Positions 1 through 38,330 of a stretch of DNA of 38,330 nucleotides are shown piece after piece. The notes beneath the pieces were generated by a model. That model saw only the letters and a list, made by a program, of their open reading frames with translations. It did no database searches and had not been told where the DNA came from. Source of the DNA: Natrinema versiforme JCM 10478 (lineage in GTDB: Archaea > Halobacteriota > Halobacteria > Halobacteriales > Natrialbaceae); NCBI RefSeq assembly GCF_000337195.1, contig NZ_AOID01000018.1, positions 1 through 38,330 on the forward strand, in the 5' to 3' direction. A program made the translations under genes and the position numbers. Position 1 is the first letter of the stretch. Each line of letters opens with the position of its first letter.

Positions 1-26
1 CGCTCAGAGATGTGTATAAGAGACAG
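1..26. other. Sequencing adapter remnant (Nextera/Tn5 mosaic end)
   Basis: Bases 8-26 read AGATGTGTATAAGAGACAG, the exact 19-bp Tn5 mosaic end used in Nextera libraries; bases 1-7 resemble the adjoining adapter with mismatches. This is not genomic sequence. It marks the edge of an assembled contig, so everything left of base 27 is artefact. Read on the minus strand it adds the tail VSYTHL to a spurious open frame, a known signature of adapter translation in predicted proteins. Confidence 0.96.
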
Positions 27-28
27 GT

Positions 29-937
29 AGCGAGGCGCTGCGCGTCGCCGTCACCGTCGATACCGACACCCGGATGGGCGTCTCGCTCTCGTCGCTGCTC
101 GAGGACGGGAGCATGAACGGCTCGAACTCGCGGACCGGAATCGACGTGGTGCGTCGACCGGACGACGCACCTGCACTGATCGCGTACGTCGACCGGGATA
201 CCGCGCCGCCCGTCGACCGGGGTGACGAAGCGCCACTGGCGGTCGTCCACACCCACGCGACGCTCACCGCCGCCGCGACTGCTGGGGCGTCGCTCGGCCG
301 GGAGGAGACGGACGACGTGACCGGGAACCTCGCGTCCCACTGCAGCGGACTCCCGCTCTCGAACCCGATCGAATTCATGTACGGAGCGAGCGCGACGCTC
401 GCCGAGGGCGGGCGCTACCACCCGATCGCGGAGCCCGATTCGGAGACGATTCGCTCGCTGATCGTGACAGCAGACATCGATCGAACGTTCCTCACCCCGC
501 AGCAGTACCGCGACCTCCGGGCGAGCGATCTGCCGGCCGACGACTACGACCTCACCGTCGTCGAGTCCGCGTCGGCCGCGATCGGCGGACAGCCGGGCGA
601 TACCGGTGGCGTCGGCGATGCCGTCCGACTCTTCGGACTCCCGGAGACCGGACTCACCCACTGCAGAACGCCGGCCGACCTCGAGTCCGAGACGATCGGG
701 ACGCCGCTCGCTGACGTTCGAGCGCGAGTCCGCGAGCGCGCCGACGGCGACGAACTCGCGATCGCCGGCCCGGCGCTCATGGACGGCTACTTCGAGCGAT
801 CGGCCCTGACCGACGAGGCGACCGAGACGATCGACGGCGATCGCTGGATCGCCACCGGCGTCCCGGTACGGTCCCGGAACGACGAGATCGTTCTCGCAAC
901 GGGGACGGAAGCCACTCGAGCCGCGTCGACGCGGTAA
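29..937 (+). CDS. AMP-forming acyl-CoA synthetase-like protein, 5' truncated, degenerate
   Basis: The reading frame is open from the adapter junction, so the true start is lost; an internal ATG lies at 74. The visible ~302 residues follow the layout of ANL-superfamily adenylating enzymes. PLAVVHTHATLTAAA corresponds to the helix after the A3 loop, VRLFGLPETGLTHC to the A5 YGxTE motif, and GPALMDGYFERSALTDEA followed by RWIATGVPV to the A6/A7 GYxxxPxxT...WxxTGD region. Key features are missing or altered: there is no Ser/Thr/Gly-rich A3 phosphate loop in the expected place, the A7 Asp is replaced (ATGVP instead of xTGDl), and the protein ends soon after A7, without the C-terminal lid that carries the catalytic Lys. 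I infer a pseudo-enzyme or very divergent family member; a role with the downstream folP gene is only suggested by proximity. Its substrate cannot be told. Confidence 0.6.
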   Translation, partial: SEALRVAVTVDTDTRMGVSLSSLLEDGSMNGSNSRTGIDVVRRPDDAPALIAYVDRDTAPPVDRGDEAPLAVVHTHATLTAAATAGASLGREETDDVTGNLASHCSGLPLSNPIEFMYGASATLAEGGRYHPIAEPDSETIRSLIVTADIDRTFLTPQQYRDLRASDLPADDYDLTVVESASAAIGGQPGDTGGVGDAVRLFGLPETGLTHCRTPADLESETIGTPLADVRARVRERADGDELAIAGPALMDGYFERSALTDEATETIDGDRWIATGVPVRSRNDEIVLATGTEATRAASTR

Positions 938-1029
938 CCGTCGCTCCGTCGCGAGGGTGAGCCCGCTGCGAGGCGATACCGGTTCGCCGGAACCGCGGTG
1001 CCTTTTTGTCTCGCTTCCTCACTCGGGGT

Positions 1030-2223
1030 ATGAACAGCGTCGACGCCGCCGGCTTGGGGATCGGTGACGACCATCCGCCCCGGATCATGGGCGTCCTGAA
1101 CGTCAGCGAGGAGTCCCCCTACGACCCGAGCGTCTACGACGACCCCGGCGAGGCGGCACGGTACGTCGACGAGTCCCTGATCGACGAGGGTGCCGATATC
1201 GTCGATATCGGCCTCGAGTCGGCGAACAAACGGTTCGACGTGCTCTCGGCCGAGGAGGAACTCGAGCGGCTTCACGTCGCTCTCGAGACCATCGAGAGCG
1301 TCTCCGGCGACGCGATCTTCTCGATCGAGACGCGATACGCCGAGGTGGCCGACGAGGCGCTCTCGCGGGGGTTCGACATGGTCAACGACATCTGCGGCTT
1401 CGCAGACCCCGAGATGCCGACCGTCTGTGCGGACCACGACGTCGCCGTCGCAAAGATGGCGAGCCCGCCGGATATAGAGCGGCCGGGTGCCGTCGAGGAA
1501 ACTGATTGGGCCGCCCGAAAGTCGCCGGAGTGGGCCGAACGGGCCGACTACGTCGAGCAGGTCTACGAGGCGCTCACGCAGAACGGACTGACGGACAAGA
1601 CGATCGTCGACCCCGCCTTCGGCGGCTGGAGCGAGGCACAGACCCTCGAGGACGACCGCGAGACCTTCCGGCGACTGCGGGAGTTTCGGGCGCTCGAGCG
1701 GCCGATGCTGGTCTCGATCAACCGGAAGAACTTCCTCGGCGAGATCGCGGGCCGCGAGACCGACGAGCGGCTGCCGGTCAGTCTCGCGGCGACCTCGATG
1801 GCCGTCGAGCGCGGCGCACACGTGATTCGGACCCACGACGTGGCTGAGACGCGAGACGCGGCGCTGATCGGGAAGGCCTTCACCGAACGCGCGAGCGTCG
1901 CCGGCGACGGGGTCGCGGTCTCCGAACTCGATGTTCACTCGACCCGTGAGTTCCGCGCACAGTTCAGGGAGCGCGGCGTCGATCCCGCGTTCGCCGACGA
2001 CTGGCGGACCCACCTGCTCGAGATCGAGGGCCTCGATCCCGATGCGAGCGAGCGGCTGATCGCGGTCGCGACAGAACACGGCGCGGATGTCCAACGCGCG
2101 TCTGACGGCGATCTCCTGCTCATGGGTTCCACGAGAACTATTTCAGACGTATCAGAACGTCTCGAGGACGAAAACGGTAGTATCGGCGGTCTCGGGGCGA
2201 AGCTGTCAACACTGCTGCGTTAA
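1030..2223 (+). CDS. folP: Dihydropteroate synthase with C-terminal extension
   Basis: Condenses 6-hydroxymethyl-7,8-dihydropterin diphosphate with a p-aminobenzoate-type amine in folate/pterin synthesis; cytoplasmic TIM barrel. Family landmarks in order: IMGVLNVSEESPYD (canonical MGxLNVTPDSFxDGG) at residues ~19-32, DIVDIGLESANK (loop-2 position), MVNDICGFADPEM, DPAFGG, SINRKNFLGE (canonical SRKSFIG) and VIRTHDVAETRDA (the RxHDV pterin/phosphate site). The protein has 397 residues, against about 270-290 for bacterial FolP; the last ~115 residues form an extra acidic domain I do not recognise. Loop 2 departs from the canonical GGESTRP. The ATG at 1030 is preferred over an in-frame TTG at 1006 because the T-rich stretch just before it looks like promoter DNA. 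mptE, which makes its substrate, is the next gene. Confidence 0.88.
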   Translation: MNSVDAAGLGIGDDHPPRIMGVLNVSEESPYDPSVYDDPGEAARYVDESLIDEGADIVDIGLESANKRFDVLSAEEELERLHVALETIESVSGDAIFSIETRYAEVADEALSRGFDMVNDICGFADPEMPTVCADHDVAVAKMASPPDIERPGAVEETDWAARKSPEWAERADYVEQVYEALTQNGLTDKTIVDPAFGGWSEAQTLEDDRETFRRLREFRALERPMLVSINRKNFLGEIAGRETDERLPVSLAATSMAVERGAHVIRTHDVAETRDAALIGKAFTERASVAGDGVAVSELDVHSTREFRAQFRERGVDPAFADDWRTHLLEIEGLDPDASERLIAVATEHGADVQRASDGDLLLMGSTRTISDVSERLEDENGSIGGLGAKLSTLLR

Positions 2224-2519
2224 GAGAAAGCTTATGCCGGAGGCTTCGAAAGGAGGGAGTGGACGCCGGGCGGCCTCCCGGGTAGGGGTACTTTGGAGGC
2301 GACCCCCGGCCCATAACACGGAATTATTGTGGTGCTACATCGCCCAGTGACGACTGGGTCCTTCGCGAGGAACTGACGGATATCGAACCGATTAGCCGGG
2401 GCTGTCGGCGCAGTCAACGCGACCCCATCGCCGACCGATCCGAACGGACCCAAACGGTGACGAACCACTGTCGACACCGAACACACAAACGGCTCGAGCG
2501 GCGAGTACGGGTATCTGCC
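2224..2519 (+). other. folP-mptE intergenic region
   Basis: These 296 bp have no convincing reading frame. They contain the strong hairpin at 2265-2310 and a more AT-rich patch at about 2313-2335. No clear box A is visible close to the mptE start, so mptE may be read from a promoter near the hairpin or together with folP. Confidence 0.6.
2265..2310 (+). ncRNA. Strong hairpin, candidate structured leader or small RNA
   Basis: GCCGGG (2265-2270) pairs with CCCGGC (2305-2310) and GCCTCC (2273-2278) pairs with GGAGGC (2295-2300). This gives two perfect 6-bp helices joined by a small asymmetric internal loop (2 against 4 nt) and a 16-nt purine/T-rich terminal loop. An ACA lies a few bases after the basal helix, so a box H/ACA-like guide is one possibility; a terminator is less likely because no T-run follows. 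It does not resemble the bacterial tetrahydrofolate riboswitch. Function unknown. Confidence 0.4.
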
Positions 2520-3227
2520 ATGACGTTCGACGAGTGGGAACCGGTCTACGAGGCGATTCTCCGCGATTTCGGCTACGACCGAGCCGGCGACGAGCGGGGG
2601 CGTGACCTCCTCGCATCGCTACTCGAGGACTCGCTTGCTCCCGCAGAGCTGGCTATCGGTCCCGACGCGACCGTCGCGGTCGCGGGTGCCGGGCCGTCCC
2701 TCGAGACCGACCGCGACCTCGAGCGCGCTCGTGAAGCCGATGTCGTCGTCGCCGCCTCGACTGCGGTCGATACCCTCGCGAGCCACGGGATCGACGCCGA
2801 CTACATGGTGACGGACCTCGACAAGAACCCGGAGACCGTCGTCCGACTCACGAACCGCGGCGTTCCGGTCGCGATTCACGCCCACGGCGACAACTGCGAG
2901 GTGATTCGCGACGTGGTCCCCGACTGCGATCACGAGGCAGTGCTGCCGACGACGCAGGCCGCACCGCGCGGCCCGGTCCGCAACGTGGGCGGCTTTACCG
3001 ACGGCGATCGAGCCGCGTTTCTCGCCGATCACCTCGGCGCGGCCCGACTCGTCTTCGTCGGCTGGGACTTCGACGACCCCGCGGTCGGCCCGATGAAAGT
3101 ACGCAAACTCGAGTGGGCCGAGCGGCTCCTCTACTGGCTCGAGTCGCGCCGCGGCGAGCACTTTGCCGTGCTCGACGGGCGACGGGACGCCATCGAGACG
3201 AGCGCGATTCCGCTCGAGTCTCGGTGA
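2520..3227 (+). CDS. mptE: 6-hydroxymethyl-7,8-dihydropterin pyrophosphokinase (archaeal MptE type, DUF115)
   Basis: Transfers diphosphate from ATP to 6-hydroxymethyl-7,8-dihydropterin; archaeal MptE replaces bacterial FolK. The protein has 235 residues. It opens with MTFDEWEPVYEAILRDFGY, a characteristic beginning in haloarchaeal members, followed by VAGAGPSLE (nucleotide-binding glycine loop, residues ~55-63), DYMVTDLDKNPE (acidic metal-binding segment), HAHGDN and FVGWDFDD. The ATG at 2520 was chosen because this is where family similarity starts; the frame is open upstream to 2457. Its product is the substrate of FolP, encoded just upstream on the same strand, so the two genes form a pathway pair, though 296 bp apart. 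Confidence 0.9.
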   Translation: MTFDEWEPVYEAILRDFGYDRAGDERGRDLLASLLEDSLAPAELAIGPDATVAVAGAGPSLETDRDLERAREADVVVAASTAVDTLASHGIDADYMVTDLDKNPETVVRLTNRGVPVAIHAHGDNCEVIRDVVPDCDHEAVLPTTQAAPRGPVRNVGGFTDGDRAAFLADHLGAARLVFVGWDFDDPAVGPMKVRKLEWAERLLYWLESRRGEHFAVLDGRRDAIETSAIPLESR

Positions 3228-3264
3228 GCCGCCAGCCGGCGGCTGCCGGAGTCGATGGACACGC

Positions 3265-3450
3265 TCACTGAATCCGATACTCGACGATGTCGTCGCCGCC
3301 ACAGGACGGACACTCCGTCGTCGACTCGAGGGTGGTGCCACACCGCCGGCACTCCTCGATGATCGTCCGATCGGTCCCTCGGGACAGCACCGCCTCGAGC
3401 GCTTTCCGCACCGTCGACTGCGACGTGGTGTCGTTCTTCTGACCCCTCAT
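3265..3450 (-). CDS. Small zinc-ribbon protein
   Basis: A 61-residue protein with two Cys pairs, CRRCG and CPSCGG, 15 residues apart, the layout of a one-domain zinc ribbon. The N-terminal half is basic (MRGQKNDTT, VRKALEAVLSRG) and the C-terminal part acidic. Small proteins like this are frequent in Haloarchaea and often affect biofilm, stress or transcription phenotypes, but no function can be assigned here. It is convergent with mptE (37-bp gap) and starts at an ATG followed by an open frame with typical acidic codon use. Confidence 0.7.
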   Translation of the reverse strand: MRGQKNDTTSQSTVRKALEAVLSRGTDRTIIEECRRCGTTLESTTECPSCGGDDIVEYRIQ

Positions 3451-3788
3451 GGCCGTTCCGTTGTGAATCTCATAATTCGTTATTGTCTCGTTATCGTGAG
3501 TGACACGAGCGCCGAGCAGTCGCGGCCGTGGTAATCGGTTCCTATAATCGCAGCGCTGGCCTGCGGTTCGCCTTCGTGATACGTCTCGCCCCCCCTCGAG
3601 TCAGTCGTCAGCCGCTCGGTGGGGGCTTCCTCAGCCAGGAACTGCCGCGTCTTCCCTCGAGCAAGCGTGCGGAGCCATCGTCATCGCGACGTGATCACTG
3701 CCTCGACGTGATCGTCCCCACGAGCGACCGCGGTCCCCTCGAGGATCCGGGAATAACAGTTAAGACGAACAGGTCACCACGATACGAC
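3451..3788. other. Divergent intergenic region
   Basis: 338 bp between the minus-strand zinc-ribbon gene and the plus-strand membrane protein gene. AT-richer stretches near 3460-3500 and TTAAGAC near 3758-3764 are probable promoter elements, the latter about 30 bp before the GTG at 3789. An open frame runs through here on the plus strand from 3528, but its product (basic, Ser/Arg/Pro-rich) looks non-coding. Nothing else is seen. Confidence 0.5.
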
Positions 3789-4229
3789 GTGGATCAACGA
3801 ATCATCGTCACGACGCCGTTTCTCGTCTATTTGGCGCTCTGCGCGCTGTTCGGCCTCGCTCAGTCGACGGTCGCGGCCCCGCTCACGCAGGGCCAACCGG
3901 CGTTTATCGCCATCGTCGGGTTGGTCGGCCCGCTGGTCGCGATCGGGTTGCTCTGGGTGCGAAACTACGCGTACGGCGCACCGGTGTTGGTCTCGACGAT
4001 GCTCACGAACGCGTGGTTCGTCACGTACTTCTTCTTCATTCACGACAACCCGGCGAACGTCTTCGCCGTCTCGGGCGACGGATCGACCGCATTTCTGGCG
4101 TCGACGATCGGACTGATCGTGGGTTCGCTACTCACCGCCGGCGTCGGCTGCTGGCTGTGGTACCGCGAGAGTCCCGGATTCCGCTCGGCGGTCGACACCC
4201 TCGTCGGCCCGTCCGAGACGCGGAACTGA
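3789..4229 (+). CDS. Four-helix integral membrane protein, unknown function
   Basis: 146 residues with four hydrophobic segments: about 5-22 (IVTTPFLVYLALCALFGL), 37-57, 65-85 (ending in YFFFIHD) and 105-125, and a short polar tail. It resembles haloarchaeal conserved membrane proteins of unknown function. The GTG at 3789 is chosen because the first transmembrane helix follows at once and a TTAAGA-like box lies ~30 bp upstream; the longer frame from 3528 would add 87 residues of low-complexity sequence. No catalytic motif is visible. Confidence 0.65.
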   Translation: MDQRIIVTTPFLVYLALCALFGLAQSTVAAPLTQGQPAFIAIVGLVGPLVAIGLLWVRNYAYGAPVLVSTMLTNAWFVTYFFFIHDNPANVFAVSGDGSTAFLASTIGLIVGSLLTAGVGCWLWYRESPGFRSAVDTLVGPSETRN

Positions 4230-4307
4230 CTCGAGAGGCGTTTTCCGGTACGACAAGTTACGCCGGTTCTCGGCTACTCCGAAGCAAAGAACTCGTCCAC
4301 CGCGGGC

Positions 4308-5468
4308 TTAGAACAGCGCGTCGAGTTCGCCGCCGGTGTCCATCAGCGACGCGAAGTCGTCTTCGGCGGTTGCGCGGACGTTTTCGGTCGTCTCCTGGGC
4401 CTCGATCGCGACCTGCTGGAGCTGGTCGATCCGCGGTACGTCCGTGACGCCCGACAGCAGGGCGATCGCGCCGACCTCGTCCCGGTGGGGAATCGGGTAA
4501 TCGCCGCCGCGGATCTCCATGCTCCCGGTCTCGTCCTCGAGCCACTGGCGGCCGCGCTCGACGCCCTTGCGGTTGAGCTGGCCCGGCGGGCCGGTGGCGA
4601 CGACCAGCCCCCGATCGGTGCTGCCGACGTCACACGGCAGCGTGAGTCGGCCGAGGGTGGCCTTGCGGACGAGGCTGGTCATCCGGTTCGTCGCCGCGCC
4701 TTCGTCGAAGCCGTCGTCGCCGGTCAGCGAGGCGAGCAGGCCGTCGTCGGTTTCGACGACCTCGCTGGCGTAGCCGATCGTGGAGACGCCGCCGCCCGAG
4801 AGGGTGTTGATGATCTCGCTCGAGTCGACGACGCTCTCGGCGACGTGGTCGCCCTGATCGACCTCGCCGGCGGCGAAGAGGAGGCCGAAGCGCTCGACGA
4901 TTTCGCGGTTGATGCGGTCGTAACCGCCCTCGACGGATTCGCCGGCGCTGCGCCAGACGTCGTTGTCGAAGACGAGCAGGTTGTCGACCTCGTTGACGAA
5001 CGTCTGGAACGACCGGGCGGCGTTGAGCGTGTAGATCCCGCCCTCGTCGGTCCCGGGGAGGATGCCGAGGCCGTAGACCGGCTGGGTGTAGATCCGCTGG
5101 AGGTGTTTCGCGAGGACCGGCGCGCCGCCGCTCCCGGTGCCGCCGCCCATGCCGGCGACGATGAGGAACGCGTCGATCTCGTGGACCGGCACCCGGTCGA
5201 TCGCGCCCTGTATCTCGTCGATGTCCTCCTCGGCGACTTCCGCGCCGAGTTCGTTGTCCGCGCCGACGCCGTGGCCCTTTACCCGGGCCTGTCCGATGAG
5301 GACGCGGTTCGTCTCCGATACGTTCTCGAGTCCCTTGAGGTCCGTCGTCGCCGAGTTGACCGCGATCGCCGATTCGATGAAGCCGCCGCCGATCGAGGCG
5401 TCGAACGCGAGGAACTCGTCGACTACCTTCCCGCCTGCTTGACCGAAGCCGATGAGTGCGAGTTTCAT
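4308..5468 (-). CDS. cetZ1: CetZ1, tubulin-like cell-shape protein
   Basis: GTP-binding cytoskeletal protein of the archaeal CetZ family, which controls cell shape and rod formation for motility in Haloferax. It has 386 residues. It starts MKLALIGFGQAGGKVVDEF, as in Haloferax CetZ1, with the glycine loop for nucleotide binding, then VKGHGVGADNELGAE, the tubulin signature GMGGGTGSGGAP (residues ~107-118), YGLGILPGTDEGG, ARSFQTFVNEVDNLLVFDND, and VVDSSEIINTL in the T7-loop region. The acidic C-terminus ends GGELDALF, matching the conserved CetZ1 tail. The ATG at 5468 is fixed by this N-terminus, although the frame is open upstream to 5615. It is divergent from the photolyase gene. Confidence 0.96.
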   Translation of the reverse strand: MKLALIGFGQAGGKVVDEFLAFDASIGGGFIESAIAVNSATTDLKGLENVSETNRVLIGQARVKGHGVGADNELGAEVAEEDIDEIQGAIDRVPVHEIDAFLIVAGMGGGTGSGGAPVLAKHLQRIYTQPVYGLGILPGTDEGGIYTLNAARSFQTFVNEVDNLLVFDNDVWRSAGESVEGGYDRINREIVERFGLLFAAGEVDQGDHVAESVVDSSEIINTLSGGGVSTIGYASEVVETDDGLLASLTGDDGFDEGAATNRMTSLVRKATLGRLTLPCDVGSTDRGLVVATGPPGQLNRKGVERGRQWLEDETGSMEIRGGDYPIPHRDEVGAIALLSGVTDVPRIDQLQQVAIEAQETTENVRATAEDDFASLMDTGGELDALF

Positions 5469-5781
5469 AGCTGTCTGTCGTGGCCGTTCCCCGGCGCGAC
5501 CGCGACCGATCAGCGAGGACCGGCCGCCGCGGCCGGGATGGGAACGGGTTCCACGACTCGAGCGTCGACGATCGCGTCTATTGTTATGGTCGCCGTATAC
5601 GTGATGGAAAGACACTCATCAAGTCATTACCATTCGGTAGTGAGTACATTCAGTAGTCGATTACAGTCATCAGACCATGAGTGTCCGCTGCGGTCGCCGG
5701 TGGCATTTCGCGTCGGCGACGCGGGTCGTTTTCACTCGCCGGCATCCCCATTCTTTCGGTGTTCGAGTCCCGACTGCGACC
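5469..5781. promoter_or_regulatory. cetZ1-photolyase divergent control region
   Basis: 313 bp without a gene. The cetZ1-proximal part (5470-5575) is GC-rich and carries two adjacent palindromes: CCGGCCG-CCG-CGGCCGG at 5520-5536 and GGAAC-GG-GTTCC at 5541-5552. The central part (5577-5660) is AT-rich and includes a minus-strand CATAACAATAG box near 5577-5587 and a near-perfect direct repeat, ATTCGGTAGT (5632-5641) and ATTCAGTAGT (5648-5657). The cetZ1 transcript may thus have a leader of ~80 nt, unusual for Haloarchaea. No clear TATA element is seen just before the photolyase start. Confidence 0.5.
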
Positions 5782-7188
5782 GTGAACGTCTTCTGGCATC
5801 GCCGGGATCTCCGGGCGACCGACAACCGAGGGCTCGCACGCGCCGCGGCGACTGACGAGTCCGTCGTCCCGTGTTTCGTCCTCGATCCGACCGTCCTCGA
5901 GCACGCCTCGCCCGTCCGGGTCGCGTGCCTGCTCGAGGCGCTCGAGGACCTGCGGTCGTGGTATCGGGACCGAGAGAGCGACCTGCTGGTCGTCCGCGGC
6001 GAGGCGAGCGCCGTCGTTCCCGAGATCGCGGCCGAGTACGATGTGACGCGAGTCGTCTGGAACGAAGACTACAGCGGACTCGCACGCGAGCGCGATCGGG
6101 CCGTCCGGGCGGCCCTCGAGGAGGAGGGCATCGCTGCGGAGTCGGTCCACGACGCCATCCATCACGAACCGGGGTCGATCACGCCGAACCAGGGCGAGCA
6201 CTACTCGGTGTTCTCCTACTTCTGGACAAAGTGGCGCGACCGGGACAAGCGCGACCCGGCCGCCGAACCCGCCGCGGACGACCTCGCGGCCGTCTCGGGC
6301 GAGCCGACCCCGACACTCGCGGCGCTCGGCTTCAACGAGCCCGCGGCGACGCCGCCGACGGTGACGACGGCGGCGGCTCGAGAGCGGGTCGCTGACTTCT
6401 GTTCGGGGCCGATCTACGACTATGTCGAGCGGCGGGATTTCCCGGCCGAGAGCGGGACGTCCCGGCTCTCGCCGCAGCTGAAGTGGGGGACGATCGGCCC
6501 GCGGGAGCTGTACGCGGCGACGGAACGGGCCGCCGAGCGGGCCGAGGGTGACGGCAACCGCGAGAGCGTCCGAGAGTTCCAGCGCCAACTCGCGTGGCGG
6601 GAGTTCTACGCCCACGTCCTCGCGTTCAACCCCGAGACGGTCACCGAGAACTTCAGCGGGTACGAACACGAGATCGAATGGCGCGAGGATCCCGACGCGC
6701 TCGCCGCTTGGCAGGCCGGCGAGACGGGGTATCCGATCGTCGACGCCGGGATGCGCCAGCTCCGGCGCGAGGGATGGATGCACAACCGCGTGCGGATGCT
6801 CGTCGCCGCGTTCCTGACCAAGGACCTCCTACTCGACTGGCGGGCCGGCTACGACTGGTTCCGCCGGACGCTGGCGGACCACGACACCGCAAACGACGTC
6901 GGCGGCTGGCAGTGGGCGTCCTCGACGGGGACCGACGCACAGCCGTACTTTCGGGTCTTCAACCCGATGAAACAGGGCCGCGAGTACGACCCCGACGCCG
7001 AGTACATCCGCGAGTACGTGCCCGAACTCGCCGACGCGCCCGCCGACGATATCCACGACTGGCACGAACTGTCCGACGACGACCGAGAGCGGATCGCCCC
7101 CGACTACCCGGCCCCGATCGTCGACCACGGGACCCGCCGGGAGCAGGCCATCGCGATGTTCGAACGCGCACGCGGCGAGGGGTCATAG
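5782..7188 (+). CDS. phr: Class I CPD photolyase/cryptochrome family DNA repair flavoprotein
   Basis: Light-driven repair of cyclobutane pyrimidine dimers. The protein has 468 residues. The N-terminal Rossmann antenna domain starts VNVFWHRRDLRATDNRGL, like haloarchaeal Phr2. The C-terminal FAD domain shows TSRLSPQLKWGTIGPREL (the FAD-binding SxLSPYLxxG motif), EFQRQLAWREFYAHVL, HNRVRMLVAAFLTKDLLLDW and DTANDVGGWQWASSTGTDA, which contain the adenine- and lesion-binding residues and conserved Trp of the electron-transfer chain. GTG at 5782 is chosen from family alignment; an in-frame ATG at 5677 would add 35 basic residues unlike the family. UV repair genes of this kind are constitutive in halophiles living in sunlight. 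Confidence 0.93.
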   Translation: MNVFWHRRDLRATDNRGLARAAATDESVVPCFVLDPTVLEHASPVRVACLLEALEDLRSWYRDRESDLLVVRGEASAVVPEIAAEYDVTRVVWNEDYSGLARERDRAVRAALEEEGIAAESVHDAIHHEPGSITPNQGEHYSVFSYFWTKWRDRDKRDPAAEPAADDLAAVSGEPTPTLAALGFNEPAATPPTVTTAAARERVADFCSGPIYDYVERRDFPAESGTSRLSPQLKWGTIGPRELYAATERAAERAEGDGNRESVREFQRQLAWREFYAHVLAFNPETVTENFSGYEHEIEWREDPDALAAWQAGETGYPIVDAGMRQLRREGWMHNRVRMLVAAFLTKDLLLDWRAGYDWFRRTLADHDTANDVGGWQWASSTGTDAQPYFRVFNPMKQGREYDPDAEYIREYVPELADAPADDIHDWHELSDDDRERIAPDYPAPIVDHGTRREQAIAMFERARGEGS

Positions 7189-7378
7189 CGCGAATCGGTC
7201 CGCTCGAGTTCCGCTGATGTCCCTGACAACTGCTGATCCACTCGGCAAGCGAGAGCCGTCGGGGCTGTCGCCAGTTGTTGCCCCTCTCGTATTGATTCCG
7301 GCTCGTGATATTACGGCTGGGAATATAACTATTATATTTGCCATCACCCTTATCCCGTGGACCCTCATAGCAGCTAGT

Positions 7379-7654
7379 ATGTCCACTTCGGACAACATGT
7401 CGTCGCCCGATGGGGAGGTGTCGCCGACCCAAGCGATCATCGAGGCGATCGCTGCCGAGGAGGGCGTCGACGTCACCGATGTCGAGCCGCCGGCCTACGA
7501 CTCGCTGTTTACGGTCGTCAACCCGGAGGCGCTCGACGAACTGTTCCACACCACGACCGGGACCGCAAGCGGCGTGGCGGTCCGGCTCGAGTACGAGGGG
7601 TACGAGGTCGTCGTCCGCCCCGGGGGCGATATCGAGGTCCACCCCCTCCGCTGA
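7379..7654 (+). CDS. HalOD1-like output domain protein
   Basis: A 91-residue acidic protein. The core (SPTQAIIEAIAAEEGVDVTDVEPPAYDSLFTVVNPEALDELF, described by position as residues ~15-56) and the closing strand pattern VAVRLEYEGYEVVVRPGG are characteristic of the halobacterial output domain 1, found alone or as an output module of haloarchaeal response regulators. Molecular function is unknown. The ATG at 7379 is preceded by an AT-rich region with TATAACTATTATATTT at 7324-7339, which should place transcription start close to the gene. It is convergent with the TIM-barrel gene that ends at 7690. Confidence 0.8.
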   Translation: MSTSDNMSSPDGEVSPTQAIIEAIAAEEGVDVTDVEPPAYDSLFTVVNPEALDELFHTTTGTASGVAVRLEYEGYEVVVRPGGDIEVHPLR

Positions 7655-7689
7655 CCGGAGTACTGGTCTCCGGAACGCCGGCGGTCGGC

Positions 7690-8658
7690 TCACTCGGCCC
7701 AGTAGGCCTCGCCGGGCTGGGTCTCGAAGACCGCCCGCTCGAGCAGATCGATCGCCTTCTCGAGGCCCTCGCGCGAACTGGTCAGCGAGTCCTCGTGTTC
7801 GATGCTCAACGCGCCGTCGTAGCCGACCATGCGGAGCGTCGAGACGATGTCTTTCCAGTGGGTCTCGTCGTGGCCGTACCCCACGGAGCGGAAGAGCCAC
7901 GAGCGGTTTTGCTCGTCGTCGTAGGCGGTCGTATCCAAGACGCCCTTCTCGCGGGCCTGTGCGTCGTAGATCTTGGTGTCCTTGGCGTGGACGTGATGAA
8001 TGGCATCTCGCTCGCCCAGATACCGGATCGCGTCGGTGATCGTGATCCCCTGCCAGTAGAGATGCGAGGGGTCGAAGTTCGCGCCGATTCGCTCGCCGGT
8101 TTCCTCGCGCAGCCCCGCCATCCCGTGGGGCTCGTAGACCAGCATGTTCGGGTGCATTTCGATGGCGATATCGACCGCCTGTTCGGCGGCGACATCGGCG
8201 ATTTCGCCCCAGTAGTCGATCGCCCGCTCCCACTGGTACTCGAGCGCGTCGGCGTGTTCCGGCGGCCACGGGGCTGTAATCCAGTTTGGCACCTCGTCGT
8301 TCGGCCCGCCTGCGGGCAGCCCCGAGAAACAGGTGACGGTTCCCACCTCGAGTTGGGACGCCAGCCGGATCGCCTCGCGGAGTTCGGTATCGGCGGTCTC
8401 GGCCCGCTCTTCATCGGGATGGAGCGGATTGTTGTGGATCGCGAGCGCGCTGATCTCCATGTCGTACTCCTCGAGCAGATCGCGCAGTTCGGCCTGTTCG
8501 CTCTCGTTATCGAGGTACGCGGCCCGCTCGAGGTGGTCCTGTCCCGGATGTCCGCCGACGCCGGGTTCGATCGCGCCGACGCCGAGTCCGTCGAGATAGG
8601 GCAGCGCGCTTTCGAGCGGTTCGTCGGCCAGCGGCGGGGTGTGAACGCCGATCTCCAT
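7690..8658 (-). CDS. Sugar phosphate isomerase/epimerase, xylose-isomerase-like TIM barrel
   Basis: 322 residues of the AP_endonuc_2 / xylose isomerase-like fold. These enzymes isomerise or epimerise sugars, inositol derivatives or ketoacids with a divalent metal. Visible metal-site segments are VGAIEPGVGG, IAIEMHPNMLVYEP (Glu on the strand), GANFDPSHLYWQG (conserved DPSH), HHVHAKDT (conserved HxKD) and LSIEHEDS (closing Glu). The ATG at 8658 is chosen because the TIM-barrel start MEIGVHTPPLAD follows it and a TTTACTTG box lies ~30 bp upstream; a GTG at 8673 is possible. It is the last gene of the minus-strand sugar locus, beyond the Gfo/Idh dehydrogenase, a pairing seen in inositol and rare-sugar pathways. 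Confidence 0.88.
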   Translation of the reverse strand: MEIGVHTPPLADEPLESALPYLDGLGVGAIEPGVGGHPGQDHLERAAYLDNESEQAELRDLLEEYDMEISALAIHNNPLHPDEERAETADTELREAIRLASQLEVGTVTCFSGLPAGGPNDEVPNWITAPWPPEHADALEYQWERAIDYWGEIADVAAEQAVDIAIEMHPNMLVYEPHGMAGLREETGERIGANFDPSHLYWQGITITDAIRYLGERDAIHHVHAKDTKIYDAQAREKGVLDTTAYDDEQNRSWLFRSVGYGHDETHWKDIVSTLRMVGYDGALSIEHEDSLTSSREGLEKAIDLLERAVFETQPGEAYWAE

Positions 8659-8802
8659 GGAAACAGCGTCCACAGCCGGACAAGTAAAGACGCAGGGTGC
8701 GTTCGCTGACGATGGGTCGCCGAGCGCCGGTCGGGTTTCGTCGGAGTTGGACTCGAGGCCTTCGAGTATGGGCCACTCGAGTCGACCGTCCTCGAGAGAT
8801 TG

Positions 8803-9048
8803 TCAGCCCCTGATGGTCAGAATGCCGTCGTTGACGATGACATCGGTCGCCCCCGCCGGGACGTCGAACTCGAACTGTTTCTCGCCGACGGTGACGATCG
8901 CCGTCTCGTCGACGACGTCGACCGTCGGCTTCTCGCCGGTGGGACCGAAGTCGACCGCGATGACGCTCTCGTCTTCGTACTCGCGATTGCTGATCGTGAT
9001 CTCGTCCTCGTCGCCGGCCACGTGTCGCAGTTCTGGCGGTGTGTCCAT
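8803..9048 (-). CDS. Small Hsp20-like beta-sandwich protein (haloarchaeal family)
   Basis: 81 residues, strongly acidic: a short N-terminal tail, then EYEDESVIAVDFGP, AIVTVGEKQFEFDVPAG and VIVNDGILTIRG. The last segment, NDGILTI, is the beta-strand pattern that closes alpha-crystallin domains (NGVLTV/I). Similar short, single-domain haloarchaeal proteins are annotated as conserved hypothetical Hsp20-like. It lies between two sugar-catabolic genes on the same strand (gaps 144 and 93 bp), so it may be co-transcribed without taking part in the pathway. Function unknown. Confidence 0.72.
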   Translation of the reverse strand: MDTPPELRHVAGDEDEITISNREYEDESVIAVDFGPTGEKPTVDVVDETAIVTVGEKQFEFDVPAGATDVIVNDGILTIRG

Positions 9049-9141
9049 GGTCGCCCGTTCGTGACTCCCCGCCGTAAACGTCGTGCGCGCGATTGCCCGC
9101 TCGAGACGCGGTGCCCCGGCAGCCGCCGATCCGTTGATACC

Positions 9142-10209
9142 TTACTCGTCGATCGAAACGGTGTGGCCCTCATCGCTCGAGCGGTAGATCCCGTCGATGA
9201 CCCGCTGGACCGTCAGCGCCTCCTCGACGCTGTTGCCGCGATCCTCCTCGCCGGCGATCCGGTCGAAGAACTCCCGTTGCTCGTCGGAGTGGGTGTCGTT
9301 CTGTCGCGTTTCGATCGACGTGTCCTCGAGGTGGTCGGGCTCGCCCTTGCTCGCCGAGTGGACGGTGAGATCGCCCTCGAGGAGGTCGAACCGGGCGGCC
9401 GAGTCGGTGCCGCGGGCGACGAACTCGTGGGTCGCCGGCCGGTTGGTCGCCCACGCCACCTCGAGGGAGATGGTTCGGTTGCCGGCACAGCGGATGAAGG
9501 CACTGGCCGAGTCATCGACATCGAACCCGGCGGGGCCCGCGTCGTCGGCCCACATGTCGAGGTAGGCGTACTTCTCGCGGGAGCCGAACTCGCTGCGGGC
9601 GACGCCGCTTACCTCTTCGACCTCGGGGTAGTCGAGCAGGTAGAGCGCGAGGTCGATGGCGTGGACGCCGAGGTCGATCAGCGCGCCGCCGCCGGCGATC
9701 TGTCGGCGGGTGAACCACGAGCCCCGGCCCGGGATGCCGCGCCGCCGGACGTAGTTCGCCTCGACGTGAGAGACGTCGCCGAGGTCGCCCCGTTCGATCC
9801 GGTTTCGCACGATCCGGACGGTGTTCGCGAACCGATTGTTAAAACCCACCATCGCGTAGCCGTCCGACGCATCCGCCGCCTCGGCGATCCGCTCGGCGCT
9901 CTCGATCGAGTGCCCAAGCGGTTTCTCGAGCAGGACGTGCAGCCCCCGGTCGAAGGCGTCGACCGCGTACTCCTCGTGGTACTTGTTGGGCGTCGTGATG
10001 ATGACGGCGTCGACGGTGTCGTAGAGTTCCTGGTGGTCGTCGTAGACGTCGACGTCGTACCGTCGGGCAAAGCGCGTTCGCGCCTCGGCGGCGATGTCCA
10101 TCCCGCCGGCGAGCGTTACGCCAAGGTCGACGAGCCGCTCGGCGTGGTACTGGCCGATGTTGCCGAGGCCAACGATGCCGGTTTCGATGTCGGATCGGTT
10201 CACTGTCAT
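9142..10209 (-). CDS. Gfo/Idh/MocA family NAD(P)-dependent oxidoreductase
   Basis: 355 residues. The N-terminal Rossmann fold shows GIVGLGNIGQYHAERL (GxGxxG), and EKPLGHSIESAERIAE carries the conserved EKP with the catalytic-site Lys. The C-terminal beta-sheet domain holds GGGALIDLGVHAIDLALYLL, the GGGxLxDxGxHxxD motif whose Asp/His lie at the active site. Members dehydrogenate sugars, inositols or their derivatives; the substrate is unknown, but the neighbouring ABC importer and TIM-barrel isomerase make a sugar or polyol likely. The ATG at 10209 fits the family start and the TATA-like box at 10264-10271; the frame continues upstream to 10254 through the promoter. Confidence 0.9.
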   Translation of the reverse strand: MTVNRSDIETGIVGLGNIGQYHAERLVDLGVTLAGGMDIAAEARTRFARRYDVDVYDDHQELYDTVDAVIITTPNKYHEEYAVDAFDRGLHVLLEKPLGHSIESAERIAEAADASDGYAMVGFNNRFANTVRIVRNRIERGDLGDVSHVEANYVRRRGIPGRGSWFTRRQIAGGGALIDLGVHAIDLALYLLDYPEVEEVSGVARSEFGSREKYAYLDMWADDAGPAGFDVDDSASAFIRCAGNRTISLEVAWATNRPATHEFVARGTDSAARFDLLEGDLTVHSASKGEPDHLEDTSIETRQNDTHSDEQREFFDRIAGEEDRGNSVEEALTVQRVIDGIYRSSDEGHTVSIDE

Positions 10210-10263
10210 TTCCCTGTGAGTCTGGAACTGCCGGGTCGGTTCGGACTGATACACCCATGACCG

Positions 10264-10271
10264 CTATATTG
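10264..10271 (-). promoter_or_regulatory. Probable promoter of the Gfo/Idh gene
   Basis: The minus strand reads CAATATAG, a TATA-like box about 55-62 bp upstream of the ATG at 10209. Transcription would start near 10240, leaving a ~30-nt leader. This suggests the dehydrogenase and the genes after it can be expressed apart from the ABC transporter genes. Confidence 0.45.
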
Positions 10272-10371
10272 AATCCTTTGACTCGAGCAACTTCCGTCCG
10301 TCGCCAAACGAGGCGGCGGGTCGGCGAGTCGACTCGGAGACGGGGACTCGAGTGCCCTCGAGCGAGACGAG

Positions 10372-11559
10372 TTAGCTGTCGGCTTCCGTCGGTGTGGTCC
10401 CGGATTCTCGGTCCGAGAGGTCGGTGATGCCGTGGACTAACGCGTCGCCGGTCGCGGTATCGAAGAGGTGGATCTTCGATCGATCGAGGACGACGTTGAT
10501 CTCTTGGTTCGCCTCGATGTCCGTGTCGGGGGTAACGCTCATCAGCAACTGGTTCGGCGACGTGGCGGGGTCTTGCTCCATCGACCCCGTCGCGGCCTCG
10601 GAGAGTAAGACGTAGACGAAGACCTCGTCGCCCATTGGCTCTAAGACGTCGGTTCGCGCCCCGATCGGGTCCGTCGGCGAGCCGACCGTCTCGGCGAATC
10701 GCGTCAGATGGACGTCCTCGGGTCGAATCCCGAGCGTTACGTCGTCGCCGACCGTCACCCCCGGCACCTGGGTCGGATCGAAGTTCACGGTGAAATTGTT
10801 CGTCTCGAGGCCGTTCTCGACGAGTTGACCCTCGGCGAAGTTCATCGACGGGGAGCCGATGAAGCCGGCGACGAAGAGGTTGGTGGGCTCGTTGTAACAG
10901 GTAAGCGGTGCGGCGATCTGCTGGAGCCGGCCGTCGTTCAACACGGCGATCCGATTGGACATCGTCATCGCTTCGGCCTGATCGTGAGTGACGTAGATGA
11001 CCGTCGCGTCTAGCTCCCGGTGGAGCCGCTGGAGTTCCGTCCGCATGTGGACCCGCAGCTTCGCGTCTAAGTTCGCCAGCGGCTCGTCCATCAGGAACAC
11101 GTCCGGGTTGCGAACGATCGCGCGGGCGATGCCAACTCGCTGTTGCTGGCCGCCGGACATCTCCGCCGGCATCCGGTCTAACATCCCCTCGAGTTGGACG
11201 ATGTCCGCCGCCTGCTCGACGCGGCGTCTGACCTCCTCGTCGTCGTACTTCCGGAGACGGAGCCCGAAGGAGATGTTCTCGTAGACGTCCATGTGCGGGA
11301 ACAGCGCGATGTTCTGGAAGACCATCGCGACGCCCCGGTCTTTGGGTGCGAGAGTCGTCACATCGTCGTCGCCGATGTATATCCGGCCCTCGGTGGGCCG
11401 GGTCAACCCCGCGACCGTCTCCATCGTCGTGGACTTTCCACAGCCCGAGGGGCCGACTAGCGTGACGAACTCGCCGTCCTCGACCTCGAGGCTGATGTCG
11501 TCGACTGCGGTCTCTTCTCCGTAGCGTTTCGTGACGTTTTCGAGTCGTACTCGTGCCAT
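10372..11559 (-). CDS. Sugar ABC transporter ATP-binding protein, MalK/UgpC type
   Basis: 395-residue cytoplasmic ATPase that powers sugar uptake. Motifs: Walker A GPSGCGKST (residues ~36-44), Q-loop FQNIALFPHM, signature MSGGQQQR, Walker B VFLMDEPLANLD and switch His in VTHDQAEAM. After residue ~240 comes a MalK-type regulatory OB/TOBE domain with LGIRPEDVHL. Such ATPases pair with two permeases, here encoded directly upstream with a 6-bp gap. The C-terminal tail is an acidic, Thr/Glu-rich extension. Confidence 0.95.
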   Translation of the reverse strand: MARVRLENVTKRYGEETAVDDISLEVEDGEFVTLVGPSGCGKSTTMETVAGLTRPTEGRIYIGDDDVTTLAPKDRGVAMVFQNIALFPHMDVYENISFGLRLRKYDDEEVRRRVEQAADIVQLEGMLDRMPAEMSGGQQQRVGIARAIVRNPDVFLMDEPLANLDAKLRVHMRTELQRLHRELDATVIYVTHDQAEAMTMSNRIAVLNDGRLQQIAAPLTCYNEPTNLFVAGFIGSPSMNFAEGQLVENGLETNNFTVNFDPTQVPGVTVGDDVTLGIRPEDVHLTRFAETVGSPTDPIGARTDVLEPMGDEVFVYVLLSEAATGSMEQDPATSPNQLLMSVTPDTDIEANQEINVVLDRSKIHLFDTATGDALVHGITDLSDRESGTTPTEADS

Positions 11560-11565
11560 TGTGTG

Positions 11566-12597
11566 TTATTCCTTGAGTGCGCCTGCGGTCAGGCCGCTGA
11601 CGATCTTTTCCTGTGCGATGACCACGAGGATCGCGACGGGGATCACCCCGAGGATGCTCGCGGCGGCCATGAGGTGGTACATCACTTGATACTGCCCCTG
11701 ATAGGCGAGGATGCCGTCGAGGATGGGTGCCCAGTTCTCGGGTTGCCCATCGGTCATCAGGAACGAGAAGAAGAACTCGTTGTAGACGGCGATGAACGTC
11801 AACACGCCCGCGGTCGCGACGCCCGGTGCCGACAGCGGGATGATGACCCGGAACAGCGCGCCCAGCCGGGTCGTCCCCTCGACGCGGGCCGCGTCCTCTA
11901 ACCCGTCCGGAATCTGTGAGTAAAACGTCGTCAGAATGAAGATCGCCAGCGGCATGAAGATAGCCGACAGCGGCGTCACGAGCGCGAAGGGCGTGTTATA
12001 GAGGGTGCCGTCGCCGGTGATCGGCTCGAGGAAGAAAAACGAGGTGTTGAAGAGGTCGTTCAGGGGGATGAAGAAGGCCGCTGGCGGGAAGAAGGAGATG
12101 ACCAGCACTAACAGCATCAGCGGTGTGCGGCCGGGGAAATCGAGGCGGCCGAAGGCGTAGCCCGCGAGGCTGGCGACGACGAGGACGACGACCGTCGAGG
12201 CCAACGCGATCACGAAGCTGTTGAACATGTAGACGTGGAAGGGGATGACCTGAAAGACCTCGACGAACGCGCCCGGATTGAAGCCGTTGGGCGTGAAGAC
12301 GATGTCCTGCAGCTGGCCTTCCGGCGTCAGCGCGACCATCAGAAGCCAGTAGAACGGGAACAGCGTCGTGAACAGGAAGAAGACCGCGGCGACGTAGAAC
12401 ATCGCCCGGTAGACCCGTTCGGGGTTGGAGATGGAGTCGGCGACCCACTGCTGGAACGGCCCGCGGTCGAGTTCCGCGTCGCGGTCGTCCTCGAGGACCG
12501 CGCCGCCGTCGGGGCGGCGGAGCGTCGGATCGCGGGGCGGTTCGGTCTCGGTGTCACCAGCGTCGGTCGGATCGGTGGAGTCTCTGGGATCGCTCAT
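11566..12597 (-). CDS. Sugar ABC transporter permease, MalG type
   Basis: 343-residue inner-membrane permease. A ~55-residue hydrophilic, Asp/Pro-rich N-terminus is followed by six hydrophobic helices, the first AMFYVAAVFFLFTTLFPFYW. The EAA loop that contacts the ATPase is DGLEDAARVEGTTRLGALF..IPLSAPG. The ATG at 12597 overlaps the stop of the preceding permease by one base (TGATG), showing translational coupling. The frame stays open upstream to 13167 inside the other permease gene, but that part is not coding. Confidence 0.93.
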   Translation of the reverse strand: MSDPRDSTDPTDAGDTETEPPRDPTLRRPDGGAVLEDDRDAELDRGPFQQWVADSISNPERVYRAMFYVAAVFFLFTTLFPFYWLLMVALTPEGQLQDIVFTPNGFNPGAFVEVFQVIPFHVYMFNSFVIALASTVVVLVVASLAGYAFGRLDFPGRTPLMLLVLVISFFPPAAFFIPLNDLFNTSFFFLEPITGDGTLYNTPFALVTPLSAIFMPLAIFILTTFYSQIPDGLEDAARVEGTTRLGALFRVIIPLSAPGVATAGVLTFIAVYNEFFFSFLMTDGQPENWAPILDGILAYQGQYQVMYHLMAAASILGVIPVAILVVIAQEKIVSGLTAGALKE

Positions 12598-13634
12598 CAG
12601 TACATTCCTCCGTCGGTGTCGCGGAACAGGACCACGTAGCCGCCGATTATCAGGCCGATCACGAGCGCCGTCGCGAACGCCACGGCGGCGGCCGTCGCGT
12701 AGATGCGCGTGCCGCCGAACATCGCCTCGACGACGAGGCAGGTCAGCGACGGTACGGTCGTACAGCCCGCGGTCGACTCGATCAGTCCGAACACCCGCAT
12801 CGCGTCCATCGTTCGGAACAGCATCGCGACCAGCAGGGCCGGCATCACGAGCGGGAGCGTGATCAGTTTGAACCGCTGCCACGGCGAGGCCCCGGCCACG
12901 CGCGCGACGTCGTACAGGCTCCGGTCGACGCTCTGGAGCCCCGCGAGGATCAGCAGGGCCATGAACGCCGACGATTTCCAGATGTCGGCCACGAGGATGA
13001 TGATGAAGGCGTCCCGGCTGTTCGCGAGCGGCGTCCCGCTGAAGATCCCGAGGCTCTGCATGAGGTCGGAGCCGAACCCGACCGTCGGCTGGAACAGCAG
13101 GAAGAAGATCATCCCCTGAATCACGATCGGGACCGCCCACGGGAGGATGATCGCCACGCGGACCCACCGCCGCCCCCGGAAGTCCTGATCGAGCACGTAG
13201 GCCTGCCCGAACCCGATCACCGTCTCCACGACGACGCTGATGACCGCGAACGCGAGCGTGACGAACAGCGCCTGCTGGAAGAACGGCGTCCCGAGTTCGA
13301 TGAAGGGGAACGACGAAGTCAGGCCCACGTCGAGGAACTGCCGGGCCAGCCGGGCGTTCCCGGTGAGGATGTCGACGTAGTTTTCGACGCCGACGAACTG
13401 CCCGAGCGGCTCCAGTCCGCGGGTCTGGTCGGCTCGCAACGACATGACGAACGTCCGGAGCAGCGGGTAGAACGCGATCAGTGCCAGCAGGACGAACGCG
13501 GGGAGCAACAGGAGGTAGGCGTACGCCGCCTCGCTCAGGTTCTCCATCCAGTTGATAACGGCGTTGCCGGTCCGATCTCGATCCGTCCCGGACTCGCCGC
13601 CGGCCAATCCGTCCGTCTCGGTATCAGTTGCCAT
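12597..13634 (-). CDS. Sugar ABC transporter permease, MalF/UgpA type
   Basis: 345-residue inner-membrane permease. After a ~30-residue acidic N-terminus the first helix is AYLLLLPAFVLLALIAFYPL; a large extracytoplasmic segment (VGVENYVDILTGN) follows, then five more helices. The EAA motif is SLYDVARVAGASPWQRFKLI..LPLVMP. Its start overlaps the end of the binding-protein gene by 11 bp and its stop overlaps the next permease, so the three genes form a tight operon. Confidence 0.93.
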   Translation of the reverse strand: MATDTETDGLAGGESGTDRDRTGNAVINWMENLSEAAYAYLLLLPAFVLLALIAFYPLLRTFVMSLRADQTRGLEPLGQFVGVENYVDILTGNARLARQFLDVGLTSSFPFIELGTPFFQQALFVTLAFAVISVVVETVIGFGQAYVLDQDFRGRRWVRVAIILPWAVPIVIQGMIFFLLFQPTVGFGSDLMQSLGIFSGTPLANSRDAFIIILVADIWKSSAFMALLILAGLQSVDRSLYDVARVAGASPWQRFKLITLPLVMPALLVAMLFRTMDAMRVFGLIESTAGCTTVPSLTCLVVEAMFGGTRIYATAAAVAFATALVIGLIIGGYVVLFRDTDGGMY

Positions 13635-15090
13635 TGTCTCCCACCTCCGATTCGCTTTGCTCGAGTTCCGTTGCGAGGTCGTTCATCGCCCCCGCGGGCG
13701 ATTTCGCACCGCGGTACGCCGCGTTAACCTCCTGGTAGATCAGCGCCGACTGTTCCGGCCAGAGGTCCGTCGCCGGCCGCGGAACCGCGTTCTCGCTGGC
13801 CGATTGGACCACGTCGCCGTACCGAGCGACGGGCCCGACGTCGTCCGTGCTGGCCTCCTCGACGAGATCGAGGTTCGGCGGGAGGAAGCCTCCCAGTTCG
13901 AAGACGGTGAGCATGACCTCCTCGCTCGCGAACGCCTCGAGGACCTGGATCGCCTCCTCCTGTCGGTCCGAGAAGGGGCTCACCACGAGGTTCCACCCGC
14001 CGAGCGCCGCGACGGTGCCGCCGGTACCCTCGTACTCGGCCTCCTCCGCTGAGGTCGCGTACGGCCGCGTCATCACGCCGAGATTCTCGCCGAAGGCGTC
14101 CTCCGTGCCCGTCTCCGCGATGGCGTACGACCAGTTGCGGTTCGAGACGGCGTTGCCGTCCGCGAACGGACTGAGCGACTCCTGTTCGGTCCACTGCACG
14201 ATCGGCGACGGACAGATCTGGGGATAGCCCTCGAGGGTGTTCTCCTCCTCGCCCTCGATGAACGACCGCATCATCCGGATCGCGTCGATAACCCGCTGAT
14301 CGTCGACGGTGATCGGCCGTTCGCCGGCGGTAAACAGGTTCTCGGTCCCGCCGAAGTAGGCCCCACCCCACGAGGTCATCACCTCGTTGAACGTACAGCA
14401 GGACAACCCCTCGTAGGCGGCCGCTTGCGTCGTGAGCCCGTAGTTGAGTCCGACCTGGTCTCTCGCGTCGCGGATCGCCGACGCGAACTCCTCCCAGCGC
14501 GGCGGATCGGTCCCCCAACCGCTCGTGTCGTAGCCAGCGTCCTCGATGAGATCCTGCCGGTAGAGGGTAAACCCGAGGTCCGGGAACAGGGGCAGGCCGT
14601 GGAGATCCCCGCTCTGGGGATCGCGCGCCGTCTCGAGGATCGCCTCCATGTAGTTGTCGGTGACGTACCCGAGCGTGTCCTCGGAGAAGCGTTCGGTCAG
14701 GTTGACCGTCTGGTTCCGGAGGATAAACGGCACCGTCCAGCCGCTGTCCATCATGTGGATGTCCGGCGGTGAGCGACCCGCCTCGAGCGCCGACTGGGTG
14801 GTCTGCATCCGAGACGCGGAGTCGCTGACGACGGTTTGGATCTCGACGCGAATATCCTCGTCGAGGCCGGCGTCCCAGAGCGCCTGCTGGACCGAGGCAT
14901 CGTCGCCGTCGCTGTACATGATCGCCTGGACGTCCGTGGCAGCGGTCATCACGACGGTCCCCGGTTCGCGACCCCGACCGAGACAGCCGGTGACGGCGAC
15001 CGCTCCCGCTGTCGACGCCGAGGCAGCTTTCAGGAACGACCGCCGTCTGAGACGGGAGCGGTCGCGTCGGCCGGCGGTATCGCGTTCCAT
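13624..15090 (-). CDS. Sugar ABC transporter solute-binding lipoprotein (Tat-exported)
   Basis: 488 residues. The N-terminus has the twin-arginine motif in RRRSFLKAASASTAG and a lipobox VTGC, so the protein is exported folded and lipid-anchored outside the membrane. The body fits family 1 extracellular binding proteins (GRSPPDIHMMDSGW, LPLFPDLGFTLYRQDLIEDAGYD, WEEFASAIRDAR). The substrate is likely a sugar, given the TrmB regulator and the MalK-type ATPase; which sugar cannot be told. ATG at 15090 rather than the frame's upstream codon at 15099, because the TATA box at 15130-15135 is correctly placed for a short leader. Confidence 0.93.
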   Translation of the reverse strand: MERDTAGRRDRSRLRRRSFLKAASASTAGAVAVTGCLGRGREPGTVVMTAATDVQAIMYSDGDDASVQQALWDAGLDEDIRVEIQTVVSDSASRMQTTQSALEAGRSPPDIHMMDSGWTVPFILRNQTVNLTERFSEDTLGYVTDNYMEAILETARDPQSGDLHGLPLFPDLGFTLYRQDLIEDAGYDTSGWGTDPPRWEEFASAIRDARDQVGLNYGLTTQAAAYEGLSCCTFNEVMTSWGGAYFGGTENLFTAGERPITVDDQRVIDAIRMMRSFIEGEEENTLEGYPQICPSPIVQWTEQESLSPFADGNAVSNRNWSYAIAETGTEDAFGENLGVMTRPYATSAEEAEYEGTGGTVAALGGWNLVVSPFSDRQEEAIQVLEAFASEEVMLTVFELGGFLPPNLDLVEEASTDDVGPVARYGDVVQSASENAVPRPATDLWPEQSALIYQEVNAAYRGAKSPAGAMNDLATELEQSESEVGDNGN

Positions 15091-15129
15091 GCGCGGCAAC
15101 GGACCACGTTCTCCGCCTTAATTGTTAGC

Positions 15130-15135
15130 TATAAA
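15130..15135 (-). promoter_or_regulatory. Promoter of the sugar ABC operon
   Basis: The minus strand reads TTTATA, about 40-45 bp before the binding-protein ATG, inside an AT-rich patch (15118-15148). Start of transcription is expected near 15105, giving a ~15-nt leader. A site for the adjacent TrmB-type regulator is expected to overlap here; I did not find the TACT-N7/8-GAGTA motif known for Halobacterium TrmB. Confidence 0.55.
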
Positions 15136-15267
15136 TATGGTAATAAAGTGTGAGTGTTCGACTATCGTTTCGGTTACGGTCACCCATCGACGAGTCCGGC
15201 GACCCACGCTGTCGGCTCGCACTCGGTAAGATCCGTGAACGAGTCGCTAATTCTCGATTGCCGATCG

Positions 15268-15287
15268 CGGCCGGCACCTGCCGGCCG
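15268..15287. terminator. Perfect 8-bp hairpin between regulator and ABC operon
   Basis: CGGCCGGC (15268-15275), loop ACCT, GCCGGCCG (15280-15287). It sits ~78 bp after the regulator's stop codon on the minus strand and ~180 bp before the binding-protein gene. No T-run follows on either strand, so intrinsic termination is uncertain; it could instead be an operator or mRNA-stabilising hairpin. Confidence 0.3.
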
Positions 15288-15364
15288 ACGGCCTACCACT
15301 CAGCGGCCCGAGTCACGGGGAGTCGTTTCGAACGGGCTTCCGGCGAGTGATTTCGACGCGGCGA

Positions 15365-16432
15365 TCAGTCGTCCTCGAGCGCCGGCGGTTCGTTCCGACC
15401 AATGCGGATCTCGTGGGCTTCGACGTCCTCGAGGGCGGCGACGCGACCGCCGACGGAGACATCCTCGCCGTCCTCGGTTTCGATAGTCAGGCTGGCGACT
15501 TCCTCGCTGACCTCGAAGGAGATGTCGCGGACGCGCCCACGGACGATCCGCTGGCCGCCGACCTCGACATCCCGGCCGTCGATCGTCGCGTAGAACTCGC
15601 CGCCCTCGTCGAGGAGGTCTTTCACGCAGCGCCGGATGGACGCGTACTTCCGGGGGTAGGTCCGGGCAGTATCGTCCTCTCCGAGCAGTTGCTCGGCGGT
15701 CGTCCAGAGAACGGTCCCGAAGAAGCCGGAGATGAGAAAGCCGAGCGCCGACCGGTTGAAGATGACGCCGTACCGGTCCTGATCGTCGCGCAGCGCGTCT
15801 TGGGTCGCGTAGACGGAGTAGTTGCCGTCGGCGACGGCGATGACCGGCGTCGTGATCCCCCGCCGGGCGCGGGCCGTCGACGCGACCTCGCCGTATTCAA
15901 ACTCCGACGGGTCGGGTGCCTCCGTCGCCGGCGTCACGATTAGGTCGACGCTCACGCCGGCCTCGACGGCCGCGCGAAGTTCCGCCTCGAACCGAGTCAG
16001 CAGGTCCGGGGTCAGCGACAGGGAGAGTTCGAACTCCGCGGCGTCGATTACCTCCTCCAAGTAGCGCAGGATCGTCGACCGGGATTTGACCAGCGAGACG
16101 GCCTCCGTGTCGCGAGCCGGCGCGGTGTATCGGGCCTCGAGTTCGGAGATCATCTGCTCGAAGGAGGTCTGGACGTCGTCGAAGGCCTCGCCGGGGTCGA
16201 TCGCGACGACCTTCATCGGGCGGGACTCGCGCAGTTCGACCAGTCCGCGGTCGCTCAGGCTGCGGACGGTGTCGTAGACTCGCGGCTGGGGAATATCCGT
16301 TCGGTCCGCGATCTCGCTCGCCGTGAGCTGGCCCTGCTCTAACACGGTGAGGTAGGCGTCGATCTCGTACTCGCCGAGATTGAACCGATCACCGACGCGT
16401 TCGACGGTCGAGCGAAGTTCGTCTGGTGCCAT
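15365..16432 (-). CDS. TrmB-family sugar-responsive transcription regulator
   Basis: 355 residues. The N-terminal winged helix-turn-helix (residues ~1-80: [38 protein letters not shown]) is typical of TrmB, followed by a linker with a coiled-coil ([12 protein letters not shown]) and a PLD-like and sugar-binding C-terminal part (residues ~120-340). Archaeal TrmB proteins repress or activate sugar transport and central metabolism according to sugar level. It is encoded directly upstream of the ABC operon on the same strand, 274 bp away, so it is the probable local regulator. ATG at 16432 was chosen over a longer frame (to 16930) that overlaps the divergent mscS gene. Confidence 0.9.
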
Positions 16433-16463
16433 ACGGGACCGTATGTCCCCGACCGCTAAATGA

Positions 16464-16472
16464 TTTATTATA
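16464..16472 (-). promoter_or_regulatory. Promoter of the TrmB-type regulator
   Basis: TATAATAAA on the minus strand, centred about 36 bp before the ATG at 16432; this fits a haloarchaeal box A with a leader of about ten bases. It lies in the 139-bp region shared with the divergent mscS gene. Confidence 0.55.
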
Positions 16473-16571
16473 CATCGAGTAGCACGCGTTTTCGAAATCG
16501 GGTTGTTTCGGTATCGGTGCCTGAGACTGACGGTCAGAACGCTTAACCACACCGGGCCTGAGCCTGTTGGT

Positions 16572-17600
16572 ATGCGCGGGGTCCTCCAATCGGACGGCCG
16601 CTCGATCGCCGAGGACATCACGACCGAACTTCCAACGTGGGTCCCCCAACAGGCGGTCGAAATCGTCCTCGCACTCGTCGTCCTCGTCGCCGGCTGGTAC
16701 CTCTCGAAACTCGCCGTTCGGCTCGCCGGCCGCACGGTCGCTCGCCGGATCGAGCGGCCGAGTGTCACCAGAACCGTCTTGCGCGGGATCAAAGTGACCG
16801 TCCTCGTCTGGGCCGGGACCGTCGCCGCCGGGATCATCGGGGTCGGCAGCACCCAGATCCTCCTGTCGGTGACCGTTATCTCCGCCGTGATCGCGATCGT
16901 CCTCGCACCGCTCGTCGGCAGTCTGATCAACGGCCTCTACGTGCTGGCCGACCGCCCCTACGAGATCGGCGACATGATCGAGGTCACCGACGCCGGCCAC
17001 CGCGGGTTCGTCGAGGACATCACGATCCGCTACACGAAGATCTTCACGCTGCAGAATTCCTTTATCGTCATCCCCAACTCCGAGATTCACGCGCGCGACG
17101 TTATCAACTACTCCGCGGAGGACGAACGCACGCGGATCTCGGTCGGCTTCGAAGTCACCTACGACAGCGACCTCGAGGCCGCTCGACAGGCCGCCGAGCG
17201 GGCCGCCCGGGGCGTCGACAACGTCATCTCCGGCGGCCCGGACATCCGGATCGGCAGCGCGCGATACGCCGCGGCACCGAACTGCGTCATCAACGAGTAC
17301 GGCGATAACGGGGTCCTCCTTGAGGTCTACTTCTGGATGAACCACCCCTACAAACAGGTGGTCGTTCGCTCTGCGGTCCAAACGGCCATCGGCGAGCGCT
17401 TTGCGGACCTCGATGTCGAGTTCGCCTACCCGCATCGCCACCACGTCTTCGACGACTCGAGCGGCGTCGCGCGGGTGTCCGTCGACGACTCCGGCTTCGA
17501 GCGACCGGCCGCGGGCTCGCCCGTCGAGCCGGGCGATCGGGTCGAGCCGGGCGATCGGGTCGATCCGAGCGAGAGTCCCACCGATCCGGCCGATCGTTGA
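16572..17600 (+). CDS. mscS: MscS-family small-conductance mechanosensitive channel
   Basis: 342 residues. Membrane helices lie at about 29-49 ([20 protein letters not shown]), 74-95 and 99-125; the last, pore-lining one is followed by [23 protein letters not shown], the MscS signature at the start of the beta domain. The cytoplasmic domain continues with [28 protein letters not shown]. It releases solutes on hypo-osmotic shock, a clear need for a halophile. The C-terminal tail (from residue ~300) is acidic and holds a tandem VEPGDR repeat. A CTTAA box lies ~28 bp before the ATG, next to a short palindrome CTGAC-G-GTCAG at 16527-16537. Confidence 0.93.
17523..17558 (+). repeat. Tandem 18-bp repeat in mscS 3' end
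   Basis: Two identical 18-bp copies encode VEPGDR twice (17523-17540 and 17541-17558), followed by a partial third unit VDP. In-frame, so copy number can vary without breaking the gene; probably a disordered tail. Confidence 0.85.
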
Positions 17601-17704
17601 CGACGGTTTTCGCCCGATCGAACACCGTTGATCGGGTTCGATCGCGTCCGATCTCGTGGGGGTGTTTTATGCCACCGCCGATTCAATTCGAAGTCAGCCG
17701 ACAG

Positions 17705-18148
17705 ATGTACGACGACATTCTCATTCCCACGGACGGTAGCGAGACGGTGCCCGAGACGCTCGCCCACGGCTTACCGATCGCCGCGGACAACGATGCGACG
17801 GTCCACGCGCTGTACGTCGTCGACAGTCGCGTCACCGCCGCCGCCGACGAAGACACCAGTACCGACCTCGAGCACTCGCTCGAGGACGAGGGCCAGGAGG
17901 CCGTCGCCACCGTCGAGGAGCAGGCGACCGCCGAGGGCCTCGAGACCGTCAGTGACGTGCGACAGGGGACTCCCTCGAAGGCGATCCTCGAGTACGCCGA
18001 CGAGCAGGGGATCGACCTGATCGTCATCGGGACGCGGGGCAAGAGCCCGCGAGAGAAGGTGACCTCGCTGGGAAGCGTCTCGGAGCGAGTGGTGGACAAC
18101 GCCTCAATCCCGGTGTTCGTCGTCCGCAACGCGGGCGAAAACGAGTGA
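17705..18148 (+). CDS. Universal stress protein, UspA family
   Basis: 147 residues, single Usp domain: starts MYDDILIPTDGSETV (nucleotide-binding Asp in the first loop) and ends with GTRGKSPREKVTSLGSVSERVV, the ATP-binding G-2x-G...GS motif (one residue longer than the usual nine-residue spacer). The ATG at 17705 is preferred over the frame's earlier codons because GTTTTATG lies ~37 bp upstream. A second, divergent Usp gene follows on the other strand. Confidence 0.93.
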   Translation: MYDDILIPTDGSETVPETLAHGLPIAADNDATVHALYVVDSRVTAAADEDTSTDLEHSLEDEGQEAVATVEEQATAEGLETVSDVRQGTPSKAILEYADEQGIDLIVIGTRGKSPREKVTSLGSVSERVVDNASIPVFVVRNAGENE

Positions 18149-18179
18149 GGTGAGTGGAGACTACGAAGTAGAACGGAGA

Positions 18180-18590
18180 TTACGCACGTGCGCTTTCGAC
18201 CGTGATGACCTCGCAGTCGAGGTGACTCCGCAGGTAGCGGTCGATATCCGGGTTGTCGGTAAAGCGCTGGAAGATCCGCCGCAGGCGACTCGCCTGTTTG
18301 CTGCCGATGACGACGGCATCGGCCCGCTCCGCGCCGACTTCGTCGAGGATACTTTCCTCGACGAGAAAGCCGGTTCGGACGACGTAGCGAGCCCGCTCGA
18401 CGCGACCGAACGCGTTTTCGACGGCGTTTTTCAGGTCGATACGCGTCACTTTCTTCCCGTTCTGGTAGAGGTCGACGTGGAGTATCGTCAACGCCGCCTC
18501 GCGCTCGCGAGCGACCTCGATAGCCTGCTCGAGCGTTCGCCGCGAATGCTTTGACAACGGATACCGAACGGGAACCACGACCAACGACAT
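18180..18590 (-). CDS. UspA-like protein, divergent
   Basis: 136 residues. It starts MSLVVVPVRYPLSKHSRRTL, with the Usp fold's first strand and helix, then ALTILHVDLYQNG and DAVVIGSKQASRLRRIF. The C-terminal ATP motif is degenerate (GSKQASRLRR lacks the second conserved Gly and the GS), so it may not bind ATP. A haloarchaeal box A (GTTTACC on the minus strand near 18616-18622) sits ~30 bp before the ATG, supporting this start over the frame's extension to 18692. Confidence 0.85.
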   Translation of the reverse strand: MSLVVVPVRYPLSKHSRRTLEQAIEVAREREAALTILHVDLYQNGKKVTRIDLKNAVENAFGRVERARYVVRTGFLVEESILDEVGAERADAVVIGSKQASRLRRIFQRFTDNPDIDRYLRSHLDCEVITVESARA

Positions 18591-18750
18591 TAGCCGTTCG
18601 AACGTTTTCCGGCCGGGTAAACCTTTCAGTACGGACAGTCTACCCCGGGAACCTGTCTCATGTGATGACCAGTACCAGTGGTCGAATTTCAACGCCGACT
18701 CGGCACGGCTTGTGGCTCGTGGCGGCGAATCCGACCCGGACAGACAGTCA

Positions 18751-18756
18751 TTTACC
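18751..18756 (+). promoter_or_regulatory. Box A of the small zinc-ribbon gene
   Basis: TTTACC ends 26 bp before the ATG at 18782, ideal spacing for a leaderless haloarchaeal transcript, and it decides the short start over an open frame beginning at 18551. Confidence 0.5.
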
Positions 18757-18781
18757 GGGAGCGAGCGTACGAACGGCCAGC

Positions 18782-19021
18782 ATGCAAACCTTGTCGACCG
18801 ACGACGGCGAAACCGTCTACATTTCGGAGACGGACGGCGACAGGGGATCGAAGGGGGCGTTTCTCGTCGCCTTCGAATCCTCCGACGCGGAGCGCCGGTA
18901 CGGCTGGTTCTGTACGAACTGCGAGAGTCTGGATAACGCGATGGACTCGATGGGCCGCATCAAGTGCAACCGGTGTGGTAACTTCCGCAAGCCCACCGAG
19001 TGGGACGCCGCCCACGAGTAA
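18782..19021 (+). CDS. Small conserved zinc-ribbon protein (DUF5816-like)
   Basis: 79 residues with two Cys pairs, CTNC and CNRC, 15 residues apart, in the context RYGWFCTNCESLDNAMDSMG and RIKCNRCGNFRKPTEWDAAHE. The latter resembles a haloarchaeal family annotated as conserved hypothetical. Likely binds zinc; function unknown. It marks the left side of the transporter/eut cassette. Confidence 0.8.
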   Translation: MQTLSTDDGETVYISETDGDRGSKGAFLVAFESSDAERRYGWFCTNCESLDNAMDSMGRIKCNRCGNFRKPTEWDAAHE

Positions 19022-19184
19022 CGTCGGCCACGTCCGTTTTTCCAGAACCCTTGGGGAACAGCGATATCGTCGGTACAATCGTTCCCGATCTCGACGCAAC
19101 GGTGTCCGCACGGTCGATGCCGGCTCGTACAACTGACCGGCGACAGCGGCTCACACGCGATCTCGTGTGTTCGATATTTTCTTC

Positions 19185-19193
19185 TATATAAAT
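19185..19193 (+). promoter_or_regulatory. Promoter of the polyamine/ethanolamine-type ABC operon
   Basis: TATATAAAT, one of the best box A elements in the window. Transcription should start near 19217, giving a leader of ~100 nt before the ATG at 19320, long for Haloarchaea. A Shine-Dalgarno-like GAGGA lies at 19308-19312, consistent with a leadered message. Confidence 0.6.
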
Positions 19194-19319
19194 AGTCGGG
19201 GATGTACGCCATAATCGACAAGTGAAATGTGAATAAGGAGTATGTATGATCCCAATTACGGGTATTGAAAGCAATTCCGTTCAGTTCTCGAAAGGAATAG
19301 AGACTATCGAGGAAAAGCG

Positions 19320-20558
19320 ATGGTAAACCGGCCGTCGTTCGATCGCCGCGCCGTGCTCCGTGGCGTCGGCGGTGCAGCGGCGTCGGGAGTCGCTGCGCTG
19401 GCCGGCTGTCTCGGCGGCGGCGACGAAATAGAAGGGGCCGAGCCGTGGCAAACCGACGAACTCGCCGAGGTTCCCGCGGAGGAACACCCGGCGCTCTACG
19501 AGCCGTCGGAGACCGAACGCGATTCGTCCGAAACACTCGCTCATCTCACCTGGACAGGATACGATGCGGAGAACGTCCAGGGGCCGTTTCGCGAGCAGTT
19601 CAACGCCAATACGAATATCGACCTGTTTACCGACAACGCGCAGGCGTTCAACCGCCTGCAGTCGGGTGAATGGCGGCAGTTCGAACAGTGTACGTTCGAT
19701 ATGGCGTGGGTCCCCCGCCTCGCCGAAGCCGAACTGATCCGTCCGATCGATTACGAGAGCTGGAAACCGTACACGTTCGATCAGTATATCGACCTCTTCC
19801 AGCCCGAGAACGGCTACAAGTACGCGTTCGTCAACGAGGACGATTACACCTTCGACGCCGACGGGACGCTATACACGTTCCCCCAACGGTTCGGCTGGGC
19901 GTCGTTCGCGGTGAACACGGATACCGTCGCGGAGTCCGACTACCAGTCCTACGACATCGCGTGGTCCGACCAGTACGACGTCGGGATCTACGATCTGATG
20001 TTCTGGGGAATTCAGGTCATCATGCTCCGCGAAGGGATCGACCCGTTCAAAGAACACACCGACGAGGAAATCGAACAGGTCAGGCAGGCGACCTTCGACC
20101 TCTTCGATAACGCGTCGACCCTCCTGACGGACTTCGCCTCGATGAATCAGGCGCTGACCTCCGGCGAAATCGATATCGGATTCATCAGCGGGAACTGGAT
20201 CAACGGCTCGCTCCGTCGAGACGGCAATTACGAATTCGAGGCCGTCGTTCCCGACGAAGGCTCGATCATCTGGGTCGAATCGACGTCGTTCGTCAAGGGC
20301 CCCCAGCCGAACGTCTCGGACAACTACATGGCCTACATGATGCGGGGCGAAAATGCCCTGGAACTGTCCTGGCCGGACTCGGGCGGGACGAACGTCGTCC
20401 CCCACCAGACCGCGTGGGACAATTACAACGACGAACAGCGTCGCGTCCTCCGGATCGACGAGATCGAGGACATCATCGAACAATCGGTGTTCTACGAAGG
20501 CGTTCCCGACCTCGAGAAGTTCGAACCGATCTGGCGCGAAGCGAAGACGAGGATGTGA
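19320..20558 (+). CDS. Spermidine/putrescine-type ABC solute-binding lipoprotein
   Basis: 412 residues. N-terminus with twin-arginine motif DRRAVLRGVGGAAA and lipobox LAGC, so Tat-exported and lipid-anchored. The body resembles PotD-like extracellular binding proteins (LTWTGYDAENVQGPFREQFN, then FDMAWVPRLAEAELIRPIDY, YTFPQRFGWASFAVNTDTV and GEIDIGFISGNWINGS). PotD-like proteins bind amines through Trp/Tyr and Asp/Glu; this one is rich in Trp, Tyr and acidic residues. Encoded next to ethanolamine ammonia-lyase genes, it may bind ethanolamine or a related amine rather than spermidine; that is inference from context. Confidence 0.88.
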   Translation: MVNRPSFDRRAVLRGVGGAAASGVAALAGCLGGGDEIEGAEPWQTDELAEVPAEEHPALYEPSETERDSSETLAHLTWTGYDAENVQGPFREQFNANTNIDLFTDNAQAFNRLQSGEWRQFEQCTFDMAWVPRLAEAELIRPIDYESWKPYTFDQYIDLFQPENGYKYAFVNEDDYTFDADGTLYTFPQRFGWASFAVNTDTVAESDYQSYDIAWSDQYDVGIYDLMFWGIQVIMLREGIDPFKEHTDEEIEQVRQATFDLFDNASTLLTDFASMNQALTSGEIDIGFISGNWINGSLRRDGNYEFEAVVPDEGSIIWVESTSFVKGPQPNVSDNYMAYMMRGENALELSWPDSGGTNVVPHQTAWDNYNDEQRRVLRIDEIEDIIEQSVFYEGVPDLEKFEPIWREAKTRM

Positions 20559-20610
20559 ACTGCGAGGGACCTGACCGCAACTAGAATTCATCGAAATCAC
20601 GCACTAACTG

Positions 20611-21687
20611 ATGCTTAAAGCTGCTAACTTACGAAAGGAGTACGGATCGAACGTCGCCGTCGAAGACGTCGAGTTCGAGATCGAATCGGGATCGTTCGCG
20701 ACGATCGTCGGCCCCAGCGGGTGTGGCAAATCGACCCTCCTCAGAATGCTCGCCGGCCATCTGTCGCCGACGGCGGGGCGGATCGAACTCGACGGAATCG
20801 ACATCACCGACTCCCCGCCACAGCGTCGACCGACGAGTCTCGTGTTCCAGTCGTGGTCGCTGTTCCCGCACATGACCGTCGCGGAAAACATCGAGTTTCC
20901 GATCGAAGCGCGGGACCTGGAACCGAACGGGCAGGTCGAGCGACTGCTCGAGCAGGTTCGACTCGATCCCGAGGAGTACGCCGACAAGCCGGTGAGCGAT
21001 CTCAGCGGCGGACAGAAACAACGCGTCGCGCTCGCGCGGTCGCTCGCGTACGAGCCCGACATCCTGTTACTCGACGAACCGCTCGCATCGCTCGATTACG
21101 TGCTGCAAAAGAAACTCCAGCGCGAACTAACCGAGCTCAACGCCGAGTTGAACACGACGTTCGTCTACGTGACTCACTCGCTCGAGTCGGCGTTGATCAT
21201 GAGCGATCAACTGTTCGTCATCGACGACGGGTCCGTCATTCAGCGTGGCAGCCCGGACGAGATCTATCAGGAGCCGGTCGACACGTTCGTCGCGGAGTTC
21301 ATGGGCGACGCGAACGTGTTTCCGATCGATGTCGTCGAGCGAACCGACGACGCGGTTCGTCTCGACCACCACGCACTCGAGGGGACGCGGGAATTCCCGT
21401 ACGGGCCTGCCGACCGGCCTGATCCGGAGTATCTGGTCGTCCGTCACGACGACACCGTCGTCACCCCCGCACTCGAGACCGAGATCGGGATTCCCGTGAC
21501 CATCGCAAACGTTCTCAACAAGGGGAACACGGCGCTGGTCGAGGCGAAGGGGACACGCGACGACGAGGAGTACGTCTCGGAAATATCGCTCGATCGGGTT
21601 TCGGAGATCGGTTTGACGGACGGCGACGAGGCGTACTTACAGTGGGACCCAGAGAAAACGCACGTGCTTCCCGGGGGCGGCTCCTGA
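20611..21687 (+). CDS. ABC transporter ATP-binding protein, PotA type
   Basis: 358 residues. Walker A GPSGCGKST (residues ~34-42), Q-loop FQSWSLFPHM, signature LSGGQKQR, Walker B ILLLDEPLASLD, switch His in YVTHSLESAL, then a C-terminal TOBE domain (residues ~240-350). It energises the importer with the two downstream permeases; its stop overlaps the next start (TGATG at 21685-21689). 52 bp separate it from the binding-protein gene. Confidence 0.93.
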   Translation: MLKAANLRKEYGSNVAVEDVEFEIESGSFATIVGPSGCGKSTLLRMLAGHLSPTAGRIELDGIDITDSPPQRRPTSLVFQSWSLFPHMTVAENIEFPIEARDLEPNGQVERLLEQVRLDPEEYADKPVSDLSGGQKQRVALARSLAYEPDILLLDEPLASLDYVLQKKLQRELTELNAELNTTFVYVTHSLESALIMSDQLFVIDDGSVIQRGSPDEIYQEPVDTFVAEFMGDANVFPIDVVERTDDAVRLDHHALEGTREFPYGPADRPDPEYLVVRHDDTVVTPALETEIGIPVTIANVLNKGNTALVEAKGTRDDEEYVSEISLDRVSEIGLTDGDEAYLQWDPEKTHVLPGGGS

Positions 21688-22631
21688 TGTCGGTCCGGGA
21701 ATTCGTTCGCTCGAAGGTCCCGGCGGCTATCGACCGGCCCGGTCGCCGGCTCGCGTCGGCCTCTCCGTTGGGCCCGCCCGGCGGGCTCATGCTTCCGCTG
21801 CTCGCGCTGTTGGCGTTCATGTTCGTGGGTCCGATCGTCGCGATCGTTCTGTTCTCGGTACAGACCGAGAACGTGATTTCGCTTTCCGTGGCCGACTGGA
21901 CGCTCGAGGCCTACCGGGAGATCGTACAGGGCACGCTCAGCGGCGAGGGTGTCTACGGGGAGGTGACGCTCAACACGATCGTTATCAGTGCGCTGACGAC
22001 GGTCGTCGCGTTCGTCGTTTCCTATCCCGCCGCCTACGCGCTCGCGACGAAAGTTCGCCGGTTCAAACTCCCCATACTGATCGCGCTCATCATTCCGCTC
22101 TTTACGAGCGTCAACATTCGCGTCTACGGCTGGGTGCTGTTCTTGATCAACGACGGCGTTTTCGACCTCCTCGCCGGGAGCGTCGGATTGAACGCCCCGT
22201 CGATCATCTACACCCGTAGCGCCGTCGTTCTCGGAACGGTGTACGTCTACCTTCCCTACATGCTGTTTCCGATCTACCTCTCGATCAGCACGATCGACGA
22301 GTCGCTCCTCGAAGCGGCGTCGGACCTCGGAGCCGGACGGACGAAACAGTTCGTCGATGTCATCCTCCCGCTGTCGAAACCGGGGGTCATCATCGGCTCG
22401 CTGTTCGTATTCGTCCTGAGCCTCGGGGCGGAGGTCGAAGCCGAACTGCTCGGCGGGGGAACGATCTACACCGCGGCGAGTAACATCAGCTACTCGTTTG
22501 GCTACTCACAGAACTGGCCGCTCGGCTCGGCACAAGCCGTCGGCCTGTTGCTCATCACGACGGTCTGTGGCGTCGTAATCCTGCGGACGATCGACCTGAC
22601 CGAAATCGCTTCACGAGGTGGGTCCAGATGA
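21687..22631 (+). CDS. ABC transporter permease, PotB type
   Basis: 314 residues with six membrane helices, the first at about 37-58 (LALLAFMFVGPIVAIVLFSV). The EAA loop is LLEAASDLGAGRTKQF..LPLSKPG. It has the PotB-like start and order. Start at 21687 overlaps the ATPase stop by one base; its stop overlaps the next permease by four bases (ATGA). Confidence 0.93.
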   Translation: MSVREFVRSKVPAAIDRPGRRLASASPLGPPGGLMLPLLALLAFMFVGPIVAIVLFSVQTENVISLSVADWTLEAYREIVQGTLSGEGVYGEVTLNTIVISALTTVVAFVVSYPAAYALATKVRRFKLPILIALIIPLFTSVNIRVYGWVLFLINDGVFDLLAGSVGLNAPSIIYTRSAVVLGTVYVYLPYMLFPIYLSISTIDESLLEAASDLGAGRTKQFVDVILPLSKPGVIIGSLFVFVLSLGAEVEAELLGGGTIYTAASNISYSFGYSQNWPLGSAQAVGLLLITTVCGVVILRTIDLTEIASRGGSR

Positions 22632-23431
22632 GCGCGCGATCGAACCGCTCGCGGCTCCCCCGCATTTCGACCGGGCTCTGGTACGGCTACCTCGCACTCA
22701 TCATCGCGTTCCTGATGACGCCGTTGCTCAGCCTCATCATCGCGTCGTTCGATAGCGGCCAGACCTTCTCGTTGCCGTTCGAGTTCACGCTCGAGTGGTA
22801 CCGCAACGCGCTGACGTCGACCAGCGTCCAGTCCGCCGTCGACTCGACGATCCGAATCTCGGTTCCGGTGACGATTCTCAGCACCGTTATCGGCACGGCG
22901 GGGGCGATCGCGTACACGCGGTATTCGTTCCCCGGTCGGGAGTACTTCAAGATCGTCGCGCTCCTGCCGATCTTCTTCCCGTTGATCCTGCTCGGACTCG
23001 GGATGTCGATGTGGGCGAGCGTGACCGGCCTCGGCTACGGTATCGTGCCGGCGATCGTCGGTGAAACCGTCTGGATCTCACCGATCGTCATGTTCGTCGT
23101 CTCGATCAGTGCACTCGGCGTCGATCCGAACCTCGAGGAGGCGGCCCGCGATCTCGGTGCCGACACGCTCACGATCTACAAAGACGTGCTGTTACCGCTG
23201 ATCGCGAACGGAATCGTCTCGGGCGGCATCTTCGCGTTCGTCCTCTCGTGGAACAACTACTACATCGTCTCGTATCTCAAGGGGTCGGAGATCACCATCA
23301 CGACGTGGATTCACGGGCGAATGACACAGGGCTTTACGCCGGTCGTTCCGGCGCTCGCCTCGATGATCTTCTACGTGTCGCTTCTCTTGCTCCTCGTCGC
23401 GGTCGTTATGGAGTTGCGATCCGAGACGTAG
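22628..23431 (+). CDS. ABC transporter permease, PotC type
   Basis: 267 residues, six membrane helices, the first GYLALIIAFLMTPLLSLIIA. The central EAA motif reads LEEAARDLGADTLTIYKDVLLPL. PotC-like features include FSLPFEFTLEWYRNAL after the first helix. Last gene of the importer operon; the gap to the regulator gene is 172 bp. Confidence 0.93.
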   Translation: MSARSNRSRLPRISTGLWYGYLALIIAFLMTPLLSLIIASFDSGQTFSLPFEFTLEWYRNALTSTSVQSAVDSTIRISVPVTILSTVIGTAGAIAYTRYSFPGREYFKIVALLPIFFPLILLGLGMSMWASVTGLGYGIVPAIVGETVWISPIVMFVVSISALGVDPNLEEAARDLGADTLTIYKDVLLPLIANGIVSGGIFAFVLSWNNYYIVSYLKGSEITITTWIHGRMTQGFTPVVPALASMIFYVSLLLLLVAVVMELRSET

Positions 23432-23473
23432 CGGAGGTTCCCGATCGGACCGCCGCGCGATCCCGCCCCATAT

Positions 23474-23559
23474 TCCCGAACGGACATTCGTTCCCATATT
23501 GCCCAAATTCGTATATATAATATAATGTGTGCTCGAATTGGTGGTCGAAATGTGTATAT
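23474..23559 (+). promoter_or_regulatory. Control region of the HTH-10 regulator
   Basis: Two TATA-like elements, TATATATAATATA (23512-23524) and GTGTATATA (23542-23550). The first is framed by an inverted repeat, AATTCG (23506-23511) and CGAATT (23534-23539). The direct repeat TTCCCGAA occurs at 23474-23481 and 23552-23559. Such symmetry around the TATA box suggests a binding site for the regulator itself or another protein. The leader to the GTG at 23604 would be ~30 nt. Confidence 0.5.
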
Positions 23560-23603
23560 AGTTCCCGAATCAGTTACGGATGTAATCTAACGGGGCCACG
23601 ACA

Positions 23604-24350
23604 GTGCTCGAATACACGTTTTACATACGACACGACGGCTGCTGGACCGAGACGATAAACGAGTCGTTTCCGGATGTCACGGCGACGATCATCTACTCCT
23701 ACCGGTTACTCGGGAGCAGTATCACGATGATCGAACTCAACAACGTTCGGGAATCGGTGATCGACGAACTCGTCGCGTGGCTCGGCGATCATCCGGTGAT
23801 GACGACGGCGCAACTGCTCCAATACGACGAGGCGAGTGAAAACGCGTACGTCTCGCTCGTCGGCGAGTACGACGACGACGCCGAACCGGTCCTGAACGTC
23901 CTCCTTCGAAACCGGTGTTTCCCGACCGTTCCGGCGACCGTTGCGGACGGGCAGGAACACTGGAGCGTGATCGTCCCGACGAACGAAGCGGTGAGCCAAG
24001 CCCACGACGAACTCCGGGGTCTCGGCTCGATCACGGTCGATTCCCTCGGCGCGCCCGAACTCGACGGGCTACTCACCGGGCTGACCGATATCAAGCAGGC
24101 CGTCCAGAGCCTTTCCCCCCGACAGCGAGAGGTCCTCGCTCGAGCGATCGAACACGGCTATTACGACTCCCCACGAGCCTGTAGTATCGAAACGCTCGCC
24201 GAGACGGACTCGGCGAACACGTCGACCGTCGGGAAACACCTCCGTCGGTCCGAAGCGAAGATACTCGAGGCGGTGTTACCTCTGTTGACCGACGCCGGCC
24301 CGACTACCGGAGACACCGCGACCGACGAGTACGCCCCATCTCATACCTGA
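23604..24350 (+). CDS. HTH-10 (Bat-type) transcriptional regulator
   Basis: 248 residues. The C-terminal ~60 residues, LSPRQREVLARAIEHGYYDS, then LAETDSANTSTVGKHLRRSE, form the HTH-10 domain of the bacterio-opsin-activator family, a haloarchaeal group of one-component regulators. The N-terminal ~170 residues are a sensor-like alpha/beta domain (LEYTFYIRHDGCWTETI) of unknown ligand. GTG at 23604 is used; no upstream ATG in frame. It lies between the importer operon and the eut genes and ends 6 bp from the end of the convergent glnA-like gene, so it is the likely local regulator of one or both. Confidence 0.85.
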   Translation: MLEYTFYIRHDGCWTETINESFPDVTATIIYSYRLLGSSITMIELNNVRESVIDELVAWLGDHPVMTTAQLLQYDEASENAYVSLVGEYDDDAEPVLNVLLRNRCFPTVPATVADGQEHWSVIVPTNEAVSQAHDELRGLGSITVDSLGAPELDGLLTGLTDIKQAVQSLSPRQREVLARAIEHGYYDSPRACSIETLAETDSANTSTVGKHLRRSEAKILEAVLPLLTDAGPTTGDTATDEYAPSHT

Positions 24351-24356
24351 GCCGGC

Positions 24357-25694
24357 TCAGAACGCGTCGAGATACGTTTCGCGTTCCCACTCGGAGACAG
24401 CGCCCTGATATCTGTCGAACTCGTCCCGCTTTATCGAGACGAACGAGTCGACGAGAGGTTCGCCCAGTTCGCGGGCCAAGATGTCGTCGTCCTCGAGGTG
24501 GTCGAGTGCGGCCCACAACGTTCGCGGGAGCCGTTCGTGATCCTCTTGTGAGGCGTTTCCCGTCGTCGGTGCGGGCGGCTCGCGCTGGGTTTCGATACCG
24601 TCGTGCCCGGCGGCGAGAACGGCAGCGAGCGCGAGATACGGATTACACGACGTATCGGGGAGGCGGAACTCGAGACGAGTGGCGGGGCCCAGATGCGGGG
24701 GCACGCGGAGCACGGTCGATCGGTTGTCCGGCCCCCACGCGATCGAAACCGGTGCCCACGAACCGGGTCGCAAGCGCCGATAGGAGTTGACCGTCGGCGC
24801 ACAGACGGCGGTAAGCGCGTTCGAATGCGCGAGGAGCCCGCCGATGGCGTGTCGTGCAACCGTCGAAATCCCACCGCCGGCTGGCCGCGTTCCCGACGGG
24901 AACTCGAGCTCGGTCGTCTCGGCCGCGAACGCGTTCGTCTCGAGCGTATCGTCCCACAGGCTCAGGTGAACGTGTAGTCCGTTGGCGTCCGCTCCCGTAT
25001 AGGGGGCCGGCATCATCGAGGCCTTCAGCCCGTGCTGACTGGACACCGACGTGAGCATGTGCCGGAAGAACGCGACCCCGTCGGCGACTTCGACCGGATC
25101 ACCGTGCTCGAAGGTGACCTCGTACTGGCCGGGCTGGGACTCTTGATGGACACACGTCACCTCGAACCCGGCGGCCCCCATCGCCTCGGACCAGTCCTCG
25201 ATCAGGTCCGCCGCCTGATCGAGCGCGTCCATCGCGTACGAGCTTCGGTCGTTGAACGGTTCGTAGCCGCCGTCATCGGTCGGACGAAGCAACGAAAATT
25301 CGAGTTCGATCCCGACCTGTGGAACGTATCCGGTCGCTTCGAGCGTGTCGATCACGCGGCCGAGAGCGCTGCGGCTACAGAGATCGAACGCGGTTCCATC
25401 GACACGCGTGAGATCGGCAAACGCCAGGCCGACTCCCTCGCGCCACGCGACCGGTATCGGTGGCTCCGAGTCCGGGACAGCGACAATATCCCCGCTCTCG
25501 GGACCGTACGATGGATCTTCGAGAAGCCCTTGCTCGAGCGTCAACTCCGCGACCCCCGCTGCGAATCCGAACCCGTCCTCGCGTTGCCGTTCGAAGTTCG
25601 ATGCGGGAACGACGTTTCCGCGGGCGATGCCGTTCAGATCGGTCCACAGCACTCGTACCCGGTCGTACTCGCTCGCTGCGCGGTTCGAACCCAT
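24357..25694 (-). CDS. Glutamine-synthetase-family gamma-glutamyl-amine ligase (GlnA4/PuuA-like)
   Basis: 445 residues of the class I GS fold: beta-grasp start VRVLWTDLNGIARGNVVP, metal-site EIEF equivalent VGIELEFSLL, SQPGQYEVTFEHGDP, NGLHVHLSLWDD (metal/ammonium region), VNSYRRLRPGSWAPV, WGPDNRSTVLRVP and RLEFRLPDTSCNPYLALAA. The start and the WTDLxGxxRG signature match GlnA-like enzymes that glutamylate amines rather than ammonia. In Streptomyces, GlnA4 makes gamma-glutamyl-ethanolamide; PuuA makes gamma-glutamyl-putrescine. Given eutABC next door on the same strand, ethanolamine is the best guess; true glutamine synthesis is less likely because the adenylylation-Tyr region is absent. It is 93 bp after eutA. 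Confidence 0.87.
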   Translation of the reverse strand: MGSNRAASEYDRVRVLWTDLNGIARGNVVPASNFERQREDGFGFAAGVAELTLEQGLLEDPSYGPESGDIVAVPDSEPPIPVAWREGVGLAFADLTRVDGTAFDLCSRSALGRVIDTLEATGYVPQVGIELEFSLLRPTDDGGYEPFNDRSSYAMDALDQAADLIEDWSEAMGAAGFEVTCVHQESQPGQYEVTFEHGDPVEVADGVAFFRHMLTSVSSQHGLKASMMPAPYTGADANGLHVHLSLWDDTLETNAFAAETTELEFPSGTRPAGGGISTVARHAIGGLLAHSNALTAVCAPTVNSYRRLRPGSWAPVSIAWGPDNRSTVLRVPPHLGPATRLEFRLPDTSCNPYLALAAVLAAGHDGIETQREPPAPTTGNASQEDHERLPRTLWAALDHLEDDDILARELGEPLVDSFVSIKRDEFDRYQGAVSEWERETYLDAF

Positions 25695-25787
25695 GATACT
25701 CGGAGAGAGGCGACGCGATTGGGTTAAACCCTCACATTGGGGCGCGATCCGACAGTAGTTGTGCCGTTACCTGCGCCTGATAGGCGA

Positions 25788-27227
25788 TCATTCGTCAAAT
25801 ACGAGCGTCTTGATCGTTACCGGAACGGCGGCGTTTTCCGCGACCGGCGTTCCGAGATCCACGTACTCGTCTTCGGTAACCGCGAGTTCGTCGAGGACCA
25901 TCACCGGTCCGGCGTTGGTCATCGACTCGAGCAGTTGGCCGAGTACTTTCGCGCAGTTCTGTTCAGTCAGCAGTATCACCGGCCGCGGTTCGTCGGATCG
26001 GGCGTCACAGGCGGCGGCGATCCCGCGTGCGACGAGTCGGAGCCGATCGTAGGTCAGTGGTCCGACGTTCGACGCGTACAGGGCGGCCGTCCCGGTGATA
26101 TCGCGACGATTCCGGGCGGCACGAATCGCCGCTGCCGTTCGCGCTCGCACGGCGTCGACGGAGTCGGCCGTCTCGAGTCCCTCGAGGGCGATGACTGGGA
26201 GGTTCCTGGCCGGTAACAACTCGGCCGCCGGGGCGATCGTTCGACCGGTAAACGTCGTCGTCCGCGTTCCGGCACCGATGACGGTTGCGCGGATGTCTTC
26301 GGCCGACCGCCGGACCGGCAACGCGTCGAAGCGCTCGTGGGCTCGAATCGCGGTGGCGAGGGAGACGCCGAGATCGCCGAACTCGAGGGGATCGCGGTCG
26401 TCGATATCGAGATCCGAAACCAGACGGCCGACGCCGCCGGTAAACACGACTTCGTCGATATCGACCGCGTTCTCGGGCGGATCGGTGATCGCCAGCGCCC
26501 GCGTCGCCTCGTCGAACGGCGGTCCCTCGACGGCGTCGAAGACCCGATCGGCCAGTTCCCGTGCGAGCGCCTGCCGGTCCGCTTCCGGACGTTTCGTCCC
26601 GACCTCGATCGGGGGACAGTCCGGCGGATGACAGCGCCTGACCGGCTCCGCGACCGCTCGGACGACACCGTCGTCGTCGAACCGGACGAGTCGACCGCCG
26701 ATGTCGAGACACCGCGTCTGCAGCACCTCGCCGTCTTCGAACACGGCGATATTCGTGGTTCCGCCGCCGATGTCGACCGTTACGATCGTCGAGCCATCGG
26801 TACCGCTTCGGGCCCCGGCACCGGACCCGTAGCCGGCCAATACCGCCTCGAGCGACGCGCCGGCCGTCGCGACGACGAACTCGCCGGTGTGCTCGGCCAA
26901 CCGGGTTACCAACGCCTCGGCGTTGTCTTTCCGTGCCGCCTCGCCGGTCGCGATGACCGCGCCGGTATCGACTTCCGTCGCCGTCAGCCCCGCGTCCTGC
27001 ACGTCGGTATCGATGAGTTCGCCGACGGCGGCGGTGTCGATTTCACGGTCGCCGGCGAACGGCGTCTCGCGGATCGGGCTCCGGTAGCGGACCCGGCGCT
27101 CGAGGACGTCGACGCTCGCCGCACCGTTGTACGCGGGGGCAGAGAGGGTGAGATCGCTGATGATCACCTGGGTTGTCGTGGTGCCGATATCGATGCCGAT
27201 GCTGGTCAATGTCTCGGTACCTGGCAT
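25788..27227 (-). CDS. eutA: Ethanolamine ammonia-lyase reactivating factor EutA
   Basis: 479 residues, actin/Hsp70-like ATPase fold: IGIDIGTTTTQVIISD at the N-terminus, then VTVDIGGGTTNIAVFEDGE (second phosphate loop), VVFTGGVGRLV (adenosine motif) and ATVIGAGTRTTTFTGRTI. EutA exchanges inactivated cobalamin from ethanolamine ammonia-lyase for fresh adenosylcobalamin using ATP. Length is close to the bacterial ~470. Encoded after eutC with a 20-bp gap on the same strand, so it belongs to the eutBCA transcript. Confidence 0.93.
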   Translation of the reverse strand: MPGTETLTSIGIDIGTTTTQVIISDLTLSAPAYNGAASVDVLERRVRYRSPIRETPFAGDREIDTAAVGELIDTDVQDAGLTATEVDTGAVIATGEAARKDNAEALVTRLAEHTGEFVVATAGASLEAVLAGYGSGAGARSGTDGSTIVTVDIGGGTTNIAVFEDGEVLQTRCLDIGGRLVRFDDDGVVRAVAEPVRRCHPPDCPPIEVGTKRPEADRQALARELADRVFDAVEGPPFDEATRALAITDPPENAVDIDEVVFTGGVGRLVSDLDIDDRDPLEFGDLGVSLATAIRAHERFDALPVRRSAEDIRATVIGAGTRTTTFTGRTIAPAAELLPARNLPVIALEGLETADSVDAVRARTAAAIRAARNRRDITGTAALYASNVGPLTYDRLRLVARGIAAACDARSDEPRPVILLTEQNCAKVLGQLLESMTNAGPVMVLDELAVTEDEYVDLGTPVAENAAVPVTIKTLVFDE

Positions 27228-27247
27228 CTACGGACTCCCCGGACGGG

Positions 27248-27994
27248 TCACGGGTCCCCCGTATCGCATCCGTTGCGTTCGGCCTCGCACAGTTCTTCGA
27301 GGACCGCCGCGATCTCGGCCCCGGCCTCGACGGGCGGGATACCGTTGCGATGAATGTTCGAAATGACCGACTTCTCGGACGTCGCGCCGCCCCGTTCCGG
27401 ATCGGCGACGAAGTACGCGCTCAGGCTCTCGTTCGTCGCCAGTCCGGGCCGTTCGCCGACGAGATTGACACAGCAATCCGCACCGAGTTCCGCGCCGATC
27501 GCGTCCATCACATCGACTCGGCCGTATTCTACGAAAATCGGAGTCCCGACATCGAGTCCCCGGTCGGCCAGTCCGTCGCGTAACACCGGCAGCAACTCGG
27601 GGACGTTTGTCTCGACTGCGGTCGAACTGAGCCCGTCACTGACCACGATCTGTACCTGTGGTTCCATCGCGCAGTCCTCCCGGATCCGTTCGGCCGTCTC
27701 CTCCGAGATATCACGTCCCCGGCTCGGTTCCGCGAGGAACTCCGTCTTGCTTTCGGCTCGCGATCGGACGCTCACGAGGTCGAGGTCCGCCACGAGGTCG
27801 TCCGAAACGTGCGTGGTGACGGCATCGCGAGCTTTCGCGTGGTCGAGTCGAAACTCGAGGAGCGTCTCCGTCCGCGGCCGCGATCCCGCCCGGCCGACGC
27901 CGATTCGAGACGGGTGGGAGTCGCGGAACCGCTCGAGTCGGGGTTCGTCTTCCGGGTCTTCGACGCCGCTCCTCCGGTCGTTGTTCGGTCTCAT
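27248..27994 (-). CDS. eutC: Ethanolamine ammonia-lyase small subunit EutC
   Basis: 248 residues; bacterial EutC is often ~290, the shortening being at the N-terminus, which is usually poorly conserved. Conserved blocks: TETLLEFRLDHAKARDAV, VQIVVSDGLSSTAVETNVPE, VFVEYGRVDVMD equivalent (IFVEYGRVDVMDAIGAELGA), VNLVGERPGLATNESLSAY and KSVISNIHRNGIPPVEAG. With EutB it builds the adenosylcobalamin-dependent lyase. The ATG at 27994 overlaps the eutB stop (ATGA), so the two subunits are translationally coupled. Confidence 0.92.
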   Translation of the reverse strand: MRPNNDRRSGVEDPEDEPRLERFRDSHPSRIGVGRAGSRPRTETLLEFRLDHAKARDAVTTHVSDDLVADLDLVSVRSRAESKTEFLAEPSRGRDISEETAERIREDCAMEPQVQIVVSDGLSSTAVETNVPELLPVLRDGLADRGLDVGTPIFVEYGRVDVMDAIGAELGADCCVNLVGERPGLATNESLSAYFVADPERGGATSEKSVISNIHRNGIPPVEAGAEIAAVLEELCEAERNGCDTGDP

Positions 27995-29373
27995 GGCTGG
28001 GTGAATATCGTCGGATCGCCCGCGCGCTCGGTCAAGCGCCCGTCGTCGGTGATCCCCATCTCCTCGAGCCACGCCTCGAACTCGGGTGCCGCTTGCAGCC
28101 CGAACAGGGACCGGAGGGTGGGTCCGTCGTGGTAGCTGTTGGACTGATAGTTGAGCATCACGTCGTCGCCCATCGGCACCGTGATGAAGAAGTTCGCACC
28201 GGCGGCGGTCAGCAACACGGCGAGGTTCTCGATGTCGTTTTGATCGGCCTTCGTGTGGTTCGTATAGCAGGCGTCGATTCCCATCGGCAGCCCGTGGAGT
28301 TTGCCCATGAACACGTCTTCCAGTCCCGCGCGAATGACCTGCTTGCCGTCGTAGAGGTACTCCGGCCCGATGAAGCCGACCACGGTGTTGACGAGGAACG
28401 GATCGTACTCGCGGGCCAGCCCGTAACACCGGGCCTCCAGCGTGAGTTGATCGACGCCTTCGTGCGCGTCGTTCGAAAGCTCCGCGCCTTGCCCGGTCTC
28501 GAAGTACATGACGTTCGGTCCGTCCCCGCGACAGAGATTCCGGCCCAACTCGGCAGCGTCGTCGAGTAGCTCGACATCGATACCGAACTCTCGGTTCCCC
28601 CGCTCGGTGCCAGCGATGCTCTGGAAGAGCAAGTCGGCCGGCGCGCCGTTTCGAACCGCGTCCATCTGGGTCGTGATGTGTCCGAGGACGCAGTTCTGGG
28701 TCGGGACGTCCCACCGATCGATGAACTCGGCCGTCGCTTGCAGGATCTCTTTGACCTGTGCCGCGTCGTCGCTCACCGGATTGATGCCGATAACGGCGTC
28801 CCCGACGCCGTAGGACAGTCCCTCGCGAACACTCTGTAGGATATTCTCCGTCTCGTCGGCCGGATCGTTGGGCTGAAGCCGGAACGAAACGGTCCCCTCC
28901 GTTCCAATCGTACTGTTACAGCGCGCGACGACGGTCATCTTGGCAGCGGCGACCACGAGATCCAGGTTCGACATGAGCTTCGTGACGGCCGCGATCATCT
29001 CGCTCGTCAGCCCCTCCCTGAGCGCCCGGATAGCTTCGTCGTCCGTCGACTCCGCGAGGAGGAACTCCCGGAGATCGGCGACGGTCCAATCGGCGATTTC
29101 CGCGTACGTTTCTTCGCAGACGCCGTCCCGGATCGTCCGCGTAACCTCGTCTTCGTCCGCGGGGACGACGGGATTCTCGTACAACGTCTCGAGGGTCAGT
29201 CGACTGACGATGTCTTTCGCCGCGATACGCTCCGCGCTCGAGGACGCCGCGAGTCCCGCCAGTTCGTCTCCCGACTTCCGCTCGTTCGCCTTGGCCAGAA
29301 CGCTCCGGATCGAGTCGAACTCGTGTTCGATTCCGTCGATCGTCGCCGTGTACCCGGTCTCTTTGCTACCCAT
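27991..29373 (-). CDS. eutB: Ethanolamine ammonia-lyase large subunit EutB
   Basis: 460 residues, co-linear over the full length with bacterial EutB (453). It splits ethanolamine to acetaldehyde and ammonia with adenosylcobalamin. Landmarks: IRSVLAKANERKSGDELAGL, IAAKDIVSRLTL, GLTSEMIAAVTKLMSN, FRLQPNDPADETENI, SYGVGDAVIGINPV, YFETGQGAELSN, LVNTVVGFIGPEYLYDGKQV, ACYTNHTKADQNDIENL, GDDVMLNYQSNSYHD and the tail GRLTERAGDP. These include the barrel-strand Glu and Asp of the substrate pocket. A GGAG Shine-Dalgarno-like stretch lies ~8 bases before the ATG. First gene of the minus-strand eut transcript. Confidence 0.96.
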   Translation of the reverse strand: MGSKETGYTATIDGIEHEFDSIRSVLAKANERKSGDELAGLAASSSAERIAAKDIVSRLTLETLYENPVVPADEDEVTRTIRDGVCEETYAEIADWTVADLREFLLAESTDDEAIRALREGLTSEMIAAVTKLMSNLDLVVAAAKMTVVARCNSTIGTEGTVSFRLQPNDPADETENILQSVREGLSYGVGDAVIGINPVSDDAAQVKEILQATAEFIDRWDVPTQNCVLGHITTQMDAVRNGAPADLLFQSIAGTERGNREFGIDVELLDDAAELGRNLCRGDGPNVMYFETGQGAELSNDAHEGVDQLTLEARCYGLAREYDPFLVNTVVGFIGPEYLYDGKQVIRAGLEDVFMGKLHGLPMGIDACYTNHTKADQNDIENLAVLLTAAGANFFITVPMGDDVMLNYQSNSYHDGPTLRSLFGLQAAPEFEAWLEEMGITDDGRLTERAGDPTIFTQP

Positions 29374-29783
29374 AGTGTCTCCGCCGTGGACTCTGGTCGA
29401 CTCGAGCTAGACTCCGGCCGATCATTATTGTGTCCGACTGTTTCTCGCTCGCTGATCGATTCGGTCGCGGTACATTGTGTATCAAACCGCCCGCTCACCC
29501 ATTGGATGTTGTGGCGTCCATCTGTGTGTGTTTATACCTAACCGGAGAAGAGACTGAGGAAATCAGTGGAGGAACATCTCGTATGTACATTGAATAGAGC
29601 GAAAACCGATCGAACAGCAGACGATGGGTCTCGTGGCGACTATCGAACGGCTAGATACTGATAATCGGTCAATACCGGGCGGTACAGTCGAAATACGCCG
29701 AGTTATAATCTGCAGACATCTCCGAGCGGGACATCGTGCTACGTACTAACATTTATGGTGGATGCCGACATAGGTCGTAGTGA
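29374..29783. promoter_or_regulatory. Divergent intergenic region upstream of eutB
   Basis: 410 bp with no gene, AT-richer than its surroundings. On the minus strand CACAATAATGATC (around 29420-29432) is a possible promoter for eutB with a ~25-nt leader and a GGAG ribosome site; another TATA-like stretch (GGTATAAAC) lies near 29528-29536. On the plus strand TTTATGG at 29752-29758 is placed for the small gene at 29784. No known riboswitch fold was recognised; in particular I see no cobalamin-riboswitch B12 box. Confidence 0.45.
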
Positions 29784-30107
29784 ATGGGTCCTGTTAACAT
29801 GCGACTCGTCGAGCAGGCCAGGTCGATCTTCGCTGAGCTGGGCTACACCGTCGAAGGTAACGGCCCCGAATTCCGCGCCGAACGAGCATGGAAAGTCGTT
29901 CACGTCAACACCGTCCTCGAGACGGGAGAGCTCCCGTCGTCGGCGTCGGGACAGTTCCACTGTTTCGTCGCCGAACCGGACGACGCCGACGATCTCGAGG
30001 CGCGACTCGAGGGCGCGAATCCGAACTATGAGTGGGCGATTATGGTCGTCGACGGCGAGGACTATCAGGTCGAACGAGCGCCACCAGGACCACGAGTAAC
30101 AGCGTAG
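29784..30107 (+). CDS. Conserved haloarchaeal small protein (DUF7116-like)
   Basis: 107 residues, acidic, with the N-terminus MRLVEQARSIFAELGYTVEG followed by alternating strands and the segment WKVVHVNTVLE and YEWAIMVVDGEDYQVERA. It matches a small family common in Haloarchaea; no function is known. The ATG at 29784 is supported by the TTTATGG box 26-32 bp upstream; a second ATG at 29799 (MRLVEQ) is possible. Confidence 0.75.
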   Translation: MGPVNMRLVEQARSIFAELGYTVEGNGPEFRAERAWKVVHVNTVLETGELPSSASGQFHCFVAEPDDADDLEARLEGANPNYEWAIMVVDGEDYQVERAPPGPRVTA

Positions 30108-30152
30108 AACAGCGTCGTACGGACGGCCCAATCGGCCGTCGCGGCAATTCCT

Positions 30153-31364
30153 TTATTTTTCGAGCGTGCGTCGCGTCGCAGTCACACCGGAACCCGGATC
30201 GACAGCCGCGCCCATCGACTCGAGGACGTCGCCCAGTGCCGTCACCACGTAGATGACGTTCTCGGGGCGCGCGGAGTGGCCCATACAGCCGATTCGGAAG
30301 ATCTCGCCGGCGAGATCGCCCAGCCCGCCGGCGATCTCGAGGTCGTACTGTTCGATCAGGGCATCACAGACCGCGCCGTCGTCGATGCCGTCGGGGACGC
30401 GGACGGCGTTGAGACTCGGCAGCCAGTACTCGTCGGGGGCGTTCATCTCGAGACCCATCGCCTCCATGCCGGCTTTCAGCGCGCCGGCCAGCCGTTCGTG
30501 GCGCGCCCAGCGCTCTTCGATTCCTTCCTCTGCGACCAGTCGCAGGGCCTCCCGAATCGCGTAGACGTTCGTGATCGGTGCAGTGTGGTGGTAGGCCCGT
30601 TCGTCGCCCCAGTAGCCCTCGAGCAGGGAGAGGTCGAGATACCACGAGCGGGGGTCTTCCTCGCGCGAGAGGACCTTGTCCATCGCCTCGTCCGACAGCG
30701 TGAGGGGACTGGCCCCTGGCGGACAGGAGAGACACTTCTGCGGGCCGGAGTAGGCCACGTCGATGTCCCACTCGTCGACTCGCAACTCCACGCCGCCCAG
30801 CGAGGTGACGGTGTCGGCGATGACCAGGGCGTCGTGGTCGTGGGCCGCGGCGGTGAGCTCTGGCACGTCGGGCTGGAGAACGCCCGTGCTCGTCTCGGCG
30901 TGGACGAACCCGAAGACGTCGGGGTCGTGTTCGGCCAGCGCGTCCGCGACGTCGTCGGGCTCGAGCGGTTCGCCCCACGGTGCATCGACCTCGACGACCT
31001 CGCCGCCCGCGCGTTCGGCCATCGAGGCCATCCGGCCGCCGAAGTAGCCGTTCGTCGGCACGAGCATCGTATCACCGGGTTCGACGACGTTCCCGATCGC
31101 GGCCTCCATCGCCGCCGAGCCGGTCCCCGAGACGGGGATCGTCCACTGGTTGTCCGTTCGGAACGTGTACCGCAGCAACTCCTGGACCTCGTCCATGATC
31201 TCGATGAACGAGGGATCGAGATGCCCGACGAGCGGCGTGCTCATCGCCCGGAGCACGCGCGGGTTCACGTCGCTCGGTCCGGGCCCCATCAGGGTTCGGT
31301 CCGGCGGAGTGAGTTCGCCAACGGATGGCGCGCGAGCCGCCTCGTTCGGCGCTTCCTGAGCCAT
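30153..31364 (-). CDS. Alanine-glyoxylate/serine-pyruvate-type aminotransferase (class V)
   Basis: 403 residues, PLP-dependent fold type I. It begins with LMGPGPSDVNPRVL, a family hallmark, followed by SGTGSAAMEAAIGN (phosphate-binding loop), FVHAETSTGVLQP, VIADTVTSLGG (PLP-pyridine Asp) and YSGPQKCLSCPPG, where the Lys forms the Schiff base. It likely moves amino groups between alanine or serine and glyoxylate/pyruvate. ATG at 31364 rather than the open frame to 31454. It is divergent from the DUF457-like gene. Confidence 0.92.
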   Translation of the reverse strand: MAQEAPNEAARAPSVGELTPPDRTLMGPGPSDVNPRVLRAMSTPLVGHLDPSFIEIMDEVQELLRYTFRTDNQWTIPVSGTGSAAMEAAIGNVVEPGDTMLVPTNGYFGGRMASMAERAGGEVVEVDAPWGEPLEPDDVADALAEHDPDVFGFVHAETSTGVLQPDVPELTAAAHDHDALVIADTVTSLGGVELRVDEWDIDVAYSGPQKCLSCPPGASPLTLSDEAMDKVLSREEDPRSWYLDLSLLEGYWGDERAYHHTAPITNVYAIREALRLVAEEGIEERWARHERLAGALKAGMEAMGLEMNAPDEYWLPSLNAVRVPDGIDDGAVCDALIEQYDLEIAGGLGDLAGEIFRIGCMGHSARPENVIYVVTALGDVLESMGAAVDPGSGVTATRRTLEK

Positions 31365-31470
31365 GGGCGTGTGCTCGAGTGCCACTCGCAAAGACCTACC
31401 GGCAGCGGCGAAGTATCGATCCGCGACCGACTCGACAGGGTGTGTTTCTCTCACACGATCCGGCGATCAG

Positions 31471-31476
31471 TATAAG
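31471..31476 (+). promoter_or_regulatory. Promoter of the YdjM-like membrane protein gene
   Basis: TATAAG lies 27-32 bp before the GTG at 31503; optimal for a leaderless transcript and it supports the GTG start. Confidence 0.55.
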
Positions 31477-31502
31477 ACCACCCATCACGTAGCCGATACG
31501 TC

Positions 31503-32501
31503 GTGTTCATCGGTCATGCCCTGCTCGCGTTCGCCCTCGCGGCACTGGTCGCCGACTGGCGTGGCTGGGAGCGCCGAGAGGCGCTTCTGGTCGGAGCCAT
31601 CGCGGGCGCGTTCGCGACGATTCCGGATATCGACGTTACGTACGCTCTCGTCGGCCTCCTCGAGTGGCAGGCAGCGGACGGCGCGCTTGCCGCGTCGACG
31701 GCCTTCTGGGACGCGAGCCGGGGCGTCCACCGGTCGGTCACTCACTCGCTGGTCGTCGGCGCGGTCGCAGCGCCGGCGTTCGGCGCGTTCGCGATCCGCG
31801 GACCGCACTCGGGCCGCGTTCGACTCGTCCGTAGCGTCGGGGCCGGTCTGCTCGTGCTCCTCGTCGCGGTCGCGTTCCTCGAGGGCGGTCCCGTCGCCGC
31901 GTTCGTGATGGCCCTGTTTACGGTGAGCGGCGTTCTCGTCGCCATCGGGGCCGCCCGCGTAACGACGCTCTCGGCGAGTACGGTCGTCCTCGCGGCGCTT
32001 TGGGGACTGTGGTCTCATCCGTGGGGCGACCTCGCGACCGGCTCGCCCCCTGAGTGGCTCTATCCGTTCGAATCGACGCTCCTCTCTACCCGCGTCGTCC
32101 TCCACGCCGATCCGACGCTGCACCTCCTCGGCGCGTTCGCGATCGAACTCGCCGCGATCTGGCTCGCGCTCGTCACGATCTGCCGGCTCACCGACCGGTC
32201 GCTTCCCGCATTCGTCGACCGCCGAGCCGCGGTCGGCGCGGCCTACGGGGTCGCCGCGCTCGCGGTGACGCCGCCGACGCTCGAGGTCTCCTATCATTTC
32301 GTTTTCTCCATCCTCGGGGTCGGGCTCCTCTGTGGGGCCGTCCGAGACCCGACCTCGCCGATCCGTCCCGGCTTGCGGTCCCGAATCCGCTCGCGACCGT
32401 CGATCGACTCGACGCTCGAGATCGCGCTCACTGCCGTGACCGCGGTGACCGTCGCGCTCGCAGCGTACGCCGTCGTCTACCTGTTCGCCGCTCCCGCGTG
32501 A
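31503..32501 (+). CDS. Membrane-bound metal-dependent hydrolase-like protein (YdjM/DUF457 type)
   Basis: 332 residues, about eight hydrophobic segments. The N-terminus MFIGHALLAFALAAL with TIPDIDVTYAL, then GVHRSVTHSLVVGA and GLWSHPWGDL, supplies the conserved His and Asp pattern (H, PDxD, HRxxTHS, SHxxxD) of the YdjM/LexA-binding inner-membrane family, thought to be metal-dependent hydrolases. Substrate unknown. GTG start with TATAAG 27 bp upstream. Confidence 0.85.
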   Translation: MFIGHALLAFALAALVADWRGWERREALLVGAIAGAFATIPDIDVTYALVGLLEWQAADGALAASTAFWDASRGVHRSVTHSLVVGAVAAPAFGAFAIRGPHSGRVRLVRSVGAGLLVLLVAVAFLEGGPVAAFVMALFTVSGVLVAIGAARVTTLSASTVVLAALWGLWSHPWGDLATGSPPEWLYPFESTLLSTRVVLHADPTLHLLGAFAIELAAIWLALVTICRLTDRSLPAFVDRRAAVGAAYGVAALAVTPPTLEVSYHFVFSILGVGLLCGAVRDPTSPIRPGLRSRIRSRPSIDSTLEIALTAVTAVTVALAAYAVVYLFAAPA

Positions 32502-32554
32502 GCGGTGGCGCGCCTCGATCGGTGTCAGCAGTATTTCACCCGACGACTACATAC

Positions 32555-32561
32555 GTTTTAG
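32555..32561 (+). promoter_or_regulatory. Promoter of the membrane gene pair
   Basis: GTTTTAG lies 25-31 bp before the GTG at 32586, proper for a leaderless message covering the two overlapping membrane genes. Confidence 0.45.
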
Positions 32562-32585
32562 TGAGAACGGCCGATACCAGTCACT

Positions 32586-33203
32586 GTGTCTCAGACTTCA
32601 CTCGAGGAACTGATCGCCGACGGCCGAACGAACGCGGCGGTCGCGTGGCTCTTGGTCGTCGCGATCGCGGCCATCGGCGTCGGCGAACTCGTGACCGGCG
32701 GCGTTCTGTGGGCGACGTTCGCGGCGGTCCTCGTCGCCCTCGCGTTGCTCCCGCCGATCGCCTTCCGGTCGTCGCTAGCGATGCTTCCCTGGGAGGTGCT
32801 GTTGTTGGCCGCCCTCCCCGTGCTCGGCATGGCCCTCGGCGCGAGCCGATTGAGCGGCCACTTCGCGTCGTATCTCTCGGTCGCAGCCATCGCGCTCGTT
32901 CTGGCCGTCGAACTACAGTCGTTTACCCCTGTGGAGATGACCCCCGGCTTCGCCATCGTCTTCGTCGTCGTGACGACGACGGCCGCCGCGGGGCTGTGGG
33001 CGCTGCTACGGTGGAGCGCCGCCCAGACGCTCGGCATTCCGTTTACCGCCGATCACGACGCGGTGATGTGGGAGTTCGTCTACTCCGCCCTCGCCGGTCT
33101 CGGTGCCGGCGTGGTCTTCGAACTGTACTTCAGACGGTTCGTCCGTCACGAACACCGCCTTCCCGCCGAGATCCACCCGGCCGCGGAGGTGGACGATGCG
33201 TAA
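32586..33203 (+). CDS. Multi-pass membrane protein, unknown function
   Basis: 205 residues with about six hydrophobic segments (first AVAWLLVVAIAAIGVGEL) and a polar C-terminus with a His-rich end (VRHEHRLPAEIHPAAEV). It resembles haloarchaeal conserved membrane proteins without function. GTG start at 32586; it overlaps the next gene by 8 bp, so the two are co-translated and may form a pair. Confidence 0.75.
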   Translation: MSQTSLEELIADGRTNAAVAWLLVVAIAAIGVGELVTGGVLWATFAAVLVALALLPPIAFRSSLAMLPWEVLLLAALPVLGMALGASRLSGHFASYLSVAAIALVLAVELQSFTPVEMTPGFAIVFVVVTTTAAAGLWALLRWSAAQTLGIPFTADHDAVMWEFVYSALAGLGAGVVFELYFRRFVRHEHRLPAEIHPAAEVDDA

Positions 33204-33855
33204 CCTCGCCAGCCGGCTCCCGTCCCAGCACCGCCAGCGCCAGCTCACCTATCTCATGGAAATCGGGCTGATCGGCATGCTGTTCGTCGGCATCGAGCGC
33301 GGCAACGGCGGAATCGTGATCAACACCGGCGTGGCGCTGCTCGTGACCCAGCTGCCGCCGCTGCTCGAGCGCGACTACGAGATTCCGATGGACCCGCGGC
33401 TCACGCTCTGGATCACCACCGCCGTCTTCCTCCACGCGTTCGGGACCGTCGGCCTGCCGGGTGCCACCCGAACGCTCTACAGTCAGGTCTGGTGGTGGGA
33501 TCACATGACTCACGCGCTGTCAGCGTCGCTGGTCGCCGGCGTGGGCTACGCCACCGTCCGCGCGTTCGACGAACACGCGGAGGGCGTCCACTTCCCGGGG
33601 AAGTTCATCACGGTGTTCATCCTCCTGTTCGTCATCGCCTTCGGCGTCCTCTGGGAGATCCTCGAGTTCGCCATCGCGCTGTCGGCACAGGCACTGGGAA
33701 TCAATGCCGTCCTCACGCAGTACGGACTCGGCGACACGATGCTCGACTTCGTCTTCAACTCGATCGGCGGCCTCGTCGTGGCGCTGTGGGGCGGTGCCTA
33801 CCTCACGGACGTCACGGGTGCGATCCGGGACCGCCTCGAGACGCGGTCCGACTGA
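33196..33855 (+). CDS. Membrane protein of DUF2238/YjdF-like type
   Basis: 219 residues, about six membrane helices. Conserved motifs DHMTHALSASLVAG, FGVLWEILEFAI and GDTMLDFVFNSIGGL contain the conserved His, Glu and Asp that define this family of inner-membrane proteins of unknown role. ATG at 33196 lies inside the end of the previous gene. The frame is open upstream to 33103, but that part overlaps the previous gene. Confidence 0.82.
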   Translation: MRNLASRLPSQHRQRQLTYLMEIGLIGMLFVGIERGNGGIVINTGVALLVTQLPPLLERDYEIPMDPRLTLWITTAVFLHAFGTVGLPGATRTLYSQVWWWDHMTHALSASLVAGVGYATVRAFDEHAEGVHFPGKFITVFILLFVIAFGVLWEILEFAIALSAQALGINAVLTQYGLGDTMLDFVFNSIGGLVVALWGGAYLTDVTGAIRDRLETRSD

Positions 33856-33939
33856 TCCCACGTCTCGCGGGCAGTCGTCGCGATTCGGCCCGAACGGACG
33901 CCGTGTTTTACGTTCCCACGGTGCGTAGGATCCGGAGCC

Positions 33940-34140
33940 ATGGTATTCAAGAAGATCACGCTCATCGGCACCAGTCCCGAAAGCTTCGACGCCGCGGCCG
34001 ACGACGCCATCGACCGCGCGGAAGCGACCCTCCAGAACGTCCAGTGGATCGAAGTCGACGAACTGGGCGTCGAAGTCGCCAGCGCCGACGACCGGGAGTA
34101 CCAAGCCGAGGTCACCGTCGCCTTCGAACTCGAGGAGTAG
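33940..34140 (+). CDS. Dodecin, flavin-binding protein
   Basis: 66 residues. [34 protein letters not shown], given here by its first twelve residues [12 protein letters not shown], closely matches Halobacterium dodecin, a dodecamer that stores riboflavin/FMN. The key Trp that stacks on the flavin is in [13 protein letters not shown], and [10 protein letters not shown] is the closing strand. It lacks the short Halobacterium C-terminal tail. A TTTTACG element lies ~33 bp upstream, fitting a leaderless transcript. Confidence 0.95.
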
Positions 34141-34287
34141 GCAGCCGGTCCCCGTGTCGGCTCGAGACCCACGTTTCGACTTTTTCGAACCCGTCGCTCG
34201 CGGTTCGTGACTACGGAGTGACGAGCCACAGCAGCGAAAACCGATGACGGCGGCGACGGTCCGAGGCGCGGCCGCGTCTTCGGCGCG

Positions 34288-34662
34288 TTACGTCCGGAAC
34301 GATTCGCCGCAGCCGCACTCGCTGACGACGTTCGGGTTGTCCACGTGGAACCCTTCGGCCTGCAGGCCGTCCTCGTAATCGAGGACGCTGCCCTCGATAT
34401 ACTTCAGGCTCGCCGGATCGACGAACACCCGCAGGTCGTGGTGCTCGTAGATCGTGTCGTCCTCGTCGGGCTCGTCGTCGAATCGCATCCCGTAGGAGAG
34501 TCCGGCACAGCCGCCCTGCTGGACGAACAGCCGCAGGCCGGCTTCGGTCACGTCGAGATTCTCGCTCTCGAGCAGGGACAGCGCCTGCTCGGCCGCGTCT
34601 TCGGTGACTTCGATCTTCGGACGCGTGTCAGCCTCCCCGCCATCCATACTGTCCGTACTCAT
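34288..34662 (-). CDS. IscA/ErpA/HesB-type Fe-S cluster carrier
   Basis: 124 residues. A-type carrier core with the three cluster-binding Cys in GGCAGLSYGM and ECGCGESF, preceded by LRLFVQQ. It delivers Fe-S clusters to target proteins. Start ATG at 34662 is chosen; a GTG two codons further upstream is possible. The N-terminus (MSTDSMDGGEADTRP) is acidic. Confidence 0.93.
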   Translation of the reverse strand: MSTDSMDGGEADTRPKIEVTEDAAEQALSLLESENLDVTEAGLRLFVQQGGCAGLSYGMRFDDEPDEDDTIYEHHDLRVFVDPASLKYIEGSVLDYEDGLQAEGFHVDNPNVVSECGCGESFRT

Positions 34663-34758
34663 ACCCACTCATTCCGGCGCGACGGTGTTAACTGTGACGC
34701 CATTCGGTCCCGAACGGACTAGCTGAATCCGGTTACGCGCCGTCTCGGCCGCGTGGAT

Positions 34759-34980
34759 TCACTCGCCGTAGCAACTCGAGCGGCGGCGAAGCGACCGGTA
34801 ATACGTCCCGAACTGCTGTTCATCGTTTCGCGACAGCTCGATGTCGTGTTTCGCGAGGAGTTCGAGCATCCGCTCGAGCTCGCAGTCGTACCACATCGAG
34901 AGGAGCCGCACGTTCCGCTGTGCGTAGTCGTAGTTGCGCTCGAGGACGCGCCGGTCCATCGGGTCGACACGCGGTTCCAT
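34759..34980 (-). CDS. Small conserved haloarchaeal protein, unknown function
   Basis: 73 residues: MEPRVDPMDRRVLERNYDYA, then VRLLSMWYDCELERMLELL and YYRSLRRRSSCYGE. Mixed charge, probably helical, no recognisable domain. ATG at 34980. A GTG at 34992 would add four residues. Coding is supported by an open frame with suitable codon bias and no conflict with neighbours. Confidence 0.6.
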   Translation of the reverse strand: MEPRVDPMDRRVLERNYDYAQRNVRLLSMWYDCELERMLELLAKHDIELSRNDEQQFGTYYRSLRRRSSCYGE

Positions 34981-35069
34981 CTCAGTAGTCACTGCGTCCT
35001 CCAGCTACGTAAAACCAATTCGCAACTCCGTAACCTGAAACTGCTGCGGAATGACGGGTTCGCTGGTGA

Positions 35070-36365
35070 TTACTGCTCTCCCGTTCCGTCCTCGAGTCGG
35101 GTTCGGACGCTTTCGGCGTGGGCCTCGAGCCCCTCCGCGTCCGCGAGCGTGGTGATCGTCTCGCCCAGTTCGCCGAGGCCCTCGCTCGAAAGGCGCTGGA
35201 CCGTCGTCGATCGGAGGAAGGTCTCGACGGATAGCCCGCCGGCGACCCGCGCGCCGCCGTTGGTCGGCAGGACGTGGTTGGTCCCGCTGGCGTAATCGCC
35301 GGCCGCAACGGGCGTGTTCGGCCCGAGGAAGACGCTGCCCGCGCTGTCGATGCGCGCGAGGATCGACTCGTCATCGTCGGCGATGATCGAGAGGTGCTCC
35401 GGCGCGTATTCCTCGGTAAAGAGGATCGCCTCGCTCATCGACCGGGCACGAAGGACGCCGCTCGCGTCGTTCGCGAGCGCTTCCCGGATCACGTCCTCGC
35501 GTTCGCGCGCGCTCGCCTGCTCGTCGACGGCTGCGGCCACGGCGTTTGCGGTGTCCTCGTCGTCGGTGACAGCTACGACCGACGCGTTGGGGTCGTGTTC
35601 CGCCTGGGCGACGAGTTCCGCGGCGACGAGGTCGGGAGCCGCGCTCTCGTCGGCGACGACGACCACTTCGCTCGGCCCCGCGAGGAAATCGATCTCGACG
35701 TCGCCCCGGACCTCGGCCTTGGCCGCGGTCACCCACTTGTTCCCGGGGCCGACGATCTTCTGGACTCGAGTGATCGTCTCGGTGCCGTAGGCCAGCCCCG
35801 AGATCGCCTGCGCGCCGCCGACGCTGAAGACCGCGTCCGCGCCCGCGGCGTGGATCGCCGCCAGCGTCACCGGGTTCAGGTCGTCGGCCGGCGGCGTGAC
35901 GACCGACACGTGGTCGACGCCGGCCACGACCGCCGGCACGACGCCCATGATCGCACTCGAGGGATAGGCCGCCGAGCCGCCGGGGACGTAGACGCCCACG
36001 CGCTCGAGCGGCCGAAAGCGGCGACCGAGTTTCCGTCCCGTCTCGAACTCCCGCCGCCAATCCTCGGGGAGTTGGGCCTCGTGGAACTCGCGGACGTTCG
36101 CCGCGGCCGTCTCGATCGCGTCCCGGATCTCGGCGTCGATTTCCTCGTAGGCCCGCTCACACTGGTCGGTGATCTCGAGGTTTCCGACCTCGACCCCGTC
36201 GAACTCGCCGGTGAACTCGCGAACGGCCACGTCGCCCTCCTTGCGGACGCGGTCGACGATCTCGCGAACGTCTCCTCGCACCGCCTCGATACCGGCATCG
36301 CGCTCGAAGAAGGCCACGCGATCGTCCGGGCCGAGGTCGGCGATCGTCTGCACGTCGATTGTCAT
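35070..36365 (-). CDS. hisD: Histidinol dehydrogenase
   Basis: 431 residues. Last step(s) of histidine synthesis, L-histidinol to L-histidine with two NAD. Motifs: GVYVPGGSAAYPSS, GAQAISGLAYGTETI, VGPGNKWVTAAKAEV, DFLAGPSEVVVVAD, LVAQAEHDPNA (conserved Gln/His of the active site) and APEHLSI; the tail PTNGGARVAGGLSVETFL is also typical. ATG at 36365. It is not next to other his genes here. Confidence 0.96.
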   Translation of the reverse strand: MTIDVQTIADLGPDDRVAFFERDAGIEAVRGDVREIVDRVRKEGDVAVREFTGEFDGVEVGNLEITDQCERAYEEIDAEIRDAIETAAANVREFHEAQLPEDWRREFETGRKLGRRFRPLERVGVYVPGGSAAYPSSAIMGVVPAVVAGVDHVSVVTPPADDLNPVTLAAIHAAGADAVFSVGGAQAISGLAYGTETITRVQKIVGPGNKWVTAAKAEVRGDVEIDFLAGPSEVVVVADESAAPDLVAAELVAQAEHDPNASVVAVTDDEDTANAVAAAVDEQASAREREDVIREALANDASGVLRARSMSEAILFTEEYAPEHLSIIADDDESILARIDSAGSVFLGPNTPVAAGDYASGTNHVLPTNGGARVAGGLSVETFLRSTTVQRLSSEGLGELGETITTLADAEGLEAHAESVRTRLEDGTGEQ

Positions 36366-36408
36366 GCCTCGGGCTTCGAGCGGCGGGCGAAAAACGGTTT
36401 CCTTCCGC

Positions 36409-36630
36409 TCACGCGTCGGGGTCTTCGACGGGCCAGAGTCCAACGGCGTCGAGCGTCGCTCTGATGAACAGGTAGACCAGCAGTCCGAAGCCGATGACCG
36501 CAAGCGGTGCCTGCAACAACTCCGCGGTTTCCGTCTCGAGGACGATCCGGCCGATGCCGCGCACGAAGAAGCTCACGAGCACGAGCGCGAACGCGATGAC
36601 CGCGAGCTTGACGAATCCCGATCGGTCCAT
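36409..36630 (-). CDS. Small two-helix membrane protein
   Basis: 73 residues with two hydrophobic helices (FVKLAVIAFALVLVSFFVRG and LAVIGFGLLVYLFIRATLDA) and an acidic C-terminus. It matches small haloarchaeal membrane proteins of unknown function. It lies 43 bp upstream of hisD on the same strand. A TTATGTG box (plus-strand 36649-36656 region, CACATAAG) is ~27 bp before the ATG. Confidence 0.7.
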   Translation of the reverse strand: MDRSGFVKLAVIAFALVLVSFFVRGIGRIVLETETAELLQAPLAVIGFGLLVYLFIRATLDAVGLWPVEDPDA

Positions 36631-36852
36631 GGCTACTCCTACGACTACGGCACATAAGTCGTGTCGGTCGTCGCCTCGCCGATATCGATCGCCGGCCCCG
36701 ACTGCCGGACGGCTGATGGCCGTCGAAAACTGCGGTGTAATCGACTGCTACCGGACACAGAAATAGCGAGCACAGGCCCAAAGGGCCGTCTGTTCCGCCG
36801 CCGGCCGTGCAAGCAAACCATAACTATTCGTCCGACGCCGAAGTCTTCGAGT

Positions 36853-37485
36853 ATGTGGCCGTGGGAACACGCGATCGTCGGCTATCTCGCCTACTCACTT
36901 TGCTGTCACACCGTTTTCCGCGAGTCGCCCGGCGGCCTCGAGGCGTTCGCCGTCGTCTTCGCTGCCGTCCTGCCCGACCTGATCGACAAGCCACTCGCCT
37001 GGGAGTACGGCGTCTTCGACGTCGGCTACGGGATCGGCCACTCGATCTTTTTCGCGGTGCCGCTTGCTCTCCTCGTCGGAACCATCGCCCACGCGGGCGC
37101 ACGGCCGCAAGCGGGACTCGCATTCGGACTGGGATACCTGTCACACCTCCCCGCCGATATCGCGGACACTGCGTTCCGGCAGGGCTACCTCCTGATCGAC
37201 CTCGCGCTCTGGCCGATCGCGACGGTCGAGGGACAGCCCCCCGGTCCCGGCGTTGTCGAGGCGTTTCTCCTGCTGTTCGGCCGCTACGCCGGCGATATCC
37301 TCGCGGGGAACCTCTCGACGTACCTGTGGCTCCAGATCGGTCTCGCCGGCTTCACCGCGCTGGTCTGGCTCCTCGACGGCGCGCCGGTCCTCCGTGAGTG
37401 CCTGCGAGCGAGCCACCGAGCGGTCAGTGGACTGTTGGGACGGGAGTCGGCCGCCTCGAGGGAGAACGAGCCGAATCGACGATAG
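36853..37485 (+). CDS. Membrane-bound metal-dependent hydrolase-like protein (DUF457/YdjM type)
   Basis: 210 residues with about five hydrophobic segments. MWPWEHAIVGYLAYSL, VLPDLIDKPLAW, GIGHSIFFAVPLALL and GYLSHLPADIA supply the His/PDxxD/GHS/SHxxAD pattern of the same superfamily as the gene at 31503. The C-terminus is basic/polar. ATG at 36853; CCATAAC ~34 bp upstream is the likely box A. Confidence 0.85.
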   Translation: MWPWEHAIVGYLAYSLCCHTVFRESPGGLEAFAVVFAAVLPDLIDKPLAWEYGVFDVGYGIGHSIFFAVPLALLVGTIAHAGARPQAGLAFGLGYLSHLPADIADTAFRQGYLLIDLALWPIATVEGQPPGPGVVEAFLLLFGRYAGDILAGNLSTYLWLQIGLAGFTALVWLLDGAPVLRECLRASHRAVSGLLGRESAASRENEPNRR

Positions 37486-37810
37486 AACAGCGGGTTTGCT
37501 ACATCCCTTCCCACCCATCTTCCCGTTGAGAGCCAGCAGACGCCGTTTTGCTCATCGAGGCCCAGCAGTTACGACTTGTCCGGCGCTAGCTTCGCGTCGC
37601 GAATCCGCGGCCTCGTTTTGCCCGTCTCTTCTCGTCCGTGGTGGCTCCGAAAACGTCCAACGGGGACGACAGCGACGCGGGGGACCTTCTATCAGCGGCT
37701 GGTGGCGCTCGAGAAGGACACTCGACCAGAATCTGCCGACAGCACCCACTCGTGATCACCGTGCAGGAAACCACGTTCACGTGAATGCCCAACGTAGAGC
37801 ACTGCGTCGC
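37486..37810. other. Gene-free region before the rRNA promoter array
   Basis: About 325 bp with no convincing coding frame or RNA gene. Nothing specific is seen; it separates the membrane protein gene from the tandem promoters. Confidence 0.5.
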
Positions 37811-37815
37811 CGAGA

Positions 37816-37858
37816 CGACGGCCTTATGTGTTTACCCGGCTTTCGACAGTAATGCGAA
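37816..37858 (+). promoter_or_regulatory. rRNA-type promoter P1
   Basis: TATA element TTATGTG at 37824-37830, preceded by ACGACG and flanked by an inverted repeat GCC (37821-37823) / GGC (37838-37840). The start-site box TGCGAACG lies at 37853-37860; its CGAA begins 31 bp from the TTAT start. TGCGAACG is the initiation-site sequence described for halobacterial rRNA promoters. Confidence 0.7.
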
Positions 37859-38014
37859 CGACGTGGCGCTCGCCGCCACGTTCCCTCCGGCCGCAACCCG
37901 GCGCGGAGGTAGGCACTGTATCCATCTCTCGTCGAGGACCCGATTCGGTTCGGATGTCCTCTCTCGAGGGTACTCGGATCGTCGTGGCCGACGTCGAATG
38001 GCGTCGTTGCAGTA

Positions 38015-38060
38015 CGATGCCCTTATATAACCTGGGCTCGCACTCTTGACTACGCGAAAG
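38015..38060 (+). promoter_or_regulatory. rRNA-type promoter P2
   Basis: TTATATAA at 38023-38030, preceded by ACGATG, flanked by GCCC (38019-38022) and GGGC (38034-38037). Start-site box ACGCGAAAG at 38052-38060; its CGAA begins 32 bp from the TTAT start. Confidence 0.75.
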
Positions 38061-38096
38061 TCCTCGCCGGATGCGGTTTTCGGCGTGGTCTCAATC

Positions 38097-38141
38097 CGAC
38101 GCCCTTATATGTACGAGGGCAGTTGGATACAGACGCGAAAG
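38097..38141 (+). promoter_or_regulatory. rRNA-type promoter P3
   Basis: TTATATG at 38105-38111, preceded by CCGACG, flanked by GCCC (38101-38104) and GGGC (38117-38120). The same start box ACGCGAAAG occurs at 38133-38141; its CGAA begins 31 bp from the TTAT start. Confidence 0.75.
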
Positions 38142-38152
38142 AAGATGTGATC

Positions 38153-38177
38153 GACGGGACGTTCAACTCGTCCCGTC
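38153..38177 (+). repeat. Hairpin in the promoter array
   Basis: GACGGGAC (38153-38160), 9-nt loop, GTCCCGTC (38170-38177): a perfect 8-bp stem between P3 and P4. Transcripts from P1-P3 will carry it, those from P4 will not. No T-run follows, so it is not an obvious terminator. Confidence 0.6.
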
Positions 38178-38193
38178 ATCCCGGATGGTTCCG

Positions 38194-38241
38194 GTCCGAA
38201 GGGGTTATGTACCCCGGACGGCTTACGAATACATCCGAACG
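38194..38241 (+). promoter_or_regulatory. rRNA-type promoter P4
   Basis: TTATGTA at 38205-38211 inside a symmetric element GTCC-GAA-GGGG-TTATGTA-CCCC-GGAC (38194-38219). Start box ATCCGAACG at 38233-38241; its CGAA begins 31 bp from the TTAT start. It is the promoter nearest to the expected 16S gene. Confidence 0.7.
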
Positions 38242-38330
38242 AGATGAGGATTCCACCCCTGCGGTCCGCCGTACAGATGGGATCTGATGTTAGCCTTGGT
38301 AGTTCGGTGACGCCCGCTCGGTCGTCGAGT
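38242..38330 (+). other. Probable rRNA operon leader (5' part)
   Basis: Sequence after P4 has no reading frame. It includes TGATGTTAGCCTTGGTAG (38284-38301), which I recall as typical of haloarchaeal rRNA leaders (box A-like antitermination/processing region). The 16S start (ATTCCGGTTGATCC) is not reached, so the gene lies beyond the right edge. Confidence 0.6.

Follow-up and report, generated by a model that had tools for sequence, protein, structure and literature searches.

A glutamine synthetase-like ligase, probably for ethanolamine, in a haloarchaeal gene module with two interchangeable catabolic arms

Introduction

GlnA4 of Streptomyces coelicolor is a gamma-glutamylethanolamide synthetase (PMC6529630). 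Together with PauA7, it has been published as having lost residues of the ammonium site of glutamine synthetase (GS), a loss of the same kind as that described below. An operon for the gamma-glutamylation of ethanolamine is found in Phaeobacter, Chromohalobacter and Agrobacterium, where the amine is converted to glycine by way of gamma-glutamylethanolamide, gamma-glutamylacetaldehyde-amide and gamma-glutamylglycine (PMC10132767). Both the enzyme classes and the logic of the pathway are already known in bacteria, while no haloarchaeal description of either this route or the EutBC route was found in the open-licence literature searched. Here, we compare with these systems a locus that a haloarchaeal genome (G000) carries on a single contig of 38.3 kb, the whole of which is referred to as the window.

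Results

The first-pass annotation of the window had proposed that a GS-like ligase, encoded in line with eutABC and beginning as amine glutamylases do, could provide a second entry route for ethanolamine. The gene lies where it had been placed (Table 1), its reading frame opens with ATG, and the product, which matches Pfam Gln-synt_C at 2e-98, contains each of the motifs that had been quoted, namely WTDLNGIARG at residue 17, VNSYRRLRPG at residue 302, WGPDNRST at residue 320 and FRLPDTSCNPYLALAA at residue 343. The N-terminal block is indeed of the form seen in E. coli PuuA (LTDLNGCFRG) and unlike that of E. coli GlnA (RFTDTKGKEQ). The predicted fold, from a model of moderate quality, resembles those of an archaeal GS (TM about 0.8) and of GmaS.

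Table 1. Features of the ethanolamine locus in the window
Feature	Coordinates	Strand	Basis
Importer substrate-binding lipoprotein (proposed ethanolamine-binding protein)	19320..20558	+	69-81% identity across both locus groups
ABC importer ATPase, PotA-like	20611..21687	+	ABC_tran; PotA-type models below cut-off
ABC importer permease 1, PotB-like	21642..22631 (start may be 21789)	+	BPD_transp_1; PotB model 2e-45, below cut-off
ABC importer permease 2, PotC-like	22628..23431	+	BPD_transp_1; PotC model 5e-33, below cut-off
Proposed module regulator with HTH_10 (bacterio-opsin-activator type), convergent with the ligase gene	23604..24350	+	Pfam HTH_10 1.3e-13; ligase neighbour in 21/22 loci
GS-like amine gamma-glutamyl ligase (proposed gamma-glutamylethanolamide synthetase)	24357..25694	-	445 aa; Pfam Gln-synt_C, active-site replacements, clade 100/100, dN/dS
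EutA, reactivating factor of ethanolamine ammonia-lyase	25788..27227	-	Pfam EutA 7e-129
EutC, ethanolamine ammonia-lyase small subunit	27248..27994	-	Pfam EutC 4e-75; NCBIfam NF003971 above cut-off
EutB, ethanolamine ammonia-lyase large subunit	27991..29373	-	Pfam EutB 4e-208; NCBIfam NF011649 above cut-off
Class V aminotransferase adjoining EutB, possible accessory	30153..31385 (longer start at 31454 also possible)	-	Aminotran_5; 97% ortholog in G305

The ligase gene shares its strand with eutB, eutC and eutA and follows the last of them after 93 nt, while the PotABCD-like importer genes precede the HTH_10 regulator. EutA, EutB and EutC all pass the Pfam gathering scores, and EutB and EutC pass their NCBIfam cut-offs as well. 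The in-line arrangement of the ligase with eutABC holds for the window, for the congener G305 and for Natronorubrum thiooxidans; in the other four loci where the ligase accompanies EutBCA (hereafter EutBCA-linked loci), it adjoins the cluster beyond the regulator and not downstream of eutA.

The importer binding protein has weak similarity to Pfam SBP_bac_6 and to PotD, matches no Pfam family above its cut-off and finds only a marginal PotD match in a PDB profile search; its AlphaFold model (pLDDT 33) is too poor for use. No other protein of the module is as strongly conserved as this binding protein, which has 94% identity to its N. thiooxidans counterpart and a dN/dS of 0.03. The nearest models to the aminotransferase next to eutB are pyridoxamine-pyruvate transaminase and BhcA, both below cut-off; its G305 ortholog occupies the same position, and a relative adjoins EutB in one further locus (L090). 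Elsewhere in the window, the region 7690-15099 on the minus strand is likely a sugar or polyol catabolic cluster. As read from the translations, it encodes a sugar isomerase/epimerase-like protein (7690-8673), then a Gfo/Idh-type oxidoreductase (9142-10254) and, at 10372-15099, a second ABC importer, of carbohydrate type.

The class of the ligase was assessed from its active site. In the alignment with E. coli GlnA, the ammonium-site residues D50, S53, Y179 and E327 correspond to A45, V48, S152 and W313, respectively, and all four positions are replaced in each of the 21 clade sequences compared. On the other hand, the metal and ATP ligands and most of the glutamate ligands are retained (E129, E131, E212, E220, H269, H271, R321, R339, R344, E357 and R359). 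The exceptions are G265 and N264, both of which help to bind glutamate in GS and which are A237 and D236 in the ligase; therefore, glutamate is the likely rather than the certain co-substrate. None of the curated GS-family models run on the protein reaches its cut-off: the scores are 278 against 429 bits for type I GS (TIGR00653, GlnA), 331 against 650 bits for gamma-glutamylputrescine synthetase (NF045547, PuuA) and 333 against 470 bits for type III GS/GmaS (TIGR03105). With its metal, ATP and glutamate ligands kept and its ammonium site gone, the protein falls within the broad class of GS-fold glutamate-amine ligases, and it lacks D50, Y179 and E327, with which type I GS binds and deprotonates ammonium.

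A maximum-likelihood tree, whose references did not include S. coelicolor GlnA4 or the Chromohalobacter ligase, places the protein within a 21-member haloarchaeal clade (support 100/100). This clade is on the side of PuuA and other haloarchaeal GS-like paralogs, away from both GlnA and the GmaS branch, so that the grouping with true GlnA that would have spoken against an amine ligase is not found. Since the ammonium-site residues are replaced throughout the clade and the tree position is distant from GlnA, the evidence supports a predicted GS-like amine gamma-glutamyl ligase rather than an ammonia-using glutamine synthetase, as the first-pass annotation had suggested. An ordinary glutamine synthetase recapturing the ammonia released by EutBC would agree with the GS fold and with the location in a eut cluster, but besides the lost residues and the low GlnA score, the genome already encodes two further GS-family proteins that group with real GS in the tree, and orthologs of the ligase also occur without EutBC. 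We consider the chance of this explanation to be close to negligible.

Members of the clade were found in 17 of 391 haloarchaeal genomes drawn class-wide, and a scan of named genomes added others, including that of N. thiooxidans (80% identity). In this second scan, identity to the window ligase drops sharply from 53% to 38%, and the GS-like paralogs outside the clade are at 40% or less.

The gene context of the ligase was compared in 22 haloarchaeal loci, whose contents were read mainly from similarity to named clusters and some of whose contigs stop near the locus. In 21 of them the ligase adjoins an HTH_10 regulator, whichever arm or importer is present, and most have a PotABCD-like ABC importer, the place of which is taken by an amino-acid-permease-type transporter near the ligase in Natrialba taiwanensis and Haladaptatus salinisoli. 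Fifteen loci carry what we call the dehydrogenase arm, in which an iron alcohol dehydrogenase is accompanied by an aldehyde dehydrogenase and, in most cases, by an M81 metallopeptidase. All three partners are found in 13 of these, so that the ligase stands together with both dehydrogenases and a candidate hydrolase in relatives of the window organism; one locus (G162) has no M81, and one contig (L109) shows the alcohol dehydrogenase only. The remaining seven loci carry the EutBCA arm: the window genome, G305, N. thiooxidans, Haloarcula salina (G184), G187, Halobellus sp. Atlit-31R and Natrialba taiwanensis. Both arms were never found in one locus among the 22. The importer binding protein of the window is similar to those of both kinds of loci (Table 1), with the ligase itself at a lower 53-63%.

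Genes for glycine cleavage (GcvT, GcvH, GcvPA or GcvPB) are present in 7 of the 15 dehydrogenase-arm loci and a threonine/serine dehydratase in 5, as would be expected if this arm ends in glycine. The sole NCBIfam match of the M81 metallopeptidase is the microcystinase MlrC, far below cut-off. Outside the haloarchaea, the bacterial loci of the genome scan (from L113 on) have mostly GmaS-like neighbourhoods without sets of the two dehydrogenases and M81; a plasmid search with the iron alcohol dehydrogenase for a bacterial reference of the pathway was dominated by 1,3-propanediol dehydrogenases; and the PuuA-like plasmid loci examined lie among oxidase, transaminase or transporter genes and in no case beside an alcohol dehydrogenase arm. 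As a separate observation, several of the haloarchaeal loci with EutB only (L085, L087, L088, L092, L094 and L095) have a nearby aldehyde ferredoxin oxidoreductase and thiolase, which could handle the acetaldehyde from EutBC.

EutBC acts on ethanolamine, and PotABCD-like importers are more familiar as carriers of polyamines. Because the orthologs of the ligase adjoin either EutBCA or the set of alcohol dehydrogenase, aldehyde dehydrogenase and metallopeptidase, ethanolamine is the best candidate for the substrate. Gene linkage to both arms thus makes the substrate named in the first-pass annotation probable, and the most likely product is gamma-glutamylethanolamide. Alternatively, the ligase could act on another amine entering by the same importer, for instance putrescine, the substrate of PuuA and of the haloarchaeal GlnA-2 (PMC8394153). 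The PotABCD-like character of the importer would suit such a role, and the ligase has matches to the GGputSyn and type III models, albeit below cut-off in each case. Nevertheless, the orthologs adjoin an alcohol dehydrogenase and not an amine oxidase or transaminase, the linkage to glycine-cleavage genes and EutBCA fits ethanolamine, and in the tree the ligase clade is distinct from both PuuA and the closest GS-like paralogs of haloarchaea; we hold another substrate to be unlikely.

A further proposal was that the B12-dependent and a B12-independent route operate side by side, allowing the amine to be used when cobalamin is short. The window organism would then run two complete ethanolamine routes, EutBC and one starting at the ligase. 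Both entry enzymes are co-encoded, the ligase is intact, and unrelated aldehyde dehydrogenases and GATase-fold hydrolases of the genome might stand in for the later enzymes; a Peptidase_C26 search for a substitute hydrolase was uninformative, as it picks up general GATase domains in all genomes. Against this, a direct search of six distinct EutBCA-linked genomes at 1e-5 found no M81 (controls 3/3 positive), the window genome gave no match at that threshold, and G305 gave none at 1e-60. Close M81 orthologs (70% or more) were present in 10 of the 391 genomes, all 10 with the ligase and the two dehydrogenases, and in none of the 6 EutBCA-linked genomes of that sample. By Fisher test, the link of M81 to the ligase has p = 1e-15 and that to the arm p = 6e-4, values made optimistic by the relatedness of the genomes. 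As for the dehydrogenases, true orthologs are at 70% or more, whereas the best matches in the window genome are 44% for the aldehyde dehydrogenase and 41% for the iron alcohol dehydrogenase, and those in EutBCA-linked genomes do not exceed 48% and 41%, respectively. Because no M81 was found, the dehydrogenases are distant and the arms exclude each other across the 22 loci, two routes in the window organism are a distinctly improbable reading. A second complete route is probably missing, though distant substitute enzymes are conceivable, and the use of the amine under cobalamin shortage finds no support, the later glutamylation enzymes having no close counterpart in the window genome.

Lack of these later enzymes could mean that the EutBCA-linked ligase is a remnant of a lost glutamylation route, without any function today. 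Fewer alignment columns are indeed invariant in the EutBCA-linked ligases (150 across 6 sequences, compared with 191 across 15). On the other hand, the catalytic residues are all kept, seven loci still carry the gene, and dN/dS is 0.11-0.16 between the window and N. thiooxidans (at a dS near 0.7-1.0) and 0.08-0.22 for a Haloarcula pair. These ratios indicate purifying selection and therefore maintenance of the ligase in EutBCA-linked loci, and a functionless remnant seems quite unlikely.

Finally, we considered the history of the arms. In the tree of importer and regulator, a single clade of EutBCA-linked loci is rejected (AU p 4e-10): the window and N. thiooxidans fall with some dehydrogenase-arm loci, the Haloarcula and Halobellus loci with others. 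The EutB proteins of the linked loci form two lineages in their own tree. The ligase tree rejects the grouping of the importer (p 0.003) and leaves it undecided whether the EutBCA-linked lineages are one clade or several. Since the importer and regulator tree rejects a single EutBCA-linked clade, the module has exchanged its catabolic arm more than once.

Discussion

We consider it probable that the ligase is an ethanolamine ligase belonging to a haloarchaeal module with two interchangeable arms, and that in the window it has a side role beside EutBC. The module would comprise the ligase and the HTH_10 regulator, usually with the PotABCD-like importer, joined to one arm or the other. In the order of steps that we infer, the GS-fold ligase would use ATP to convert ethanolamine into gamma-glutamylethanolamide, which the iron-dependent alcohol dehydrogenase and the aldehyde dehydrogenase would turn into gamma-glutamylacetaldehyde-amide and then gamma-glutamylglycine; the M81 metallopeptidase would release glutamate and glycine from the latter, the whole arm working without B12. 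EutBCA, the B12-dependent ammonia-lyase, would be the alternative arm. In the window form, EutBC would deaminate the bulk of the ethanolamine, and the product of the ligase would serve as a trap, a store or an inducer.

What this side role might be is suggested by the adjacency of ligase and regulator, which is independent of arm and importer, and by the selection acting on the ligase where the later enzymes of its route are absent. In EutBCA-linked genomes, gamma-glutamylethanolamide could be an inducer read by the HTH_10 regulator, or a store that does not leak and is slowly hydrolysed. We regard this as possible, with somewhat less than an even chance: the adjacency may reflect shared regulation alone, and the regulator has no known ligand. 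More tentatively still, the EutBCA-linked ligase may have lost its catabolic route and be kept for its product, a signal or retained pool by means of which the regulator would govern the importer and EutBCA. If so, the entry enzyme of one pathway would have turned into the sensor arm of a rival pathway.

Taken together, the loci predict an archaeal route from ethanolamine to glycine, a PotABCD-like ethanolamine importer and an M81 metallopeptidase that acts as gamma-glutamylglycine hydrolase. They also present a case of two unrelated catabolic arms that take each other's place on a shared module for uptake and regulation. In addition, they would correct the likely annotation of the ligase as "glutamine synthetase". 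Within the open literature searched, what would be new is the archaeal occurrence, the ABC importer, an M81 enzyme at the hydrolase position and the exchange of one arm for the other.

Several known systems resemble parts of the module. S. coelicolor GlnA4 (PMC6529630) is likewise a GS-like protein that has lost D50, Y179 and E327, with the same substrate and product as proposed here; it belongs to a bacterial system, and the likeness lies in its published description. GlnA-2 of Haloferax mediterranei, a glutamate-putrescine ligase (PMC8394153), is also haloarchaeal and GS-like, without D50 and E327 and with Y179 replaced, but differs in gene context and in the substrate proposed. GmaS and type III GS share the fold and a tryptophan at the E327 position and are the nearest bacterial sequences by search, yet the ligase is on a separate branch of the tree and scores below their model.

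The loci of the relatives share with the bacterial glutamylation operon (PMC10132767) a ligase, two dehydrogenases, a slot for gamma-glutamylglycine hydrolysis and a transporter. In the bacterial operon the last two are a gamma-glutamylglycine amidohydrolase and the TRAP transporter EtoX, whereas haloarchaeal loci have the M81 metallopeptidase and the PotABCD-like importer; the window itself lacks all the later enzymes of the route. Compared with the short eut operons (EutBC with a permease, or EutABC), EutA, EutB and EutC of the window are all canonical; the eutBC-eat operons of Actinobacteria and Proteobacteria have no GS-like ligase (PMC6529630), unlike the window, where one directly follows eutA.
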